Source: a virus. Taken from it: a stretch of DNA of 64,000 bases. The DNA is taken from the IMG/VR virus record IMGVR_UViG_3300025141_000034, positions 1 to 64,000 of that record. The stretch is one strand, 5' to 3'. This document shows positions 1-64,000 of the stretch, piece by piece. Made by a program: the position numbers and the translations under genes. How positions within the stretch are numbered: the stretch's first letter is position 1; each line of letters begins with the position of its first letter. A model generated the notes under the pieces. That model made no database searches. It was not told the origin of the DNA and saw nothing but the letters and a program-made list of their open reading frames with translations.

Positions 1-1
1 T

Positions 2-265
2 ACTGTAGGATTTCACAAATCAGCTGCAGGATCTATGTACATTGGGACCACACCGATTGAGTCAATTACTAACTTTAGTGCAGCAGATGCTACTCCAGTT
101 GCATTTGATTTTACTGTAACAGGATCATCAGCACCTACAGCTAGATTCAATGCCGGCGACGTTGTTGGAATCTCAATAAATCCAACAAATTCACCAGATG
201 ACTGCAATGTAACAGTTATTTGGGAGCTCCATACACATAGAATTCTCAGTGGATCTTCTATCTAA
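2..265 (+). CDS. Fibre-like virion protein, C-terminal part (5' end outside window)
   Basis: The reading frame is open from base 2 and ends at TAA 263-265, giving the last 87 residues of a longer protein. An internal ATG at 35 exists, but the frame continues upstream of it, so I treat the gene as truncated by the window edge. The C-terminal half resembles the end of the protein at 47642-48253: both have a T-(V/I)-(x)-F-H-K segment, then an F-(N/S)-A-G-D-x-V-x-I-S-I-(N/D)-P segment, then an alternating beta pattern ending in V-I-W-E or V-W-E. This suggests a paralogous beta-rich virion or fibre protein. It is the last structural-type gene before the glycan block. The function beyond 'virion-associated' is inferred from the paralogue's neighbourhood. 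Confidence 0.5.
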   Translation, partial: TVGFHKSAAGSMYIGTTPIESITNFSAADATPVAFDFTVTGSSAPTARFNAGDVVGISINPTNSPDDCNVTVIWELHTHRILSGSSI

Positions 266-419
266 GTTTTAATTTAAAATAAAAATTGTACATTTTAATA
301 AAATATCCCTATATTAAAGAAATAGAGATCTAATTAATCAGCTTTCTCTAATATAGAGTATATTAATTAGATAAATTAAGTAGAATATCTAATAAAGATT
401 AAATTCTATTGGAGATTTA
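266..419. promoter_or_regulatory. AT-rich gap upstream of the glycan block
   Basis: This 154-base gap is the largest one upstream of the glycan block. It is extremely AT-rich and holds a nested inverted repeat (328-372) and a ribosome-binding site (GGAGA, 411-415) for the gene at 420. No clear -35/-10 pair or exact TATAAATA late-promoter octamer was found; GATAAATT at 370-377 matches the T4 late octamer at 6 of 8 positions. A promoter for the long co-directional block is expected here, but this is an inference. Confidence 0.4.
328..372. repeat. Nested inverted repeat (possible terminator or regulatory hairpin)
   Basis: The arms ATCTAATTAAT (328-338) and ATTAATTAGAT (362-372) are perfect 11-base reverse complements. 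Inside the 23-base loop there is a second small hairpin, CTCTA (346-350) and TAGAG (354-358) around ATA. There is no GC-rich stem or U-tract, so it does not look like a classic intrinsic terminator. It could be a processing site, an operator-like palindrome or a weak terminator. Confidence 0.45.
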
Positions 420-2354
420 ATGATATCATTTAATAGTGATCTATTCTCATCTAAGCAAGAGATAGAAATACCCTCAGAGTGTGATATAGTATTTGTCTCA
501 GATATGTTTAGCTCAGACTACGTAGGTGGTGCTGAGATGACTACAGACTCACTTATTGATAGCTCTCCCTTTAGTGTCTTTAGGCTTCACTCCAAAGATG
601 TTGATATGGAAATCCTTGAAAGAGGAGTCTCAAAATATTGGATATTTGGTAATTTTTCCCAGCTTGATATGAATTTGATACCGAGTATTGTTTCTAATAT
701 GAAGTATTCCATTCTAGAGTATGATTACAAATACTGTAGATATAGATCTCCAGAAAAACACATGTTCTCAGAGAATACACCCTGTGACTGTCATAATCAA
801 ATTCATGGAAAGATTATTTCTGCCTTTTTTCACGGTGCAAAATCTCTCTGGTGGATGTCAGAAAAGCAAATGGAAAGATATCATACTATCTTTCCATTTC
901 TAGAGGAGAATACAAATACTGTCCTCTCATCAATTTTTGATGAGAATTTCTTTGTGTCTCTAAAGATGCTCAGAGAAAAGTATAAGGATCACGATAGAAA
1001 GGGATGGGTCACTCTGGGATCAACGTCTTGGGTAAAAGGAGCTCAGAAAGCAGAAGAGTGGTGCAAGAAGAATAAAAAAGACTATGATGTAGTTTGGAAT
1101 CTTCCATATGAAAAGCTTCTTGATAAGCTGGCAAGATCTAAGGGCTTTGTCTATCTTCCTGCTGGATCTGATACATGTCCAAGAATGGTTATTGAAGCAA
1201 AGCTTCTTGGGTGTGAGCTTAAGATAAATGAAAATGTTCAACATGCAAATGAGCTATGGTTTGACACAGATGATATGTTTGATACTGAGGCATATCTTTA
1301 TGCAGGTAGGGGTAAATTCTGGAATGGTATCAAGTACAGCATGGGATATAATCCAACGATAAGCGGATATACGACAACTAAGGATTGCATATCTCAAAAT
1401 TATCCATTTATTGAGTCTATTTCTTCATTGCTTACTTTTTGCGACCAAGTGGTTGTTGTCGATGGAGGGTCAACAGATGGAACATGGGAAGAGCTTCAAG
1501 CCCTAGCTGCTTCGAACCCCGATGGTAAAGTTATAATTCACAAACAAGAGAGAGACTGGAATAGTAAAAGATCTGCAGTATTTGACGGTCAGCAAAAAGC
1601 ACTTGCTAGATCACTATGCACATTAGATTTTTGTTGGCAGCAGGATGTAGATGAGATAGTGCATGAGGATGACATTCCAAAGATTAGAAGTATAGTAAAT
1701 CAACTTCCAAAGGGTGTGGAGCTAGTTGCCCTTCCTGTTATTGAATACTGGGGCGGTCCTGAAAAGGTAAGGATGGATATTAATCCGTGGAAGTGGAGAT
1801 TATCAAGAAATCTACCCCACATTACCCATGGAATTCCAGCAAGTCTTAGAAGATTTGATAAGAATGGTGAGATGTTTTCATCTCCCGGAAGCGATGGATG
1901 TGACTATGTTAGAAGTGATAATTTTTCCCCTATTCAGTTTGTCTCATTCTATACAAAGGATGCAGAAAATCTAAGAAGAGATGCAATGATAAATCCATCT
2001 TCATTAAAAAGATATCAAGCTTGGTTTAGCGAGGCACTTGGTAGACTTCCATGTGTTCATCACTACTCCTGGTTTAATATTGAGAGAAAGATAAGGACAT
2101 ATTCTGGATTTTGGTCAAGACATTGGCAAAGTCTATACAACATACATCAAGATGACATAGCAGAAAATAACATGTTTTTTGACAAACCGTGGTCTGAAGT
2201 TACAGATGAAGATATATCTTTACTTGCTTCATCGCTTAAAGAAAAAATGGGAGGGTGGATATTTCACACCAAGGTAGACTTTTCTAAACCTACACCCCAT
2301 ATATCTCTAGATACAGATCATCCAGAAATTATAAAAGATTGGATTAATAGATGA
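420..2354 (+). CDS. Two-domain glycosyltransferase (GT-B N-half, GT2 C-half)
   Basis: This 644-residue protein seems to fuse two transferases. The N-terminal half (about 1-290) has a GT-B/GT4 look, with a glycine-rich V-G-G-A-E start (about 38-42) and a late segment with D-T-C-P-R-M-V-I-E-A, the usual place of the acidic nucleotide-sugar-binding motif. A cysteine/histidine-rich stretch follows Y-C-R-Y-R-S-P-E-K-H (about 100-130). The C-terminal half (about 315-640) is a GT2 GT-A domain with VVVVDGGSTDGT at 344-355 and a D-V-D metal-binding motif near 409-411. The ATG at 420 has GGAGA upstream. It overlaps the next gene by ATGA, so translation is probably coupled. The sugar and acceptor are unknown. 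Confidence 0.75.
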   Translation: MISFNSDLFSSKQEIEIPSECDIVFVSDMFSSDYVGGAEMTTDSLIDSSPFSVFRLHSKDVDMEILERGVSKYWIFGNFSQLDMNLIPSIVSNMKYSILEYDYKYCRYRSPEKHMFSENTPCDCHNQIHGKIISAFFHGAKSLWWMSEKQMERYHTIFPFLEENTNTVLSSIFDENFFVSLKMLREKYKDHDRKGWVTLGSTSWVKGAQKAEEWCKKNKKDYDVVWNLPYEKLLDKLARSKGFVYLPAGSDTCPRMVIEAKLLGCELKINENVQHANELWFDTDDMFDTEAYLYAGRGKFWNGIKYSMGYNPTISGYTTTKDCISQNYPFIESISSLLTFCDQVVVVDGGSTDGTWEELQALAASNPDGKVIIHKQERDWNSKRSAVFDGQQKALARSLCTLDFCWQQDVDEIVHEDDIPKIRSIVNQLPKGVELVALPVIEYWGGPEKVRMDINPWKWRLSRNLPHITHGIPASLRRFDKNGEMFSSPGSDGCDYVRSDNFSPIQFVSFYTKDAENLRRDAMINPSSLKRYQAWFSEALGRLPCVHHYSWFNIERKIRTYSGFWSRHWQSLYNIHQDDIAENNMFFDKPWSEVTDEDISLLASSLKEKMGGWIFHTKVDFSKPTPHISLDTDHPEIIKDWINR

Positions 2355-3055
2355 AAGTTATCTTTATTTCACCTTGCTTTAATGCATCTCAAAATTTAAA
2401 AAATCTCTTAGGATCTGTTAGATCTCAAAGTGATGATAGGTGGTTTCACATACTTGTTGATGATCTATCTATTGATAACACCTCAGAAGTATTTAACACA
2501 GTTGCGGGAAGTGATGATAGGTTTTCTCTAATAAAGAATGATGAAAAAAAATATGCTTTAAAGAATATTATTGATGTTGCTAGAGAGTATCAAGATGAAG
2601 AGGATACAATTATTGCTGTTATCGATGGAGATGATCAGCTCTGTAATGATGATGCAGTCTCGCTACTAATAGAAGAATATGAAAATGGAAATGATGTAGT
2701 TTGGACAGGACACAAGTGGGATATTAATGGAATAAACATATCTCGAGCCATGCCTGGCCCTGTAGATCCCTATGGGTGGCCGTGGTGCACATCTCACTTA
2801 AGAACATTTAGATCAACACTTTTAAAAAATGTCTCTGATAATAATTTCAAAGATCCGTGGGGAAACTGGTTTCAGCGAGGATATGATCAAGCACTCATGC
2901 TACCACTTCTAAAGCTAACAAATAAGAGAAAGTATATTGATGAGATATGCTATCTCTATAACATAAAATCTGTCTCTGTCAATGATCGCGACTGGGCAGA
3001 AATGAAACAGCTTTCTACAATAAATCTTGTCAGAGCTCGGGGGTTTCTAGATTGA
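2351..3055 (+). CDS. GT2-family glycosyltransferase
   Basis: This 234-residue protein starts with a strand and loop typical of GT2 enzymes (M-K-V-I-F-I-S-P-C-F-N), has L-V-D-D-L-S-I-D-N-T at about 35-44 for nucleotide binding, and V-I-D-G-D-D near residue 90 as the DxD-type metal site. The length fits a single GT-A domain with no membrane segment, suggesting a soluble cytoplasmic enzyme. It begins in ATGA overlap with the upstream transferase and ends in TTGA overlap with the next one. Donor and acceptor cannot be deduced. Confidence 0.8.
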   Translation: MKVIFISPCFNASQNLKNLLGSVRSQSDDRWFHILVDDLSIDNTSEVFNTVAGSDDRFSLIKNDEKKYALKNIIDVAREYQDEEDTIIAVIDGDDQLCNDDAVSLLIEEYENGNDVVWTGHKWDINGINISRAMPGPVDPYGWPWCTSHLRTFRSTLLKNVSDNNFKDPWGNWFQRGYDQALMLPLLKLTNKRKYIDEICYLYNIKSVSVNDRDWAEMKQLSTINLVRARGFLD

Positions 3056-3960
3056 AAGTTTTTTTTGATAATGTTAATTTTAACTCTTCTAGTGGACCAA
3101 ATTCATTTGCAAAAAGACTTTCTGATGAGCTGATAAGAAGAAATTATCAAATTTCTAATGTAGCATCTAAGAGCTTTATTCCCGATGTTCAGCTTTCATT
3201 TATTATGTCTCAAAAGAAGATTGCTCCGCTAGTTCAAAGACTTGATGGAATATATTTTAACATAGAGCAAGATTATCAGGTTTTAAATAAGCCTCTTCTT
3301 GAAACATATGAAAATTCTGAATCAGCTGTATTTCAGACAGAGTTTAATAAAAAACTATCAGAGCATTATTTTGGAAATCACTTGAATTCTACAGTAATAA
3401 GAAATGGAACAGATTTAGACCTAATATCATCAATACAACCAGTTAAAAATAAAATTTTAGATAAGTTTGAAAAAGTATGGTGCTGCGCCTCTTCTTGGAG
3501 ACCGCACAAGAGACTATCTGAAAATGTTAGATATTTTCTTGAAGTAGCGCCGGATACACACTGTCTTGTTATTCTTGGATCTAATCCTGATTTTATTACT
3601 AAGCACCCCAGGGTCTTCTACGGAGGTGAGGTAGGATGGGGAGATCTTATTTCCATATACAAGAGGTCTGACTATTTTATACACCTTTCGTGGCTTGATC
3701 ACTGTCCAAACGTTGTCGTAGACGCCAGGGCATCCGGTTGTCAAATAATTTGTTCTTCAGCTGGAGGAACAAAAGAGATTGCTGGAAAAGATGCAACTGT
3801 CATAAAAGAAGATGATTGGGATTTTTCTCCTATCAAGCTTTATAAGCCTCCTGAAATGGACTTTTCTAAAACTGTTAAAAATGAATACGATATTGATATC
3901 TCTATTTCTAGGGCAGCTAAAGAATATATTGACGTGTTTAAGGGGGTCTTAAGAAGATGA
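3052..3960 (+). CDS. GT4-like glycosyltransferase
   Basis: This 302-residue GT-B-type protein probably starts at the TTG 3052-3054 that overlaps the preceding stop as TTGA; no better start lies near. Visible features are an early G-P-N-S-F loop (about 16-20), an I-R-N-G-T segment near 117 at the domain junction, a C-A-S-S-W-R-P-H-K-R segment, and a C-terminal N-V-V-V-D-A-R-A-S-G-C stretch where GT4 enzymes usually carry the E-x7-E motif. Here the first acidic residue is Asp. It is soluble in appearance and translationally coupled on both sides. The specificity is unknown. Confidence 0.7.
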   Translation: MKVFFDNVNFNSSSGPNSFAKRLSDELIRRNYQISNVASKSFIPDVQLSFIMSQKKIAPLVQRLDGIYFNIEQDYQVLNKPLLETYENSESAVFQTEFNKKLSEHYFGNHLNSTVIRNGTDLDLISSIQPVKNKILDKFEKVWCCASSWRPHKRLSENVRYFLEVAPDTHCLVILGSNPDFITKHPRVFYGGEVGWGDLISIYKRSDYFIHLSWLDHCPNVVVDARASGCQIICSSAGGTKEIAGKDATVIKEDDWDFSPIKLYKPPEMDFSKTVKNEYDIDISISRAAKEYIDVFKGVLRR

Positions 3961-4871
3961 AGGTGTTTTGTGTTGCGCCTAGGGAAAACTGGATATGTGA
4001 TCGAATCGCCGAAGAATGGTATAAAAATTGTCCAGATATTTCTACTAAAAGTATCTTAGATGCAGATATCATATGGCTACTGGCATCGTGGTGCTGGAAT
4101 CAGATTCATCCTGACATACTAAATAAAAAGAAAGTTATCGCAACAATTCATCACATAGTTCCGGAAAAATTTACTAAACAAAAGCTATCAGACTTTCTAC
4201 TAAGAGATCAGATTGTTGACCTCTATCATGTTCCAAATAAGAAAACGTGTGAATTTATTCGTCAGCTAACTAAAAAGCCTATAACTATAGTGGGATACTG
4301 GTTTGATAAAGATAAGTGGCCCATTGAAGATAAAAAAGAATGTAGGGAAATTTTAGGGCTATCTCAAGATGACTTTATTGTAGGATCGTTTCAAAGAGAT
4401 ACAGAGGGCGGAGACCTAAAGACGCCAAAGCTAGAAAAGGGTCCAGATTTATTTTGTGACTATGTTGAAAGAATTAATCGTAAAAATTTACACGTCTTGC
4501 TAGGCGGATGGAGAAGGCAGTACGTTATATCTAGATTAAAAAAGTCAAAAATCTCTTTTACATATTTTGAGCTAGCAAACCTTCAAAAGCTAAGACAGAT
4601 GTATTGCACACTTGACCTATATGTTATATCATCTAGGTATGAGGGAGGTCCCCAGTCAGCTCTAGAGGCTTCAGGAATGAAGGTCCCGATAGTATCGACA
4701 GATGTCGGAATGGTTTCAGAAATTCTTCACTCTAGCACTATTTTTGATTCACTAGATGAGAACTTTTACCCTGGTGAAGATGTTGTCAAATTTAATTTTG
4801 AACAGGTCTTAAAGTTTGAAATAAAATCTCATATGGAAGACTATATTAAAATGTTTAAGTGTGTTATATGA
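3957..4871 (+). CDS. GT4-family glycosyltransferase
   Basis: This 304-residue GT-B protein has a Y-E-G-G-P-Q-S-A-L-E-A segment at about 237-247 followed by a P-I-V-S-T-D-V-G segment. That is the canonical GT4 C-terminal donor-binding region, with the E-x7-E glutamates replaced in part. The middle region V-G-S-F-Q-R-D-T-E-G and K-L-E-K-G-P-D fits the donor-domain start. It is framed by ATGA overlaps on both sides. It is probably a soluble sugar transferase of the glycan block; donor and acceptor are unknown. Confidence 0.75.
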   Translation: MKVFCVAPRENWICDRIAEEWYKNCPDISTKSILDADIIWLLASWCWNQIHPDILNKKKVIATIHHIVPEKFTKQKLSDFLLRDQIVDLYHVPNKKTCEFIRQLTKKPITIVGYWFDKDKWPIEDKKECREILGLSQDDFIVGSFQRDTEGGDLKTPKLEKGPDLFCDYVERINRKNLHVLLGGWRRQYVISRLKKSKISFTYFELANLQKLRQMYCTLDLYVISSRYEGGPQSALEASGMKVPIVSTDVGMVSEILHSSTIFDSLDENFYPGEDVVKFNFEQVLKFEIKSHMEDYIKMFKCVI

Positions 4872-5830
4872 AAAAAAGAGCATTAATAACAGGTATAAAT
4901 GGAATGGACGGAAGCCACTTAGCTGACCTCCTACTTGAGAAAGATTATGAAGTCTTTGGTATTGAGAGAAGATCATCTACAAGAAGTAGAGTAAATACAT
5001 CTCACCTTATGGGAAAGATAGAGTTTTTAAACGGTGATCTCACAGATCAGAATTCACTATTTAGATGTCTAAAGCAAAGCGATCCGGATGAGGTCTACAA
5101 TCTAGCAGCACAGTCTTTTGTTGGAGAAAGCTGGAATACACCAGAATACACATCAGATGTTACCGGTCTCGGTGCTTTAAGAATGCTTGAATCAATTCGA
5201 GAGTTCGGGAGGACCACAAGATATTATCAAGCAAGCAGCTCAGAGATGTTTGGGAGAATGGTTGAAAATCCAGCAAGAGAGACTACACCTTTCTACCCTA
5301 GAAGTCCGTATGGTGTTTCAAAGCTTTATGCACACTGGATTACAAAGAACTATAGAGAGTCATACGGAATGTTTAATTGCTCTGGAATACTCTTCAATCA
5401 CGAGTCAGAAAGACGAGGTGTTGAATTTGTAACCAGAAAAATTTCTGACGGTGTCGCTAGAATTCACCTCGGACTATCTGATCATATTACATTGGGAAAT
5501 TTAGAGGCAAAAAGAGATTGGGGATATGCTCCAGACTATGTAGAGGCAATGTGGCTAATGCTACAACAAGATAGTCCCGATGACTATATTATTGCAACCG
5601 GTGTGTGTTATTCAATAAAAGATTTTCTAAATGAAGCTTTTTCTATAGTTGGAATAAGTGACTGGACTCCGTACATTAAGCAAGATCCTAGATTCATGAG
5701 ACCTGCAGAGGTTGATGTGCTTATTGGCGATAACACAAAGGCTAAGAATAATCTAGGATGGTCACCTAAAACTTCATTTAAAGATTTAGTTAAGATCATG
5801 GTGGATAATGACATCAATTCTCTTAAATAG
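4868..5830 (+). CDS. gmd: GDP-mannose 4,6-dehydratase
   Basis: This 320-residue short-chain dehydrogenase/reductase-family enzyme should convert GDP-mannose to GDP-4-keto-6-deoxymannose, the precursor of GDP-fucose, GDP-rhamnose and GDP-perosamine. Evidence is the NAD(P)-binding T-G-I-N-G-M-D-G at 8-15, Y-N-L-A-A-Q-S-F-V, the S-S-E-M-F-G stretch, the catalytic Y148-x3-K152 in S-P-Y-G-V-S-K, and N-H-E-S-E-R-R-G, which closely matches the GMD signature. I use ATG 4868, which overlaps the upstream stop as ATGA; the ATG at 4859 would add only three residues. No GDP-fucose synthase-like gene was seen nearby, so the next step must come from the host or another enzyme. Confidence 0.93.
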   Translation: MKKRALITGINGMDGSHLADLLLEKDYEVFGIERRSSTRSRVNTSHLMGKIEFLNGDLTDQNSLFRCLKQSDPDEVYNLAAQSFVGESWNTPEYTSDVTGLGALRMLESIREFGRTTRYYQASSSEMFGRMVENPARETTPFYPRSPYGVSKLYAHWITKNYRESYGMFNCSGILFNHESERRGVEFVTRKISDGVARIHLGLSDHITLGNLEAKRDWGYAPDYVEAMWLMLQQDSPDDYIIATGVCYSIKDFLNEAFSIVGISDWTPYIKQDPRFMRPAEVDVLIGDNTKAKNNLGWSPKTSFKDLVKIMVDNDINSLK

Positions 5831-6701
5831 AAGGCCTGTAGAGGGTCCGTGGGGTGGTGGAAATCTTCTCGTAAGCGCCATTTGTAAAAACTTTACAGAG
5901 CAAGGCGTCAAAGTAGCTCACGACTTTAGTACTGATATCGATGTGATCTTTATGCAAGATCCCAGACCAGGAAATACTGGAATTTCAATAAAGGAAATTA
6001 TAGCCTATAAAGATCTTCATCCTAAAGTAAAAATAATACACAGGGTTAATGAGTGTGATGCTAGAAAGGGAACACAGAATATGGATTGTTTTCTAAGACA
6101 GTGTAGTAAATTCACAGATCATACTGTATTTGTATCTGACTGGATGAGAGATTATCATCTTTCGAGAGAGTGGCATTGTAATAGCACTAGTGTGATCTAC
6201 AATGGTGTAAATCTAGATCACTTTAAAAAGGGTCATAAGATTGACAATGGCAAGGTAAATATTGTAACTCATCACTGGTCAAGCAATAGAATGAAAGGTT
6301 TTGACGTGTATGAGGCAATTGATGAATTTATAAAAGATACTGATTTTACTTTTACGTACATCGGAAGAGAGCTTGGCACATTTAAAAATACCAAAATTAT
6401 TCCTCCTTTATTTGGAGAGAAATTGGGTAAAGAGCTTTCTAGATATGACCTATACATTAGCGGATCACTGTGGGATCCGGGTCCAAATCACATTTTAGAA
6501 AGTATAGCATGTCAGATACCCACATATGTCACAAGTGACGGAGGAGGGGCAGTTGAATTTGCAGGAGAGGATCATGTATTTGAGAACATGGATCAGCTAC
6601 TTAGAATTATCAGATCCAGGAGTTATGTCAATAATAGCCTATCGATTAATTCTTGGAGACAGTGTACCGATCAGTATTTAGATATTGTGAGATCACTGTG
6701 A
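5808..6701 (+). CDS. GT4-family glycosyltransferase
   Basis: This 297-residue GT-B protein begins with a glycine-rich G-P-W-G-G-G-N loop (about 13-19), as in GT4 acceptor domains. It has V-I-Y-N-G-V-N-L-D-H-F (about 130) at the domain junction, typical of GT4 enzymes, and a C-terminal G-P-N-H-I-L-E-S-I-A-C segment followed by a G-G-G-A-V-E-F loop near 245. It overlaps gmd by 23 bases and the downstream gene by GTGA. It is likely soluble; sugar specificity is unknown. Confidence 0.8.
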   Translation: MTSILLNRRPVEGPWGGGNLLVSAICKNFTEQGVKVAHDFSTDIDVIFMQDPRPGNTGISIKEIIAYKDLHPKVKIIHRVNECDARKGTQNMDCFLRQCSKFTDHTVFVSDWMRDYHLSREWHCNSTSVIYNGVNLDHFKKGHKIDNGKVNIVTHHWSSNRMKGFDVYEAIDEFIKDTDFTFTYIGRELGTFKNTKIIPPLFGEKLGKELSRYDLYISGSLWDPGPNHILESIACQIPTYVTSDGGGAVEFAGEDHVFENMDQLLRIIRSRSYVNNSLSINSWRQCTDQYLDIVRSL

Positions 6702-7183
6702 AATTTATATCACATAGGGGAAATATAGAGGGCTCTGATCCAAGAAGAGAAAATACCCCAGAGTATATTGACGAGGCCATTAGCAAGGGATTTGATGTCG
6801 AGACTGACATAAGACTGGAAAATGGGTATGTTCCTCCAGGAAGTTTCTATCTAGGGCATGATATTCCAGAATATGAAGTCAGCCTAGACTGGCTTATTGA
6901 GAGAAAAGATAGACTATGGCTTCATGCTAAAAATGTAGGTGCACTTAGGTGGTTTTTAAATTCAAATGTAAGCTGGAATATATTCTGGCATCAGGAAGAT
7001 GATTACACGATTACAAGTAAGGGATACATTTGGGTATACCCTGGGCGTCGTCCTTGCCACGGCTCCGTTATTGTAATGCCTGAGAGGACAGAATATTCAT
7101 GGAAATTTATTAAAAAATGTGGTGGCATCTGTAGCGATAATATAAAGAAGTATTATGAAGAATTTAAAGCTGGTAATTTTTGA
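6698..7183 (+). CDS. Small glycerophosphodiester phosphodiesterase-like protein
   Basis: The GTG at 6698 overlaps the upstream stop (GTGA) and places S-H-R-G at residues 5-8, where GDPD domains begin; longer frames would put non-homologous residues in front. The expected catalytic and metal residues are visible: H6-R7, E35-x-D37 and H54-D55. At 161 residues it is much shorter than a typical GDPD of about 240 residues or more, so the C-terminal barrel strands may be reduced. In this context it might act on a phosphodiester-linked glycan substituent or a nucleotide-linked precursor, which is inference. It overlaps the following HAD gene by 29 bases. Confidence 0.65.
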   Translation: MKFISHRGNIEGSDPRRENTPEYIDEAISKGFDVETDIRLENGYVPPGSFYLGHDIPEYEVSLDWLIERKDRLWLHAKNVGALRWFLNSNVSWNIFWHQEDDYTITSKGYIWVYPGRRPCHGSVIVMPERTEYSWKFIKKCGGICSDNIKKYYEEFKAGNF

Positions 7184-7775
7184 TCTCGATGGTGTCCTAG
7201 TTGATGCATGTGAGTGGCACAGGCTTGCGCTAAATGAAGCACTATTGACTGTCTGTAATTATGAAATACCTGTTGATGAGCATGGATTGATATTTAATGG
7301 AATCCCAACAAGCGTTAAGCTTAAAAAGCTATCAGAAATGGGAAAGATACCAGAGACCTGTCATGAAAAAGTTTACTCTATTAAGCAAAAAAAGACCATA
7401 GAGATAATTGAGAAAAATTCAAAGATTAGATCTGAAAAAATTAACATGATAAGGGATCTCAAAGACAGGGGTCTAAAGGTCTGCTGCTTTACAAATAGTA
7501 TTAGAGAGACTGCTGAGCTAATGCTATCAACTTGTGGAGTTCTCAATATGCTAGACATGATTGTTACAAATCAGGATGTTAAAAATCCCAAGCCAGATCC
7601 AGAGGGCTATTTAAAAATCTTAAATCATTTCAATATCTCCTCAGATGATACCGTAATTGTAGAAGATTCTCCGAAAGGGATCGAATCAGCAATTAGATCT
7701 GGCTGTCTTGTAATTGGTGTGGCAGGTTGTGACGATGTTAATATTGATATATTTGACGAGATCTTAAATGAATAA
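7155..7775 (+). CDS. HAD-superfamily phosphatase/phosphomutase
   Basis: This 206-residue protein has the HAD motif I F-D10-L-D12-G-V-L-V-D, a cap region after W-H-R-L-A-L-N-E-A, motif II F-T-N-S near residue 115, a K-P-D-P motif III lysine near 150, and V-E-D-S-P-K-G as motif IV. The cap and motifs resemble the beta-phosphoglucomutase/phosphatase branch. It probably dephosphorylates or isomerises a sugar phosphate for the glycan pathway; the substrate is unknown. It overlaps the small GDPD upstream by 29 bases and the cupin gene downstream by 8 bases. Confidence 0.8.
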   Translation: MKNLKLVIFDLDGVLVDACEWHRLALNEALLTVCNYEIPVDEHGLIFNGIPTSVKLKKLSEMGKIPETCHEKVYSIKQKKTIEIIEKNSKIRSEKINMIRDLKDRGLKVCCFTNSIRETAELMLSTCGVLNMLDMIVTNQDVKNPKPDPEGYLKILNHFNISSDDTVIVEDSPKGIESAIRSGCLVIGVAGCDDVNIDIFDEILNE

Positions 7776-8118
7776 AATTCAAAAACCGTGGGGTCATGAA
7801 ATTATATGGGCTCAAACTAGCACATATGTCGGAAAAATTCTTCACATAAAGGCTGGTAATAGGCTATCAAAACAATATCATCAGATAAAAGAAGAAACCG
7901 TCTATGTTATAAGTGGAATACTTTACAATTATGATGACTGTGATAATATTCAAAAATTTTTACCAGGAGAGTCATTTCACATACAACCACATCAAGTTCA
8001 TAGATTTGGAGCAGGTGAAATATCTGTCACATTAGTTGAAGTAAGTACACCCCATCTCGAAGATGTTGTGAGAATAGATGACGACTACGGCAGAGTGAAT
8101 AGTGGGAAGAGTAAATGA
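7768..8118 (+). CDS. Cupin, mannose-6-phosphate isomerase type II-like
   Basis: This 116-residue single-cupin protein begins with K-P-W-G-H-E, then has K-Q-Y-H-Q-x-K-E-E-T and P-H-Q-V-H-R-F, the two halves of a cupin metal-binding site. The sequence resembles the C-terminal isomerase domain of bifunctional mannose-6-phosphate isomerase/GDP-mannose pyrophosphorylase enzymes. A role in interconverting fructose 6-phosphate and mannose 6-phosphate would support GDP-mannose supply for the nearby GMD, but a stand-alone sugar epimerase role is also possible. It overlaps its neighbours by 8 bases and by ATGA. Confidence 0.7.
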   Translation: MNKIQKPWGHEIIWAQTSTYVGKILHIKAGNRLSKQYHQIKEETVYVISGILYNYDDCDNIQKFLPGESFHIQPHQVHRFGAGEISVTLVEVSTPHLEDVVRIDDDYGRVNSGKSK

Positions 8119-8945
8119 AGAGATCGTGCACCCTTCTTCTACAGAGAAATCTACCAGAAGTAACTGAGAAATTTGCTGAAAATTTAATAAAGTACAATGG
8201 TGATGTAACTGACTTATATGTTGTAGAAAGTGGGTCTGATGATGACAAAATTACAGAAAATAAAACATTCCATGCTAGCTGGGAAGATGCAAGAATAAAT
8301 GGGTTAAGGACGGGACGAGGATTTAATTTTGGACTTAAGTCTCTTATTGAAGAAGGGCTGGACTATGAATTTATTATGATGGCTACAGGCGATACTCAGC
8401 TTCCTGATGAAAATGTTATTGAAATCCTAATAGAAGAAATGGATAGAATACCAAGGCTTGGAGTTATATCACCAATTTCGTGGAACTGGGGCGCAAGAAT
8501 TACTGGATTTATTAACAATAAAACAACTAAGGCAATATCCATACCAATTCCTCACATCTGCTGGATGTTTAGAAAGAGTGCAATTGACGATGTTATCATG
8601 GGAAAAGATCCGGCTGTGTATGAACAGTTTCTTTACGATGGAACAAATTTTAGATGCTATGGTGTAGACACAGAGTTGATGATGAAGATGTATATGAATG
8701 ATTGGATTTTTGCAATAACGTCTAAGACATCACAAAAAGAAGACTATAGCCTGACTGATAGAAATTATAAGAAAATGAAAACTGATTCTCATAATGACCA
8801 TAGAAGAATGATGTGGGAAGAGGGCTTAGCATGGTTTGATAAAAAGTATGGGTTTAAGGATAAACATGGATTATCCAGTCTATTGAGAAATGAATATAAT
8901 AATTTTTTTAATAGGCATCCTGAATTATCTGATTTGATTTATTAA
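8115..8945 (+). CDS. GT2-like glycosyltransferase
   Basis: This 276-residue protein has a GT-A outline: an opening strand with L-L-L-Q-R-N-L, V-V-E-S-G-S-D-D at about 36-43, an R-G-F-N-F-G loop near 75 like the R-N-x-G loop of GT2 enzymes, and A-T-G-D-T-Q at about 96 in the DxD position. The motifs diverge from canonical GT2, so donor use is uncertain. No membrane segment is evident. It starts in ATGA overlap with the cupin gene and is followed by a 42-base gap, one of only two gaps over 30 bases within the glycan block. Confidence 0.6.
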   Translation: MKRSCTLLLQRNLPEVTEKFAENLIKYNGDVTDLYVVESGSDDDKITENKTFHASWEDARINGLRTGRGFNFGLKSLIEEGLDYEFIMMATGDTQLPDENVIEILIEEMDRIPRLGVISPISWNWGARITGFINNKTTKAISIPIPHICWMFRKSAIDDVIMGKDPAVYEQFLYDGTNFRCYGVDTELMMKMYMNDWIFAITSKTSQKEDYSLTDRNYKKMKTDSHNDHRRMMWEEGLAWFDKKYGFKDKHGLSSLLRNEYNNFFNRHPELSDLIY

Positions 8946-8987
8946 AGCAGATAATTGTGTAAAATTAAAATATTGGAGAGCTAATAA
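8946..8987. promoter_or_regulatory. Short AT-rich gap with ribosome-binding site
   Basis: These 42 bases separate the GT2-like gene from the carbamoyltransferase. The sequence is AT-rich and carries TTGGAGAG (about 8974-8981) as a ribosome-binding site. TAAAATTA at about 8960-8967 is only a poor match to a late-promoter octamer. I see no hairpin. Confidence 0.3.
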
Positions 8988-10697
8988 ATGATAATTTTAG
9001 GACTTCCTTCAAGTCATCATAGTGCATGGGGGATTGTTAAAGATGGAAAGGTCTTAAGGGCAATTCTGGAATCAAGACTAAATAGAATCAAGCACTACCC
9101 ATATTATACTAACTTAAAAGAAAATCCCATGACTCTTGGCCTAGAGTACCTTCTAAGAGGGCAAAACTTCTCTGTTGGGGATATTGATGTTGCTACAATT
9201 CCTGTTCTACCTAAAGATTCAAAGTTTCATCATTTAGACATCGTAGAAATGGATAGTATTGATGATGTAATACAAACCAATGCTGCTCCGTGGTATAGTG
9301 CAATTTTAGAGTTTATCAAGTCAGAAGGATTTAAAGGCAAGATAGTATTTGTCAATCACCAGCTATCTCATGCATCATATGCCTATAACCTCTCAGGATA
9401 CAAAGAGTGCGATGTTTTATCTTATGATGGTGCAGGTTGTGGTTGGCCCCCTGAAGTTGTTGTCGGATTCCATGTGAATTCTCACAGATATAATAGACTA
9501 TTTTCAGTTAGAGTTCCTCACAGCCTGGGTCATGTGTATTCAAATACGACAAATAGAATATTTGGAAATAGATCTGATGGATGCGAGGGAAAGGTAATGG
9601 GCCTTGCACCATACGGGGTGCCTGATGAAAGATTGACAATGCTTAAATTAGATGAAAATAGTGAAACATATATTTCAACATATCCAAGCACAACAAAGAT
9701 TCAATATTCAGGAATAGAGCCTCATTCAAGCATATTCGGATTACGTCAACAAAATATACCCCAGAGAGAAAATAAGAAAAAATGGAATTTCGATGATGAG
9801 TCAGATATGTTCTATGCAAATCTAGCAGCATCAGCACAAAGATCTGTTGAAAATGCGGGAATGTATTACGCTAAAAAACTTTTAGACGAAACAGGCAGTG
9901 ATAACCTATGTCTGGTCGGAGGTGTTGCTTTAAATAGCTGTCTAAATGGAAAGATAAGAAGATCAGGTATTTATAAAAATGTATTTGCAGGCCCTGCATG
10001 TCATGACGGCGGTCACGCAATAGGTGCACCTCTTTATTATAGTAATTTAAAAAATCCAAAAAAGACAGAAAGATTAAAAGATGATTTTTTTGGATATCCC
10101 TATAGCGATGACGAATGTTTAAGTGCGGCGGAAGAATTTAATTTAACGTATAGTTCATTTAATAATACTGAAAGTCTTTCTGCTGATATTGCAAAATCTA
10201 TTGCTGATAAGAAGATTATTGCCATCTTTAATAAAGGTTCAGAATTGGGACCAAGAGCCCTTGGACATAGAAGTATTGTTGTAGATCCAAGGACACCTGA
10301 AATGAAAGATACACTTAATGCTAGAGTTAAATTTAGAGAGGCATATAGGCCATTTGCACCGTTTGTATTGCAAGATTATGCATCTGATTATTTTGAATTT
10401 AAAGATAGTGAGTTTATGCTATTTGTTGCAAAGGCTACTGAAAAAGCAAAAAAAGAAGTTCCGGCAGTCATTCATGTCGATGGAACTGCAAGAATGCAAT
10501 CTGTTAGAAAAAATAACGAGCCTTTTTATAGCACTTTAAAGAATTTTTATAAAATGACTGGTGTACCTGTTTTATTAAATACAAGCTTTAATATTGCTGG
10601 CGAGCCAATAGTTGAAACACCCCAAGATGCAATTAGATGTTTTTTAGGAACCTCTATTGATATTCTCTATCTGAATAATTTAAAAATTGAAAAATAG
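8988..10697 (+). CDS. O-carbamoyltransferase, NodU/CmcH family
   Basis: This full-length 569-residue NodU/CmcH-type carbamoyltransferase is expected to transfer a carbamoyl group from carbamoyl phosphate to a sugar hydroxyl. The N-terminal ASKHA-like half has the metal-binding H124-x3-H128 in N-H-Q-L-S-H, then D-V-L-S-Y-D-G-A-G and K-V-M-G-L-A-P-Y-G, a strong family signature. The C-terminal half has E-L-G-P-R-A-L-G-H-R-S-I and R-P-F-A-P-F-V-L, the nucleotide/carbamoyl-binding core. It starts at ATG with a GGAG ribosome-binding site. The likely role is carbamoylation of the glycan made by this block; target sugar and position are unknown. Confidence 0.92.
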   Translation: MIILGLPSSHHSAWGIVKDGKVLRAILESRLNRIKHYPYYTNLKENPMTLGLEYLLRGQNFSVGDIDVATIPVLPKDSKFHHLDIVEMDSIDDVIQTNAAPWYSAILEFIKSEGFKGKIVFVNHQLSHASYAYNLSGYKECDVLSYDGAGCGWPPEVVVGFHVNSHRYNRLFSVRVPHSLGHVYSNTTNRIFGNRSDGCEGKVMGLAPYGVPDERLTMLKLDENSETYISTYPSTTKIQYSGIEPHSSIFGLRQQNIPQRENKKKWNFDDESDMFYANLAASAQRSVENAGMYYAKKLLDETGSDNLCLVGGVALNSCLNGKIRRSGIYKNVFAGPACHDGGHAIGAPLYYSNLKNPKKTERLKDDFFGYPYSDDECLSAAEEFNLTYSSFNNTESLSADIAKSIADKKIIAIFNKGSELGPRALGHRSIVVDPRTPEMKDTLNARVKFREAYRPFAPFVLQDYASDYFEFKDSEFMLFVAKATEKAKKEVPAVIHVDGTARMQSVRKNNEPFYSTLKNFYKMTGVPVLLNTSFNIAGEPIVETPQDAIRCFLGTSIDILYLNNLKIEK

Positions 10698-10713
10698 GGA
10701 CAAAAAAGACTTT

Positions 10714-11424
10714 ATGAATATTTTAATACCAATGGCAGGAGAGGGAAGCAGATTTAAAAAGGAAGGATATACATTTCCAAAACCGCTGATTGAAGTTAAC
10801 GGAAAGCCAATGATTCAATGTGTTGTTGAAAATCTAGACTTTGATGCAAACTATATTTTTCTTGTCAGGTCAGAACATCTTAGCAAATATAACATAGAAT
10901 CTGTTTTAAGATTTGTAACAAATGAAAGGTATGATATTGTCACTGTTGAAAGCCTTACTGAGGGTGCTGCTTGTACTGCTCTACTGGCAAAAGATCTCAT
11001 TGATAGTGATGAAGAGCTGCTAATAGCAAACTCTGATCAGATTATTGAATATTCAAAGGAGAATTTTAATACAGTTAGAAGGTTTACTAATTTTGACGCC
11101 TCGGTCTTTACGTTTAGAGCCGTTCACCCAAAATGGAGCTTTGTAAAGACGAATTCTAGAGGTGTTGTAACAGAGGTCGCAGAAAAAAATCCAATATCTG
11201 ATATAGCAACATGTGGAGTCTATTATTATAGAAAGGGATCTGATTTTGTCAAGTATGCAGAGAGAATGATAGAGAAGAATACAAGGGTTAATGATGAGTT
11301 CTATATTGCACCCGTCTATAATGAGCTAATTCTAGATGAAAAGATACTCATTCCATTTTTTGTAGATAAGATGCATGGACTGGGAACACCTGAAGATTTA
11401 AAGAAATACTTGAGCATGAAATGA
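10714..11424 (+). CDS. Sugar/alcohol-phosphate nucleotidyltransferase
   Basis: I place the start at ATG 10714 because the family begins directly with the strand M-N-I-L-I-P-M and the G-E-G-S-R-F-x-K loop (residues 9-15); a TTG at 10687 would add nine non-family residues. The 236-residue protein has K-P-L-I-E-V at about 23-28, and A-N-S-D-Q in the metal-binding aspartate position near 107. It is an NTP-transferase making an NDP- or CDP-activated sugar or polyol. Its neighbours are an APH-type kinase and a second NTP-transferase fused to a HAD domain, which suggests a phosphorylate-then-activate route. The nucleotide and substrate are not readable. Confidence 0.8.
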   Translation: MNILIPMAGEGSRFKKEGYTFPKPLIEVNGKPMIQCVVENLDFDANYIFLVRSEHLSKYNIESVLRFVTNERYDIVTVESLTEGAACTALLAKDLIDSDEELLIANSDQIIEYSKENFNTVRRFTNFDASVFTFRAVHPKWSFVKTNSRGVVTEVAEKNPISDIATCGVYYYRKGSDFVKYAERMIEKNTRVNDEFYIAPVYNELILDEKILIPFFVDKMHGLGTPEDLKKYLSMK

Positions 11425-11427
11425 CTT

Positions 11428-12297
11428 ATGATAATAATTCGAGGAAATTCTGGATGCAGTGTCGAAATCAAGGATAGTCTATCAAAAAAGATAGTTAAAA
11501 AATCATCTGCAGATTCCTCCTACTATCATAGATTAAAAAATCAGTGTGAGAAGCAGAGTGATGCATTCTTAAGAAATGAACTAGACTTTATTGAAATTCC
11601 AAAAATTCTCAATAGACAATTTTTATTTAAAGATGATATCTGCTACTTTGAAATGGATTTTTGCAGATCACTTGACTGTATTACATTTTTTCATAGATGC
11701 TCAATAGAAGAGGTTAATTTTTTAATATCTTCAATTACAGGCTTTGTTGATAGGACAATAGCAGATTCTAAGATTTCTAAATTTGATAAAAAGATATTTT
11801 TACTAAAATATGATTCTGTAAAAGACAATCTAGCAAATTCTAATTTTTTTAAAGATATAGATAGAAGATTTCTTAAAATAGATGAGATATTTTATTCTCT
11901 GGATGAGAATCTTATTCCAGCTGGATTCTGTCACGGAGACTTGACATTATCAAATATTTTAATTAAGCGAAAGAGTAGGAAGATATGCCTTATAGACTTT
12001 CTTGATACATTTTTAGAGTCACCGCTTCAAGATATGGTCAAGGTTAGACAAGATACGAAATATATGTGGTCCCTAAATCTATATCCAGACTCAGTAGATT
12101 TAACAAAGGTGTCAATAATTTTTGACTATATTGATAGAAAAATTGACAACCACTTTAAAAAATATGATTTCTATAAATACTTCTATCAATCCTTTCAAAT
12201 AATGAACTTATTGAGACTTTTGCAGTATTGTAATAATAAAGCTGTTGTTACACAGGTAATTCAAAATATAGATCAATTGATATTGGAGAAATATTGA
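11428..12297 (+). CDS. APH/choline-kinase-like phosphotransferase
   Basis: This 289-residue protein has the kinase catalytic loop H169-G-D171-L-T-L-S-N176-I-L and the metal-binding I-D190-F-L-D193 segment, as in aminoglycoside phosphotransferase and choline/sugar kinases. The N-terminal lobe is divergent and has no clear glycine-rich loop. It lies between two nucleotidyltransferases, an arrangement seen in capsule and LPS loci where a kinase feeds a cytidylyl- or guanylyltransferase. I infer a small-molecule kinase for the glycan pathway rather than antibiotic resistance. The region is very AT-rich. It ends with a TTGA overlap. Confidence 0.72.
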   Translation: MIIIRGNSGCSVEIKDSLSKKIVKKSSADSSYYHRLKNQCEKQSDAFLRNELDFIEIPKILNRQFLFKDDICYFEMDFCRSLDCITFFHRCSIEEVNFLISSITGFVDRTIADSKISKFDKKIFLLKYDSVKDNLANSNFFKDIDRRFLKIDEIFYSLDENLIPAGFCHGDLTLSNILIKRKSRKICLIDFLDTFLESPLQDMVKVRQDTKYMWSLNLYPDSVDLTKVSIIFDYIDRKIDNHFKKYDFYKYFYQSFQIMNLLRLLQYCNNKAVVTQVIQNIDQLILEKY

Positions 12298-13361
12298 ATC
12301 TTATTATACCCATTGCAGGAAAATCATCAAGATATCCAGGAATGAGACCAAAATGGCTTCTGACACATCCGTCAGGAAGACTTATGGTAGTAGAGTCTAT
12401 ATCTGGTCTAAATTTAGATCTTTTTGAAAAGATATTCGTGATAGCACTTCAGGAACACGAAGATCAATATTCTTTTTCTAGCGGGATGGAGCGATGTTTT
12501 TTTGACGCATTTGGAAAAGAAATCTATAAGAAGCTAGATGTCGTTCTGCTAGACGCAGAGACACAAAATCAACCTGAAACAATATTTCAAGCAATTGATA
12601 AAAGAAAGATTGAGGGTCCAATATTCATTAAGGATTCTGATAATTTTTTTAAATGCAATATAAATACTGGAAATTTTGTGACGACTTACGACATTAGCTC
12701 AATGGAGTCAGTTAATGCTGGAAATAAAAGCTACGTTGTTACAGATGACAATGGTGTCATTACATCGATAGTTGAGAAAAAAGTTATTAGTTCAGAATTT
12801 TGTGCCGGAGGATATTCATTTGAGTCTGCGTCTATCTTTAGAGAATCCTTTCTTAAGCTAAGAGAGCACAAGAATCTCTACATTTCTCACATGATATATT
12901 CAATGATGCTTGAGGGAATAGAGTTTGCAACAGAGCTTGCTAGTGGATATATTGACTGGGGAACACTTAAAGACTGGAATGAATATAAGTCATCATTTGC
13001 AACCATCTTTATTGACATGGATGGCGTCCTTGTAGAAAATTCTGGAAGATATTTTGGAAAATTGTGGGGAGAGACAGGTCCCCTAGAGGATAATGTGAAA
13101 AAAATCAGAGACCTATATGATACTGGAAAGTGTCAGATTATTATCACTACATCAAGAGATGAATCCTTTAAAGCGGCAACAGAGACCCAGCTAGAAAAAA
13201 TTGGTGTAAAGTATCATCAAATAATTTTCAATCTGATGCATTGCAAGAGGATTATAGTAAATGACTATGCGACTACTAATCCATATAAGAGCTGTGATGC
13301 AATCAATATTTCAAGAAATAGCTCTGACCTAAATGACCTTATTATAGATAGTATATGCTAG
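12294..13361 (+). CDS. Nucleotidyltransferase-HAD phosphatase fusion
   Basis: The TTG start at 12294 overlaps the upstream stop as TTGA and gives M-N-L-I-I-P-I-A-G-K-S-S-R-Y, the normal start of an NTP-transferase. Residues 1-230 form the transferase, with a K-D-S-D-N metal site near 115. From about 236 a HAD-like domain begins with F-I-D241-M-D243-G-V-L-V-E, followed by I-I-I-T-T-S-R-D and a late N-D-Y-A-T segment. The 355-residue protein therefore couples sugar-phosphate activation to a phosphatase step. The acceptor and the order of steps are unknown. It follows the APH-type kinase. Confidence 0.78.
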   Translation: MNLIIPIAGKSSRYPGMRPKWLLTHPSGRLMVVESISGLNLDLFEKIFVIALQEHEDQYSFSSGMERCFFDAFGKEIYKKLDVVLLDAETQNQPETIFQAIDKRKIEGPIFIKDSDNFFKCNINTGNFVTTYDISSMESVNAGNKSYVVTDDNGVITSIVEKKVISSEFCAGGYSFESASIFRESFLKLREHKNLYISHMIYSMMLEGIEFATELASGYIDWGTLKDWNEYKSSFATIFIDMDGVLVENSGRYFGKLWGETGPLEDNVKKIRDLYDTGKCQIIITTSRDESFKAATETQLEKIGVKYHQIIFNLMHCKRIIVNDYATTNPYKSCDAINISRNSSDLNDLIIDSIC

Positions 13362-13367
13362 CATTAT

Positions 13368-14333
13368 ATGAAAATTAATACTTACATACCTGAATATAGA
13401 AGACAGTTTTTTAAATATGAAAATTGTTTTGATATATTTGTTTCTGAGCTTATCTTGCAGCTAGTGAGAGAAGGTCACGAAATAGTTGATGAAGATGAGA
13501 CATCAGACGTTAGTCTAATCTTTAATCATGTGGGACAAAAAAGAGATGGTAAGCCGTCTATTTTAACTATTGACGATTCAATTATGCCAGAATTAATCAA
13601 ATATGATTCTGACACTGATAAATTAAATAGCGATGCCTTCTTAGAAAATTTTCAAAATGCAGATGGGGTAATTTATAGATCTAATCTTATTAGAAACTTT
13701 ATTCACCAGGCTGTGGGAGAAAAGAAAAAAGAATTCATAATTCCAGGTGGATTTAATATTGATTCACTAAAGACTTCTAATAATCTCTTTCAAACTCCGC
13801 GGGGTGATCTTATTAGTGAAAAGACGTGGCTATACGTAAACATCTTAGGATCTGAGAATGGATTACGAGAGTCTTTTACATATTTTGATAAAAATGCTCC
13901 AAGTGATTCAATTTTACTTGTTATGGGAGAGCCTGAAGAGGAGAGGTGGAGTGCCATCAAAGATCTTAAAGAGTTAGACTTTTTTAATGAGAATCGATTT
14001 GTACAGCTTGGGAACCCTGGTGAGAGGGACGTCTTAAGCTCATTAAAAACCTGTGAGACCTATATCAATCTATCTTGCTTTCCATACTATTCAGATCTTG
14101 CAATTATTGCAAGTATCTACGGTTCGCACATTATATGCTCAGATATGACTGTAGAGAGAGAAATATTTGGAAATAATTGTACAGTAATACAAAATAGCAC
14201 TATTATCTTAGATGAAGATTTTAAAAATAATCATCTAGTTCCATATGATGGTTCAACGCCTACCTTAGAGGAAGTTGGCATAGAAAGCGTTTGTAAAAAA
14301 TATATTAGTGCAATTGATTCTATTTTAATATAA
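13368..14333 (+). CDS. Putative GT-B fold glycosyltransferase
   Basis: This 321-residue protein looks like a divergent two-Rossmann-domain transferase. It has an early surface-recognition region, a D-G-V-I-Y-R-S segment near 105, I-I-P-G-G-F-N-I-D near 126 (the place where GT4 enzymes have N-G-x-D), and a C-terminal S-C-F-P-Y-Y-S-D-L-A-I-I-A-S segment similar in position to GT4 E-x7-E. The classical glutamates are missing or replaced, so activity is uncertain. It starts 6 bases after the nucleotidyltransferase-HAD gene. Confidence 0.5.
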   Translation: MKINTYIPEYRRQFFKYENCFDIFVSELILQLVREGHEIVDEDETSDVSLIFNHVGQKRDGKPSILTIDDSIMPELIKYDSDTDKLNSDAFLENFQNADGVIYRSNLIRNFIHQAVGEKKKEFIIPGGFNIDSLKTSNNLFQTPRGDLISEKTWLYVNILGSENGLRESFTYFDKNAPSDSILLVMGEPEEERWSAIKDLKELDFFNENRFVQLGNPGERDVLSSLKTCETYINLSCFPYYSDLAIIASIYGSHIICSDMTVEREIFGNNCTVIQNSTIILDEDFKNNHLVPYDGSTPTLEEVGIESVCKKYISAIDSILI

Positions 14334-14346
14334 CAGAGAGAAATTA

Positions 14347-15039
14347 ATGTCAAAAGGACACAGTAAACAATTTTTTAGCTTTTTAAGGGCTTTAGATGAC
14401 AGCAATGTGAGATATGTAATAATCAGGGGATTTGGAAAATTTCCAAAAACTCCAGACACAGATGTTGATCTTGTATATCACATAGATGATCATGAAAAGT
14501 ATATATCGCTAGCAAGAGAAAATCTTGAAGAATTTGTAAGTGCAAATGGCTCAGAGTGGCAAAGCTTCGGATCTGGCGAGTGGTGTGAGATGCTTTACTC
14601 TCCGTGTAGAACAATCGGAGAAGAAGATCCGGAAATAGAAAACGGCTGCTTTAGAGTTGATTCATATAATTCAATTTATTTTAAGACCCCATACCATAAC
14701 TTTTCCACATACTGGACTATTTCTAAGCAATTTAATGAATTTATCATAGATAAGAGAATCAGAGTTGAAGAGGATTTTGGATCATACTATATTCCAGAAC
14801 CTGAGTGTGAAATTGCACTCTTAATCGCTAGAAATGTTTTAGACAATAAGAAAAGACCTGCGTGGTCAACCAAGCACATATCTAGAATTCAATCTCTAAT
14901 ATCAGAAAATAAAGCCCAAAGAGATGTGATCATTAATAGGGTCTCTCAATTATTTCCAAACGCTGATAAGATTGCTGATTTAGTATATCAGAACTCATTT
15001 AGGCAAATAATGCAGCATGCTCTAGGGTTGACAAGATGA
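14347..15039 (+). CDS. Nucleotidyltransferase-like protein (DxD type)
   Basis: This 230-residue protein has an R-G-F-G-K-F segment (about 27-32) followed by T-D-V-D-L-V (about 38-43), the layout of the active site of the pol-beta/MNT-like nucleotidyltransferases, including those found as stand-alone genes in polysaccharide loci. The remainder is helical with no further motif that I recognise. It has AGAGAG upstream of the ATG and overlaps the next gene by ATGA. It is one of three such proteins in the block (with 22276 and 23291). Substrate unknown. Confidence 0.5.
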   Translation: MSKGHSKQFFSFLRALDDSNVRYVIIRGFGKFPKTPDTDVDLVYHIDDHEKYISLARENLEEFVSANGSEWQSFGSGEWCEMLYSPCRTIGEEDPEIENGCFRVDSYNSIYFKTPYHNFSTYWTISKQFNEFIIDKRIRVEEDFGSYYIPEPECEIALLIARNVLDNKKRPAWSTKHISRIQSLISENKAQRDVIINRVSQLFPNADKIADLVYQNSFRQIMQHALGLTR

Positions 15040-15257
15040 GTCTAGTAGCCAGTGTTATTGTCAGAGGAAAGATCAATTTTCCTGTTGATAATAGTGACTT
15101 TATAATAGAGGATAACCCAGGTGATGACTGGCCGATACACATTCACATCGGACCTGCTGGGAATTGGAAAATTAGAATTCATTTCACATATGAAGAATTT
15201 AATGAATTAGTAAAAAATATGGAGAAAGAGAGGGAAGAATATGGGTCACGTTATTAA
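15036..15257 (+). CDS. Small unknown protein, paralogue of the next gene
   Basis: This 73-residue protein is rich in beta-type residues, with W-P-I-H-I-H-I-G (about 29-36) and R-I-H-F-T-Y-E-E-F-N-E-L (about 46-57). I do not recognise a family. The arrangement of an H-x-H strand, a turn, a basic/aromatic strand and a final E-(E/D)-(F/Y) helix matches the protein encoded at 15241, so the two are probably diverged duplicates. ATGA and 17-base overlaps link it to its neighbours. A small accessory or binding subunit for a glycan enzyme is possible. Confidence 0.55.
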   Translation: MSLVASVIVRGKINFPVDNSDFIIEDNPGDDWPIHIHIGPAGNWKIRIHFTYEEFNELVKNMEKEREEYGSRY

Positions 15258-15489
15258 AAAGATACTTGGAGATAGAGATGATGATCCTTTCTATGAAACA
15301 TTCACAATTGAAGTTAACGAGTCAGTATCACATAGAAAGCTTCAGGGAATAAGAAACCACCCAGGAGAGGTTCACTTTCACGCTAAAAATCTAAGATTTG
15401 ACATAAAGTGGGAGGACTATAAGACACTAAGAGACGCATGCATATCTGCAAATAAAATTATAGAAAAAAGAAATGAAAGCGAAAGATAA
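15241..15489 (+). CDS. Small unknown protein, paralogue of the previous gene
   Basis: This 82-residue protein starts at ATG 15241, preceded by GAGGGAAG, and overlaps both neighbours by 17 bases. It has E-V-H-F-H-A (about 41-46) and R-F-D-I-K-W-E-D-Y-K-T-L (about 49-60), which line up with the strand-helix part of the protein at 15036. No catalytic motif, membrane segment or signal peptide is seen. Its position between a nucleotidyltransferase-like gene and a kinase-like gene suggests a role in the same pathway, but function is unknown. Confidence 0.55.
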   Translation: MGHVIKKILGDRDDDPFYETFTIEVNESVSHRKLQGIRNHPGEVHFHAKNLRFDIKWEDYKTLRDACISANKIIEKRNESER

Positions 15490-16393
15490 TTTACCTCTAC
15501 CGGTAGATAAAGAGAATCTATTGGGCAAAGATAAGATTCCTATCTCATCAGAAAAGAACGGCTTCGTGGGCTATCTTGAAGTTCCAAGATATCCGAATGA
15601 TAAAATTATTCAAGAAATACACGGAATGAACTATCAGGTATACAGAATTGTTGAAAACAACGGAAAAGAATATTTTGACTCGATATTTCCACTACCAGCT
15701 TCTTATATTCGTCAAGAATCACCTAAGCGATTTTTAGATATATTATCTTTATCATCTAAAAAGTATAGAAAGCTTAAAGAGGTATCAAATAGAGATACAA
15801 ATAATATAGTTGAAATAGATAAAATAGAGTCAGATCTTAGCCACTATATTTTAATTAGAATGAAACTAGTGCAGGGTCTCCCGCTAGTCCCGGAACCTAG
15901 CTCAATCATGCCATCAGATGAAGCCTGTAAAGCCTCAGCTAAGATTTATAGCGCAGTACTTGGTGAAAGAAATAAGAGAATAGTTCAAAGACTATATGAC
16001 TGCTTCGTTAACTCAAATATTGAAATAATACGCGACTGTGGAATGTACATGTCAGATATTGCGCCTAATAATGTCTTAATATCATTTCAACAATCAGATC
16101 AAGAAGGATATCAGCTTGATATGACAGTTAGATTTATTGACATGCTAGACCTAAAAAAGTATAGAAGGCCAGTTATGGTGGACATGGTGTCTCTATTTAC
16201 TATAACTAGAGATAGGCTTCCCAAGGCATTTATTGAAAATCTAACAGATTCTGCGCTAATGATGTTTCCATCTCTTGATGATCGAAACGATAGATTTAGA
16301 AACTATCTGTGGGAAAAAAATATTAGTGATTTCTTTAACTCTATCAATAGAGATCGATATCTAAAGTTTGACAGGAGAGAGTATGAAAAATAG
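15473..16393 (+). CDS. Divergent protein-kinase-like phosphotransferase
   Basis: This 306-residue protein carries M-S-D195-I-A-P-N-N200-V-L-I and then R-F-I-D223-M-L-D226, spaced as the catalytic loop (D...N) and the D-F-G-like metal loop of kinase-fold enzymes. The usual catalytic-loop histidine is replaced, and the N-lobe lysine cannot be assigned confidently (a candidate lies in K-I-I-Q-E-I near 44). It could be a sugar kinase of the glycan pathway or a pseudokinase. The start ATG 15473 lies within the end of the previous gene (17-base overlap). Confidence 0.42.
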   Translation: MKAKDNLPLPVDKENLLGKDKIPISSEKNGFVGYLEVPRYPNDKIIQEIHGMNYQVYRIVENNGKEYFDSIFPLPASYIRQESPKRFLDILSLSSKKYRKLKEVSNRDTNNIVEIDKIESDLSHYILIRMKLVQGLPLVPEPSSIMPSDEACKASAKIYSAVLGERNKRIVQRLYDCFVNSNIEIIRDCGMYMSDIAPNNVLISFQQSDQEGYQLDMTVRFIDMLDLKKYRRPVMVDMVSLFTITRDRLPKAFIENLTDSALMMFPSLDDRNDRFRNYLWEKNISDFFNSINRDRYLKFDRREYEK

Positions 16394-17168
16394 AATCGGT
16401 GTTGCAATATCTGTGTATGATAAGGGAAATTTTGTCATGACTGGTATAAATGTCATAAATAATCTCTGGACAATATCACCATATATCTCTATCTGCTGCA
16501 ATCATCAAGAAACATTTGAGAAGCTAAGTAGAGTAGACGGTGTCAATGTTGTGAGAGGTGATGACCTTCCCTTCTCTAATAAGAATGAACTGAGACTTCG
16601 ACAGTACGACTGTATTAAAAAATCAGTCCTTCAGGCCTGTCAAAATTCTGAATATGTCATTCACTGGCACGGTGATGCACTTTCTCTTTCTGATTCTGCA
16701 ATTCTTGAGATAGTTGACCACATGGAGTCAAATGACATCTACTTTTCTGGAAGAGGATTTTGGAAAGACTCTACATCACCAAAGATTCCGCTAGGAGATA
16801 TCGACGATCATTTTTTCATCATAAAGTCTTCACATGTTATATCCTCAGGAATGTACGATGATGATAAGGTTGATTACGTTAGGATGCTTGCTAGAAACGG
16901 TGTCTGCTCTGAGGGAATTCTTGTCATACTAGTGCAGGGTTGCACAAGTGATGATAATATCTACATTTATTCAGACATGTCAGAGTGTGTGGTTCTTCCC
17001 AGCCAGAAGGTAGACGATAGATACGATGATAAAATTGCTCACAGAACACTACCACCCGTAAATTTTGATCCCATTAGAAAGTTTTTACACTGTGATGACA
17101 TGGCTCACCTTAAGAGAATATTTGAATCTGAAAGAATTGATACAGAATTAATTTGTGAGAATCTATAA
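16383..17168 (+). CDS. GT-A-like glycosyltransferase
   Basis: I choose ATG 16383, which has AGGAGAG just upstream; a TTG at 16368 would add five residues. The 261-residue protein starts with G-V-A-I-S-V-Y-D-K-G, has E-Y-V-I-H-W-H-G-D-A-L near residues 90-100 in the place of a DxD loop, and H-F-F-I-I-K-S as a probable later strand of a GT-A fold. The canonical GT2 signature is absent, so this is a fold-level assignment from pattern and context. It overlaps the upstream gene by 11 bases. Confidence 0.45.
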   Translation: MKNRIGVAISVYDKGNFVMTGINVINNLWTISPYISICCNHQETFEKLSRVDGVNVVRGDDLPFSNKNELRLRQYDCIKKSVLQACQNSEYVIHWHGDALSLSDSAILEIVDHMESNDIYFSGRGFWKDSTSPKIPLGDIDDHFFIIKSSHVISSGMYDDDKVDYVRMLARNGVCSEGILVILVQGCTSDDNIYIYSDMSECVVLPSQKVDDRYDDKIAHRTLPPVNFDPIRKFLHCDDMAHLKRIFESERIDTELICENL

Positions 17169-17186
17169 AGTGTGTAGAGATAGAAT

Positions 17187-18080
17187 TTGAAATATTTAAA
17201 TAGCTGCATTCTTAAGACATCTAGAGAAAAAAATATAAAAATATTTGGAATGCAAAAGTGCGGATCAGGAACACTTAGCCTTTATTGCAAGCTATTTGAT
17301 AATTTATTGTGGGCTGGTCACGGAACTTTTTTAAGTGAAGATATAAAAAATAATATACAACTTCCAGGTTCTTCCTGGGAGAAAAATTTAAGACAAGGAC
17401 TCAGTGAGTATGTATCACTTCGTCCGGAGGACGATGACCTCTATCGTAGTATTCGAAAAAGCATCATTGACTCATATGCTGGTAAGATCTTTGATAATAA
17501 GTTTAATATTCAAGACACCTGTATCAATGTTGCAATGATAAGAAATCCATACGATCTTTTATTAAGTTTTTACTTTCATGGCATATGGGGAGCTAATAAT
17601 ATTGCTAAGAAATATGAAAGTGATACTTCAAATGGCCCCACTATCGATGGATTTAGCAGTTTCATTCTTTCTCTAGGGAGACCAGAGAATTTTGGATTTC
17701 CAGCATTTATATTGAGCTGTTTTTATCCTTACTATAGTAAAGATGGTGAATTTATTCCGGAATTTGCCTTTAAACTCGAGAGACTTGATGAAATAATCAG
17801 CAAAAGGGGAGGATGGCTAAAGAGCACTAGTAGAAGTGACATTGATTCCCTAAAGCACAGATCAAATAAGCCACGATTACCCATTAATCAGATATACAGT
17901 AATGAAATGATTTCTATCATGGAGTCTATTTTTTTATATGAATTAGAGATATTTGGTTATAAAATTGGATATTCAGATGATAGAATTATCATACCAAAAT
18001 CTGACATACCAAATCTTCCTAACCCTAAGTTAGATAATTTTTTTAAATTACTAGAATCGTATCGTTTAAATAAAAAATGA
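17187..18080 (+). CDS. Sulfotransferase family protein
   Basis: This 297-residue protein uses a TTG start at 17187. F20-G-M-Q-K-C-G-S-G-T-L30 is a PAPS 5'-phosphosulfate-binding P-loop, and R119-N-P-Y-D with S127 in L-S-F-Y is the 3'-phosphate-binding motif of sulfotransferases. A late F-K-L-E-R-L segment is also family-typical. It should move sulfate from PAPS to a hydroxyl or amine; in this block a glycan is the natural acceptor. No PAPS synthesis genes are seen, so the host would supply PAPS. Confidence 0.8.
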   Translation: MKYLNSCILKTSREKNIKIFGMQKCGSGTLSLYCKLFDNLLWAGHGTFLSEDIKNNIQLPGSSWEKNLRQGLSEYVSLRPEDDDLYRSIRKSIIDSYAGKIFDNKFNIQDTCINVAMIRNPYDLLLSFYFHGIWGANNIAKKYESDTSNGPTIDGFSSFILSLGRPENFGFPAFILSCFYPYYSKDGEFIPEFAFKLERLDEIISKRGGWLKSTSRSDIDSLKHRSNKPRLPINQIYSNEMISIMESIFLYELEIFGYKIGYSDDRIIIPKSDIPNLPNPKLDNFFKLLESYRLNKK

Positions 18081-18089
18081 GATATCAAA

Positions 18090-18764
18090 ATGTTTAATAA
18101 GCACCTATCAGAAAAGATGTATGGTGTTTCAACAGAGGCTGATTTAAGAAAGCTTCTCTACGGAACAAGAACGGATCTAACAGCTGGTGAATTTAACTCT
18201 ATATGTGATCATCTTTCTAAATTTGACAATCCGCAATATCTTGAGATAGGCGTCTACTTCGGTGGAAATTTCAATAAGGTTGCAAATTTTTTAAAAAATA
18301 ACTTTAAAGACTATCATATAACAGGTGTAGATCTTTTTGAAACTCTGATGGCACAGGATCAGTGTGATCTTACTCATGATATTTTAAATAAGTGGAATAT
18401 TTTAAATGTTGCATTTAAGGATGATCTTTCAGACTTTCTTCAGTCCAGCGGTATTGAAAATTTTTCCCTTGTTATGGGATTTTCTGACACAGCAGTTAAG
18501 AATCTAGAAAGCGCCTTTGATGTTATGTTTATAGACGGTAATCATACATTTGATCAGACATTAAAAGACGCTGAGGCATGTCTTGAAAGATCAAAGAAGG
18601 GTTCATTTTTAATATTTCACAATGCAAGTAGCGATATTGAGCCAGATCCGCAGTATATTGAAAAAGACGGTGGTCCGTGGAGAGTGTGTGAGCTTCTCAA
18701 GAAGAGAGATAGCTTAAGACATGTTGGGCTATTTGATAGATGCTCTATATTTGAGGTTATTTAA
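18090..18764 (+). CDS. Class I SAM-dependent methyltransferase (Methyltransf_24-like)
   Basis: This 224-residue protein has L-E-I-G-V-Y-F-G-G (about 50-58) as SAM-binding motif I, I-T-G-V-D-L (about 76-81) as motif II, and V-M-F-I-D-G-N-H-T-F-D (about 146-156), the I-D-G-x-H signature of the Methyltransf_24 group often found in glycan and O-antigen loci. It probably methylates a sugar of the glycan. It starts 9 bases after the sulfotransferase and ends in a 1-base TAATG overlap with the next gene. Confidence 0.8.
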   Translation: MFNKHLSEKMYGVSTEADLRKLLYGTRTDLTAGEFNSICDHLSKFDNPQYLEIGVYFGGNFNKVANFLKNNFKDYHITGVDLFETLMAQDQCDLTHDILNKWNILNVAFKDDLSDFLQSSGIENFSLVMGFSDTAVKNLESAFDVMFIDGNHTFDQTLKDAEACLERSKKGSFLIFHNASSDIEPDPQYIEKDGGPWRVCELLKKRDSLRHVGLFDRCSIFEVI

Positions 18765-19582
18765 TGATAGAAACCACTTTATGTGTGACATCATATAACA
18801 GGCCAAATAAGCTTAAAGAGGTTTTAAGGTCATTTTTTATGACAACCACATATGACCCTAGCAAGCTAGAGGTTATAATAGTTGACAATGGATCTACAGA
18901 TAGCTCTGTTACTGATTTTATTAAAAGCTATAGTCCAGATTGCTCTTATAACTTTATATTAAATGAAAAGAATGACTATCCAAGCTGTCTAAGATATTCA
19001 AAAATTCAAGCTAGAGAGATTGCCAAGGGTGACTTTTATATAGATTGTCCAGATGATCACATTTTTGTTGCTAGGGCATCATGGATTGAAAACTGTATAT
19101 CAAGAATTAAAAGTGATGATACAGTGGGATGTATTAATTACTACGCATACCCGATGTATAGATTTTCAAAACCAAAGAACAAAATGACAATTGATAGTAA
19201 AGCTACTGAGTTTTCTGTTTCTTCTTATAAAGGCTACGCAGATTTTCACATAATGTCGAAGAAAGCGTATAATAAAATAGGAGAATACAAATATAAGCTC
19301 GGTAGAAAGGCTGAAAGTGAGTACATGGATAGATCTTTAAACGAAGGATATTTTAGAAATTTGATGGTTAATCCCGTTGCGATTTGTATGGATGACGGAA
19401 GCTTTGGCGAGGGAAGTTGTGGATTTGAATTAATACGACCAATACCCTCAGATGAATATAATTCAAAGCTAATTGGATTTATGAGAAAGTGTCACCCTGA
19501 TAGAGTTTCACTTCCTATTCACAATGAAGCATTAATAAAGTTTTGCTTACAAGAAGGATATATTAGGATAAAGGATGAGTAA
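18764..19582 (+). CDS. GT2-family glycosyltransferase
   Basis: This 272-residue protein opens with T-L-C-V-T-S-Y-N-R-P (about 4-13) and has V-I-I-V-D-N-G-S-T-D (about 36-45), both canonical for GT2, then an acidic D-C-P-D-D-H segment near 95 as the metal site. The C-terminal part is variable, as expected for the acceptor region. There are no membrane segments. It begins in a TAATG overlap and ends with an 8-base overlap with the next methyltransferase. Confidence 0.82.
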   Translation: MIETTLCVTSYNRPNKLKEVLRSFFMTTTYDPSKLEVIIVDNGSTDSSVTDFIKSYSPDCSYNFILNEKNDYPSCLRYSKIQAREIAKGDFYIDCPDDHIFVARASWIENCISRIKSDDTVGCINYYAYPMYRFSKPKNKMTIDSKATEFSVSSYKGYADFHIMSKKAYNKIGEYKYKLGRKAESEYMDRSLNEGYFRNLMVNPVAICMDDGSFGEGSCGFELIRPIPSDEYNSKLIGFMRKCHPDRVSLPIHNEALIKFCLQEGYIRIKDE

Positions 19583-20396
19583 TATTTGGCATGATGATCT
19601 CTGTGAATATTACGGTGTTGATAGAGAAACAGCATTAAAGCTAGGCACAAGATCATCTGGAAGAAAACCAGACCTACCGGGATCTAAAACGTGCAAACCT
19701 ATTTCAGGAATGACATTTGAAGATATTTGGGAGCTAAGGGATCGGACAGATATTGAATCTGTATTTCAGTTTTATGTAGACCAGGGTGCATGGAGCACAT
19801 TCAGACAGTGTGTTAGGCATAAAGATCTTTCACAATTTCATCTAGCAAATCTTGTCCCTGTTCTTAACGCAAGCGAACCAAGAAATGGATTTCATATTTG
19901 TGAATATGGCTGCGGAGTCGCTCCTTTTTTAAATACATTTGTTACATTTTTAAGCCCAGAAACAAGAAATGTTAGACTTTCAATTACAGATATAGCGGAT
20001 TGTGAACACTTTCTTTTTGCTGAGTGGAGATTAAAAAAGAAAATTTTAAATAGATCACTAGATATTGACTTAGACATTAAGCCTGTTATCCCCAGCTCTC
20101 TTCCAACGTATAGTGATAAGCTTGATGTTGTTCTAATATTTGAAGTTCTTGAGCATGTCCCAAGTCCAATTTTGACAATTAAGAATATCTACAATCAGCT
20201 AAATGAAAGAGGGTTTATTTTAGAAAATTTTATTAAGCATTCTGAGGAAGATATTAATGACGACGGTCCTGACTTAGTCTCTGCTGCAAGAGAAAGGGAT
20301 GCATATTATTCGTTCTTAATTGAAAACTTTGATCTTACAGGCGGCGAGCCCCTTAGTCAAAATCAAAATGGAACTAGAATTTGGAGAAAAAAATGA
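19575..20396 (+). CDS. Class I SAM-dependent methyltransferase
   Basis: This 273-residue protein has an N-terminal helical region and then a Rossmann methyltransferase domain with I-C-E-Y-G-C-G-V-A-P (about 109-118) as motif I, an I-T-D-I-A (about 138) acidic loop, and I-F-E-V-L-E-H-V-P (about 191-199), typical of Methyltransf_11/23-type enzymes. It is probably a sugar or small-molecule methyltransferase of the glycan pathway. It overlaps the next methyltransferase by ATGA, forming an adjacent pair of unlike methyltransferases. Confidence 0.78.
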   Translation: MSNIWHDDLCEYYGVDRETALKLGTRSSGRKPDLPGSKTCKPISGMTFEDIWELRDRTDIESVFQFYVDQGAWSTFRQCVRHKDLSQFHLANLVPVLNASEPRNGFHICEYGCGVAPFLNTFVTFLSPETRNVRLSITDIADCEHFLFAEWRLKKKILNRSLDIDLDIKPVIPSSLPTYSDKLDVVLIFEVLEHVPSPILTIKNIYNQLNERGFILENFIKHSEEDINDDGPDLVSAARERDAYYSFLIENFDLTGGEPLSQNQNGTRIWRKK

Positions 20397-21154
20397 GAAA
20401 GATTCATATAAAAGAAAAATTAGAAGAAATCGAAGTAGATCTAAGTGAGTTAAAGCTAGGAGACTTTGATCAGATTGGAGAATTTACAGCAAAGAAAAAT
20501 AGATCACCTGGTAGTGATCTCTATAATAATGTTGGATTTTACTTTAGACCAAATTATGAACGGGGTATTTTAATCTATTCATTGATCACTAAGTACAAGT
20601 TGACATCATTTTTAGAGATAGGATTTGGAAGAGGATATTCAACATTCTGTGCTGCTAAGGCGTTTAGTGACATAGGTGTTGCAGGAAAAATAGCCACAAT
20701 AGATGTAAACTTTGATGAGAATCTATTAAACGGTCTAACACAAGTTTTTCCAAAGCAGTGGTTTAATATGATAGAGTTTAAGAGAGGGACTTCTTCATCA
20801 GTCTTACCTCAAATTAAGGAAAATTTTGACATGATCTATATTGATGGTGATCACACATATGATGCAGTAAAGAGTGATTGGGAAAATTGTAAGGATAAGT
20901 TTAATGCATTTCTTCTATTTGATGACTACCACCTTCCGACAAAAGATAGTGGTCCAGGAATTGAGTGTGCAAAATTAATAGATGAGATAGAAGACGAGGA
21001 AAAAGACTTCATAATAATGGATAGAAGAATATTTTTGGATGATAGGGGATATAGTGACGATGAGATAGATTATGGTCAAGTTCTTTTGACAAGAGAGTAT
21101 GAATCTGAAATGATTAAAGAAAGAGTCTATATAGAAGACTGGTTAAATACCTGA
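20393..21154 (+). CDS. Class I SAM-dependent methyltransferase (Methyltransf_24-like)
   Basis: ATG 20393 overlaps the upstream stop (ATGA) and has GGAG at 20382-20385, so I prefer it to the TTG at 20381. The 253-residue protein has F-L-E-I-G-F-G-R-G (about 73-81) as SAM motif I, A-T-I-D-V (motif II) and M-I-Y-I-D-G-D-H-T-Y-D (about 145-155), the same I-D-G-x-H-T-(Y/F)-D signature as the enzyme at 18090. They may be distant paralogues acting on different positions. Confidence 0.8.
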   Translation: MRKIHIKEKLEEIEVDLSELKLGDFDQIGEFTAKKNRSPGSDLYNNVGFYFRPNYERGILIYSLITKYKLTSFLEIGFGRGYSTFCAAKAFSDIGVAGKIATIDVNFDENLLNGLTQVFPKQWFNMIEFKRGTSSSVLPQIKENFDMIYIDGDHTYDAVKSDWENCKDKFNAFLLFDDYHLPTKDSGPGIECAKLIDEIEDEEKDFIIMDRRIFLDDRGYSDDEIDYGQVLLTREYESEMIKERVYIEDWLNT

Positions 21155-21166
21155 CCGGGAGCTTGG

Positions 21167-22294
21167 GTGAATATTGGATTCTTTATAGACAAGGCTCAAA
21201 CTGTACAGTTAATTTTAGGCCTTTTGATAGAATCAAAGAGAAGGGGTCATGAATGTGGTGTATTTTCCACATGCGATCCTAGCTGTCTATCTTCTGAAAT
21301 GCACAGTCAAATTGACATATCTGGAGTTAGCTGGCATGTGAGACGGGACAGGCACTCACTTAAAGATTGTGTATTATCAAATGCTGACATGTATCATGCA
21401 ATGGTTGGGATAAATCTATTTAACAATATCTGGAGAGACGTCTACGAGACGAGAAATATACCCACAACTGTATATTCTGTTGAATATTGCTGGAATGAGA
21501 TCTACAATCACAGATCTGACTATAACGGTAATTCAACACTCTTTTCTAATAGTGAGTGGACAAAAAATGTAATCGAAGATCTCACGGGATACTCAAATAT
21601 TAAATTTCTCGGAAGTCCTTGGTTTGAGCTCATTAAGAGATTTCGTGTAGAAAAAAAAGATAGAAAAGAAAATAGATTTATTACATTCATGTCTCCTCAC
21701 AATAGCTTTATTAATAACTACCCTGGGTTTTTAAATAAGACTAGAGTCTTTTTAGAGTGTCTAAGAGGGTATTGTGACAAGAAGGGTTACGGTCTCGTTC
21801 TTAAGACGAGAAATAAATACGGTCATAAACTTGACAAGGTTGTGAATTTTGATAGCGTAATTTCAGATAATAAGGCTCTATCACATCTCTGTCTATACGC
21901 AAATTCTGAATGTGTTATTAATTTTTCATCTTCTACAATTAATGAGCTGTCATTTTTAGAGGTCCCAAGTCTATGTGTATTTCCAGATTTTCATGCAAAC
22001 CTTCACAAGGAAAGAGATAATCTATTTAGAGCAATGTCAAAAATTAATGAGAAATATTATTCAGGAGATATATTCGACGGCATTCACACAGACATGATAG
22101 AGTCCGGTGAGTTTCACAGCAATGATCAATTTAGAGATAAGATGAGTGACAATATGGAGAAACTCGATAATCTTATACTTTCAAATAAGAGAGACTGGCA
22201 AAGTTTTCAAAAAACATATTTTCCAGGAAATCATGAAAATTCATCAGGTAGGATTCTCGACTATATTGAAAAACAATGCTTCAAAAAAGTATAA
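21167..22294 (+). CDS. GT-B transferase, CDP-glycerol transferase/GT-like
   Basis: This 375-residue protein starts at GTG 21167, after GGGAG. The C-terminal half has L-V-L-K-T-R-N-K, V-I-S-D-N-K-A-L-S-H-L-C-L-Y-A and I-N-F-S-S-S-T-I-N-E-L-S-F-L, followed by a proline strand and F-P-D. This order is reminiscent of the donor domain of CDP-glycerol:polyol-phosphate transferases and related GT-B enzymes. The N-terminal half is a divergent Rossmann-like acceptor domain. It may add a sugar or polyol-phosphate. It overlaps the downstream gene by 19 bases. Confidence 0.5.
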   Translation: MNIGFFIDKAQTVQLILGLLIESKRRGHECGVFSTCDPSCLSSEMHSQIDISGVSWHVRRDRHSLKDCVLSNADMYHAMVGINLFNNIWRDVYETRNIPTTVYSVEYCWNEIYNHRSDYNGNSTLFSNSEWTKNVIEDLTGYSNIKFLGSPWFELIKRFRVEKKDRKENRFITFMSPHNSFINNYPGFLNKTRVFLECLRGYCDKKGYGLVLKTRNKYGHKLDKVVNFDSVISDNKALSHLCLYANSECVINFSSSTINELSFLEVPSLCVFPDFHANLHKERDNLFRAMSKINEKYYSGDIFDGIHTDMIESGEFHSNDQFRDKMSDNMEKLDNLILSNKRDWQSFQKTYFPGNHENSSGRILDYIEKQCFKKV

Positions 22295-23289
22295 ATCTTC
22301 AATTAAGAACAAACGGCTTATTAAACTGGTTCTTACTACCTAGATCAAACTGTCTTAATGATCAGCCAGGATTTGTTAAAGATTTAATATCTAGCTCTAT
22401 TTTTACAGCCTACGATCACTTGAGACCTGAGGATTTTAATACAGTTAATTTTGAACATAAGCTTATACAGCTAGATAGATCAAAATATAAATCTAAATTT
22501 CTTAGTCCGGTTTTAGAAATTTCTGATACACTCATAGACGCGTGTGGAGAGTATATTAGTGATTTTATATTGCATGGTAGCCTATCAACTCTTGATTTCA
22601 TTCAAGGGTGGAGTGATTTTGACAGTATTGTCATTATTAAAGATGAAACCTTAAAAGATCCTGTAAAGATGAAAAGATTAAGAGCAGTATCTCTTCATGT
22701 AGACAGGATTATTAAAAAAATTGACAATCATCAGCACCACGGTATCCACTTTATAGCTGAAAAAGATCTTTTAATGTATCCTGATCTCTACCTTCCGCAT
22801 AATCTCTTTAAGAGTGGTACATCTCTTATGGGAAAATCTAAGATTTTAGGAAAACTAAGAGATTCAAAAAAAGAACAAGCTGATAGATTTAATTCAATCT
22901 ATGCAACATTTAAAAATGCATATGGTGGTGGTACATTACAGCATCACGCCATCGATGGTGTATATCTTATGAATAACTTTAGAAATCATTCAAACGGAAT
23001 GTATCAGTTAAAGTATTTTTTATCTGTCATTGTTATCCTTCCCTCCTATTTTATGAACATTACGGGAGTTAATCTCTCTAAATCAGATTCAATCGTAGCA
23101 TGTAGAGAGATTATTAGCGAAAATAATTTTGAGATAATTGACAGGGCAACAGCAATAAGAAATATGTGGAATACACATCCAGTTGTTTCTAATTCAATTC
23201 CTGATAGTGTTAGGGAAATATTGGGTAAAAACTACTTTTTTAGAGGGTATAATCTTATTAAGGAAATGAAAGAACATCTAGGCATCTAA
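22276..23289 (+). CDS. Nucleotidyltransferase-like protein (G-S...D-x-D type)
   Basis: This 337-residue protein has F-I-L-H-G-S-L-S-T near 97-105 and W-S-D-F-D-S-I-V near 111-118, which is the G-S loop plus D-x-D of minimal nucleotidyltransferase folds. After it follows a long helical region with H-H-x-I/H-G-I-H-F-I-A. One hydrophobic stretch (Y-F-L-S-V-I-V-I-L-P-S-Y-F near 236-250) is more likely a buried helix than a membrane anchor. It is one base upstream of another D-x-D protein (23291), so the two may work as a pair. The substrate is unknown. Confidence 0.5.
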   Translation: MLQKSINLQLRTNGLLNWFLLPRSNCLNDQPGFVKDLISSSIFTAYDHLRPEDFNTVNFEHKLIQLDRSKYKSKFLSPVLEISDTLIDACGEYISDFILHGSLSTLDFIQGWSDFDSIVIIKDETLKDPVKMKRLRAVSLHVDRIIKKIDNHQHHGIHFIAEKDLLMYPDLYLPHNLFKSGTSLMGKSKILGKLRDSKKEQADRFNSIYATFKNAYGGGTLQHHAIDGVYLMNNFRNHSNGMYQLKYFLSVIVILPSYFMNITGVNLSKSDSIVACREIISENNFEIIDRATAIRNMWNTHPVVSNSIPDSVREILGKNYFFRGYNLIKEMKEHLGI

Positions 23290-23290
23290 G

Positions 23291-24151
23291 TTGGAAACAA
23301 GAGAAGATTATGATAGTGCAATTTTAGAGTTCTGCAGGGACAATCCAACCCTTCAGGTCTATCAGGTTGGTGATATTTCTCATCCTGGAATTTCTGATTT
23401 AGACTTTATAGTTCTTGACTCTAAGCCGAGAATTAGTGAAAAGGTTGCTCACTTTCTTCAGGGTGGAAATGTTATTATCATGCCATCAAGAATCTTTTCT
23501 AAGATAAATTATATTGAAAAATTTAATCTCAATCTTATTCAAGGTGTAGACATACCTGTTGAGGACGTTAGATCAGAATATTTTGATCTCATAGAGATTC
23601 TTGAGTGGCTTCCTGAGAGAATTTTACTAATTGAATCTCTTTTACAAGACTGGTGTGTGAGTGACAGAAGAATTCTTTTGCTCCTGAAGTCTATTGATAG
23701 AAGTATTAAGAAGATTGAGAAAATGACACTTTCTCACTTTAGCAGGTCTTCAATACTTGATGTAAGAAGAGACTATAAGCACTTTGATCTTAAAAGAGTT
23801 TGCTATGAATATCGTAATGCAGCTGAAAATGCTTGGTATACATTTTCTTCAAGCATGAAGGCGATATCAGGTAATTTATCAGGCACAGTGTCTATTTCTA
23901 ACCACTATGCATTTAAAAATAGATTTCATAAGCTAATGATTTATTTTGACATGCTCTCAGATTTAAACCTTGATATTTCAAAATCTTTAAATGAGTGTAT
24001 TCAAATTGAGCATAGTGATTATTATATTAATGACAACTTTAAAAGTTTTGCACTTAATCGATGGAATATTCTAAATGATACTTTTTGCTGGTTTAAAGAG
24101 AATAATATTGATTCAGGAATGGTAAAGTATGGGTGGTTTCTCAAAAAATAA
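23291..24151 (+). CDS. Nucleotidyltransferase-like protein (D-x-D type)
   Basis: This 286-residue protein starts at TTG 23291, one base after the previous stop. Residues about 23-40 read Q-V-G-D-I-S-H-P-G-I-S-D-L-D-F-I, again a G-D/G-S loop followed by D-x-D as in pol-beta-type nucleotidyltransferases. The rest is largely helical, with many Arg/Asp residues and no second motif. It partners the preceding gene of similar type. It overlaps the deacetylase-like gene by 23 bases. Confidence 0.45.
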   Translation: METREDYDSAILEFCRDNPTLQVYQVGDISHPGISDLDFIVLDSKPRISEKVAHFLQGGNVIIMPSRIFSKINYIEKFNLNLIQGVDIPVEDVRSEYFDLIEILEWLPERILLIESLLQDWCVSDRRILLLLKSIDRSIKKIEKMTLSHFSRSSILDVRRDYKHFDLKRVCYEYRNAAENAWYTFSSSMKAISGNLSGTVSISNHYAFKNRFHKLMIYFDMLSDLNLDISKSLNECIQIEHSDYYINDNFKSFALNRWNILNDTFCWFKENNIDSGMVKYGWFLKK

Positions 24152-25307
24152 AGCCCAGGTGCTAGCAGTTCACTGTGTGGACACAGAAGGACCTATAGGG
24201 GGAGATGTTAGGAGAAGGCCAGATGGGTCCAAAGAATTTATGGACAACTGGAAAGATATAAAGAGCTCACTATCAGACATAACATCTGATAAATTTAGAT
24301 TTGATGCTAGAGATTCTTTTGGAAATTATTTTATTCTAAATTGGTTCATCATGGACTTTATGGGCTTTAAGAGTAACCCCAAGAATAGAATTGAAAAATA
24401 TAATGACACATATGACAACATTAAATCGCTAAGGACAGATTGTGACCACTTTTACTGGCACTATCACCAGCCCCCAAGGAGCGGAATGGGTGATCAGTGG
24501 TCTGACGACTGGAATAGTTCTGACATACACTATCAGATACTTGGGCATAGGCTTATTGAGAGAGAAGACTTTCCAGAAGCATTTAGAGCCGGTGGAACAA
24601 TAGAAGATAATAAGTGCTCCCTATGGCTTGAAGACAATTTAATGCTCGACTACTCCAACAGGGTCTCACACACCTCAGCTAAGACAGATGATATTTTTGA
24701 CTTTAACTGGTTTTATGCTCCTCGTCACTGGGGATATTATCACCCAAGTAGAAGTGATCTATTTTCTCCTGGAAGGATGAGAAGATACGTCGTCAGATCT
24801 GTTGACTTAAGATCTAGACTTCACGAGCTTCAACAGTGGGAGGTTGATGAGGCATTTGGGTATGCTAAGCAGAATAACTGTCCCATTATTCTTTCATATT
24901 TTAGTCATGATCATAGGGATATGAGAGATGAAACTCATTACGCTATAGAATTGATAAGAAATGCTTCTAGAAAGTTTGACGTCCCATTTAGATGGTCAGG
25001 GGCAAAAGAAGCCATTCAAATATGTGAAGACATAAGACCGATCGAGGTAAAGATTGGACTAGAGAGATGGTCAAATAATAGATTAATGATAACATTCCGA
25101 AGCCAGATATTTCAGAGCAATCCGTTTGTTTTCACACAGAAGAGAAACGGTGATATAGTATTCCACAAGCTTGATCTGGAGATTTGTCCTGCGTGTCCGT
25201 ATTACCTCTTAAGGTGTTTCTTTAAACATGAAGAGGATGATGTTAAAATTGGAATCGCATGTACTTCAATGACAGGTGATAAGTCAATTCTCGTGGAGGA
25301 TCTTTGA
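24129..25307 (+). CDS. Polysaccharide deacetylase-like protein
   Basis: This 392-residue protein has V-H-C-V-D-T-E-G-P near residues 14-22, W-H-Y-H-Q-P near 113-118, and E-A-F-R-A-G-G near 151-157. These resemble the catalytic Asp, the H-x-x-H-like metal site and the R-x-G/P loop of NodB-type carbohydrate deacetylases; S-Y-F-S-H-D-H-R near 258 could be the distal histidine motif. The C-terminal 80 residues are beta-rich. Removal of an acetyl group from a sugar in the glycan is the likely role, but the match is by motif order only. SD AGGAA lies before ATG 24129, and the gene overlaps the NeuA-like gene by TTGA. Confidence 0.5.
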   Translation: MGGFSKNKAQVLAVHCVDTEGPIGGDVRRRPDGSKEFMDNWKDIKSSLSDITSDKFRFDARDSFGNYFILNWFIMDFMGFKSNPKNRIEKYNDTYDNIKSLRTDCDHFYWHYHQPPRSGMGDQWSDDWNSSDIHYQILGHRLIEREDFPEAFRAGGTIEDNKCSLWLEDNLMLDYSNRVSHTSAKTDDIFDFNWFYAPRHWGYYHPSRSDLFSPGRMRRYVVRSVDLRSRLHELQQWEVDEAFGYAKQNNCPIILSYFSHDHRDMRDETHYAIELIRNASRKFDVPFRWSGAKEAIQICEDIRPIEVKIGLERWSNNRLMITFRSQIFQSNPFVFTQKRNGDIVFHKLDLEICPACPYYLLRCFFKHEEDDVKIGIACTSMTGDKSILVEDL

Positions 25308-25921
25308 AGATAGTTTGTATCATACCAGCAAGGGGAGGGAGCAAGAGGCTCCCAAGGAAAAATATCTATCCTATTCTTGGTAAGCCCTTAGTCTGCTGGT
25401 CAATTGAAGCATGCCTGGAAAGTAAGCATCTTAATTATGAAAATATATTTGTTAGCACAGAAGATCAGGAGATAAAGGATGTTGTAGAGGCTCGAGGAAT
25501 AAAGGTCATAGATAGACCAAAAAACCTTTCAGAAGACAATGTCTGGACACAGGAGGTGTTATCTCATGCTCAAAGATTTTTAAATAATTCAGGTATAGAC
25601 TTTGACATAATGGTGAGAATCCAGGCAAACTCTCCACAAATAGAGTCTAAGAAGATAGATGAGTGTATTGAAAAGCTAATTGATAAAGAGCTGTGGGAGG
25701 TATTTACAGTTGACAAAGATGGAATTGAAGATGCAGCCATACACGTTCTTTTGAAAAGGTGTGTCAATCAAAAGGCACTTAGTGTGTATAAGGGCATTGT
25801 AAGGACTGACTATATTGATGTCCACGAGAAAGAAGATATTTACCTTGTTGAAAAAGAGATCTCTAAGAGAGACAGGGTGAAAATAATGGATTCTGAATAC
25901 GATATAGTGAAAAATGATTAA
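25304..25921 (+). CDS. CMP-nonulosonate cytidylyltransferase (NeuA-like)
   Basis: A TTG start overlapping the upstream stop (TTGA), with GTGGAGGA just ahead, gives a 205-residue protein opening I-I-P-A-R-G-G-S-K-R-L-P-R-K-N. This is the CTP-binding signature of the CMP-sialic acid/CMP-KDO synthetase group; the R-L-P-x-K-N form favours NeuA-like enzymes. F-V-S-T-E-D-Q-E-I near 49-57 and R-I-Q-A-N-S-P near 108-114 fit the family. It is a little shorter than typical NeuA (about 220 residues). With the NeuB-like gene at 26560 it would make and activate a nonulosonic acid. The exact sugar is unknown. Confidence 0.82.
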   Translation: MKIVCIIPARGGSKRLPRKNIYPILGKPLVCWSIEACLESKHLNYENIFVSTEDQEIKDVVEARGIKVIDRPKNLSEDNVWTQEVLSHAQRFLNNSGIDFDIMVRIQANSPQIESKKIDECIEKLIDKELWEVFTVDKDGIEDAAIHVLLKRCVNQKALSVYKGIVRTDYIDVHEKEDIYLVEKEISKRDRVKIMDSEYDIVKND

Positions 25922-26573
25922 AGTTAGTGTCATTATCACGTGTTTTAACTTAGAGGGGTATATAGCAAGATCAATAAATAGCTGTCTAAATCAAACGTTA
26001 CCAGAAGATTCTTATGAAGTTATAGTTGTAGACGATATGTCTACTGATAGATCATGGGATGTTATTTCTGGATTTGGAAGCCTTGTGAGTACAGTAAGGA
26101 TGAATAGAAATTCAGGTGTCTCTGCAGCTTCTAATGCTGGTATCAAATTTGCTTCTGGAAGATACGTTGTCCGTGTCGACGGTGATGATTTTATAAATAA
26201 GAATTTTCTTCTCTCAATGTCTGAAGTGCTAGAGTGGAATGAGGATATCGGATTTGTCTACTGTGATCACATTATTGTCAATGAAAATCTTGAGAGAAAG
26301 CAGGAAATAAACACTCTCGAGATGCTTTTAGATCACGGTGCTGGTGTCATGTTTAGGAAAAAATATCTAGAATCTATAGGTCTCTATGATGAGTCACTAA
26401 GAAATAGAGAGGACTATGATCTCATTCTAAGATACATTAAGAACTTTAATGGGTACCATTTAAGGCTACCGTACTACAGATACTTTAAGAGATCTGGAAG
26501 CCTCTCTAGCAAGATTGAAGAAAGAGAGATTCTTAAGAAAAAAATAGATGAGGATCAAAATGTCACCAGTTGA
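25914..26573 (+). CDS. GT2-family glycosyltransferase
   Basis: This 219-residue GT-A enzyme is the most canonical GT2 in the block: V-S-V-I-I-T-C-F-N (about 4-12), V-I-V-V-D-D-M-S-T-D (about 37-46), N-S-G-V-S-A-A-S-N-A-G (about 65-75) and V-R-V-D-G-D-D-F (about 87-94). A late N-R-E-D-Y-D segment near 164 is in the position of the catalytic E-D. It is short and lacks membrane segments. Sitting between NeuA- and NeuB-like genes, it could use their product or a partner sugar, which is inference from position only. Confidence 0.88.
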   Translation: MIKVSVIITCFNLEGYIARSINSCLNQTLPEDSYEVIVVDDMSTDRSWDVISGFGSLVSTVRMNRNSGVSAASNAGIKFASGRYVVRVDGDDFINKNFLLSMSEVLEWNEDIGFVYCDHIIVNENLERKQEINTLEMLLDHGAGVMFRKKYLESIGLYDESLRNREDYDLILRYIKNFNGYHLRLPYYRYFKRSGSLSSKIEEREILKKKIDEDQNVTS

Positions 26574-27612
26574 TGAACTATGGGCTCGAATTACTTCTGG
26601 TGATCCATTTTTTATTGCAGAGGCAGGTGTTAATCACTTAGGGTCACTAGAGCTTGGTGAGCTATTGATAAGAGAGGCAGCCCAGGCTGGTGCACATGCT
26701 ATTAAGTTTCAGTCCTACAAGGCTAAAAATCTTTGCACAAAAGATGCACCTAGATTTTGGGATTGGGATGGTGAAATAGAGAAAGAGGGATCTCAATTTG
26801 ACTCGTATTCTCATCTAGATTCATTTGGTGAGAAGGAGCACTTAGAGCTAAAGAGGCTCTGTGATTCCTATAAAATAGAGTTTATGTCAACTCCTTTTGA
26901 TGATGAAGCTACAGACTATCTTGATAGAGTTGGAATTAGAGCGTATAAGATTGCCTCATGTGATCTGACAAATCATCCGCTTTTAAAAAATGTAGCACCC
27001 AAGGGAAAGATAGTCATGCTATCTACTGGTGCCGGATCTATTGACGAGATAAAGTCAGCAGTCAGTGTATTAAAAGAGGGTACTGATAAAATTGTTGTGA
27101 TGCACTGCAATCTCAAATATCCAACAGAAGATCATGAAATTAATCTAAGAATGATAGAGCACCTGAAAGAGGAGTTTCCAGAGTGTGTGATAGGCCTATC
27201 AGATCACACAATGAATCTCTGGACGCCTGCATTTGCTTATGCTCTCGGTGCAACAGTATTTGAGAAGCACTACACTGTAGACAAGACTCTTGGAAAAAGT
27301 GCAGATCACTGGCTTTCTGTAGATCCGACAGAAGTTAGCAAGATTATTGAAAATATAAATCTTGCTGTAACACTTTTGGGATCTCGTGAGAAGAAGTGTA
27401 CTGAGAGCGAGGAGAGGGCAAGACTCTATGCTAGAAGAAGCATAGTCTCTACTTCAGAGATTAAGAAGGGCGAGATGCTTACAGATAAAAATATGTCGTG
27501 TAAGCGACCAGGTACCGGTCTCTCACCAGCCATGCTACATAAGATTTTAGGAAGATTTGCCTCTAGAGACATCTCAGATGATCAAATTTTAACAATGGAT
27601 GATATAGAATGA
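26560..27612 (+). CDS. neuB: Nonulosonic acid synthase, NeuB family
   Basis: I choose ATG 26560 with GAGGA upstream; an ATG at 26548 would add four residues. The 350-residue protein matches NeuB/PseI/LegI synthases: I-A-E-A-G-V-N-H near 19-26, K-F-Q-S-Y near 51, F-M-S-T-P-F-D, S-T-G-A, C-N-L-K-Y-P-T, G-L-S-D-H-T, E-K-H-Y-T-V-D-K, and a C-terminal SAF-like domain with R-R-S-I-V and K-R-P-G-T-G. It should condense PEP with a 6-carbon amino sugar to form a nine-carbon sugar. I cannot separate neuraminate from pseudaminate or legionaminate. No 2-epimerase (NeuC) is visible. Confidence 0.88.
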   Translation: MSPVDELWARITSGDPFFIAEAGVNHLGSLELGELLIREAAQAGAHAIKFQSYKAKNLCTKDAPRFWDWDGEIEKEGSQFDSYSHLDSFGEKEHLELKRLCDSYKIEFMSTPFDDEATDYLDRVGIRAYKIASCDLTNHPLLKNVAPKGKIVMLSTGAGSIDEIKSAVSVLKEGTDKIVVMHCNLKYPTEDHEINLRMIEHLKEEFPECVIGLSDHTMNLWTPAFAYALGATVFEKHYTVDKTLGKSADHWLSVDPTEVSKIIENINLAVTLLGSREKKCTESEERARLYARRSIVSTSEIKKGEMLTDKNMSCKRPGTGLSPAMLHKILGRFASRDISDDQILTMDDIE

Positions 27613-27644
27613 ACTTAAAAGAAATTACACCCAAGGGATAAGAT

Positions 27645-28502
27645 ATGATTAATACTATTGGAATAGTCGGACAAGGTTTTGTCGGAGGCGCGTTAAATGA
27701 GGGAATGAAGCATGCATTTAATATTGAAACGTATGATAAATTTATATCTGAGAAGTCTACATGTGAATCGCTGAAGAGCCTTATTGAAAAAGTTGACACT
27801 ATATTTGTCTGTCTGCCAACCCCCATGAGACAGGATGGATCTTGTGATTTAAGAATTGTAGAAGAAACAATCTTAGAGATTGATAGCTTTTGCAAAAAAG
27901 CAGATAGCAAGGTAGTCGTAATTAAGTCAACAATACCACCAGGAACAACTGAAGACTTAAATAAAAAAGTTTCAAATATACAGGTTGTATTTAATCCTGA
28001 ATTTCTAACTGAAGCCAACGCAGTAGAAGACTTTAAGAATCAGACTAGAATAATAGTCGGCGGTCCGAGACCTGGGTCTTCAGTCGTAAAGAATATCTTT
28101 AGAAAGGCATTTAAGCAGACTACTATTGTTAAGACTGGATCAAATACAGCAGAAATGGTCAAGTATTTCACCAATTGCTTTCTTGCCACAAAGGTTATCT
28201 TTTCTAATGAGATGAAGCAAATTTGTGACCCTCTCGACATAGATTACGACAAAGTTGTTGAGTATGCACTTTACGATGAAAGGCTTGGAAGGTCACATTG
28301 GTCAGTTCCTGGTCCAGACGGAAGTATGGGATTTGGAGGACACTGCTTTCCAAAAGATCTAAATGCACTTATTAAAGTAGCAAAGAACAATAGTGTTGAC
28401 CCAAGAATTCTTCGGTGTGTGTGGGAAAAGAATCTAGAAGTCAGGAGTGAGAATGATAGAGACTGGGAAAAGATGACGGGTCGAGCTGTTAGTGAAGACT
28501 GA
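27645..28502 (+). CDS. Short UDP-sugar (UDP-glucose/GDP-mannose) dehydrogenase
   Basis: This 285-residue protein has G-I-V-G-Q-G-F-V-G-G (about 6-15) for NAD, V-C-L-P-T-P, I-K-S-T-I-P-P-G-T-T and the catalytic G-F-G-G-H-C234-F-P-K-D, so the N-terminal and central domains of a UDP-glucose dehydrogenase-type enzyme are present. Normal family members are roughly 390-440 residues; the C-terminal nucleotide-sugar-binding domain is essentially missing after residue 260. The frame is intact, so this is a compact form rather than a frameshift. It may oxidise a UDP-sugar to a uronic acid. It is the last gene of the glycan block, 32 bases after neuB. Confidence 0.78.
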   Translation: MINTIGIVGQGFVGGALNEGMKHAFNIETYDKFISEKSTCESLKSLIEKVDTIFVCLPTPMRQDGSCDLRIVEETILEIDSFCKKADSKVVVIKSTIPPGTTEDLNKKVSNIQVVFNPEFLTEANAVEDFKNQTRIIVGGPRPGSSVVKNIFRKAFKQTTIVKTGSNTAEMVKYFTNCFLATKVIFSNEMKQICDPLDIDYDKVVEYALYDERLGRSHWSVPGPDGSMGFGGHCFPKDLNALIKVAKNNSVDPRILRCVWEKNLEVRSENDRDWEKMTGRAVSED

Positions 28503-28530
28503 TATACGTGTAAAATCCTAGTGGGATAGG

Positions 28531-28542
28531 TATAATATTAGT
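28531..28542 (+). promoter_or_regulatory. TATAAT element directly before the nuclease start
   Basis: The gap 28503-28542 ends in TATAATATTAGT (28531-28542) immediately before ATG 28543. It matches TATAAT exactly but lies so close to the start that a transcript from it would have almost no leader. The only Shine-Dalgarno-like sequence is a weak GGGATAGG at 28523-28530. It could be a late-type promoter giving a near-leaderless mRNA, or a chance AT-rich match. Confidence 0.25.
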
Positions 28543-29376
28543 ATGACTGAAAATAATTTTCCGACAGGTAAGCCCCATATTTCTTTTTCCGAAGTCAAGA
28601 TATGGAAGGAATGTTCCTGGAGGCATAAGCTCATGTACGTTGATAAGGTTGATACATTTAAACCCTCTCCTTATTTAGATTTTGGAACTGCCGTTCACGA
28701 GGGATGTGAAACACTCCTTGAGACAAGAAAGGTTGATAAGAAAAAGCTTTTTAATGACATCACAGATGCATGGAAAAAGCACAGATTTGATGAGCCTGAG
28801 TGGTATGAAAAGATGCCAAAGTGGTATAAGCACGTACCCGTTGAAGAATGGTGTAGGTGGGCTGAAAATATGTGGGCTGAGGTTCCTGACTTCTTAGATG
28901 AGACATTTCCCAACTGGAATGCTGTAAAGGCCGAGGAGTATCTCTATGAGGAGATAGAGGGAAAGGATATTAAGTTTAAGGGATTTATTGACGCAGTTAT
29001 TAAAGTTCCAAAAAAGCGCGGCGAGGGATTTAACTACTGGATCCTTGACTGGAAGACATCGCAATCTTATGGGTGGCGAAGACAAAAGAAGCAAGATCTT
29101 TTAATGACAGCACAGCTTATTTTATATAAGCATTTTTGGGCTAGAAAGCACTCTGTACCTCTCAAGGATGTGCGTTGTGGTTTTATCCTACTAAAGCGCG
29201 GGGGTAAGCCAGGACGTATCTGTGAGCTGGTTACAGTATCTGTAGGACCCAAGACTTTAGATAGGGGGATTAAGCTTATGAATAGCATGATAGCCTCCGT
29301 CTATAATAAAATGTTTCTAAAAAATAGAGACTCCTGCACATACTGTCAGTTTAAAAATACAGAACATTGTACCTGA
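28543..29376 (+). CDS. PD-(D/E)XK nuclease with Fe-S cysteines (Cas4/RecB-like)
   Basis: This 277-residue protein has F-I-D150-A-V-I and I-L-D169-W-K171, the core of a PD-(D/E)XK nuclease. It also has C24 (in W-K-E-C-S-W) and C265-x2-C268-x7-C276 near the C-terminus, the four-cysteine pattern of the iron-sulfur cluster in Cas4, AddB and related RecB-like exonucleases. It is probably a phage exonuclease in recombination or DNA processing. No cas genes or repeats are nearby, so I do not read it as CRISPR. It separates the glycan block from the virion genes. Confidence 0.82.
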   Translation: MTENNFPTGKPHISFSEVKIWKECSWRHKLMYVDKVDTFKPSPYLDFGTAVHEGCETLLETRKVDKKKLFNDITDAWKKHRFDEPEWYEKMPKWYKHVPVEEWCRWAENMWAEVPDFLDETFPNWNAVKAEEYLYEEIEGKDIKFKGFIDAVIKVPKKRGEGFNYWILDWKTSQSYGWRRQKKQDLLMTAQLILYKHFWARKHSVPLKDVRCGFILLKRGGKPGRICELVTVSVGPKTLDRGIKLMNSMIASVYNKMFLKNRDSCTYCQFKNTEHCT

Positions 29377-29383
29377 TTTACTT

Positions 29384-29391
29384 TATAATAT
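29384..29391 (+). promoter_or_regulatory. Late-promoter-like octamer TATAATAT
   Basis: TATAATAT is similar to the T4 late octamer TATAAATA and lies in the 50-base gap between the nuclease and the glycosyltransferase at 29427. Transcription would start near 29397, inside the 5' arm of the hairpin at 29390-29416. There is a gp55-like sigma factor in the same window to recognise such elements. The call rests on similarity and position only. Confidence 0.35.
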
Positions 29392-29416
29392 CTCAGTGTT
29401 AATATTTCACTGAGGT
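29390..29416 (+). promoter_or_regulatory. Hairpin sequestering the ribosome-binding site of the 29427 gene
   Basis: CTCAGTG (29392-29398) and CACTGAG (29408-29414) pair perfectly across a 9-base AT loop, and T29391-G29415 and A29390-T29416 extend the stem. The only Shine-Dalgarno candidate for ATG 29427, GAGG at 29412-29415, lies wholly in the 3' arm. A read-through mRNA would hide it. An mRNA starting near 29397 would lack most of the 5' arm and leave it free. Confidence 0.5.
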
Positions 29417-29426
29417 TTATAGACAT

Positions 29427-30674
29427 ATGACAGAAAAGAAGAAGGTGTTGATCTTATCTGATCACGCCCTTTCAACTTCGGGTGTGGGTACTCAAACTAG
29501 ACATCTTGTTAATGGTCTTTTGACCAAGAATGAGTGGACATTTAGACAGTTCGGTGCTGCATTAAAGCATGGCACATATGATACAGTTGTTGTCAATGAG
29601 GATTTTATAATTAAGCCTATTGACGGCTTCGGTAGCAGAGACCTAATCAGGGTTGCACTTGCAACAGAAAAGCCTGATATTTTATTTATTTTCACAGATC
29701 CGAGATTCTTTATCTGGCTATTTGAGATGGAGGATGAGATCCATCAAATTTGCCCGATAGCGTGGTGGCATGTATGGGATAATGAGCCATATCCTAGCTT
29801 TAATCATGTCTTATACGAATCTGTCGATCTCATTAATTGTCATTCAAACATGACATACAACTTAATTAAAGACAGGGTCAATAGTAAGACAAACTTTATT
29901 CCACACGCTGTCCCAGAGACATTATTTTTTCCACTATCTCAGACTGATAGACTCTCTTATAAAATGCAGATCTTGGGAAAAGACAGACTAGATCATTTTG
30001 TTGGAATTTGGGTTAATAGAAATGCTAAAAGAAAAAGGCCTGCAGATGTTGTAGAGTCCTGGAAGATTTTTGTTGACAATATTGAGAAAGAACACGGTCA
30101 TAGAAAGGCTACATTAATAATGCATACAGACCCCCACGATCAGGAGGGTCCAAACCTGTTTAAGAATGTTGATCTTCACAGCATCTCAGATAATGTTTAC
30201 TTTTCCACTGATCGGTTAGAGTTTGAGAAAATGAACGTTCTTTATAACATATCTGACGTCTGTATTAACATAAGCTATGCAGAGGGCTTTGGCCTCTCAA
30301 CACTCGAGGCCATGATGACAGGTTGCCCAATGGCTGCAGTTAAAACAGGCGGATTGACAAGACAGGTTGTCGATCACACAGACGGATCTGAAAATGGTGT
30401 TGCTCTTCCTGTTGAATTTAGGTCGCTTGTAGGCTCTCAGCAGGTACCATTTATTTACGAAGACTACGTCACATGTGAGACAACAGCTGCTGGGCTGATG
30501 AAACTCTTCAATCTTTCAGGTAGTGAAAGGACTAGTCTAAGAGATAAGTGTCTAAAATATGCAAGAGAAAACTTTGCCTTAGAAAAGACTATTGATGAGT
30601 GGCACGATACAATGAAAAAACTCTCTACTGAGTGGAGAGGGGACTATAAGAGATGGGAATGTTTTACGCTATAG
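29427..30674 (+). CDS. GT4-family glycosyltransferase
   Basis: This 415-residue GT-B enzyme has G-V-G-T-Q-T-R-H (about 17-24) as the acceptor-domain glycine loop, F-I-P-H-A-V-P (about 153-159), W-V-N-R-N-A-K-R-K-R-P near 194-204 for the donor phosphate, and S-Y-A-E-G-F-G-L-S-T-L-E-A (about 283-295), a perfect E-x7-E motif. It is therefore a well-preserved GT4. Unlike the GTs of the glycan block it stands next to the nuclease and sigma genes. It could glycosylate phage proteins, DNA or a host target. Its translation start is covered by a hairpin (29390-29416). Confidence 0.85.
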   Translation: MTEKKKVLILSDHALSTSGVGTQTRHLVNGLLTKNEWTFRQFGAALKHGTYDTVVVNEDFIIKPIDGFGSRDLIRVALATEKPDILFIFTDPRFFIWLFEMEDEIHQICPIAWWHVWDNEPYPSFNHVLYESVDLINCHSNMTYNLIKDRVNSKTNFIPHAVPETLFFPLSQTDRLSYKMQILGKDRLDHFVGIWVNRNAKRKRPADVVESWKIFVDNIEKEHGHRKATLIMHTDPHDQEGPNLFKNVDLHSISDNVYFSTDRLEFEKMNVLYNISDVCINISYAEGFGLSTLEAMMTGCPMAAVKTGGLTRQVVDHTDGSENGVALPVEFRSLVGSQQVPFIYEDYVTCETTAAGLMKLFNLSGSERTSLRDKCLKYARENFALEKTIDEWHDTMKKLSTEWRGDYKRWECFTL

Positions 30675-30685
30675 GGGACAAATAG

Positions 30686-31852
30686 ATGAAAAAAGTCATT
30701 ATTAGAGCACCGCTTCTATCATATAGCGGATATGGAACACATTCCAGACAAATTTTTAAGTGGCTTCTTACAAGAAGAGACTTCGATGTAATAACACAGG
30801 TAGTCCAGTGGGGAAATACAACGTGGATGCTTAATCAAGAGTTAGAGAATGGGCTGATTGGAGAGATAATGAAAAGATCTGGTCCCGAAAATCAGTATGC
30901 AGATATCTCAATTCAGGTTCAATTACCAGATGAGTGGGATCCGACATTAGGAAAATTTAACATCGGTGTTAGCGCATTTGTTGAGACTGACATGTGCAAC
31001 CCTGAGTGGATTAAGAAGATTGATACAATGGATCTTGTCATAGTTCCATCTGAACATGTTAGAGAGACGATAATGAGAACTGGAAGTCCAAAGACACCGA
31101 TCCACGTTGTTCATGAGTCCTACATCGAGGAAATTGAACAAAATTTAGATCCACTTCCGCTAGAGATTGATACAGACTTTAACTTTCTTGTTCTTGGACA
31201 GTTTACAGGAAATGATCCGTACAATGATAGAAAAAATCTACTACACACATTAAAGTGGCTATTTGAGTCATTTAGTGACGATCCAGACGTTGGAATAGTA
31301 ATTAAGACAAATCACGGGCGAGGAACTAGAATAGACAGAGAGATTACAAAGCAAAAGGTCCAGCAGGTAATTTCAGAGGTTAGAAAGGGTCCATACCCAA
31401 GGGTTCACCTCATTCACGGTAATTTAAGTAATTCTGAGGTTGCATCGCTGTATGCTGTGGAGTCTATAAGGTGTCTAGTCAGTCTCACTCGAGGAGAGGG
31501 GTTTGGCCTCCCTTTGCTAGAGGCATCTGCTGCTAAAATACCTGTAATTGCAACAGCCTGGTCTGGTCATTTGGACTTTTTAAATATTGGAAAATTTATA
31601 CCCATAAATTATAATATTGTAACAATACCTGAAAATAGAGTTGACGGAAGAATCTTTCTTAAAGATTTTAAGTGGGCTGACCCATCTGAAAGCGACTTTA
31701 AGAAGAAAGTTAAAAAATTTAGAAATAATTATAAAAAACCCAAAGAGTGGGCAGTTGAGCTATCTAGCAGGCTAAAAGATACATTTTCTCAGAGAGCAAT
31801 CAGTGTGAAGTATGACGCTTTAATTGATAGTGCATATTGGAGAAGATCTTGA
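30686..31852 (+). CDS. GT4-family glycosyltransferase
   Basis: This 388-residue GT-B enzyme has Y-S-G-Y-G-T-H-S-R (about 13-21) in the acceptor domain, V-I-V-P-S-E-H-V near 113-120, L-G-Q-F-T-G-N-D-P-Y-N-D-R-K-N near 171-185, and R-G-E-G-F-G-L-P-L-L-E-A (about 269-280), the GT4 E-x7-E motif. It lies 11 bases after the similar GT4 at 29427 and ends in a TTGA overlap with the small membrane protein gene. The pair probably act on the same acceptor. Confidence 0.85.
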   Translation: MKKVIIRAPLLSYSGYGTHSRQIFKWLLTRRDFDVITQVVQWGNTTWMLNQELENGLIGEIMKRSGPENQYADISIQVQLPDEWDPTLGKFNIGVSAFVETDMCNPEWIKKIDTMDLVIVPSEHVRETIMRTGSPKTPIHVVHESYIEEIEQNLDPLPLEIDTDFNFLVLGQFTGNDPYNDRKNLLHTLKWLFESFSDDPDVGIVIKTNHGRGTRIDREITKQKVQQVISEVRKGPYPRVHLIHGNLSNSEVASLYAVESIRCLVSLTRGEGFGLPLLEASAAKIPVIATAWSGHLDFLNIGKFIPINYNIVTIPENRVDGRIFLKDFKWADPSESDFKKKVKKFRNNYKKPKEWAVELSSRLKDTFSQRAISVKYDALIDSAYWRRS

Positions 31853-32148
31853 ATTGGGCTTGGGTGATATCTACCTCAATTCTCACTCTACTTCTCTGCG
31901 TGTCTATATATTACAATTATAGATTTGCTTTAATATTGCTCAATCTAGAAGATGGAATAGAGGATGCGCTCGATAGACTGGATGAAAAGTATAATTCTAT
32001 GAGTAAGATTCTAGAGAAGCCTGTTTTTTTTGATAGTCTTGAAATTAGACAGGTTATTAAAGATATAAAGGGCTCAAGAGATGCCGTCCTACATGTTGCA
32101 AATATTCTCGGATCCATTGATGAAAAATCAGCAGAGACTGAAAAATAA
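31849..32148 (+). CDS. Small membrane-anchored coiled protein
   Basis: I choose the TTG at 31849, which overlaps the upstream stop as TTGA and has GGAGAAG at the right distance; a TTG at 31837 is also possible but worse placed. The 99-residue protein has one membrane-spanning segment (about 3-25), then an acidic, helical C-terminal part with heptad-like leucines (L-N-L-E-D-G-I-E-D-A-L-D). It is the only clear single-pass membrane protein in the window. Its function is unknown; a membrane-anchored phage accessory protein is likely. Confidence 0.6.
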   Translation: MNWAWVISTSILTLLLCVSIYYNYRFALILLNLEDGIEDALDRLDEKYNSMSKILEKPVFFDSLEIRQVIKDIKGSRDAVLHVANILGSIDEKSAETEK

Positions 32149-32165
32149 CCTTCTGGAGTGTGGTA

Positions 32166-32909
32166 ATGAGAAATGGAAAAAAGAAGTTTATAAAAATAAG
32201 AAGGCGTAGGGGGAAGGGAAAGCGTAATCTATATTTTCATATGGGAACGCATAATGCAATAGTAAAATTTCAAAGTCTGGAATGTCTTAAGGAAAAAGAG
32301 AAGCTATATATTTCTGAAATCTTTCCTGCTTTTGATAAATTAGTTGAAAATTTAATCTTTATTCACGGATTTCAATCAACTCACGGATCGTTTGAAGATC
32401 TAAAAAATGACTGTGTTGTCTTTCTCTATGAGACTTTAAATAAGTTTGACCATACAAGAGGAACAAAGGCATTTTCTTACTTTAATGTTGTTGCAAAGAA
32501 TTGGCTTATAATAAAGAGCAAGCAAAGATCAAAGCAAATTAGGAGACAGCTCAGCCTAGATGATCCTCTTTCAATCAGTAGAAGAGACATGACTGCAATT
32601 GAAAGCTATAAGGTGATTCCCTCTCAAGACACAGAAATGATCAAAAAAGAGTCTATCGAAAGCCTATTCGCACTTATGAAGGAGATAAAGAAAAAGCTCT
32701 CAGGAGAGAATGAAATTGCGTGTATAAACGCTATCATCGCCCTTTTTGAAAAAATTGACGACATTGACCTTCTCAATAAAAGGGCGATATTCGTGTATCT
32801 TAGAGATATATCAAGTCTTAATCCAAAGCAGCTGTCAATAGCAATGTCATCAATAAGAAAGCACTATAAATCACTGGTGAAACAGGACGAGTTCGATATA
32901 TTCTTTTAA
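32166..32909 (+). CDS. Late-transcription sigma factor, gp55-like
   Basis: ATG 32166 has GGAG at 32155-32158, better than the GTG at 32160. The 247-residue protein has a very basic N-terminus (K-I-R-R-R-R-G-K-G-K-R), then a region-2-like segment: F-E-D-L-K-N-D-C-V-V-F-L-Y-E (about 77-90), L-N-K-F-D-H-T-R-G-T-K-A-F-S-Y-F (about 92-107), A-K-N-W-L-I-I, then R-R-Q-L-S-L-D-D. This matches the core-binding and -10-recognition part of phage late sigma factors such as T4 gp55. It would direct host RNA polymerase to late promoters of TATAAATA type. It is longer than T4 gp55 (185 residues). Confidence 0.72.
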   Translation: MRNGKKKFIKIRRRRGKGKRNLYFHMGTHNAIVKFQSLECLKEKEKLYISEIFPAFDKLVENLIFIHGFQSTHGSFEDLKNDCVVFLYETLNKFDHTRGTKAFSYFNVVAKNWLIIKSKQRSKQIRRQLSLDDPLSISRRDMTAIESYKVIPSQDTEMIKKESIESLFALMKEIKKKLSGENEIACINAIIALFEKIDDIDLLNKRAIFVYLRDISSLNPKQLSIAMSSIRKHYKSLVKQDEFDIFF

Positions 32910-32919
32910 GGGGGCACAA

Positions 32920-33285
32920 ATGTCAAAAAAAATATCAGATCTTCAAAAGAGAATCGATAAGAAAAATAAGAAGATAGACGATTTTGGAGATATCCTAGAT
33001 GCAATAGAAAGCTCAGAGGATAAGAAAAAGCTGCTATGGAAGGAAATATATGAGAATGCTCTCAATGATAGAGAGAATGCTGGAATCCTATTCATGGATC
33101 TCATGACTCAGTCCCAGGGAAATGCAGGAAATCACACGACATTTGGACCAATTATGGCAAAGTATCTCGAGAGAATGTCAAAGTCAAATGATCAAATTTT
33201 AAGGCTTGCAGAGATAATTGACAAGGCAGACAGGTCCTCTGACGTGATAAACCCTGATGATATCTTTAATGAAATAGGCGGATAA
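32920..33285 (+). CDS. Candidate small terminase subunit (gp16-like)
   Basis: This 121-residue, mostly helical and highly charged protein has L-W-K-E-I-Y-E-N-A-L-N-D, then M-A-K-Y-L-E-R-M-S-K-S-N-D-Q-I-L-R-L near 78-95. The order and the M-x-x-x-N-x-x-I-L-x-L pattern resemble the core of T4 gp16, where a helix of similar spacing occurs, and the length is in the usual range. This would be the DNA-recognition subunit of the packaging motor. No large terminase gene is in the window, which weakens the call; a small baseplate chaperone is the alternative. Confidence 0.42.
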   Translation: MSKKISDLQKRIDKKNKKIDDFGDILDAIESSEDKKKLLWKEIYENALNDRENAGILFMDLMTQSQGNAGNHTTFGPIMAKYLERMSKSNDQILRLAEIIDKADRSSDVINPDDIFNEIGG

Positions 33286-33287
33286 AG

Positions 33288-34649
33288 ATGTCATATGATG
33301 CTTCAAATCCCTATGGAAATAATTCTGATAGGAGCGCAGGCAGGATATTTTATACCGTTGTTGTTGCTGACTTTATCACAAATCCGGCAAGCATTTCAAA
33401 ATCTAGACTAAAAAGCCTAAGAGCACAGAGCCTTGCACAAGGCGTGTCTAATAGTGACTTTGTTACGAGAATGCCTAGAAATAGCATTTTAGGGTATAAG
33501 GTTAGCGATGGTGAAGGAGATATGGGTCAGCTTGAGATATTTTATCCATTCTTCTCTCCCCACCTGTGTCTTCCAGTTAAACCCGGAGAGCAGGTCTGGG
33601 TAATGTATGAGACAATTAACGGTGATGAGTCGCTTGGCTACTGGATGACCAGGAAGTGTGTAGATCTTCAGGTCGACGATATAAACTACACCCACGCTGA
33701 TAGGATGAACACATATAGGAATAAGAGAGAGACCGACGGTACGACGTCAGACCTCACTGATCCCATCATGCCTGATTTTCCAAATGGTGATACTTTATCG
33801 TCTGAGGGAAGAACGCTTAAGCATAGGGGCGGATATAAGAGAATTCTTCAAAATTCAATAGCACTTGGAAGGGAGGGAAGAAACCAATTCATTGGTGAGC
33901 CAGTCCCAAGAATTAGCAAGGATCCTGGTGATACTGTCCTACAAGGGTCAAATAACACAAGTATAGTTCTTGGTACTGAGGTCAATCCTGCTGGGTCAAA
34001 TACAAATAGAATTTTTCCAAAAAGCACCTCAGATACAAACCAGGGTGCAATTGATATATGCGCTGGGCGCGGACAGACATCAAAGACAGCAACAGCATTT
34101 ACCACAAAAGGTGTTGAGAATGAAAGGGGGTACAGGGAGGCTTCAAAGTATCCAGCTAGAGAGTTTAAAGATAAGGGTGAGAATATAGCTGAGGGATTTC
34201 CAGACTTTACAAATGATCTCTCAAGAATCTACCTGTCAATGAAGACCAGCGCAGATGAGAAATTCTCAATCAACATAGATGGGATAGATCAGACAGAGGG
34301 CGGTCAGCCCGCAATAGTTCTTAAGACTACACAGCTCAGGCTCGTCGCTCACGAGGATCTCAAGATCGTCATCGGTGAGGAGGGTGTGGGCTCAGCAGTC
34401 GTTCTCAAGTCTGACGGAAATATCGTTTTCGTCCCCGGCCCTAGCGGAATCATCAAGCTTGGCGGAGAGGACGCAGATAAGGCAATACTGACAACAACAC
34501 CTCAGTTTACTACAGACCTGGGAGGATCTGTGACACCGTCCACACCTGTCCAGACACCCTCGGGAGGCGTTCTTGGCTTTCCTGAAGAGACAACAGAGGC
34601 CATAGCAGTTCACTTTAGCACGTTTGCAAGTAAGATACTGGTGAAGTAA
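33288..34649 (+). CDS. Baseplate hub/spike protein with OB-fold start (gp5-like)
   Basis: This 453-residue protein begins with a Gly/Asn-rich leader, then a beta-barrel region containing R-M-P-R-N-S-I-L-G-Y, P-F-F-S-P-H-L-C-L-P-V-K-P-G-E-Q-V-W-V (about 86-104) and W-M-T-R-K-C. That pattern matches the OB-fold N-domain of gp5/VgrG-type hub proteins. The C-terminal half alternates beta-strands with I-V-L-K-T-T-Q-L-R-L-V-A and V-V-L-K-S-D-G-N, typical of a spike stalk. No lysozyme domain is seen between them, unlike T4 gp5. A local GC-rich stretch lies at about 34200-34620. Confidence 0.65.
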   Translation: MSYDASNPYGNNSDRSAGRIFYTVVVADFITNPASISKSRLKSLRAQSLAQGVSNSDFVTRMPRNSILGYKVSDGEGDMGQLEIFYPFFSPHLCLPVKPGEQVWVMYETINGDESLGYWMTRKCVDLQVDDINYTHADRMNTYRNKRETDGTTSDLTDPIMPDFPNGDTLSSEGRTLKHRGGYKRILQNSIALGREGRNQFIGEPVPRISKDPGDTVLQGSNNTSIVLGTEVNPAGSNTNRIFPKSTSDTNQGAIDICAGRGQTSKTATAFTTKGVENERGYREASKYPAREFKDKGENIAEGFPDFTNDLSRIYLSMKTSADEKFSINIDGIDQTEGGQPAIVLKTTQLRLVAHEDLKIVIGEEGVGSAVVLKSDGNIVFVPGPSGIIKLGGEDADKAILTTTPQFTTDLGGSVTPSTPVQTPSGGVLGFPEETTEAIAVHFSTFASKILVK

Positions 34650-35923
34650 TGGCTACAGCTCTCGGTCCGGAAGGCGCCGGTGTCATAGACGAAGACGGTG
34701 TGATTACAGACACCGAGATAGAGAACTTTAAAACTGCTGCATTTGATATCGTTAGAAACGGAATGAGTTCAGAGTTTGCATATATCATTCCTGGTGTTGT
34801 AATAATACCAATAGAAGATGCAATAGGTTTTTCTCTTACACCTAGCCCAGACGTTGCTGACCTTCTTGAGTCACAAAATAGCACTGAGGGAATAGAGTCA
34901 TTTGAGACAACCATTGTAGGTGCTCTAGAGGCAATGGCAAGCACACTCGACATGAATATTGACAATCCAATTGGTAAGAATTTTGGACTCATAGATCCTA
35001 CTGTTGTTATATCTACAGCAATAGCTCAAATAGCTGCATCTATCGAAGGCATCATGGAAAATATAGAGGATGCTGTAGCTGATGCAAAGGATGCACTCGG
35101 TGACTATCTTCAAAACTTTCTGGATGGCCTTAGTGAAGTTTTTGCATTTGAAATGCCGGGCCTTACAGAGATACTTGACAATCTTGTAGAGCTCTTAGGG
35201 TATATCTTCCCACACCCGATACTTCCTGATGGCCACGGTCCAGATATCGAAGGGCTGTTTGGATTCCTTGGAATACCGACCATTTCAGAGATGATGGATA
35301 AGCTCTTTAATAAGATTTACGAGCTCATAGTAAAAATTACTACACTTGATATCGGTGAAGATCTTATCGATGAAATAGTAAATAGATTATTAAACTTTGC
35401 AGAGATCATCATCTCCACGACTCTAGAAAATATTATAGAAGCAGTCACTGAGAAGATCACACAGCTTATTCAGGCAATTGAGATTCCCACAGTATTTCTT
35501 CCACCATGGGTATATACTCTACCAGAGATTACTGGTGATCTGTTTAATATAGATTTATCCTGGAATGAATTTTTCAACCTTGGCTTCTTAGACCCACCGC
35601 CTATAACATTGCAATTATATAACTTGTTTATTGCAATTATGGATTGGTTTAATAATCTATTCACAGGTGACATTGCAGCATTTGTACTTGGTCTTATTGA
35701 TGCCCTATCTAAAGGCGTCGCAGGGGTTGTAGAGTTTATAATTGAGATAGTTGTTGGCTGGATTGCAACTGCGATGGGGCTTGTAGCTGGTGCTGTTTTT
35801 AAAATAGCTGCATCTGTAGCACTGATAAATAGAACAGTTAGATATCTTGCTGTGTGCCTTGTTGGAAAACTAGTAGGTCAAGGATTGATCTTTGATGCTG
35901 TAGCTGCTGAGCTTTTAGGCTAA
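34649..35923 (+). CDS. Unknown virion protein, hydrophobic helical
   Basis: This 424-residue protein starts in a TAATG overlap with the hub gene. It is acidic and rich in amphipathic helices with many Ile/Leu. Near the C-terminus (about 365-400) a long hydrophobic stretch G-V-V-E-F-I-I-E-I-V-V-G-W-I-A-T-A-M could insert in a membrane. I do not recognise the family. The position between the hub and the gp25 gene suggests a baseplate or tail-associated component, possibly one meeting the host membrane. Confidence 0.45.
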   Translation: MATALGPEGAGVIDEDGVITDTEIENFKTAAFDIVRNGMSSEFAYIIPGVVIIPIEDAIGFSLTPSPDVADLLESQNSTEGIESFETTIVGALEAMASTLDMNIDNPIGKNFGLIDPTVVISTAIAQIAASIEGIMENIEDAVADAKDALGDYLQNFLDGLSEVFAFEMPGLTEILDNLVELLGYIFPHPILPDGHGPDIEGLFGFLGIPTISEMMDKLFNKIYELIVKITTLDIGEDLIDEIVNRLLNFAEIIISTTLENIIEAVTEKITQLIQAIEIPTVFLPPWVYTLPEITGDLFNIDLSWNEFFNLGFLDPPPITLQLYNLFIAIMDWFNNLFTGDIAAFVLGLIDALSKGVAGVVEFIIEIVVGWIATAMGLVAGAVFKIAASVALINRTVRYLAVCLVGKLVGQGLIFDAVAAELLG

Positions 35924-35996
35924 TAGTGAAGATAGTGAAGCTTAAGGGGTTTGATTATTTAAATAAGCATATAATTAGTGGTAGGAGCAATCTAAG
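35924..35996 (+). promoter_or_regulatory. Leader of the baseplate wedge operon, late-promoter-like element
   Basis: This 73-base gap, one of the largest in the right half, contains TATAATTA at 35970-35977, one mismatch from the T4 late octamer TATAAATA, then TAGGAG (35982-35987) as the ribosome-binding site for the TTG at 35997. TTTAAATA at 35958-35965 is a second near match. TAGTGAAGA/TAGTGAAGC at 35924-35941 is an imperfect tandem repeat. A similar ATAATTAGTG...TAGGAG stretch occurs at 48250-48266. Confidence 0.38.
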
Positions 35997-36470
35997 TTGG
36001 CAAGTAAAAGTTTTAAAAGTGTCGGAGATAAGATCTCTGACAGACAGTTTAATAGGGAGTTTGATCCTCTTCCGTTTGGAATCAAGACACCGCTAAGGTT
36101 TGGAACTGGCAGGTCTGGAATCTTTGACATGCACTATGGTCTCGGTGATCAGATACATGATAATCTAAGAAATCTACTGTTGACAAATCACGGAGAGCGG
36201 CTCGGTCACTATGAGTTCGGTGCAAATTTGAGAGCACTTACGACTGAGCGACTCTCAAATGATAGTTTTGACAATGAGGCAATGATAAGAATTAGAGACG
36301 CTGTTTCTCGCTGGATGCCGTTTATTAACTTGGATTCATTTGATTCATCATTTAAGTCTCCTCCAGATGTAGATTCTATTGCTGAGATTAACATAAGGAT
36401 ATTCTATAGTATTCCCAAGCTTAAGATAGTGAATAAGGGAATCGAGGTTATCTTACATTGTATAGGGTAG
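35997..36470 (+). CDS. 25: Baseplate wedge protein gp25 (GPW/gp25 family)
   Basis: A TTG start with TAGGAG upstream gives a 157-residue protein in the size range of gp25-like wedge proteins (T4 gp25 is 132). It has I-H-D-N-L-R-N-L-L-L-T-N-H-G-E-R-L (about 53-69) followed by Y-E-F-G-A-N-L near 72-78. The L-L-x-T-x-x-G-E-R and E-F-G elements are the conserved core of the gpW/gp25/sheath-initiator family. It joins gp6 in the inner baseplate and starts sheath polymerisation. It lies 4 bases before the gp6 gene, as W-J gene pairs often do. Confidence 0.88.
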   Translation: MASKSFKSVGDKISDRQFNREFDPLPFGIKTPLRFGTGRSGIFDMHYGLGDQIHDNLRNLLLTNHGERLGHYEFGANLRALTTERLSNDSFDNEAMIRIRDAVSRWMPFINLDSFDSSFKSPPDVDSIAEINIRIFYSIPKLKIVNKGIEVILHCIG

Positions 36471-36474
36471 TGTA

Positions 36475-38307
36475 ATGGCAGTAAAGACAAATCTAAAGAA
36501 AGATCAACTAAGATCTTATCTCAATAAAGATTTTAACAGTTTTAGGGCAGATCTCTTGCTATATGCAAAGACGTTCTTTCCAGATCATATTCAGGATTTT
36601 TCTGAAGCCAGTCTCGGAGGTCTTCTACTTGACATGACAGCGTATGTTGGAGATGTCATGAGTTACTATCTAGATCATCAATTTAATGAGCTTGACATCG
36701 AGACTGCAGTTGAAAGCAAGAATATTGAGAAGCTTCTACGATCAGCGGGTGTTAAGATATCTGGTGCATCTCCCGCCGTCGCTGACGTTGATTTTTACAT
36801 CAGAGTTCCATCAGACTCATCTGACACAACTCTTCCTGTCCATAATTATCTGCCAAAGATCAATGAGGGAACAACACTTCAGTCTACAAACGGAATTACA
36901 TTTACTCTCTATGCTGATCTTGACTTTGCAGCGAAGGACGAAGATGGAAATTATCTATTTCAGCAAATTACACCCTCTGGTGCAGGATCTACACCGTCAA
37001 GTTATATACTAAAGATGTCAGGAAGGTGTGTCTCAGGTGACGTAAGCACTGAAAGATTTTCAATACCAAATGTCTTTATACCATTTAGAAAGATAACGAT
37101 ACCAAGAAGTAATGTGACTGAGGTTGTATACGTGTTTGACAGCGAGGGAAATGAGTACCACGAGGTTGGATCTCTTGTTCAGAATATTGTCTACAAGAGA
37201 GTTTCAAATGTCAGCTCTGACTCGTATGAGGTACCAGAAAACTTAGAGCTACTACCGGCTCCATACAGGTATGTTGCTGAGACTAGTGTGGTTGATGACA
37301 GAACTACTATTTTATTTGGATCGGGTCGAGCAGATTCACTCGATGATGATATCATTCCAGATCCTAGCGAGCTATCATTGCCACTATACGGAAAGAAGTC
37401 AGTTAAGAGATTTTCAATTGATCCAAACAATCTTTTAGAAACACAGAGTCTTGGAATTTCACCTATTAATACGACAATAACTGTGAAATATAGAAGGGGC
37501 GGCGGGCTATCTCACAATGCATCTCCTGGTGAAATAAATGCAGTTAGCACTCTCTTAACCACCTTTAACTCTGCAGTTCCTCCCTCAAGAGTCTCATCGA
37601 TAAGGGCATCAGTTGATGTTTTGAATCCACAGGCTGCTGCTGGAGGTGAGAATCCACTCCCACTTGAGGATTTAAAGCGTCTAATGGTGTCTGCTAGAAA
37701 TACACAGTCTAGAATAGTGACAAGGGATGATTTACTATCACATGTGTACATGATGCCTTCAAACTTTGGTAGAGTATTTAGGGCCGGTGTAAGATCTAAT
37801 CCAGACAATCCTCTCTCAACTAGACTTTATATCGTTAGCAGGACTAAAAGCGGGCTACTCACAACATCGCCTGATTCACTAAAAGATAATCTTTCTATAT
37901 TTTTAAATCAGAATAGACTGATATCAGATGCAATTGACATTCTAGATTCACCAGTTGTCAATATAGGTGTTAAGTATAGCGTAGTAATTAATAATATAGC
38001 AAATAAGAATACAGTGCTCCAGACAATAAATTCTAAGATTAAGAATTACTTTGGTACAGCAAATTTTCAAATAGATCAGCCTATATTTCTTACTGAAATT
38101 CAAAATATTATCATCAATACAAGCGGAGTTATTTCATTTTCTGAATTTGGTGTAATAGCACTAAGCGGAGAGTCGTCAGGTAGAATCTATTCTGATGTTA
38201 TTTTTGATGTTGATAATTCAACATTTAAGGGAATTTTAACACCACCAGACGGAGGTATCTTTGAAATGAGATACCCGACAGATGATATTATCGGTGTTGT
38301 GGAGTAG
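36475..38307 (+). CDS. 6: Baseplate wedge protein gp6 (J-like)
   Basis: This 610-residue protein (T4 gp6 is 660) has the family hallmark near the N-terminus: D-F-S-E-A-S-L-G-G-L-L-L-D-M-T-A-Y-V-G-D (about 41-60) and S-Y-Y-L-D-H-Q-F-N-E. A second conserved element, R-I-V-T-R-D-D-L-L-S-H-V (about 413-424), is the J-like segment. gp6 forms the ring of the inner baseplate that links wedges. It follows gp25 by 4 bases and precedes a DNRLRE-like protein gene by 2 bases. Confidence 0.9.
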   Translation: MAVKTNLKKDQLRSYLNKDFNSFRADLLLYAKTFFPDHIQDFSEASLGGLLLDMTAYVGDVMSYYLDHQFNELDIETAVESKNIEKLLRSAGVKISGASPAVADVDFYIRVPSDSSDTTLPVHNYLPKINEGTTLQSTNGITFTLYADLDFAAKDEDGNYLFQQITPSGAGSTPSSYILKMSGRCVSGDVSTERFSIPNVFIPFRKITIPRSNVTEVVYVFDSEGNEYHEVGSLVQNIVYKRVSNVSSDSYEVPENLELLPAPYRYVAETSVVDDRTTILFGSGRADSLDDDIIPDPSELSLPLYGKKSVKRFSIDPNNLLETQSLGISPINTTITVKYRRGGGLSHNASPGEINAVSTLLTTFNSAVPPSRVSSIRASVDVLNPQAAAGGENPLPLEDLKRLMVSARNTQSRIVTRDDLLSHVYMMPSNFGRVFRAGVRSNPDNPLSTRLYIVSRTKSGLLTTSPDSLKDNLSIFLNQNRLISDAIDILDSPVVNIGVKYSVVINNIANKNTVLQTINSKIKNYFGTANFQIDQPIFLTEIQNIIINTSGVISFSEFGVIALSGESSGRIYSDVIFDVDNSTFKGILTPPDGGIFEMRYPTDDIIGVVE

Positions 38308-38309
38308 AG

Positions 38310-39848
38310 ATGTATAGAATACTTACAGCTAGTAAAGATGCTTATATCACAAATAAGATCATCAATAATGACATAAGGGCAACAGATGCTAATACAGGTC
38401 AAGCTGGAACGCTTGATCTATTTAAGCTTTATGCTGAATCTACATCTGGATCAGATACCTCTCCCACTGAGCTTTCAAGAGTGTTGATAAAGTTTGATCT
38501 AGATCCACTTAGGTCGATCACAGGATCATTTTTAGACTATTCTCACTCCTCGTTTAAGTGCTTTTTAAAGCTAAAAGATGTCTACGGTGGCCAGACAACA
38601 CCCTCTAATTTTAGATTATTAGTTGCTCCGCTATCTAAGTCATTTGATGAAGGTGTGGGAAGGGATATAATTTCATTTTCCGACCTTGACTCTTGCAATT
38701 TTGTCACGTCCTCTGTATCCGGTGAGACTCCAGCGACATGGACACTTACGGGATCAAATAAGGAGGGTGTTCTTGGAAGCGATGATCTTGACATCATTAC
38801 AAGTGGCAATCTTCATGATGGTAACGGTGTTACCTTCTTATGGAAAGATCAGCTATTTGAAACCGGAGATGAAGATCTTAATATTGATATAACCACCATC
38901 GTATCCGGCGTCTTGGCTGGACAGATTCCAGATCACGGGTTGAGAATCTCATATTCAGGAACACAGGAGACAGATGAGAAGACTAGGTTTGTTAAGCGGT
39001 TCGGATCTAGACACGCAACTACTTTTGAAAATAGACCTAGCATAGTCATTCACTATAACGACAGGCAGGAGGATCATCACAAGAGCTTCTTCTTTAATCT
39101 CACGGGATCTATATTTTTAAATAACTTTCACAGAAGCCAGCCTGCCAATATGCTATCAGGATCAACTGCAACTGCCGTAAAGGGAGATAATTGTGTAGTT
39201 GTTCGTGTTGTATCTGGATCAAATTCTCAAGGAACCTATTTTTCAAAATCAATAACAGGATCTCAGCACAAGATAGGAGACAGTTATATAACTGGTGTAT
39301 ACTCTGCTACTTTTGCCATATCTGAATTTGCATCAGGGACATTGAGAGATGAGGTAATTAATGCAGCTTCAGCATCTTTTGATGTCTTCTGGGGCTCAAC
39401 TGATTACACACTTGGATATCACACCGGTTCTCTTGTGATTAACAACGTCAGGAGAACAAGCTTTGATAACTCTCCAGATAAGCTATTTTTAAATGTGACA
39501 AATTTAAAGTCTAACTATAGATCATTTGAAAAGGTAAGATTGAGGGTATTTGTGGAAAATCTAGGAAAAGAGGTTGTCTTTAAAAAGGCACCGCTTGAGT
39601 CATCAAGTGAGATATTTACTCAGATGTACTATAGGGTGAGAGATGCATTTAATGGAAAAATTGTTGTTCCATTTGACAAGGCATACAAGTCGACACTTCT
39701 CTCAACTGACTCTGATGGAATGTTTTTTGACTTCTACATGGATACTCTGTCATCAGGTAGGGTATACATCTTTGACTTTCTAATAAAGGATTTCGGAGCT
39801 GATAGGGTCTTTACCAATGTGGGAAATAAATTTCGTGTGGATGAATAA
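38310..39848 (+). CDS. Virion protein with DNRLRE-like N-terminal domain
   Basis: This 512-residue protein opens K-D-A-Y-I-T-N-K and then has E-L-S-R-V-L-I-K-F-D-L-D-P-L near 52-65. The A-Y-I plus R-x-L-I-K-F-D-L pattern is the signature of DNRLRE-type beta-sandwich domains (carbohydrate-binding-like). The rest is beta-rich with repeated T-G-S and S-G-S turns. It lies between gp6 and a gpI/gp7-like protein, so it is probably a baseplate wedge or wedge-attached protein. It has no recognised T4 counterpart. Confidence 0.55.
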   Translation: MYRILTASKDAYITNKIINNDIRATDANTGQAGTLDLFKLYAESTSGSDTSPTELSRVLIKFDLDPLRSITGSFLDYSHSSFKCFLKLKDVYGGQTTPSNFRLLVAPLSKSFDEGVGRDIISFSDLDSCNFVTSSVSGETPATWTLTGSNKEGVLGSDDLDIITSGNLHDGNGVTFLWKDQLFETGDEDLNIDITTIVSGVLAGQIPDHGLRISYSGTQETDEKTRFVKRFGSRHATTFENRPSIVIHYNDRQEDHHKSFFFNLTGSIFLNNFHRSQPANMLSGSTATAVKGDNCVVVRVVSGSNSQGTYFSKSITGSQHKIGDSYITGVYSATFAISEFASGTLRDEVINAASASFDVFWGSTDYTLGYHTGSLVINNVRRTSFDNSPDKLFLNVTNLKSNYRSFEKVRLRVFVENLGKEVVFKKAPLESSSEIFTQMYYRVRDAFNGKIVVPFDKAYKSTLLSTDSDGMFFDFYMDTLSSGRVYIFDFLIKDFGADRVFTNVGNKFRVDE

Positions 39849-42800
39849 TGTCAAAAGAAGATCGTGTACTTGTTCAAAATAAGCCCAAGCTATTTAAACC
39901 TGCTACAATTAGAGGAATTAAAAAAGGGCCGGGAAGAACCAGAGAGACAAGTCTCTCAGATCTAAAAGATACAAACATAGAGAGTACGTCGTCATTTAGG
40001 TATGATCAGCCTGGTGATGGAATAAAGTCAACACAGCAGCTTGACATAGACTGGAGTGACTTTGAGAATCACACATTCTTTAACTCAGCAGTCTCAAAGG
40101 TAAATGTCGCATTTGATAGAATAATCAATGACTTTCCCTTCGATGGAACGAGAAGGAATATTGAGGCGTACACAGACTCTCTAACGGGATATGAGAAGTA
40201 CATTCTAGACATATTCCCTAGGAATGTAGGATATCTAAATTTTTTGGGAAGTAGCACAGCAGGTCTCGACCAGGGAATCTTTATAAAGGTCAGAGATCAG
40301 GCAGGAAGTCTATTTCCACAGTTTTCAAGTCTCAATACCGGAGAGAACGTCTTAGATCCAAGCACAGGGTCGTTCTCAATTGAGATGCAGCTTCTTTGTG
40401 CAGCAGCCACAAATAATGAGCAGGTCATATGTCAGCGTCTAGTGTCAGATAGCTATGGATTTGGATTACTCCTGTCTGGATCATCTTCAACAACAGAGGC
40501 ACGAATTCTTTTCTCTGTAATGTCTGGATCAAGCACCCAAATAGCATCTGGAACAATTGACAAAGGATCATTTCAACACGTATGCGCTGTGTGTGATAGA
40601 ACAGATGGAGTCAATAAGCTTAGGCTATATTCAAATGAAAAGTTCATTGGTGAGTCAGATGGTCAAGTAGAGATAGGTGACGTGGGATTTACAGCTGATC
40701 ACTACTTTACAATCGGATCAGGATCAATACAGCACCTAAGCGGAACTGATAGCGGATCCGAGACACCCGCTTCGAAATACACTCCTTTGGAAACATTTTC
40801 AGGTTCTATGGATGAGTTTAGATTCTTTAATTCTGTTAGAGCACTTGACGATCAAAAGCGGTATGCTAAGAAGACAATCTACTCATCTCACGATCTTAGG
40901 CTGTACTTTAAGTTTAACGAGCCAAGCGGATCTACAGGCGTCAATGATGTTGTCTTAGACAGCTCTGGTAAGTCACTACACGCTAGGGTGACAAACTACC
41001 TTGATGCTGGTTCCGGAATAGCTCTGAGAAGCTCTAGCTCCTTCTATGGATCAGAAATTAAGTCTCCCATGGTTGATGAGGATATTAACCTCGCACCTGT
41101 GCTATTTCCAAAATTTGAAAGAGTCACTGAGTTAAATACGAAACTTTTAACAACTGCAAGCCTGTACGATAATGAGAATCCAAATCTCATAACGAAGCTA
41201 ATTCCACAACACTACCTCGAGGACGGTCAGTACTTTCAAGGGCTTTCGTCAATAGACGGAGGAATAGGTGGGCACTACTCTGGATCATCCATTCCGGGAA
41301 CAGGCGACCTGGGCTCAGCACAGCTTCTTTCTGCCCTTCTATTCATATACGCAAAACAGTTTGATGAGATCAAGCTATTCATCGATGAATTCTCAAATAT
41401 CATTCACGTCGACTACGATGCCTCAAACTCTGTCTCAGATCCATTTCTTCAATTTGCTGGAAAGTATCTCGGAATAGAGCTTCCTAGAATCTTTAACAAT
41501 GCAAGCATCATTCAAGGTGTAGATGGAGAGAATCTAGGCTTGGATCAGGCAAAGGCTGCTAACTCACTAAACTATGTTCAGAACTTGATTTGGAGAAGAA
41601 TTCTGACAAATATGGGTGAAATTACAAGGTCGAGAGGAACTAAGCACAGCGTCAAGGCGCTTATCAGATCAATTGGAATTGAACCAGATAACATCTTAAG
41701 AATTAGGGAGTTTGGTGGCCCCTCTACAAAGACGCTTAGAAATTTACGCGTCAACAGATCAGAGGTCTCAACCATGCTAGACTTCTCTGGATCACTTGGA
41801 GTTCCTTCCCAGGGCTGGACAGCTTCTAATCTCAACTATCAGGGATTTTCAACTGGCTCATCACAATCACCTAGAATAATGTCACCCTATCTAAGCGCAA
41901 GTAGATTTGAGGTGGGATTTCCAACACCGATCGGAACCTTTGTAAGTAAGCACATAGACTACACCACGACAGTGCTCACTGGGTCAGTTAATTTTTCAGA
42001 TGGTAAGTTTAATCCCATATGGAATCACAGCGTTCACGGACACTCAAATAATAATAATGATGGTCTTTTTACATCTGGCTCCTGGTCCTATGAGGCAATA
42101 TACCAGATTCCAAAGCTTACAACAGGCTCTCACTTCTTAACTCAAAGCCTCGCTAGAATGCATGTTACAGGAGCATCATCACCTTGTGATAAGCATGGTG
42201 TTATTTTTAATTTAATTGCGTACTCTGGTTCAAGAAGAATTGACTTATTTGGAAGACCGGGATGGGCTCAAAATCTAGTTTCATCACCTGAGATGAGACT
42301 TATCTTAACAGGTCCTGATATTTTTGATGGAAATCTCTGGAATGTTTGCTTCGGAAGGTTTAGATCTGATGACCCAACCTCAGGGAGCGGAGTTCACGGT
42401 AGCTCCTCTTTTTATCTACGTTGCTCTAGAAATAATTACGGAGAGCTCAAGGAGTATTTTACCACAGCTAGCCTGTTTAAGGGTGAACGTGATTCAGCTA
42501 GCATCTATCAGGGCGGGCTACAACAGAGAGTCTTATCGTCCTATAACGAGCTAGGATCGTTTATTGTAATCGGCTCTCAGAGCATTGATAGATCAACCAG
42601 GCTTTTAAACGACGTTACTAGACTACCAGATGATGAGTGGTCTGCCGCTAGGTACACACAATTTTCAGGAAGAGTAGGTCACATTAGATTCTGGTCAAAA
42701 GCAGTGACGAATACTGAGTTCGAGGAGCACACTAGAAACTTTAAGTCGCTAGGAGTTGACAATCCAAAGATTAACTTTAACTTTGATAGAACAACAACAG

Positions 42801-43621
42801 GTTCGTTTGGAAAATTAAGACTTGACGTCTCTACAGATCAGCCGACCACAAAGTCAGATGCGCTTGGTACGATAACACTTACAGATTTTTCTCAACATTT
42901 TGTGTTCAGCGGATCAGCCCAGCGTCCTTGGAGCATATTTCAGTCATCTGCAAAGCTCGAAGCCTCCGCTGTAAAGGTAGCCTCAGCCAGCTTCTTTCAC
43001 ATGTCAGGATCAGGATTTGAGCCCAATAGAGAGAGGGTGATTAAGCCTCACACATTTCACTATAGCCATATTTCTCCTCACTTTGACCTATCTGAGACTG
43101 ATAGCAAAGTGAGGGTTAGAAGCTACCTGGAACCAGATAAGATAGAGGCAAGTGACTACGCATATCCCGCACCGCTTTATGACATCCCAAGGTCAGATAT
43201 TCCAGATGATGATATAAGATTTGCCATCGACTTTTCAATTGTCCAGGCATTAAATGAAGATATCATGACTCTCTTTTCCTCACTGGACTTCTTTAATAAT
43301 GCACTCGGCGATCCAAATTTAATGTTCGACGACTACTATCCAGATCTCGAGCAGCTAAGAAAGATTTATTTTAATCGTCTTGTAGATAAGATTAATATTA
43401 AGCAATTTTTTGAGTTCTTTAAGTGGTTTGATACAATGCTAGGTGTCATGATTGAGCAATTAATTCCCAAGAAGACTAATTTTAATGGAATTAATTTTGT
43501 GATAGAGTCTCATGTTCTTGAGCGACACAGGATGAGATATTTATCAGATGATATTTATTTAAAGCTATCTGAAAGAGAGTCAACATTTTCAGATCTTGTT
43601 GACAAGAATCTCGAGGACTAG
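39848..43621 (+). CDS. gp7/gpI-like baseplate wedge protein with two LamG-like domains
   Basis: This 1257-residue protein begins in a TAATG overlap. Residues about 160-375 and 690-985 look like concanavalin/LamG jelly rolls (F-Q-H-V-C-A-V, G-S-M-D-E-F-R-F-F, and later G-R-V-G-H-I-R-F-W-S). Between them, W-R-R-I-L-T-N-M-G-E and R-S-R-G-T-K-H-S-V-K-A-L-I-R (about 581-610) and G-I-E-P-D match the G-T-x-x-A-(V/L)-x-x-L segment of P2 gpI-type wedge proteins. The end (about 1190-1257) is helical with N-F-V-I-E-S-H-V-L-E-R. I infer the gp7/I role in a W-J-I baseplate core, enlarged by lectin domains. Confidence 0.55.
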   Translation: MSKEDRVLVQNKPKLFKPATIRGIKKGPGRTRETSLSDLKDTNIESTSSFRYDQPGDGIKSTQQLDIDWSDFENHTFFNSAVSKVNVAFDRIINDFPFDGTRRNIEAYTDSLTGYEKYILDIFPRNVGYLNFLGSSTAGLDQGIFIKVRDQAGSLFPQFSSLNTGENVLDPSTGSFSIEMQLLCAAATNNEQVICQRLVSDSYGFGLLLSGSSSTTEARILFSVMSGSSTQIASGTIDKGSFQHVCAVCDRTDGVNKLRLYSNEKFIGESDGQVEIGDVGFTADHYFTIGSGSIQHLSGTDSGSETPASKYTPLETFSGSMDEFRFFNSVRALDDQKRYAKKTIYSSHDLRLYFKFNEPSGSTGVNDVVLDSSGKSLHARVTNYLDAGSGIALRSSSSFYGSEIKSPMVDEDINLAPVLFPKFERVTELNTKLLTTASLYDNENPNLITKLIPQHYLEDGQYFQGLSSIDGGIGGHYSGSSIPGTGDLGSAQLLSALLFIYAKQFDEIKLFIDEFSNIIHVDYDASNSVSDPFLQFAGKYLGIELPRIFNNASIIQGVDGENLGLDQAKAANSLNYVQNLIWRRILTNMGEITRSRGTKHSVKALIRSIGIEPDNILRIREFGGPSTKTLRNLRVNRSEVSTMLDFSGSLGVPSQGWTASNLNYQGFSTGSSQSPRIMSPYLSASRFEVGFPTPIGTFVSKHIDYTTTVLTGSVNFSDGKFNPIWNHSVHGHSNNNNDGLFTSGSWSYEAIYQIPKLTTGSHFLTQSLARMHVTGASSPCDKHGVIFNLIAYSGSRRIDLFGRPGWAQNLVSSPEMRLILTGPDIFDGNLWNVCFGRFRSDDPTSGSGVHGSSSFYLRCSRNNYGELKEYFTTASLFKGERDSASIYQGGLQQRVLSSYNELGSFIVIGSQSIDRSTRLLNDVTRLPDDEWSAARYTQFSGRVGHIRFWSKAVTNTEFEEHTRNFKSLGVDNPKINFNFDRTTTGSFGKLRLDVSTDQPTTKSDALGTITLTDFSQHFVFSGSAQRPWSIFQSSAKLEASAVKVASASFFHMSGSGFEPNRERVIKPHTFHYSHISPHFDLSETDSKVRVRSYLEPDKIEASDYAYPAPLYDIPRSDIPDDDIRFAIDFSIVQALNEDIMTLFSSLDFFNNALGDPNLMFDDYYPDLEQLRKIYFNRLVDKINIKQFFEFFKWFDTMLGVMIEQLIPKKTNFNGINFVIESHVLERHRMRYLSDDIYLKLSERESTFSDLVDKNLED

Positions 43622-43624
43622 AAG

Positions 43625-46600
43625 ATGCCAGTATCTCCCTTTAAAGATAGGTTTGGAAAGGCTTTAGCTCTAACCGGCTCAGCTTCAGGATCATCTCCGC
43701 CTTCTGTCGGCGTAAGCTCATCATTTAAGATACTGAATACAGCAGCTGGAGGAATGAAGACAGCTAAGATTGACATCTATAGACAGGGTGTGAGCATAAC
43801 ATCAAGACGATATATCAGGAGAGATTCACCCTCAACAGTTAACGTATCTGGTCAGACTGCAACAATTGGCTCACTTCCAGTCTTAACATCTAACGGCATG
43901 GACGGTGAGACACTAGAGGAGATCCACGCTATTGAGGTTAGGGATTTTGGTCAACCCAAGCTATTCGTTGACGATGAGCCATTTGAAGACATGGCCTCCA
44001 TGAAGATCCATACCAGAATCTCATCAGATATAACCTCCGCGTATGGTGGTGCGATAGCGTATCTAAATGATACCAATCAGCAGCTATATCCAGTAATATT
44101 ATCTAATGTTTCAATGAAATATCCGGATCAGATGGACGGTGTCATCGAGCCATTTCCAATCAGAGAGGTTATAAGTAACAGATCTGCTGAGACTCCGTTT
44201 GTTGCCCACAGGGTAAGGGCAGATATTTTAGATGGAAATATTGAGGAATCTTACGGCTCTGATAGGGTGACACAGATTATGTCTGTGACAGCTTCACAGC
44301 AAATTGATCCATTTATAGATTCTGCTGAGATAGCTATGGCAGATGGTGGTACATTTACGCTATTTGCACCAGGATTTACATCTGATCTTCAGCGAATTTT
44401 ACCACCCTTTCTTGACAGAGGTTCACCCGGTGCTGAGGGTAAGGAGAGATTTTGTAAGATTCTTGTTGGAACAGGATCTCTAAGGGATTTAGGTCTCATT
44501 GACAGCCATCACAAGTCAGCAGGTTCAGGATTCACCTATGGAAATAATCCAGAAGGAACAGATTCACTAGCATTCGGTGGGCTTCTCAGTACAGGCTCTA
44601 CAAGCATGTCAAGATTCTTAAGCAAGCCCCCGCGTCTTGAGTTAAGGGAGACAGACTCTAGAACTGGATCATATCCGACTATCAATAGAACAGGTGATAG
44701 GAGTAGACATGGAAAGTATAGCATTAACTTTGACGATAGAAAGACAGTCATCTTTACATCTGCTTCTGCTGTGTACCCACAGGTTTTAAACTTTGACTCC
44801 CCAAGCTTTATCTTTCCAACGAGCTCACTAGGAAAGGTCACAAGAAATCTAAGAAAAGGTGTGTCAGACATACGTGTTGAGTTTACACCAGGAGAGGCCT
44901 TAGGGCCATATGACGATAGCCTGATATCTCTGGGATCAAGTTCATTCTACATGACAGGAACAACAACCGATATAATGGATGGATTTTCTGGTCCGCTCAA
45001 GAGTAAGACACAGATATTTTTTGACGTCACTCCCAGTGAGACACTTACGCTGACTAGATCGCCCAATAGTAGATTTAGTATATTGGATTCAGGTGCAGAA
45101 TCTACAAAGACAGGATTTGCATACTGGAATAGCACATCTCGACGGTGGGAGCAAATAGGGCTTAAAGATCCTGCAACAGGGGCTGATATTAAGTTTGACT
45201 ACGCAGCAGAAGGCTCCGCAATAAACAATGTCACTAGTGGAACAAACACATATCCCCAGCAGTTTACACCATGTCAGCACACGACATTTACAAAAGGTCA
45301 AATAATTGGAAAACCTTTCAATAGTGTTCTTAGGTCAAGGCTATATCACCTAATAGGTTCTCCAACAGTCTCTTCTTTTGCGCCGTTTAAGACCACCTAT
45401 CACGCAACAAGCAGCCAGACGATAAGCATGTCTGACTATATCTCACACCCATTTCTCTTAGAAAAAATCGTCGTTAAGATGGAGGGGCGTGCACAGAGAG
45501 TGCACCCTAGGGCAAAAGAGGGTGCTGCGATTAGGCATCAAGATGATTACATGTTTTTCATCTACAGACAGGAAAGGAGAAATCCAAGCGGAAGCTTTAG
45601 AGGGGGTGGGCCTGACGATAACTCACCAGGAACGCCGACGCCGTCAAATTTCTTCAGAGTGGATTCTGCGACTGATATCTCAGGAAGCCAACGATTTCTT
45701 GTTTGCAGCGGAGCGATGACATTCTATCAGGGAACTGTTGCTACAACAGATGCAGGATCAAATAGAGTTACTTACGACTATAAGCCAGTTAACTCTCCAG
45801 CATTCTCCTATGATTTTAACATTCTAGCTGCAGGAGCAACACAGAGAGTTGGAGCGTTTACAGGATCCATTAAGCTAGAGATCGAACCAGCAGTGGCAAC
45901 ACAGGGAATAAAGGGTAGGTCAGTTATCTTTGATAGTGATTCTCCAAATGCAGCAACAAGAGGTGCTGGTATCTATCACTACTGGCCCGGTGGAACAACG
46001 TCAAAACCATTTATGCACGGTGGGCATAGAGTCAATATTACAGACTCCTATGACATGGTCAAACCCTCAATATATACAGGAAAGGCTGGAATTGATGCGT
46101 CATACGGCCAGTGGACATTTACTCAAATAACAAATGGTACTGTTCCAAAGTCAAGTCTCGGACCAAGACAGCTTCCAATAACTGAGATAGATTCAAGAAC
46201 CTTTAGGCCTTTAGGCGGACCCATCGGTGACCCTATTGAATTTGGAAATAATACAAATGCAGCTAAGGGAATGGCTCCGAGAAGGGATGCAAATCAGTCA
46301 GCTAAGTCACCCTACATTCTATTTCCTGAAGATAAGATTGTCTTTGGTCTAGAGGCAGCCATTGCGCCAGGAGACATATCAAGCATGACAGGGTCAGGAA
46401 ATGCTGGTGGAGGATTCGGTGGGCAAAATTCACTTACCGGATCTAAGCTTGAGATATTTCAGTCAGACTCTAGACAGACAATTGTATTTTACGGATCACT
46501 CATAAGAGATGGAAAGGAACATCACGACACACTTAACCAGCCGTTGACATCTGACGCCATTCACGAGATGATCTTCGAGCCAGTCGTTGATCAGTGGGAC

Positions 46601-47632
46601 ATATCTTCAGAAGCTGTAAATGCAGGAACATATGCTGACAACTATGTTACAGGGACTATGACATCTGCTCCATATCCTCACAACGCAGATGCAGATGAGT
46701 TCTCTAATAATCTCAATTCAGTTGTTAGAGGTGTGGCTGGAAGCTTTATCAAGGGGACAGCACCTAATCGTGCTGGGTCTTTTCAAAGATCTGTCACCAT
46801 GTTTGACAGCTCTCAGAGATTCTATGACACGATAATGCCAGATCTTAAGACATATGTCAGACGATCAGGCGGATTTCAAGAGCTGCAAGCGTCAGGATCG
46901 ATGAGCACAATAGTCTTTAATCCGACTAAATTTTACATCGAGGGCGACGGTCATAGAATGCCATTCCCATATGATGGAAATCCTACGAGAAATATATCTG
47001 ATTCTACAAACCTATTAGTAATATCAGCCGCAGGATCTAGCTATCTGTATGGATCGTCGCAGTCGTCTCTAATTAGAAGACTTCTCTTTATGATTGGATT
47101 TGAAGGCGGAACATTTGACACGTATACCACATTTACCGGTAAGACGGGAGCAACCACTACAACTATAGCGTCATTTGCTCACGCACACCCACAGTCAACT
47201 GGCGCAATGGGATATAGGTATGGAATACAAAATATCTATCCAGAAAATCCCAGAGCCGTATTTAGAAGAGATAGCTATGGTCAATTTAGAGATATGCTTG
47301 AGCAGAGAAAAGAGGGAAGATTTTTTGAACCATTTTTATCTGACATAGATAATTTAAATCTTAGAGGTAAGAGTGAGAGCACCGTCGGCGATCCAGCTGT
47401 ATTCTGTAAGTTTACTAAACCAAGTTCAGATGAATCAGAAGATCCCTATCTAACAACGTGCTCTAATATGAGCTTTGCCTCAACGTCTTCACTTCCATTC
47501 TTCGATGGTGAGATTGTTAATATTACCAATCCAACTCTACTTAAGACAGTTGCTGTGGTGAAGGGAACAACCCTCCCAGCTGCAGTTCAGACAGCCCTGC
47601 AGACTCCTGGAATTAATTCTAAAAAGGGTTAA
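43625..47632 (+). CDS. Very large virion protein of unknown family
   Basis: This 1335-residue protein is Gly/Ser/Thr-rich and beta-predicted, with turns such as T-G-S-A-S-G-S-S and many S-G-T/T-G-S motifs. I find no catalytic motif and no coiled coil. It starts 3 bases after the gpI/gp7-like gene and ends 9 bases before the fibre-like gene, so it is inferred to be a baseplate or tail-fibre network protein. It could take the place of T4 gp10 or gp12-type proteins, but there is no motif to prove it. Confidence 0.5.
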   Translation: MPVSPFKDRFGKALALTGSASGSSPPSVGVSSSFKILNTAAGGMKTAKIDIYRQGVSITSRRYIRRDSPSTVNVSGQTATIGSLPVLTSNGMDGETLEEIHAIEVRDFGQPKLFVDDEPFEDMASMKIHTRISSDITSAYGGAIAYLNDTNQQLYPVILSNVSMKYPDQMDGVIEPFPIREVISNRSAETPFVAHRVRADILDGNIEESYGSDRVTQIMSVTASQQIDPFIDSAEIAMADGGTFTLFAPGFTSDLQRILPPFLDRGSPGAEGKERFCKILVGTGSLRDLGLIDSHHKSAGSGFTYGNNPEGTDSLAFGGLLSTGSTSMSRFLSKPPRLELRETDSRTGSYPTINRTGDRSRHGKYSINFDDRKTVIFTSASAVYPQVLNFDSPSFIFPTSSLGKVTRNLRKGVSDIRVEFTPGEALGPYDDSLISLGSSSFYMTGTTTDIMDGFSGPLKSKTQIFFDVTPSETLTLTRSPNSRFSILDSGAESTKTGFAYWNSTSRRWEQIGLKDPATGADIKFDYAAEGSAINNVTSGTNTYPQQFTPCQHTTFTKGQIIGKPFNSVLRSRLYHLIGSPTVSSFAPFKTTYHATSSQTISMSDYISHPFLLEKIVVKMEGRAQRVHPRAKEGAAIRHQDDYMFFIYRQERRNPSGSFRGGGPDDNSPGTPTPSNFFRVDSATDISGSQRFLVCSGAMTFYQGTVATTDAGSNRVTYDYKPVNSPAFSYDFNILAAGATQRVGAFTGSIKLEIEPAVATQGIKGRSVIFDSDSPNAATRGAGIYHYWPGGTTSKPFMHGGHRVNITDSYDMVKPSIYTGKAGIDASYGQWTFTQITNGTVPKSSLGPRQLPITEIDSRTFRPLGGPIGDPIEFGNNTNAAKGMAPRRDANQSAKSPYILFPEDKIVFGLEAAIAPGDISSMTGSGNAGGGFGGQNSLTGSKLEIFQSDSRQTIVFYGSLIRDGKEHHDTLNQPLTSDAIHEMIFEPVVDQWDISSEAVNAGTYADNYVTGTMTSAPYPHNADADEFSNNLNSVVRGVAGSFIKGTAPNRAGSFQRSVTMFDSSQRFYDTIMPDLKTYVRRSGGFQELQASGSMSTIVFNPTKFYIEGDGHRMPFPYDGNPTRNISDSTNLLVISAAGSSYLYGSSQSSLIRRLLFMIGFEGGTFDTYTTFTGKTGATTTTIASFAHAHPQSTGAMGYRYGIQNIYPENPRAVFRRDSYGQFRDMLEQRKEGRFFEPFLSDIDNLNLRGKSESTVGDPAVFCKFTKPSSDESEDPYLTTCSNMSFASTSSLPFFDGEIVNITNPTLLKTVAVVKGTTLPAAVQTALQTPGINSKKG

Positions 47633-47641
47633 TGAATAGTA

Positions 47642-48253
47642 ATGGCAACAACGACACTATATGATTCTGATCTTAGAAAAGTAGAATCCATTACTGTCAG
47701 GTCAGGATCAGATGAGGGAGATATTGACGTAACAATATTTCCAAACAGGATTCAGATAGGTTTGGATGATAGCGACTTCAATCATGTCAATGTAGTGTCA
47801 GGAAGCCTCAAGGTAACTGACAGGATTAACGGAAAAATACTTCACTATACACATCATAACTTTACCGTTGCATCAACAAGTGTCAACTATATTCCTATGA
47901 GCTCAACAACAGAAACTACAACTGTAACAGATCAACAGGTAGGATTTCAAGCACCCCACAACGGCCAGCTTAAGAAGGTTTTAACTAAGGTAAATGTTGT
48001 GTGGGGAACTAACCTGGCCCATAGCACAACAATTGCATTTCACAAAGGTCCTGACGGAACTGAGAGTGTTAGTGCGTCAGCAACAGAATCTGGCACAGTA
48101 GCGCTGATAGCTTCAAATACTACTAAAACAGCATCTTTCTCAAGCTCAACATTTAGTGCGGGTGATACAGTTGCAATTTCAATAGACCCATATGCAAGCA
48201 CTTCTGGAAAGGTAAGAATGACTTGTGTGTGGGAATATGACACTAACACATAA
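47642..48253 (+). CDS. Fibre-like virion protein (paralogue of the 2-265 gene)
   Basis: This 203-residue protein has an N-terminal strand region with V-R-S-G-S-D-E-G-D-I, then V-G-F-Q-A-P-H-N-G-Q-L near 100-110 and a C-terminal T-I-A-F-H-K-G, F-S-A-G-D-T-V-A-I-S-I-D-P and V-W-E-Y-D. The last elements match the C-terminal part of the gene at 2-265, indicating two members of one beta-rich virion family on the two sides of the glycan block. Small trimeric fibre, head-decoration or tail-tip roles are all possible. Confidence 0.55.
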   Translation: MATTTLYDSDLRKVESITVRSGSDEGDIDVTIFPNRIQIGLDDSDFNHVNVVSGSLKVTDRINGKILHYTHHNFTVASTSVNYIPMSSTTETTTVTDQQVGFQAPHNGQLKKVLTKVNVVWGTNLAHSTTIAFHKGPDGTESVSASATESGTVALIASNTTKTASFSSSTFSAGDTVAISIDPYASTSGKVRMTCVWEYDTNT

Positions 48254-48256
48254 TTA
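48249..48256 (+). promoter_or_regulatory. Late-promoter-like element CATAATTA
   Basis: CATAATTA overlaps the end of the fibre-like gene and is followed by GTGAATAGGAG leading to the GTG at 48273. It repeats the ATAATTAGTG-(2-3)-TAGGAG layout seen before the gp25 gene (35971-35987). It matches the T4 late octamer at 6 of 8 positions, so it may mark a late promoter or simply a conserved ribosome-binding leader. Confidence 0.25.
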
Positions 48257-48272
48257 GTGAATAGGAGAGACA

Positions 48273-49253
48273 GTGGCTGGAATACTTGACAACAAACTTC
48301 GGATCATGGACGTTGTAGTAACAGAGGAAGGAAAGCGCCAGATCACATCTGGAAAGATGAATATTGAGTTTGCAACGTTTACTGATGGCCACACATTTTA
48401 TCAGGGAGATGTGGCTAGCGGATCAGCAGATGCTTCAGATAGAATATTTTTAGAGGCTGTGTGCCTTCCAAGGGATCAGATCACGTTTGAGACAGATGAC
48501 TCAGGAAATCTAGTGTCATTTACTGGAGGAGATTACGAGGTCGGATCTGATGGAACTCTCTATCAGGGAACAGACAACAGGAGGCTTGATCCTGTTTCAA
48601 GTGGATCAGTCTTCTCAAGCCTTGTGGATACAGTTCTCTCTTCTTCTATTGATAATTTTAAAAATCTTCAAACAATTGGAACAAAGACAATATTTGATGA
48701 TCATGCGTTTCAAACAGATGTTGACTTTATTGATTTTTATATTTCAGAAAATTCTCCAATGATAGGAGGTGCTGATGATGTTGATGCATCAATTAGCATA
48801 GACATCATAGAGCCGTTATTTTTGGATTATCGAACGTCTCACATCGATAATTTTCAGTTTCTACCTCCAATAATCACGTCTGATAGGTCGTCAACTGGAG
48901 CTGAGGAGTCATTTGGAGAGTACACAGACCTTAATCAGCTTGTGTATCAGGGGACCGAGGCGACGTGGATGACAGCATATGGTTCACGAAGCACATACTC
49001 TACACTTTACGGATATCAGTATTCTGATATTGAGTTTACAAAGAATAGTAAAGATGCAAATATCATGTTTCAAGTCTTTGAGTCAGGTGGAACAGTTGAC
49101 TCGAGGCTGAAGAAGCTTGACGTTATTGATGCAGGTGTGTATGTCACAGATGAGGGACTTTCCTATCAGACATTTTTTGTCGGAAAGGTCTTTATTGATA
49201 GTGTTGGACAGCCTACATTTGTTAACATATTTCAGATAACACTGGCGGAGTAA
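48273..49253 (+). CDS. Virion protein with L-x-D-V-V-x-T-x-x-G N-terminal motif
   Basis: A GTG start with TAGGAGAG upstream gives a 326-residue protein. The N-terminus (R-I-M-D-V-V-V-T-E-E-G-K-R-Q-I-T-S-G, then F-A-T-F-T-D-G) matches a family of phage structural proteins also represented by the gene at 58585. The middle is acidic and the end is beta-type. It is located between two fibre/baseplate-type genes and is probably a tail or fibre connector. No enzymatic motif is visible. Confidence 0.55.
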   Translation: MAGILDNKLRIMDVVVTEEGKRQITSGKMNIEFATFTDGHTFYQGDVASGSADASDRIFLEAVCLPRDQITFETDDSGNLVSFTGGDYEVGSDGTLYQGTDNRRLDPVSSGSVFSSLVDTVLSSSIDNFKNLQTIGTKTIFDDHAFQTDVDFIDFYISENSPMIGGADDVDASISIDIIEPLFLDYRTSHIDNFQFLPPIITSDRSSTGAEESFGEYTDLNQLVYQGTEATWMTAYGSRSTYSTLYGYQYSDIEFTKNSKDANIMFQVFESGGTVDSRLKKLDVIDAGVYVTDEGLSYQTFFVGKVFIDSVGQPTFVNIFQITLAE

Positions 49254-49256
49254 AAA

Positions 49257-52040
49257 GTGAAGATAAGTCTACCTGTAATTTCTGCACTTCAAGATGGTGA
49301 TGAGATATGCGAGATTAAAGACTATGCGACAACATCAACTGGAGACATTGTCTATAACTACTCCTTCTCTATTGATGCAACTACAAATGATCTTTTAAAT
49401 AATGACGTCGTAAGCCTAAGAGTTACACTGCTATCTACAAAGACGTCATCACCTACAAATGACTTTAGAAAGTTAGCTTCCGGAGATCTCTCTCCCGTAT
49501 CAGATTCAGTCGGATTGACTATTTCCGATAAGAAAGAGCAGTCATTTTCTAAAAATTCTACAGTCGCAACTTCTATTCTTAAGTCACACATACAGATGAA
49601 ACAGTCAATAAGAGATAATAAAATATCTGAATCACTATCTAGAATTGATTATGCAGAAATTTCTGTTGATTCAATAATGAATGCAGATTCAAAATCTGCA
49701 CTTCTAGAAGGAAAGACTAGGACGGCAATCACGTCAGGAACTGGCGATGAAATTTCGCTGGGCTCAAGAGTTTCTGATATATTTTTTGATGGCGACTTTG
49801 AGATATCAACGCAGAGAAGAAAGAATATATCCGCTGCTAAGTCATCACAGGCTAGCGATATTCCCGTCTTAGATACAATTCTTGTTCAACCGCCTAGCCC
49901 AAGTGCTAGATCGAATCGTGGAAGTTCATCAAAAAACTATGAGACAGATGCTAGCGGAAATGTTGTAGAGGTCTCAGGAATTCCAAACATTAGCCAGTCT
50001 ACAACACAAGATCCTCTCTCTGGAATACTTGAAAGATCTGGAAAGGGAAGTTCTACTCCCTCATCTATTGACTCAAGTCCGCAGGCAGCGAGTTGGACAT
50101 CTGCAATGGCTCACGGTCTGGCTTCTTCACAGATTATTGCAAAGGATATGGGTAGTATCATAAATTCAGCACATGATAACTTTGCAGGTACATCAACAAA
50201 ATTTTCATCAGATGTTAGTGGGAAATCAGCTTTAACAACAGATGACGTTGATCAGCTTGCAGCTTCTCTAAGGTCGGGATTGGAAAAAATTCCAAGTGTG
50301 CCACCGTCAAAGATGTCAGATATCAATGGTAGTGAATATGTCTCAGTCAAGGTTGACACAACTACAGAAAATCTAATATTTAAGACAGATTTAAGTGTTC
50401 CTTCATCGTTACTGTCTAATCCGTCATCTTTTTATGTGGTTTTAGATCTAATGGACACGAATGGAAGAACTGTTCAAACAAAAACAAGAGTTATAGATCA
50501 CGCTAAAAAAGTTTCCGAGCTATATTATTTAACAATTCCGCCATCCATTACAGCAATTCAATCTGAAGATTCAACGATTCGTGTTACTTTAAATCAGATG
50601 GACCCTAGCGGGAAGAAAATCCGTCTGCTTACAAAGGTCATGGATGAGATAACATTTACTAATGGTGATGTATTTCAAACAGTTGGAACATACAATGCAA
50701 CCCATAAGGGTGACTCAGTGAGCATTGGAATCAACCCGCATCCTGGAAATACAATTCTAGTTAGAGCAATTGCAATGTCTTCAGCTGGTGCCTTAGGAAC
50801 ATTTTCAGATGTAATAATAAAATCCGTCTCCAAACCTCCGGCAATATTACTTGGAAATGAGCTTGGTGAACCTGCAATTTCTTCTAAAAATATTTTATCT
50901 GGAATAGAGGTTTCAGCAACAGTTATGATAGGAAGCCCGGTTGCAATATACTTCTTACGCAAGGATCTGACTGCTGGTGAGAGACTATTTACAACTCTAT
51001 CACCTAAGTCTTATGATGCATTCTACAGGGGTGGAAAGAGATGTCAGCTAATTGATACAGCTGTAACAAAAGATCATGTGTATGAATATAAGTGTAAGTT
51101 AATTTTTAAAAATGGTTTAGAGAAAATTTCTAAGAATAGTGCAATTATTTTAAATTTTAAAATTCAGGATAATATTTCAATAGAATCTCAGACTCCCAAG
51201 ATTAAAAAAATAAGCTCAAAAGGTGCATATTCAATTAAGGTTGATATGAAAATTAATATTCCTGAATCAGATGCCGATACTGTTAAATCTATTTTTGACA
51301 ATTTAGGACTGTCAGATATCTTTAGTGACGAAATATCAGATATTAAAGATGAACTTGAAACTATTGCTGTCTTTAGCGTTAAGCGATTTGACTTTAAAAC
51401 TGGAATCGAGCATGACTTAGGAATGTTTCCACAGGGCTTATTTACAGATGAAGGTGATTTAACAAAGGGTATTCCCACACCTGATAGCGGCGGTGAATTT
51501 TTGTATAAGTTTGAGGCATTGATTAGGGTGCCTAGTGAAGCTCTCTCTGACGTTTCTGTAAAGACTGATCCAAACTTTAGTGAGAAATTTATATCACCAA
51601 TAGCAATTCGTGATGGAACACTGTCGTATGGAAGCTCACTTATATCTAACCACGCTGAAAATGTCTTCGAATTAGGTAAGACGGGAATTGTTAAGACTGT
51701 GAGAGTCACAATACCCTCTACAGATTCAGTTCAAATAAATTCTAACAAGATTAAAGTGACAAATAAGAATGATGTGAGAGTTTCATGGACAGTTTCAGGA
51801 AACATTGCCAAGATAGATCACTTTATTATTTTAGCATCTAGAAATGGTGTGACGATCCCAGTGGGAACACATCACAGTTCATCAAGGGGAGGTGGATTCT
51901 CCTATGTAGACACATCTCAGAAAAATATTCTAGGAATGATTAAGTACAGTATTGTACCAGTTTTTTCAGATTTTACAAGAGGCTTACCGTCATCTGTGGG
52001 CTCAGCAGTGATCAGTAAGGAGGTTTCAAATGGCAGGTAG
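49257..52040 (+). CDS. Large Ig/FN3-like virion protein
   Basis: This 927-residue protein starts at GTG 49257. The first third is Ser/Asp-rich and low complexity; residues about 370-930 read as repeated beta-sandwich units (V-Y-E-Y-K-C-K-L, S-I-K-V-D-M-K-I), and the last unit (about 840-925: D-V-R-V-S-W-T-V-S-G, then Y-S-I-V-P-V-F-S-D) is fibronectin-like. Such repeats usually form rod-like spacers or carbohydrate-contact modules on virions. It overlaps the next gene by 11 bases. Confidence 0.5.
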   Translation: MKISLPVISALQDGDEICEIKDYATTSTGDIVYNYSFSIDATTNDLLNNDVVSLRVTLLSTKTSSPTNDFRKLASGDLSPVSDSVGLTISDKKEQSFSKNSTVATSILKSHIQMKQSIRDNKISESLSRIDYAEISVDSIMNADSKSALLEGKTRTAITSGTGDEISLGSRVSDIFFDGDFEISTQRRKNISAAKSSQASDIPVLDTILVQPPSPSARSNRGSSSKNYETDASGNVVEVSGIPNISQSTTQDPLSGILERSGKGSSTPSSIDSSPQAASWTSAMAHGLASSQIIAKDMGSIINSAHDNFAGTSTKFSSDVSGKSALTTDDVDQLAASLRSGLEKIPSVPPSKMSDINGSEYVSVKVDTTTENLIFKTDLSVPSSLLSNPSSFYVVLDLMDTNGRTVQTKTRVIDHAKKVSELYYLTIPPSITAIQSEDSTIRVTLNQMDPSGKKIRLLTKVMDEITFTNGDVFQTVGTYNATHKGDSVSIGINPHPGNTILVRAIAMSSAGALGTFSDVIIKSVSKPPAILLGNELGEPAISSKNILSGIEVSATVMIGSPVAIYFLRKDLTAGERLFTTLSPKSYDAFYRGGKRCQLIDTAVTKDHVYEYKCKLIFKNGLEKISKNSAIILNFKIQDNISIESQTPKIKKISSKGAYSIKVDMKINIPESDADTVKSIFDNLGLSDIFSDEISDIKDELETIAVFSVKRFDFKTGIEHDLGMFPQGLFTDEGDLTKGIPTPDSGGEFLYKFEALIRVPSEALSDVSVKTDPNFSEKFISPIAIRDGTLSYGSSLISNHAENVFELGKTGIVKTVRVTIPSTDSVQINSNKIKVTNKNDVRVSWTVSGNIAKIDHFIILASRNGVTIPVGTHHSSSRGGGFSYVDTSQKNILGMIKYSIVPVFSDFTRGLPSSVGSAVISKEVSNGR

Positions 52041-55000
52041 TGATTATATGGCACAGGCATCAGGAGCTGAACCATCAGTGACATCAGGGGATCTTGTTCC
52101 CTCTGAGGTCTTGGATCAGGTTTTAAATATGCCAGCTGTCAACCTCGTCTCTCCAGCTAAGAGTAATATAGACAGCCTGGAAGAATCAACATCTGTCCCA
52201 TCTCAAAGTGACACGTCGACAATTGAGGGAAGCGTTGACTTTATAGATGCAACAGACCAGGCATTGACAAATTTGACAAATCCTGCTGCAGTTGCAGGTC
52301 TATCTACAAAGGCACCCGAGTTGATCGGATCCTTTGACTTCGTTCCGCTCTATCCGTCTGACTCAGATATTCCACACCAGAGCGTCTTTAACGCGATCCA
52401 CATGAATGTCATGCTAGATAGCCTGACAAGGGAGGCTGCTAAAAACTGTCTCAATAAGATTCTTCAAAATGATGGTAACGTGACAGATACACTGATCTCA
52501 TCTCTTCAGCCAAGTTCATTTAACACATACAGTGAGTTCCTAGATGCTTTTGGAAATATAGCAAGATACGCATTCTTTGTCCAGAAGCTATATGGTGTTA
52601 ATTTCGGGTGGGACGATCTATACTCAGCATTTGATGCCATGAGATCTGCACTTAAGTCTAGGTTTAGTATAGATGCCTCTCAATCAACGTGGGAAGAGAT
52701 GGCAGGAGCTGGTCATTCCGGAGCAAGCGCAGTTGCTGACACACAGGGCTACCTATGGGCTGTATCAGGAGGCTCTGGATCTGATGAGCTTAGCACTGGT
52801 CACATATCAAAGCAAGATCACATGTCTGATCTTGTCAATGTAAGTAATAAGAATGAGATATCCGACACAGCGTTTATCGGTCAGATCATTCAGGATCTAA
52901 GAAGAAGCGTTTTACTTATCTCACCTCAAATGAGAGATGGAGATAGGGACGGAGAAGATGTATCTACAGACGGTGCGTATTCTGTCAGAGATGACATGAA
53001 TGATACCGATTCTTTCGTCAACAAGATGATCATGGGACTGAATGCGCTTAATACATCAAGCGATATTGAAGCTACTGTTACATCTCAGGTTGAGCAGATT
53101 TTAATGCTCTCACAGGATGACTACTTGACATTTACGTCAAATCTACTCGGACCGGATGCTGGAACGTCTGGAGCTCAAGACCTAATCTCCATCTGCCACC
53201 TCATCACACGTGATGTGTATATGTCATTTATGAAGAGGACAACAGCTGTGCTGTATGATGCATACAAAGCTCTCGATGCCCAGTCGATTGGAACAAATCC
53301 CTCAGTTGAGCTTCTTGTCAATGAGACTATAGGTAATATCGGAGGAAGTCTTTCAACAAGCACACCCGCATCAGAGTCTATTGCCTCTCTTTTAAACCCA
53401 GTAAGTGATGCAACAGGTGGAGAGAGAACATTCACATTTGAAAGATTCTCAATAGACTCATCATTTGGTCTAAATGCTAGGGCAGGATTTGACGTATTTT
53501 CAGGAGACCTCTTTGACATGCTCAAGACACCACTTTTACTTAGATCCGCTGCAATTTTAGACTTTAGCTTCGGTGTATTTGCTGATGACTTTACCAGAAA
53601 AGCTCAGTCTATAGCACAAATGGTTCCAATTCTTATCGGAGGCGCAAAGGGTTCAAACTCCCTGTGGAAGGCTACAACGACATTGTTGGCAGACTATCTT
53701 TTAGGTCAAAACTTCACAGAGGTCGGTTCGGATCTTGCATTTCATGATATCTCTAGTGATGCCTGGGAAGATGCACTTGGAGGCTACGGAGACTGGTCGG
53801 GAGAACAGGACGAGTATGAGTTTATTAGACTTGGAATCTTCGGACACGCTATCGATAGCGAGGAGATCGGCTATCTATTAACAAGATATCTAGATCTCAG
53901 GCACCTGCTGAAGGTGATGGATGCTAGCTGGGAGTCTAAGATGTCTGGATCTGAGATCTTAGATGAAGGTTCAGTTGAAACTGAATTTGAGGAAAATTAT
54001 GAGCAATTTTATGTGATAGCAAAAGAGCTAGCAGAGAAGGTCACTGAGGTCTTAGGAGTAACAAGCTATGGTGATTTTACAGGTGCAATTGATGAGGCAT
54101 CGTATGATGTATCTTCTGCACAAAGTGTTTCATTCAAGCCTTCCGGGTTTATGACATCAGAGGAAAAAAAGTCATATGCTATTTCAGAGCTAGATGTCAT
54201 GGAGACTCCGATAGGAATAGCCCTCTTGACTAGTGTTAGTAGCTCTGAGAGCATATTTGATCTGCCCTATAGGGTTCTGGCATCATTCTATGACACGCTT
54301 TTAAATGAAGCCTTTGTTTCAGACGAGGGTGATCGAGTTTCATCAACTGATCTCACAGAAGATGATAACACAAGAGTTTCTGCTGCAAAAGCGCTAATGA
54401 GCGCGGGACTTGAGAAGCTGGAAATTACAACTGACTATCGAGGCTGGTCTGACACGCTGAGAAGGCGTGCTATAACTCACATGATAGCCACCCTTATTGA
54501 CAGATTCATAGATCCAAATCTATGGGTATATTCTAGCGCTGTAGTGACAGATGCCGCAGTGGGACCGATGCCAGGTGCCCGAGGCGGCGAGGATTTCACA
54601 ATACTTGGGCAGAATGTATCTGCTCAAATATTTACACAGATCTATCTTATCATTGATAGCATGAAAGTCACACAGTTTACTGCAATCGTGAGAGACATGA
54701 ATGATCTCGGCTACGGCGGAGGCGGATATGTGATATATGATGACGTCATTGACCTCCTTAAGTCACTAGATGATGGTGGAGCATTTGAGGAGACAGAGGG
54801 GTCTATCAAGTATGTTCACACACAGCTTCTCAATGAGTATGCCAAGACTGAGTCATACTGTGAGGCTCTCAAGATAGTCGGAGAGACACTGAAAAATGAG
54901 TATGATGCTGTTTCAGCTACAATCGTGGGTCAGGGTGTATCCAATCTAGTCTCGCTAGTTGAGCTAGCTGCAAGCAATGCTATCAGTAATTCAGATAATC

Positions 55001-56451
55001 CAGTTGCCTCAACACTGACCTCAGACGACGCATTTTCAGCAATATTAAGCACAGCAATGTTTCCTGAGACCCTCAGCGCAAAGACAGTTGCTAAAGAATG
55101 CTCTCGATACGTGTCTTCTGGAGGCTACTACGATAGTGAGATTAGCTCAGGAGAGCAGAATGCGGCTGTAGATCTGCTTATTCCCTCTTCTGAGGTCATT
55201 CCTGCAAATCGCCTATCACAGAGAATAATTCCATCTCTTAAGCTAATGACTGCCCAGGGAAGGGAGCAGACAACAGGTGAAAAAAGTGATCCCATATCAG
55301 TCAAGGGTGATCCTGACAATGACCGAAAGGAGATACTTGCTGTCGGTCTGCCTCCAGGACTCACAGAGAGATTGAGAGAGGAGGCTGCAGTTTTTAGCTC
55401 TGGCGGATATAGCCCAGAGGACTATGAGCAGAGCCCGTTAGTATGCATCAAGGTGTGGAAGAAGGATCTCGACCGAGGTGATGTCGTCTACAAGCCCCAG
55501 AACTACGTTTTTGATACACGTGTGTATCCATCTGTTTACGACGGATGGGATGGCGGAAACACTACAAGCAAGATCGTAGCTAAGGGAATCGGTGCATCAG
55601 CTAAGTTGAGTGAAACTGACTTTGGGGAGCCTGTGTACACAATCGACACTTCGACTGAAGACGTTTCTCTGGACTGGGAGACCCTTATGTCGACAAGAGG
55701 TATGAGTACAGTGGAATACTCAGACCCTTCACAGTTTGTTGATCTATATGATGATCTTCGATTTCGCCTTATTTTAAGATCACCTCTTCGGGGAACATCC
55801 TATGGATGGGTGCAAGAGTCAGGCAGCCTAAATGACATATTTGAAAGCTCCTCTGCAGATGAGATTAAAAAGAATCATCTTCAGGATTACCTTCTAAGTC
55901 AGTACCTTAGGGTTGTCGCAGGAGTGAACGTAGAGAATGTAGCATTTCAATTATTTAAGAAGGGGACGTCCACGATGGCAACAGGTGACGGCGCCGGGCT
56001 TGGAACAGGCGCAGATGATTTTTCATTTATAAGTGACATACTTAGCATGAATCCTTCTTTCTCGGATGACTTCAGGGACGGCGACTATATTAAAAATGTC
56101 AGATCAGACATCTTAAGCATGATAGACAAGGGCATCACAGACGATATTATTAGCAACTTTGGTGTTAGTAGCACGATATCTAAGAATGTTACCTCAAAGA
56201 TCAGTCAGTCCCTTCTATTCTCTCCTGAAAAGTATTTTAATAGACATGTTCTTCCCCGACTCTTTGAGAGGGTATTCTGTATTCTCATTGATCCAGACGG
56301 ATTTGACATAGACACAGATGAGACGACTGGAATTGACACTTCTGATGATAATGTTCTCGCGGCATATAAGTCCGAGATATTTAATTTTTACGTTACAGTT
56401 GAGATTTTACCGGTCCAATCAGGTGACGGATTTGAAACCTCTGCAGACTAA
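52030..56451 (+). CDS. Very large acidic virion protein of unknown family
   Basis: This 1473-residue protein is the largest in the window. It has an excellent AAGGAGG ribosome-binding site (52018-52024) and starts 11 bases inside the previous gene. It is rich in Ser, Asp, Glu and Ala, mainly helical in the middle, with no signal peptide, no clear membrane segment and no enzymatic motif. The end has H-V-L-P-R-L-F-E-R-V. The three genes 49257, 52030 and 56463 are likely a structural module, possibly peripheral baseplate or neck. Confidence 0.45.
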   Translation: MAGSDYMAQASGAEPSVTSGDLVPSEVLDQVLNMPAVNLVSPAKSNIDSLEESTSVPSQSDTSTIEGSVDFIDATDQALTNLTNPAAVAGLSTKAPELIGSFDFVPLYPSDSDIPHQSVFNAIHMNVMLDSLTREAAKNCLNKILQNDGNVTDTLISSLQPSSFNTYSEFLDAFGNIARYAFFVQKLYGVNFGWDDLYSAFDAMRSALKSRFSIDASQSTWEEMAGAGHSGASAVADTQGYLWAVSGGSGSDELSTGHISKQDHMSDLVNVSNKNEISDTAFIGQIIQDLRRSVLLISPQMRDGDRDGEDVSTDGAYSVRDDMNDTDSFVNKMIMGLNALNTSSDIEATVTSQVEQILMLSQDDYLTFTSNLLGPDAGTSGAQDLISICHLITRDVYMSFMKRTTAVLYDAYKALDAQSIGTNPSVELLVNETIGNIGGSLSTSTPASESIASLLNPVSDATGGERTFTFERFSIDSSFGLNARAGFDVFSGDLFDMLKTPLLLRSAAILDFSFGVFADDFTRKAQSIAQMVPILIGGAKGSNSLWKATTTLLADYLLGQNFTEVGSDLAFHDISSDAWEDALGGYGDWSGEQDEYEFIRLGIFGHAIDSEEIGYLLTRYLDLRHLLKVMDASWESKMSGSEILDEGSVETEFEENYEQFYVIAKELAEKVTEVLGVTSYGDFTGAIDEASYDVSSAQSVSFKPSGFMTSEEKKSYAISELDVMETPIGIALLTSVSSSESIFDLPYRVLASFYDTLLNEAFVSDEGDRVSSTDLTEDDNTRVSAAKALMSAGLEKLEITTDYRGWSDTLRRRAITHMIATLIDRFIDPNLWVYSSAVVTDAAVGPMPGARGGEDFTILGQNVSAQIFTQIYLIIDSMKVTQFTAIVRDMNDLGYGGGGYVIYDDVIDLLKSLDDGGAFEETEGSIKYVHTQLLNEYAKTESYCEALKIVGETLKNEYDAVSATIVGQGVSNLVSLVELAASNAISNSDNPVASTLTSDDAFSAILSTAMFPETLSAKTVAKECSRYVSSGGYYDSEISSGEQNAAVDLLIPSSEVIPANRLSQRIIPSLKLMTAQGREQTTGEKSDPISVKGDPDNDRKEILAVGLPPGLTERLREEAAVFSSGGYSPEDYEQSPLVCIKVWKKDLDRGDVVYKPQNYVFDTRVYPSVYDGWDGGNTTSKIVAKGIGASAKLSETDFGEPVYTIDTSTEDVSLDWETLMSTRGMSTVEYSDPSQFVDLYDDLRFRLILRSPLRGTSYGWVQESGSLNDIFESSSADEIKKNHLQDYLLSQYLRVVAGVNVENVAFQLFKKGTSTMATGDGAGLGTGADDFSFISDILSMNPSFSDDFRDGDYIKNVRSDILSMIDKGITDDIISNFGVSSTISKNVTSKISQSLLFSPEKYFNRHVLPRLFERVFCILIDPDGFDIDTDETTGIDTSDDNVLAAYKSEIFNFYVTVEILPVQSGDGFETSAD

Positions 56452-56462
56452 TAGGATTTAAC

Positions 56463-58529
56463 ATGTCGTCTACGCTATCTGATCTAATAGAGAATTATGG
56501 TTATTCATCAATGCCCAGCAAGGGAGTAAATCAGTCTGACATACCAATTCCAGGTGATGTCGAGGCTGAGTTTCAGTACAACTACTTTGTCAAAGATGAG
56601 ACAACGACACGTGATGTATCTATCAGAGGTGACTCGATAACTGCATTCACAACCCTCTCAGATGACGCATCTGAGGCAGAGAGATTAGTTGCCCTTGCTC
56701 AATTTGACGTTCCTCGATTGGTCAATATTAGGTGGACACCTGCAGTTCTGGAGTCAATAATTACTGATGAGGGCTCTGAAACATCTTCTAGTATTGGTGT
56801 GACAATAGGCGATAATTTATCTAATGTGTTATACGAGGAGGTGATGACAAGCAACCAGTATAGCGGAATAGGCCTCCAGGACGCCGAGGGCCTAGGGATG
56901 TTGACAGATATGGCAAAGATATGTGTCAATGCATCTAGCCTTCCAATTGAATTTGTAACATCTGACTCTTCTAGCGAGGCAACAGAGTCAAATCTTGACG
57001 TTGTCAATCAGTGGTTCGATGCACTGAGCTCTGGCCTGGATTCTTCAATGCTTGGGTATGGAGGTGACACTCACGGCGGCAACAGGACATTAGATGGATC
57101 AACTAAGGAGCTTTTAAGAAATGCTCTTGCAAGCTATCAGTCCGAGGGAACATATAGTTTTGCAAATAGGACAGCAGAGAGAGAGGCTGCAATTAATGAC
57201 ACCCTTAGCAATAATCCTACAACATTTGATATCGGAATATCTATTAGTAATGTACTAGCAGATGTCCTTGGTGATAAGTGGTCTTCGGACGGCGGTAGCG
57301 CATATTTTGAGGAATTTAACTCTATCAAGGATGTTCTTAGTATGATAGCCACAGCTGCAATTACACAAGAAACAGCTGGTCAGATAAGCGATAATGATTA
57401 CGACATTAGCGGAACGCCAGTGACATACAGAGTCGTCCAGAGCATCGCAGATCAAACGTCTGATAGTCAGTATGTCGCTCAGGTCACCGGTTATATAATT
57501 GAGAAACAGGAGATAGATGAGAACGGAAATATCCTACAGATGGATCCACTTGTCTGTGAGGGAGGTGACATAGGATCTTTTGTTGATCCGAATATCATGT
57601 ATGGACGGGGATATCGCTACAGGGTCAGAACTGTTACTTATCTAGAGTTTAGCGCAATTAATACCTATCCCGGAAATGAGTCTAGAAACGAGACTGTTGT
57701 TGTGGGGATGTTTGTTGCATCAAAGGCTAGCAAGGCTGTATCTGTAATATGCATAGAGACGACCCCGCCAAAGCCTCCGGCTGACATAGAGTTTAACTAT
57801 GACGGCTTTAACGGATCGCTTGATATATCATGGTCATTTCCCTTAAACAGGCAGAGAGATATTAAGCAGTTTAGGGTATTTAGACGTGCCTCAATAGATG
57901 ATCCATTCGAGCTAATTAAGTGTTATTTCTTTAATGATGCTGACACAGTTCCAAAGACTCCAGAGATTTCTGATCCAGATAGCTTGCTAAGCTCAACATC
58001 AGCAAGGCTAAGCGGTGCATTAATTCAGGTTACAGACTCTGCAGTAGCTCTATGCAGAGATTCTGACTTTAATGAAGACTCTAGGTACATATATGCCCTT
58101 ACAAGCGTAGATGCGCGAGGAATGAGTTCAAACTATTCTTCTCAATATGAGCTCTCATACGATAAGTTTAAGTCAAGGATTGTCCTAGACTACGTGTCTC
58201 AATCAGGTGCCCCAATGCCCTATCCAAATCTCTATCTTAAGCGAGAAGTATTCATTGATGCGCTAAAAACATCAGGATACAACAATATGACAGTTTTATT
58301 TAGACCTGAGACGCTGGTCGTTACAGACTCTAGCGGAACAAGTCTTGATTATCTATCAAATAGTGATGATATGCCTAGCTATAAAATATCAATGATAAAT
58401 CTTGATAATCAAAAGTCTAAGATGATTGATATTTATGTTAGAGATATCAGGGGTGCATCATCTGAGATAGAAGAGGGAGTTGAGTATGAGACGACAACTA
58501 GAGTTGCCACGCTAATAGATTCTTCCTAA
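56463..58529 (+). CDS. Virion protein with fibronectin type III domain
   Basis: This 688-residue protein is helical and Ser-rich in the first 300 residues. Residues about 435-560 form an FN3-like domain: P-P-K-P-P-A-D-I, then S-L-D-I-S-W-S-F-P, I-K-Q-F-R-V-F-R-R, and later R-Y-I-Y-A-L-T-S-V-D-A. These are the usual W, Y and tyrosine-corner positions. FN3 modules are common in phage tail proteins that contact cell surfaces. The following gap of 55 bases has a hairpin (58546-58563). Confidence 0.62.
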   Translation: MSSTLSDLIENYGYSSMPSKGVNQSDIPIPGDVEAEFQYNYFVKDETTTRDVSIRGDSITAFTTLSDDASEAERLVALAQFDVPRLVNIRWTPAVLESIITDEGSETSSSIGVTIGDNLSNVLYEEVMTSNQYSGIGLQDAEGLGMLTDMAKICVNASSLPIEFVTSDSSSEATESNLDVVNQWFDALSSGLDSSMLGYGGDTHGGNRTLDGSTKELLRNALASYQSEGTYSFANRTAEREAAINDTLSNNPTTFDIGISISNVLADVLGDKWSSDGGSAYFEEFNSIKDVLSMIATAAITQETAGQISDNDYDISGTPVTYRVVQSIADQTSDSQYVAQVTGYIIEKQEIDENGNILQMDPLVCEGGDIGSFVDPNIMYGRGYRYRVRTVTYLEFSAINTYPGNESRNETVVVGMFVASKASKAVSVICIETTPPKPPADIEFNYDGFNGSLDISWSFPLNRQRDIKQFRVFRRASIDDPFELIKCYFFNDADTVPKTPEISDPDSLLSSTSARLSGALIQVTDSAVALCRDSDFNEDSRYIYALTSVDARGMSSNYSSQYELSYDKFKSRIVLDYVSQSGAPMPYPNLYLKREVFIDALKTSGYNNMTVLFRPETLVVTDSSGTSLDYLSNSDDMPSYKISMINLDNQKSKMIDIYVRDIRGASSEIEEGVEYETTTRVATLIDSS

Positions 58530-58545
58530 GAATTATTTTACCAGA

Positions 58546-58563
58546 ATACAATGTGAATTGTAT
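58546..58563 (+). terminator. Hairpin with GTGA tetraloop
   Basis: ATACAAT (58546-58552) and ATTGTAT (58557-58563) form a perfect 7-base stem around GTGA, which is a GNRA-type loop known to stabilise RNA hairpins. There is no GC-rich stem or long U-tract, so it is weak as an intrinsic terminator; RNA processing or mRNA protection is an alternative. The TATATTTA at 58561-58568 overlaps the 3' arm and could be a late-type promoter for the 58585 gene. Confidence 0.35.
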
Positions 58564-58584
58564 ATTTACAACCAGGAGTAAAAA

Positions 58585-59292
58585 ATGGGCTTCTTAGACC
58601 ACAGTACTAATAATATTATTTTGGATGCTGTTTTAACAGACAAGGGAAGACAGCTTCTTTCAAGAAACGACGGATCCTTTCAAATTGTTAAATACGCGCT
58701 ATCTGACGACGAAGTGGATTATACAATTGTTAAGAAATTTGGACGAACAGTCGGAAAAGAGAAGATAGAGAAGAATACACCAATTCTCGAGGCACTTACA
58801 ACTACAAATGTTGCTCAAAAATATAGGCTGAGAAGCATATCAGTGCCGAATCTCACAAGGCTACCGTCGTTAACACTAGACGGAGTGACGTCTGATACGA
58901 TAACACTGAATGTTGTTAACACTAGAAGCTCATCAGTCACAGTAAAGCAGTCAATCGGCGGTGATCAGCTAGTTCCAACTGAGCTAGTTGACCAGGTCTT
59001 TAGAGTGACAATGAACAACCTATTCCTACAACTATCCGGTGTTAGGCCTGTCACAATTGATTCTGAGAATATTGCAACATATCTTGTTACGAGAGGGTCT
59101 TCACTAGACACTGTAACAGGTGGCGCATCTTTCGCAGGAACAGTTCAGGTTAAATCATCACTCACAACAACGATGTTCAATACATACGGTGTAGCTAGTG
59201 ATAAAACACTAATTAGAACATATGTCACCGTGACTGGTCAACAGTCAGGTGCAGTTAAGAGCTTTTTAATTAAGATCAATAAGACGTCATGA
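58585..59292 (+). CDS. Virion protein with L-D-A-V-L-T-D-K-G-R motif
   Basis: This 235-residue protein starts at ATG 58585 with AGGAG at 58574-58578. The N-terminus has I-I-L-D-A-V-L-T-D-K-G-R-Q-L-L (about 10-24) followed by F-Q-I-V-K-Y-A-L-S-D-D-E-V-D-Y, a motif widespread in tailed-phage structural proteins and similar to the start of the 48273 protein. The C-terminal half is beta-rich. It is likely a fibre- or tail-associated structural protein; exact role unknown. Confidence 0.6.
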   Translation: MGFLDHSTNNIILDAVLTDKGRQLLSRNDGSFQIVKYALSDDEVDYTIVKKFGRTVGKEKIEKNTPILEALTTTNVAQKYRLRSISVPNLTRLPSLTLDGVTSDTITLNVVNTRSSSVTVKQSIGGDQLVPTELVDQVFRVTMNNLFLQLSGVRPVTIDSENIATYLVTRGSSLDTVTGGASFAGTVQVKSSLTTTMFNTYGVASDKTLIRTYVTVTGQQSGAVKSFLIKINKTS

Positions 59293-59309
59293 TTGGTAAG
59301 AGATAAAAT

Positions 59310-60608
59310 ATGGCCACATTTAAAGAAATTTCCGCAGCTGACATTAAGACAAGCAGGTCAGTATTAAATCAGTTAGTTGATATTATTCAAGAGGATATCT
59401 CAGGATCAACAACAAGAAAGAAGTACCAGGTATTTGTAACCGGTGGTGTGGGCCCAGGTGTGACATCATCCCTATTTCAGACTGTATATGACCAGGACTA
59501 CACACTTCAGACTGCAAATCCAATTTTCGATATGACCTTTGGAATGTACTCAGGTAGCGCAGATGTAGCGTCAGCCTCTAGTGGTCAAGACAGCGCGGGT
59601 AAGATTCTATTTCCATCTAACTCACTAATGATGCGTGAGAAGATCAACGTATACAGACAGTTTTCACAGCTGCTTCTCGGTAATGCAACATATCAGTTTG
59701 CGTCGCCCTTTACGACAACACAGCCTCCAACTTCAAATGGAATTGATAACGCTTTATTCTTTACATTCAAGAGGCTATTTGCTCGCGATAAGATTAAGCG
59801 TGAGACCTTCGCTATGAAGTTCTACCAGTCAGCGTCAAGGGCTCCGGGTGATCCCACAGCATCTGGTCAGGGTCCACTGTTTGGAAATATGGGTCCAAAT
59901 ATTAATCTTGCAACAGTCTCTGGTTCAGCCATTTTTACAGATATTGGATCTGCTACAGCCAAGGAGACCTCTATAGGCGGTGAGGTTGGTAACATTGTAG
60001 ACTCGTCTAACACAAACAGAAATGTTGGACTTCTCTTCTACGATATGGGAATTGGAATCCTTGACGTCGACAAGGTGATCTCTGCATCACAAAAGGCATC
60101 AGGAGTCATAGATGCGATGACCAATGCAGCGTTTCAGGGAGCAGCGAAAGGTCAGACCATAATCGGCTACGGTCCTGCAGGTCCTGTTGGAGCACATCCG
60201 GGATTAGACGGAGGAAGGGGAAATAGACAGGCAAAGTTCGTTCCTGACTTCGTGGTTTCAGCGTCAATGGATAACATTCTTGATCACTTCGCCTCAGTTA
60301 GATTCCAGTCAGGATCTCTCACAGCTATCACGTTTCAGAATGTCACAAACATCAATTCAACTTTAATATTCTGCAGGGCGACGTCAGATGAGTTTAACTA
60401 CTCTTCCAATCCAACATTTACTGACTCTACGGGAAGAATTAATGTTATTGATGAGGGTGAGGAGAACACACAGAGAACATTTTCATTCGTTAGCACGATC
60501 GGCCTATATGACGGAAGAAATAATCTACTAGCAGTAGCAAAGCTAAGCAGGCCCGTTGAGAAGAATGACGAGAAGGACATGACATTCAGGATTAGGCTTG
60601 ACTTCTAG
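59310..60608 (+). CDS. Virion structural protein sharing a C-terminal module with 60631
   Basis: This 432-residue protein has a helical start, then a Gly/Ser-rich centre. The last 43 residues contain I-G-L-Y-D-G-R-N-N-L-L-A-V-A-K-L and end with K-D-M-T-F-R-I-R-L-D-F, which align with the end of the next, much larger protein. This shared tail suggests a common docking or assembly element. The gene lies 17 bases after the 58585 gene and 22 bases before the 60631 gene. No T4 homologue is recognised. Confidence 0.55.
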   Translation: MATFKEISAADIKTSRSVLNQLVDIIQEDISGSTTRKKYQVFVTGGVGPGVTSSLFQTVYDQDYTLQTANPIFDMTFGMYSGSADVASASSGQDSAGKILFPSNSLMMREKINVYRQFSQLLLGNATYQFASPFTTTQPPTSNGIDNALFFTFKRLFARDKIKRETFAMKFYQSASRAPGDPTASGQGPLFGNMGPNINLATVSGSAIFTDIGSATAKETSIGGEVGNIVDSSNTNRNVGLLFYDMGIGILDVDKVISASQKASGVIDAMTNAAFQGAAKGQTIIGYGPAGPVGAHPGLDGGRGNRQAKFVPDFVVSASMDNILDHFASVRFQSGSLTAITFQNVTNINSTLIFCRATSDEFNYSSNPTFTDSTGRINVIDEGEENTQRTFSFVSTIGLYDGRNNLLAVAKLSRPVEKNDEKDMTFRIRLDF

Positions 60609-60630
60609 TCCTAACTGGAGGTTTTAGCCC

Positions 60631-63600
60631 ATGTCAATCATTAAAATAACTCCAGACCTAATTGAACAGGTTACGATGACAACACACCCAAAGAGGGTGT
60701 TTGTCTCATCCTCACAGGGCGGTGTTAATGACAAACCTGTGATGGACTCTGGCGTCTTAAGTCCGACAGGAACCATGGGTCAGGTCAGCCTAATGGCGAG
60801 AAATAACCGTGTGATCAAGGGAATTAGAGAGTTTAATCCTGATAGTGCGCTATTCAATGAAGACTTATCTAAGACGTTAATCTTTTTAGATTCAGCTGCT
60901 AAATGGCCTGCATTAGCAGAAACAATCGGATGGAATCCGTACGACCTCGGAAACTTCTTGGGAGTTGCAACATCAGGATCTCACATATCAACAGATGATG
61001 GAAACTGTGCAGGTGCTCTTGTTACAATTAATAGCATTCCTACAAACGGTCATACACTTATCTTGACAGATGCTGATGGAACTTCTGACACATATACGTT
61101 TAGCACTAGTGTTACACAGGAAGATAGCACAAAATCCAATGTCGGGATATCAGGTGTTGATACGACTTCAGGTGTTGCTACCTCATTAAGAATATCAATT
61201 AATCTCGCCAGCCTAGACGATGATATTCAAATCACAGCAGCTATTCCAGCATCTAATGAGCTAACTGTCTATATGTTGACAAAAGGCACAGCAGGAAATG
61301 GAAAGACGATAACAGGAACTGCGGTATCTGCTGAGTCTATCTCTGTAAGCTCATTTAGCGGAGGTACACCTAAGCTGGACTCTGAGGGCAGATACATGGG
61401 TGCTGTTAGACAGCTAAGCTTACCAGCAAAGAATTCAAAGGCCTTTAGCATCACAAGGTTCAGACCTCCATTTCTATTTCAGAGTGATGAGAATCAAGGT
61501 CAAGGAGGTGATAACTCATCTCCTGAAAGCTTTGACGCCAAGAGGCGGATTGTGAAGAACCAGGTGAGGAATATTCTTCTCCCTCACTACATGTCAAAAT
61601 TCACACATCCCAACTACGCATACACAAACTACCACACGTTAAACTTCTTTACATCATCGATTAACTGGCAGCTCACCAAGCCATACGCCACGTCCACAGA
61701 AATTACTAGCTCACCCTATAAGTGGATGAATGGAAGTGTGCTAGCCTATCCCTGTCTAACAGGATCACTGAATACAACATTTACTAGTAATGAGCAATAC
61801 GCGCTTAGGGCTAAACGATTTGACGGTCGGTACACACCTGAGAGTGCATTTACATTTGACTTCTACATAAATCCCAGGTATGGAAATGATGTTAGACCTA
61901 CAGCTGGAGGTCCCAAGAAAGGAGACTTTAGGCCGGGAACAATCTTCCACATGAGTGGTACATACGCAATAAGTCTTGTTTCAGGATCAAGCAAGGCTGC
62001 AGACGGCTCTGCGAATGGATTTAGGATACTTGTACAGCTATCACAGAGCGCTGAGTATCCTCCCTCAAAGTGGAAGATATTACCGGGTCATGATAGACCA
62101 ATTTTTGGAGCAAACAACTCAAACTATAAGCAAGATCCGTATGGGTATGCCTGGGTCTCACCTGATAACGTTCTTAGGCGAGACCACTGGCATCACGTCG
62201 CGATTCGGTGGGGAGGATCAAAGGTAAATAACGGCACAGGTAGCTTTGTTATTGACGGAAATATTGTCTCTGAGTTTGTAATTACAGGAACAGATAGCAT
62301 CAGGCCTTTTGTAAATCATTCATTTGGAGGTGTTAGGGCTAGGGCAGATAGATTCCTAGCAGGAAGGGCAGATCCGAATGCTCTGTTTATAGGAAACTTT
62401 TATGAGGGAACAAATGTAACTGGCTCTGGTGGAGCAAATACAACAATTGAGAGATTTTTTAATCAGGCCGCTCAAAAAGCAGAGGGATTTACACCAGCTG
62501 TCTCAGGAGTTCTCGGAAGAGGAGGTGACCCTAGCAGCTTTACGTTTAATCATCCTTTAAATGCTGAGGTCCATGATCTAAAGATATTTAACTCACACAG
62601 GACACTCCACCAGATAATGACAAGCTCAGTGGAAGGTCCCACTGATACATCTGATCTTATATTTTATGTTCCGCCATTTTTTATAAATGAAAATAGAAAA
62701 AGAAATTTTCTAGTTACTGCTGTCTCATCATCAAGAAGAGAGTACTTTACTGACACAGGCGGTGCTAAATATGACGATGAGTCAGCTGAGGAGCCCTTTA
62801 ATTATCCGACTGATGTCTTTACACAGCCATATACATCACTTCCGTTCAACGCCGGTCTGTCAATGACAGTTGACGCAACTGATATCAGTGTTGAGAATTT
62901 TACAAAGGATATTGCCAATAATGTATATCCCAGGCTTGTGTATCTTACATCGTCAGTTGACTCATCTCTGGTCACATCAGCTGCAGCAACAAGGGCATCA
63001 AAAGGTGCAGTACAAGACTATCTATTTTGGAATTTTAATACGGGATCTATTAGAAAGAGATCTTTAACAGTTCTTCCATGTGATAATGGAAAATTTAAGC
63101 CGAACTATTCTCTAATCTACACAGGATCAGATACAGATGGCGTAATGCTCACTGGATCTGAAGGATACCTTTATAGGGATGATCTCGGTGAATTTGACGC
63201 AAGTCTGATAAATCTAAGTGACATGTTTGTCACAAGACCACAGCCGCTAACACCAATGATGGGCTGGGATGGGCTTGGTTATAATAGAATATCACATACA
63301 CTATCTGTCTACACAGGCTCAGATCACGCTAGCCCGCCTGAAGCGTCACCCTATAGCCCAAATGCTAAAATTAAAGATGGAACAGCAGATGTTCACTTTA
63401 TAGCATATCAGGCATCACTTGATCAGTCTAGCAATGAGATTGTCTTATTTAACATACCAAATCTATTCTATGGAAATAGAATTGAACCTGGAAGCTTTAA
63501 ACTAGAAGATGAGAACATATCTGGCTCCAATGGAAAGATAAAGATCACACTTCGAGATGATGGTCTGGGAACACTGTATAGGGCAGACTGCGAGACTGCA

Positions 63601-63966
63601 CACGCGACATCTAATGGTGTTGGAAATATCTTTTACGATGAGGGAGTTGTCTTAATTAAGTCACCCCATCTGGCTCAGCTTGGAAAGGAGCAGTTTAAGA
63701 TGACGTTTAACGGCGAGCAAAATACTCATGTTCTATCAATAAGGGTTCCATGTCAGCCAGGTCTCATCAATAGCTCATCAAATCCTGGATTTAAGGTTCT
63801 ATCTGCCTCACTAGACGCAAATGATATTGAATCTGAGTTTGTATACATTACAGGGATCAATTTTCACGATGACAACATGAATGTTATAATGAAAGCTAAC
63901 CTTGCGCAGCCTGTTGTGAAGAGAGACGACGACGACTTTCTATTCAGGGTAAAGATGGATTTTTAA
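60631..63966 (+). CDS. Large LamG-domain virion protein with inserted beta domain
   Basis: This 1111-residue protein has a CTGGAGG ribosome-binding site. Residues about 125-247 form a Thr/Ser/Gly-rich domain (V-T-I-N-S-I-P-T-N-G-H-T-L, then D-T-Y-T-F, and late G-T-A-G-N-G-K-T-I-T-G-T), a module found in many phage structural proteins. Residues about 400-670 form a LamG/concanavalin-like jelly roll with H-W-H-H-V-A-I-R-W near 518. The C-terminal 40 residues (N-F-H-D-D-N-M-N-V, A-N-L-A-Q-P-V-V, F-R-V-K-M-D-F) match the end of the 59310 protein. A carbohydrate-contacting tail or fibre role is likely. Confidence 0.6.
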   Translation: MSIIKITPDLIEQVTMTTHPKRVFVSSSQGGVNDKPVMDSGVLSPTGTMGQVSLMARNNRVIKGIREFNPDSALFNEDLSKTLIFLDSAAKWPALAETIGWNPYDLGNFLGVATSGSHISTDDGNCAGALVTINSIPTNGHTLILTDADGTSDTYTFSTSVTQEDSTKSNVGISGVDTTSGVATSLRISINLASLDDDIQITAAIPASNELTVYMLTKGTAGNGKTITGTAVSAESISVSSFSGGTPKLDSEGRYMGAVRQLSLPAKNSKAFSITRFRPPFLFQSDENQGQGGDNSSPESFDAKRRIVKNQVRNILLPHYMSKFTHPNYAYTNYHTLNFFTSSINWQLTKPYATSTEITSSPYKWMNGSVLAYPCLTGSLNTTFTSNEQYALRAKRFDGRYTPESAFTFDFYINPRYGNDVRPTAGGPKKGDFRPGTIFHMSGTYAISLVSGSSKAADGSANGFRILVQLSQSAEYPPSKWKILPGHDRPIFGANNSNYKQDPYGYAWVSPDNVLRRDHWHHVAIRWGGSKVNNGTGSFVIDGNIVSEFVITGTDSIRPFVNHSFGGVRARADRFLAGRADPNALFIGNFYEGTNVTGSGGANTTIERFFNQAAQKAEGFTPAVSGVLGRGGDPSSFTFNHPLNAEVHDLKIFNSHRTLHQIMTSSVEGPTDTSDLIFYVPPFFINENRKRNFLVTAVSSSRREYFTDTGGAKYDDESAEEPFNYPTDVFTQPYTSLPFNAGLSMTVDATDISVENFTKDIANNVYPRLVYLTSSVDSSLVTSAAATRASKGAVQDYLFWNFNTGSIRKRSLTVLPCDNGKFKPNYSLIYTGSDTDGVMLTGSEGYLYRDDLGEFDASLINLSDMFVTRPQPLTPMMGWDGLGYNRISHTLSVYTGSDHASPPEASPYSPNAKIKDGTADVHFIAYQASLDQSSNEIVLFNIPNLFYGNRIEPGSFKLEDENISGSNGKIKITLRDDGLGTLYRADCETAHATSNGVGNIFYDEGVVLIKSPHLAQLGKEQFKMTFNGEQNTHVLSIRVPCQPGLINSSSNPGFKVLSASLDANDIESEFVYITGINFHDDNMNVIMKANLAQPVVKRDDDDFLFRVKMDF

Positions 63967-64000
63967 TGGTTCTCGGTCTGGACATATCTACAAGTTGCAC
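63966..64000 (+). CDS. RuvC/RNase H-fold protein, N-terminal fragment
   Basis: The ATG overlaps the upstream stop as TAATG and reads M-V-L-G-L-D-I-S-T-S-C before the window ends. G-L-D-I-S-T-S is the first strand and catalytic Asp of RuvC-like Holliday junction resolvases and related RNase H-fold nucleases. Only 11 residues are visible, so the family is provisional. Confidence 0.4.
   Translation, partial: MVLGLDISTSC

Follow-up and report, generated by a model that had tools for sequence, protein, structure and literature searches.

Hiding a ribosome-binding site from read-through RNA is already known from single genes of T4-related phages. In T4 gene e, structured RNA gives a 100-fold reduction of lysozyme synthesis (PMC3014915), and in T4 I-TevI and segB and phage Aeh1 mobE, all of them homing endonuclease genes served by middle or late T4 promoters, the site is hidden in RNA from upstream promoters and freed by a promoter just upstream of the gene (PMC2988022). 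These reviews confirm the type of precedent invoked by a first-pass annotation of the DNA analyzed here, which proposed a comparable switch before a glycosyltransferase gene, GT4a. Unlike I-TevI, segB and mobE, GT4a encodes a glycosyltransferase and heads a conserved phage operon. From evidence that is computational throughout, we conclude that the 50-nt gap between the stop codon of the preceding nuclease gene and the GT4a start is probably a translation switch gated by the position at which transcription starts; the logic of this predicted switch is well supported by comparison across relatives.

The window, a 64,000-nt stretch of viral DNA, belongs to a virus record of 125,024 bases in which 103 of 104 predicted genes lie on one strand. 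GT4a, the gene under the putative switch, occupies 29427..30674 on the + strand, begins with an ATG at 29427 and belongs to glycosyltransferase group 1 (PF00534, E 3.1e-10). It is preceded on the same strand by a PD-(D/E)XK nuclease gene (28543..29376; Pfam PF12705, E 2e-19; present in 129 of 134 relatives) and followed, also on the + strand, by a second glycosyltransferase gene, GT4b (30686..31852; PF00534, E 6.2e-9; 133 of 134 relatives), a gene for a small protein with a hydrophobic N-terminus that looks membrane-like by eye (31837..32148; 130 of 134 relatives), a gene for a probable, late-sigma-like phage sigma factor (32160..32909; profile and fold matches) and two more genes. Family searches gave no match for the small protein or for the two genes after the probable sigma gene. 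This gene order is kept in most of the 134 distinct relatives. Because nearly all genes share a strand and a terminator scan called no terminator-like site between the nuclease gene and GT4a, read-through from the one into the other is plausible, and the nuclease gene would be the source of the read-through RNA entering GT4a.

An Rfam search of the window found no match, megablast against a phage collection found no close record, and a protein search of the phage collection returned only distant Flavobacterium, Microcystis, Synechococcus and Rhodothermus phages and one uncultured phage. Scanning for exact 18-mers of the leader gave 12 matches, four of them the leaders of the window group itself (the window with L054, L033, L056 and L057) and the rest in other DNA; matches within glycosyltransferase-like reading frames at L041 and L049 (LLYNISD) were taken as chance. 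Elsewhere in the window, a long one-strand block (420-27612) includes glycosyltransferases, a Nol-like carbamoyltransferase and a NeuB homologue, and a 154-nt AT-rich gap at 266-419, containing a perfect ATCTAATTAAT/ATTAATTAGAT inverted repeat, heads a long run of surface-sugar-type genes. GC-rich hairpins resembling intrinsic terminators were seen by eye at 81.1, 82.7, 94.6 and 111.1 kb of the record (L406-L408).

The upstream regions of 135 non-redundant GT4a relatives carry a conserved promoter, TTTACT-N16/17-TAnnAT, which exceeds the control threshold in 108 of them. Its boxes are 16 or 17 nt apart in 102 of these 108, within the 16-18 nt of sigma70-type promoters. In the window, the matrix built from the relatives places the -35 box TTTACT at 29377-29382 and the -10 box TAATAT at 29400-29405, both on the + strand, with a 17-nt spacer between them (29383..29399, +). 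When scored against dinucleotide-shuffled controls, 67 of 78 relatives lie above the 95% level and 45 above the 99% level, counts that are somewhat optimistic in that the matrix was fitted to the same 78 relatives. Less dependent on this fitting is the distribution of strong + strand matches in 1.28 Mb of related DNA, where 33 of 35 fall at a GT4a start; a search of the 125-kb record for the exact two-box form gives a single site. By eye, TTTAC is conserved irrespective of whether it comes after the nuclease stop codon or seems to be located within the nuclease reading frame, which speaks for a function at the DNA level. The promoter thus looks sigma70-like, with two hexamers 16-17 nt apart and a -10 box of the TAnnAT type, and differs from sigma70-type promoters in its TTTACT -35 box, with an almost invariant TTTAC, and in its presence at essentially one place per phage neighbourhood. 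A TTTACC-N18-TATATT element with the palindrome ATACAATgtgaATTGTAT was also observed at 58530-58584, in the intergenic gap that precedes the gene at 58585.

We infer a transcription start at ~29412, 7 nt after the -10 box and at the GAGG. This placement gains support from the positions of start codons among relatives, since 16 of 108 relatives have their ATG no more than 2 nt from it and none has one at 3-5 nt. The distance is 0-1 nt in L311, L324, L309, L302, L313, L168, L262, L334 and L296. The 16 relatives with a start codon at the predicted start probably make a leaderless GT4a mRNA; 65 relatives have leaders of 9-24 nt.

The promoter overlaps a hairpin. In the window, the upper stem has 9 pairs (29390-29398/29408-29416, +), as defined by folding and a scan of RNA 5' ends, and the lower stem (29382-29388/29417-29423, +) continues below a bulged T29389, for 16 pairs in all. 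Most of the 5' side of the hairpin falls in the promoter spacer, the -10 box lies within the loop (29399-29407), and the Shine-Dalgarno (SD) sequence GAGG (29412-29415, +) forms part of the 3' arm of the upper stem. The first-pass annotation had described the 9-pair stem, the GAGG and the ATG together with a box, TATAATAT, at 29384-29391, and we found each of them at the same place.

Folding at 37 °C predicts that access to the SD depends on where the RNA begins. The probability that the SD is unpaired is about 0.00 for 5' ends from 29250 to 29384 and 0.02-0.12 for those at 29388-29392 (0.03 at 29390, 0.12 at 29392); it reaches at least 0.49 for 5' ends from 29394 on, which leave the SD half to mostly free, and is 0.85 in the computed RNA that starts at 29412 and lacks the 5' arm. 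The expectation of the first-pass annotation that read-through RNA is closed and promoter-started RNA open is therefore borne out by predicted folding. In the short RNA of the window, the AUG is mostly paired (0.23 unpaired). Taken alone, the window fold is only moderately unusual (z -1.93, equalled by 8 of 200 shuffles). In the read-through RNA, however, the SD is less accessible than in shuffles of its own spacer and discriminator (p 0.015), and after an exchange of 5' parts with relatives the window's read-through SD closure comes first of 81.

Together, these features suggest how the switch would work. A sigma70-like promoter is placed such that its -10 box is in the hairpin loop and its predicted start is at the SD in the 3' arm. 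Read-through RNA from the nuclease gene would carry both arms, fold and hide the SD; RNA started at the promoter would be without the 5' arm, leaving the SD free and GT4a translatable. With promoter-started RNA open and read-through RNA closed, GT4a would be made mainly when its own promoter fires.

Gene e of T4, folded by the same method, behaves alike: its long RNA is closed, its promoter-started RNA is open and the late promoter TATAAATA forms the loop. As in GT4a, the promoter element of gene e is the hairpin loop, the SD lies in the 3' arm and the promoter-started RNA is without the 5' arm (PMC3014915). Thus the SD of GT4a is paired in read-through RNA and freed in RNA from the predicted promoter start, both by computation, as in a T4-type switch. 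The two systems differ in that the switch of gene e is proven by experiment and that of GT4a is predicted, and in that gene e uses TATAAATA and GT4a uses TTTACT-N17-TAATAT, an instance of TTTACT-N16/17-TAnnAT rather than a T4 late promoter.

The first-pass annotation had nevertheless taken TATAATAT for a T4-type late promoter that starts transcription near 29397 and holds GT4a back until late infection. RNA begun at 29397 would likewise expose the SD (0.68 unpaired), and the operon does contain a probable late sigma gene. But TATAATAT and TATAAATA disagree at 3 of 8 positions, L054 reads TATAATTC at the same position, and TATAATAT is not conserved, with only 3 of 81 loci having TATAAT in the spacer; the conserved boxes are TTTACT and TAATAT, with TATAATAT in the spacer between them, and it is the conserved -10 box that moves the predicted start to ~29412. 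Nor is the box enriched, as the 3 occurrences of TATAATAT on the + strand of the window are unremarkable, and TATAAATA with up to one mismatch was found 150 times against 133 expected (sd 10.8), which is not a clear enrichment. We therefore reject TATAATAT as a T4-late promoter, and consider the entire account built on it very improbable. What survives of the proposed late promoter within a ribosome-hiding hairpin is a promoter inside an SD-hiding hairpin, one that is neither TATAATAT nor of the T4-late type.

The sigma gene bears on timing as well. Among 32 aligned orthologs of the 32160-32909 protein, 27 match PHROG 234 (phage late sigma factor) at E <=1, with a best value of 6e-6; the window's own protein, unlike most orthologs, gives no PHROG 234 match. 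In fold searches most of the best PDB and viral matches are sigma factors, but these matches are weak, with none in the PDB below 0.001, and a PDB search by sequence gave nothing useful. We regard the gene as one for a probable late-sigma-like phage sigma factor. Because the operon carries this gene, activity of the GT4a promoter is more likely to precede late transcription or to be independent of it, so that a delay to late infection is unsupported and early or middle timing is likelier. We infer that the promoter is most likely used by a host sigma70-type holoenzyme, before late transcription; the operon's own sigma factor may also activate it. The T4 clamp family PF02916 had no match in the record, and controls likewise gave no match anywhere, which makes this result uninformative.

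We then compared the hairpin across relatives, beginning with the window group. In the long RNA of L054, L033, L056 and L057 the SD is locked, so that all five window-group members lock. In their short RNAs the opening of the SD varies (0.16-0.85 unpaired), and in L033 and L056 the SD is still partly paired (0.16 and 0.27 unpaired). The pair 29396/29410 shows a double change in L054, from G-C to A-U, and an A.C mismatch in L033, and the hairpin pairing of L054 is kept through a G-U. The spacer is identical in L056 and L057, the flanking genes of which are 67-87% identical.

For a wider test we used 81 loci, the window included, in which an SD follows the predicted start. We called an SD "locked" if its unpaired probability in read-through RNA was <=0.05, a cut chosen after the data had been seen (0.02 and 0.10 lead to the same conclusion). 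The SD is locked in 20 of the 81, about a quarter, and not strongly locked in 61. Swapping 5' parts among loci gives an expectation of 8.1 locked loci, with 20 reached in 0 of 20,000 permutations; the expectation is 6.1 when every locus has its own spacer and discriminator shuffled, with a maximum of 14 in 200 sets. Several controls were tried in turn, and the first, a spacer-only shuffle of 43 loci, was weaker than these two and mixed (KS p 0.004, Wilcoxon p 0.077); as the discriminator contains some of the 5' arms, the set was enlarged and the swaps and spacer-plus-discriminator shuffles were used. The relatives in these counts are not independent: clustering the loci at 80% and 75% identity leaves the excess in place, but it disappears from 72% downward, where hardly any locus stays separate. 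The start region is also more closed than in shuffles at 35 loci that lack an SD. The hairpin is thus one of several solutions among the relatives, or is absent in many.

Other arrangements were observed upstream of GT4a. In L192 and L247 the -10 box TACAAT is immediately flanked by perfect GGCTAGGT/ACCTAGCC-type arms, and the SD is only partly locked. By eye, L258, L061 and L006 carry a CCACCTATAAATAGGTGG-type palindrome where the nuclease gene ends, its loop containing TATAAATA, and a further pair of arms that surrounds the -10 box and abuts the ATG.

One clade (L202, L325/L204, L205, L207, L209, L210/L349, L212/L350, L214, L215 and L332/L211) has stems on either side of the -10 box that differ in sequence among its members, with the SD or the start region contained in the 3' arm. 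Within this clade L209 is only partly locked, and the stem is weak or absent in L323, L304 and L318. In a hand-anchored comparison of five clade members and the window, pairs just outside the SD change together and the observed helix length is reached by only 2 of 720 re-pairings; as these sequences were picked for having stems, this is an illustration rather than a test. On the GT4a tree the locked label is clustered, with 16 changes against 22.5 for shuffled labels, where L054, L056, L108, L210, L212 and L214 were labeled locked by fold inspection rather than by the threshold. Differing stems at the same place in this clade speak for the switch. The first-pass annotation had asked for covariation of the arms in related phages; in the five-member window group it does not exceed that in shuffles.

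These comparisons bear on three further explanations. The promoter could be real and the hairpin functionless, a chance stem in a context where many spacers are able to pair with GAGG. That most relatives show no strong locking, that the window fold is not extreme by itself and that window-group covariation is not significant would all fit such a stem; it is nonetheless unlikely, as the number of locked loci exceeds two kinds of control and every member of the window group locks the SD in its long RNA. The inverted repeat might instead be a DNA operator for a dimeric regulator that overlaps the -10 box, on which it is centred in the window and which it flanks in several relatives. An operator would not account well for arms that vary in sequence and spacing among relatives with the 3' arm usually staying at the SD, or for pairing maintained via a G-U in L054, and we think it very unlikely.

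The gap that holds the hairpin is also among the longer ones in this dense one-strand genome, and a terminator, or a site of RNA processing that separates two operons, might be expected there. No T-run follows the hairpin, however, and clear terminators elsewhere in the record look different by eye; the hairpin is absent from the terminator scan, and we rejected it as a terminator. We regard a terminator or processing site here as extremely improbable, and continue to favor a switch in which the start of transcription decides whether the SD is exposed.

Here the predicted switch follows the logic of the T4 genes with a different promoter and with differing RNA solutions, at one site within a gene order kept in ~130 distinct phages. 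Tentatively, and with somewhat less than even confidence, we suggest that in a large family of uncultivated phages the first gene of the operon with the probable late sigma gene is translated only upon initiation at a dedicated promoter, through interchangeable and evolutionarily shifting tactics. As part of this same tentative proposal, the tactics would comprise an SD-locking hairpin with its arm in the spacer or the discriminator, a closed start without an SD, and a leaderless start. If the switch is real, its predicted start at ~29412 would be testable by 5'-end mapping, and the locus would offer a sequence-only way to ask how one-strand phages prevent the too-early translation of a module.

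Follow-up and report, generated by a model that had tools for sequence, protein, structure and literature searches.

The window, i.e. the whole stretch of 64,000 nucleotides of viral DNA that was analysed, contains a row of baseplate genes in the order W, J, one extra gene and a gpI-like gene (Table 1). A sequence-only reading of this DNA had claimed the order W-J-(x)-I, and this was confirmed, with the gp25/W-like and gp6/J-like genes and a 512-aa open reading frame preceding the gpI-like gene, which encodes a protein of 1257 aa. Pfam Baseplate_J matches the gp6/J-like protein with an E value of 0.11 only, and its relatives in Microcystis phage Mel-JY01 and Flavobacterium phage immuto cover at least 99% of its length. 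The 512-aa protein is found in all 20 compared relatives, with 38-81% identity over at least 99% of its length, and its match to DNRLRE is weak and below the cut-off. Two genes separate J from the homologue of the 1257-aa protein in Mel-JY01 and immuto. The antisense strand over the gpI-like gene has many stops, and searches of the PHROGs and NCBIfam profiles with the 1257-aa protein gave no match.

Table 1. Genes of the locus and modules of the gpI-like protein (res, residues of the 1257-aa protein; L-numbers denote relatives).
Feature	Position	Strand	Evidence or remark
gp25/W-like sheath initiator and wedge protein	35997..36470	+	PF04965, E 1.5e-6, 28.4 bits vs cut-off 27.2; phrog_43
gp6/J-like baseplate wedge protein, 610 aa	36475..38307	+	phrog_219, E 2.2e-17; TIGR02243, E 2.9e-11, below cut-off
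512-aa protein between J and the gpI-like gene, role not assigned	38310..39848	+	conserved in relatives
Putative wedge protein (1257 aa) of gpI/gp7-like type, bearing two lectin-like insertions	39848..43621	+	ATG start
N-arm, res 45-135	39980..40252	+	most conserved module; entropy 1.23, the lowest (78 sequences)
LamG1 region, res 136-400	40253..41047	+	Pfam PF13385 match at 40334-40840; VIA-align
gpI-like core, res 401-650	41048..41797	+	sole PF09684 match; profile and fold comparison
Variable stretch ahead of LamG2 strand 1, res 646-745	41783..42082	+	38 differences in L005/L007, 6 in L003/L008
LamG2 beta-sandwich, res 746-949	42083..42694	+	strands of AF2 model; profile match to LamG1
LamG2 loop 2, res 774-783, variable	42167..42196	+	allele pair differences
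LamG2 loop 4, res 803-815, variable	42254..42292	+	allele pair differences
LamG2 loop 8, res 878-903, variable	42479..42556	+	allele pair differences
C-terminal domain, res 1056-1244	43013..43579	+	common to groups lacking one or both jelly rolls; hhalign E 5.5e-7 to immuto group

Tail_P2_I (PF09684) has a single match in the 125,024-base record, at 41594-41683 (residues 583-612, E 0.0047), and its 13.4 bits lie under the curated cut-off of 20.6. Matches with E up to 10 were found in 23 of the 42 window or relative records, and as the score is below the cut-off here and in every relative (0 of 41 above it), we call the protein gpI-like and do not file it in PF09684. All 21 matches in relatives that were mapped by coordinates fall at the equivalent place in the relative's protein. 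The same search gave no match in seven records of the immuto group; of the controls, P2 was positive (8.1e-58) and T4 gave no match. In an hhalign-type profile comparison with 13 gpI sequences the core was recovered as gpI-like with an E value of 1.6e-4, and among seven other choices of segment the one containing the core gave 1.8e-4 and the other six at least 0.069, while the whole 1257-aa protein reached a probability of only 18%. When the core was modelled alone (pLDDT 69.8) and compared with the PDB, four of 43 chains had a Z of at least 2, and the top two rows were chains of contractile baseplates, the wedge protein gp32 of A-1(L) (8kea_c, Z 4.9) and a baseplate chain of the Streptomyces CIS (9gtp_A, Z 3.9), both weak by the tool's own note. 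The gpI profile on its own finds 8kea_c (E 0.049) and 9gtp_E (E 0.034). Foldseek gave no significant match with the core model (best E 3.1), and a PDB sequence search with the core and with the 1257-aa protein returned nothing useful. A fold search with the whole model is a good test of LamG1 only; that T4 gp7 and other wedge chains are absent among its listed matches says little, and T4 gp7 is absent also among those listed for the core. The 1257-aa protein is most likely a remote baseplate wedge subunit of the gpI/gp7 type.

With P2 gpI, R2 pyocin Tri2 and A-1(L) gp32 it has in common a helical core with a GT motif, the gene order after W and J, a remote profile match and a weak structural match. 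These proteins are 176-191 aa long against 1257 aa here, and the window protein departs from them by its two inserted beta-sandwiches, its N-arm, its separate C-terminal domain and its score below the Pfam cut-off. T4 gp7 resembles it by gene order and type, as a large wedge protein whose gene lies behind that of gp6; PF09684 gives no match in T4.

A gpI-type segment had been proposed to lie between two lectin-like regions, and it does: the motif RSRGTKHSVKAL occupies residues 594-605, inside the PF09684 match, with LamG1 before it and LamG2 after it. LamG1 is matched by PF13385 (Laminin_G_3) at residues 163-331 with 32.0 bits, above the cut-off of 27.6, and its jelly-roll fold aligns in VIA-align with the LamG-like domain of PAPP-A (Z 20.4, rmsd 2.5, 202 residues), so that the first LamG/concanavalin-like region can be taken as established. 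The second region stands in part. In the AF2 model this stretch, of residues about 746-949, has 10 strands and looks like a beta-sandwich, and there is an hhalign profile match to LamG1 (E 5.1e-5), but it does not reach the PF13385 cut-off; LamG2 has no Pfam match, PF13385 hitting one stretch only of the 1257-aa protein, in LamG1. In a further VIA-align row neurexin (3asi) aligns through both of its LNS domains with model residues 83-1023 (Z 14.4, 341 residues), and the rmsd of 19.4 means that this is not one rigid superposition. LamG-type folds serve also as plain protein-protein domains. Both sandwiches, lectin-like by resemblance in fold and sequence, may be glycan binders.

The N-arm, the gpI-like core and the C-terminal domain are common to three related groups of proteins. 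The window group of 84 was collected with patterns taken partly from LamG1 and the N-arm, keeping the best 80 matches, and the presence of both domains in it is therefore biased towards full-length relatives. Family statistics exclude L011 (a fragment) and L076 (an internal stop), the 84 still including L076 cut at its stop, and the alignment holds 78 of the 84 with the window included, without the near-duplicates L006, L031, L032 and L061 and the cut L034 and L076. The Mel-JY01 group consists of Mel-JY01 and 18 of 25 Mel-JY01-type loci, and the immuto group of 16 of 21 immuto-type loci, in both cases after removal of duplicates and fragments. With HMMs built for each group the N-arm was found in all members (84/84, 19/19 and 16/16), its matches across to the immuto group being weak. 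The distance from N-arm to core is 362-438 aa in the window group (84 proteins), 123-147 aa in the Mel-JY01 group (19) and 100-111 aa in the immuto group (16), and from core to C-terminal domain 366-476, 320-325 and 35-36 aa. By this spacing both jelly rolls are present in 84 of 84 window-group proteins, LamG2 only in 19 of 19 of the Microcystis phage group and neither in 16 of 16 of the immuto group; LamG1 is thus, among the compared groups, confined to that of the window. The two cultured homologues, WWT39511.1 of Mel-JY01 and QQO92079.1 of immuto, are both annotated as hypothetical proteins and have the same core and C-terminal domain. They differ from the window protein in the N-terminal 280 aa or so, WWT39511.1 lacking LamG1 and QQO92079.1 both LamG1 and LamG2. 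Since the groups have both jelly rolls, one or none among the same three shared parts, the lectin-like domains are, by sequence comparison, insertions in a wedge scaffold. The earlier claim of an I-type protein enlarged by lectin-like parts thus holds, the relatives revealing the sandwiches as additions to that scaffold.

Some close relatives differ in a very local way. Pair comparison took in 105 distinct proteins; L269 was dropped as short. The contigs of L005 and L007 are nearly identical over about 11 kb, with 11 base differences in 5964 upstream (0.2%), one in 735 in the core and none in 1968 in the other modules, against 101 in 891 (11.3%) in the LamG2 region, where the changes sit in the loops. 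A similar set of loops differs in a second pair, L003/L008. The even internal loops of L005/L007 have 21 of 79 positions changed and the odd ones 1 of 57 (P 3.9e-5), a comparison that presumes alternating antiparallel strands; strand 8 ends with four changes that are counted in the 21, loop 8 itself having 13, and by the table counts the contrast is large also for loops 2, 4 and 8 alone with the strand 8 changes left out. In L003/L008 the figures are 20 of 79 and 8 of 57 (P 0.13), and a clean one-rim pattern, which holds in L005/L007, is not significant there because loop 9 varies too, with 8 differences.

In 19 non-overlapping close pairs the amino acid divergence of LamG2 was above that of the core in 13, equal in 4 and below in 2. 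The figures for LamG1 were 9, 5 and 5, and hypervariability spread uniformly over both lectin domains was rejected (LamG1 above the core in 9 of 13 untied informative pairs, sign test P 0.27, the 14 informative pairs having been picked after viewing all 19 and five near-identical pairs set aside). In the pair L058/L257 it is LamG1 that is raised instead. The two domains behave differently, with change concentrated more strongly in LamG2. LamG2 is also present in the Microcystis phage group, and on both counts it is the better candidate for outside contact. Pooled pN/pS is 0.20 for LamG2 and 0.10 for the core, i.e. purifying selection on average, and dN/dS in the LamG2 region is 0.8 in L005/L007 against 0.02-0.14 in most pairs. 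A diversity-generating retroelement was rejected as the source of variation on the substitution pattern only, the changes from L005 to L007 being spread over all bases and not adenine-specific. Loops that change amid a near-constant region suggest that the baseplate of this large marine phage itself touches the host or some other variable partner.

The most rational explanation, to which we would give a probability of roughly 0.6, is a gpI/gp7-type wedge protein with two LamG inserts, in which the rim of LamG2 faces a variable partner, likeliest a host glycan. By homology and gene order, the N-arm, core and C-terminal domain would build the wedge beside gp6/J and gp25/W. Comparison of the groups places the two insertions at separate joints of it: LamG1 parts the N-arm from the core, and LamG2 the core from the C-terminal domain. 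The LamG2 rim loops would meet a partner that is not the same in phages otherwise nearly identical, and the observed pattern could arise if short patches were exchanged or diverged rapidly, presumably under selection. A host surface glycan would be the likeliest partner and a dock for a tail fibre the second, and in the former case the baseplate would contribute to adsorption together with the fibres. LamG1 is probably more static, serving as a spacer or for contact.

The strongest competitor, unlikely as we consider it, is that the LamG2 rim is a docking adaptor for a variable tail fibre or some other protein of the virion, so that its loops track this partner and not the host. According to excerpts of PMC10966104 the long tail fibre of A-1(L) is attached through the C-terminal loop of the wedge protein gp32, and excerpts of PMC8894135 describe fibre contacts for the gp7-like part of Alg12; the large downstream gene at 43625-47632 is moreover variable among relatives. 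Yet LamG2 differs in L005/L007 although their next genes (322 aa) match at 99.7% identity and the genes after these agree fully over their first 70 aa, as far as the L007 contig reaches; it differs also in L003/L008, where the downstream protein of 1374 aa has 91% identity from end to end. It is rather improbable that both sandwiches are plain structural bulk or spacers with weakly constrained loops, their local differences being neutral recombination. The constant presence and similar length of both domains in all 78 aligned window-group proteins and the purifying selection on average agree with such a role, and LamG1 fits it in most pairs, but 11.3% in one region against 0.0-0.2% around it is beyond weak constraint alone, and the dN/dS of 0.8 and the same kind of loops differing in an independent second pair also speak against this reading. 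Very unlikely, too, is an assembly artefact with L007 as a chimera of strains. Its mosaic allele is known from one contig of a single metagenome assembly, with an N inside the gene, and the other allele occurs in both L005 and L006, at 99.98% identity; however, a chimera would have had to switch many times in 0.8 kb to give the alternation of changed patches with L005-identical stretches, and LamG2 divergence is raised in L003/L008 and L074/L078 as well. That the protein is no wedge at all but a lectin-bearing fibre or decoration protein resembling gpI by chance would suit the low PF09684 score and the weak structure matches of the core, but is highly improbable given the place of the gene after W and J, the constant position of the PF09684 match and the convergence of profile and fold evidence on the same two PDB entries.

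Host recognition is usually assigned to fibres and spikes, and the wedge is regarded as a conserved machine. In this lineage what looks like an exchangeable head sits on a gpI-like wedge protein. We may tentatively, and with some doubt, imagine this protein as a main determinant of host specificity in a widespread uncultivated group of myoviruses, which would recognise their hosts with the LamG2 rim loops and retarget by trading short loop patches, with the surrounding machinery left unchanged. No description of the protein was found in excerpts of the literature on LamG, concanavalin A-like and carbohydrate-binding domains in phage baseplates and wedges, including PMC10684548 and PMC7029224. 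Wedge proteins that bind cells and have carbohydrate modules of other types are already known, and the wedge with lectin-like domains is therefore a new variant and not a new kind. In Vp4, by excerpts of PMC11406892, wedge protein 3 (Gp119) has two CBMs, which are missing from its close homologue, Gp177 of Deep-Blue, and a GFP fusion of Gp119 decorates cells. Gp119 is alike in being a wedge protein with added carbohydrate-binding folds; unlike the window protein it is another wedge subunit (A511 Gp105-like) with CBM16-type folds, and the excerpts report no local hypervariation. In AlgoCIS, following excerpts of PMC8894135, a wedge protein likewise contains inserted CBM-like domains, and for Alg12 the gp7-like part is described as a hot spot of re-engineering in evolution, but there the CBMs belong to Alg11, in the cage around the spike of a bacterial injection system, and not to a gpI-like phage protein.

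For asking what the domains add, the relatives are a ready natural comparison, some having both jelly rolls, others one or none. Cultured relatives are nearly absent, two records being matched by the 1257-aa protein, and the lineage is widespread in metagenomes, with at least 454 relatives among the 600 stretches examined.

The gene claimed by the sequence-only reading is real as an intact frame of 1257 aa in a virus record of 125,024 bases, and it is conserved among IMG/VR relatives. Such relatives are encoded in at least 454 of the 600 IMG/VR stretches examined, the best 80 being 39-70% identical and mostly nearly full-length. A search of 50,697 phage records with the protein as query gave only two matches at E <= 0.01, to Microcystis phage Mel-JY01 and to an uncultured, unannotated phage of 484 kb, each covering at most 23% of its length; the Mel-JY01 protein as query found in addition four Flavobacterium phage immuto records. 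Seven near-full-length relatives exist among predicted viral structures (TMq 0.49-0.65), none of them with a functional name.

Coordinates of the genes discussed
Record	Position	Strand	Feature	Match
Window	420-2354, 8988-10697, 29427-31852		Glycosyltransferases and a Nol-like carbamoyltransferase (sugar-modifying genes)	phrog_1601, E 2e-104 (carbamoyltransferase)
Window	34649-35923		Tape-measure-like protein	
Window	38310-39848		512-aa protein encoded after J, ahead of the gpI-like gene	DNRLRE, weak, E 4.9e-4, below cut-off
Window	39848-43621	+	gpI-like protein, 1257 aa	PF09684, below cut-off
Window	60631-63966		Second large protein	Laminin_G_3, residues 486-579, E 0.0024, below cut-off
MW353176.1	139848-142372		Stretch noted for Laminin_G_3 matches, immuto group	
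Record of L221	38749-41681		Stretch noted for Laminin_G_3 matches, immuto group	

Directly upstream lie W (gp25; PF04965, above cut-off) and J (gp6; phrog_219, E 2.2e-17), as had been read from the sequence. The gpI-type segment proposed there holds in part: the single PF09684 (Tail_P2_I) match in the whole record covers residues 583-612, around the RxxGT motif, but its score (E 0.0047, 13.4 bits) is under the cut-off of 20.6. Whether the match is due to chance was examined in 23 related records beyond this one, P2 and T4 serving as controls, and then in 18 more. P2 was positive (8.1e-58) and T4 gave no match, while 12 of the 23 and 10 of the 18 relatives matched at E <= 10, every one below cut-off. 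All 21 matches mapped to coordinates fell inside the relative's own homologue, at about residues 538-616; seven immuto-group records gave no PF09684 match. Compared with a profile of 13 gpI proteins, the core aligned at E 1.6e-4, the core plus flank at 1.8e-4 and six other segments at no better than 0.069; for the whole protein the probability was just 18%. Folded alone, the core reached a pLDDT of 69.8, and Foldseek returned no match to this model. In a second fold comparison only 4 of 43 chains reached Z 2, led by 8kea_c, which is the gp32 wedge protein of cyanophage A-1(L) (Z 4.9), and 9gtp_A, from a Streptomyces contractile injection baseplate (Z 3.9). The gpI profile by itself retrieves R2 pyocin Tri2, 9gtp_E and 8kea_c; judged by length and range, 9gtp_A and 9gtp_E are likely one molecule. 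Since these individually weak lines combine, the core is probably gpI-like.

The first of the two lectin-like domains claimed earlier, LamG1, is certainly laminin-G-like, with a Pfam match above cut-off and a fold that superposes on the LamG-like domain of PAPP-A over 202 residues (Z 20.4, rmsd 2.5), pentraxins coming next. The claim for the second, LamG2, is carried by a predicted beta-sandwich with strands from residue 746 to 949 and by profile relationship to LamG1 (E 5.1e-5), but not by Pfam, which gave no match there. N-arm, core and C-terminal domain are common to all three homologue groups. The window and Mel-JY01 groups can be aligned from the core across LamG2 into the C-terminal domain (E 2e-26); between the window and immuto groups core (2.5e-10) and C-terminal domain (5.5e-7) align, with no profile alignment between them. 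The Mel-JY01 and immuto groups have their first ~590 residues in common (5.1e-69). Measured with HMMs built separately per group, the N-arm lies 362-438 aa from the core in the window group (84/84), 123-147 in the Mel-JY01 group (19/19) and 100-111 in the immuto group (16/16), and the core 366-476, 320-325 and 35-36 aa, respectively, from the C-terminal domain. These distances place LamG1 in the window group only and LamG2 in the window and Mel-JY01 groups, with the immuto group as the bare scaffold and both domains as inserts. Immuto-group phages (MW353176.1 and the L221 record), with neither jelly roll in their gpI-like protein, show three matches to Laminin_G_3 outside it, in ORFs of 221-460 residues, and may carry the lectin-like domains on separate proteins.

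Both domains are present in all 78 window-group sequences compared. Their entropies, 2.06 and 2.00 bits, exceed the 1.71 of the core, the 1.53 of the C-terminal domain and the 1.23 of the N-arm. Pooled pN/pS over 25 close pairs, which overlap and are therefore non-independent, was 0.20 for LamG2, 0.17 for LamG1, 0.12 for the C-terminal part and 0.10 for both N-arm and core. In 19 non-overlapping close pairs, five of them nearly identical and of little information, amino acid divergence of LamG2 was higher than that of the core in 13, equal in 4 and lower in 2.

The sharpest local change is seen between the related loci L005 and L007, over an aligned ~11 kb. In the LamG2 region 101 of 891 bases differ, against 11 of 5964 upstream and 24 of 1186 downstream, up to the end of the L007 contig (binomial P about 1e-89, clustering of changes ignored). 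N-arm, LamG1, the stretch after LamG2 and the C-terminal domain are without differences, the only one of 735 core bases that differs is an N in L007, and proteins of neighbouring genes are 99.7-100% identical. The changes are concentrated ahead of strand 1, in loops 2, 4 and 8 and where strand 8 ends, with very few in other places. In an independent pair, L003 and L008, the stretch ahead of strand 1 and loops 2, 4, 8 and 9 change most, with none in loops 1, 3, 5, 6, 7 and 10 and single residues in some strands. Loops 0, 2, 4 and 8 would share one rim if adjacent strands are antiparallel, with loop 9 as a misfit. One L007 patch is 83% identical to L008 and 59% to L005, which suggests recombination with a relative; no near source for the remaining patches was found among six other sequences compared. 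A diversity-generating retroelement is argued against by the substitutions, which are not adenine-specific. L050 and L085 (LamG2 43% different in nucleotides plus 54 gap columns, core 21%) are another candidate for allele replacement. In L058 and L257 it is LamG1, not LamG2, that diverges (28.4% in nucleotides, about 13% in the core), so LamG1 would be exchangeable too.

The most likely reading is, we think, that this wedge subunit also serves as a contact protein, with LamG2 as a head whose rim would meet a partner that varies. First among the candidate partners is a host glycan, since sugar binding is known from related folds (the fold-search rows include sialidase carbohydrate modules) and since the Vp4 wedge protein with added CBMs decorates host cells, which its CBM-less homologue does not (PMC11406892). 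The main rival is that LamG2 is a dock for a fibre: in A-1(L) the long fibre is held by wedge gp32 (PMC10966104), and in Alg12 a gp7-like part is in contact with fibres (PMC8894135). The sole evidence separating the two is the change of LamG2 beside unchanged visible neighbours. Carbohydrate modules in wedge proteins are already published for Vp4 Gp119 and the Alg11 spike cage (PMC11406892 and PMC8894135), and concanavalin-type domains have been recorded in structural operons of pelagimyophages (PMC7029224). What differs in the putative contact protein is that LamG-type domains are inserted into a gpI-like subunit and that a rim changes locally; no description of this combination was found in the literature searched.

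Among the neighbours, the 512-aa protein is 75-81% identical in the closest seven relatives, and at least as conserved as adjoining genes in near relatives. The tape-measure-like protein reaches just 29-39% identity in six of these relatives and has no match in the seventh, compared with 65-81% for W, J and the 512-aa protein.
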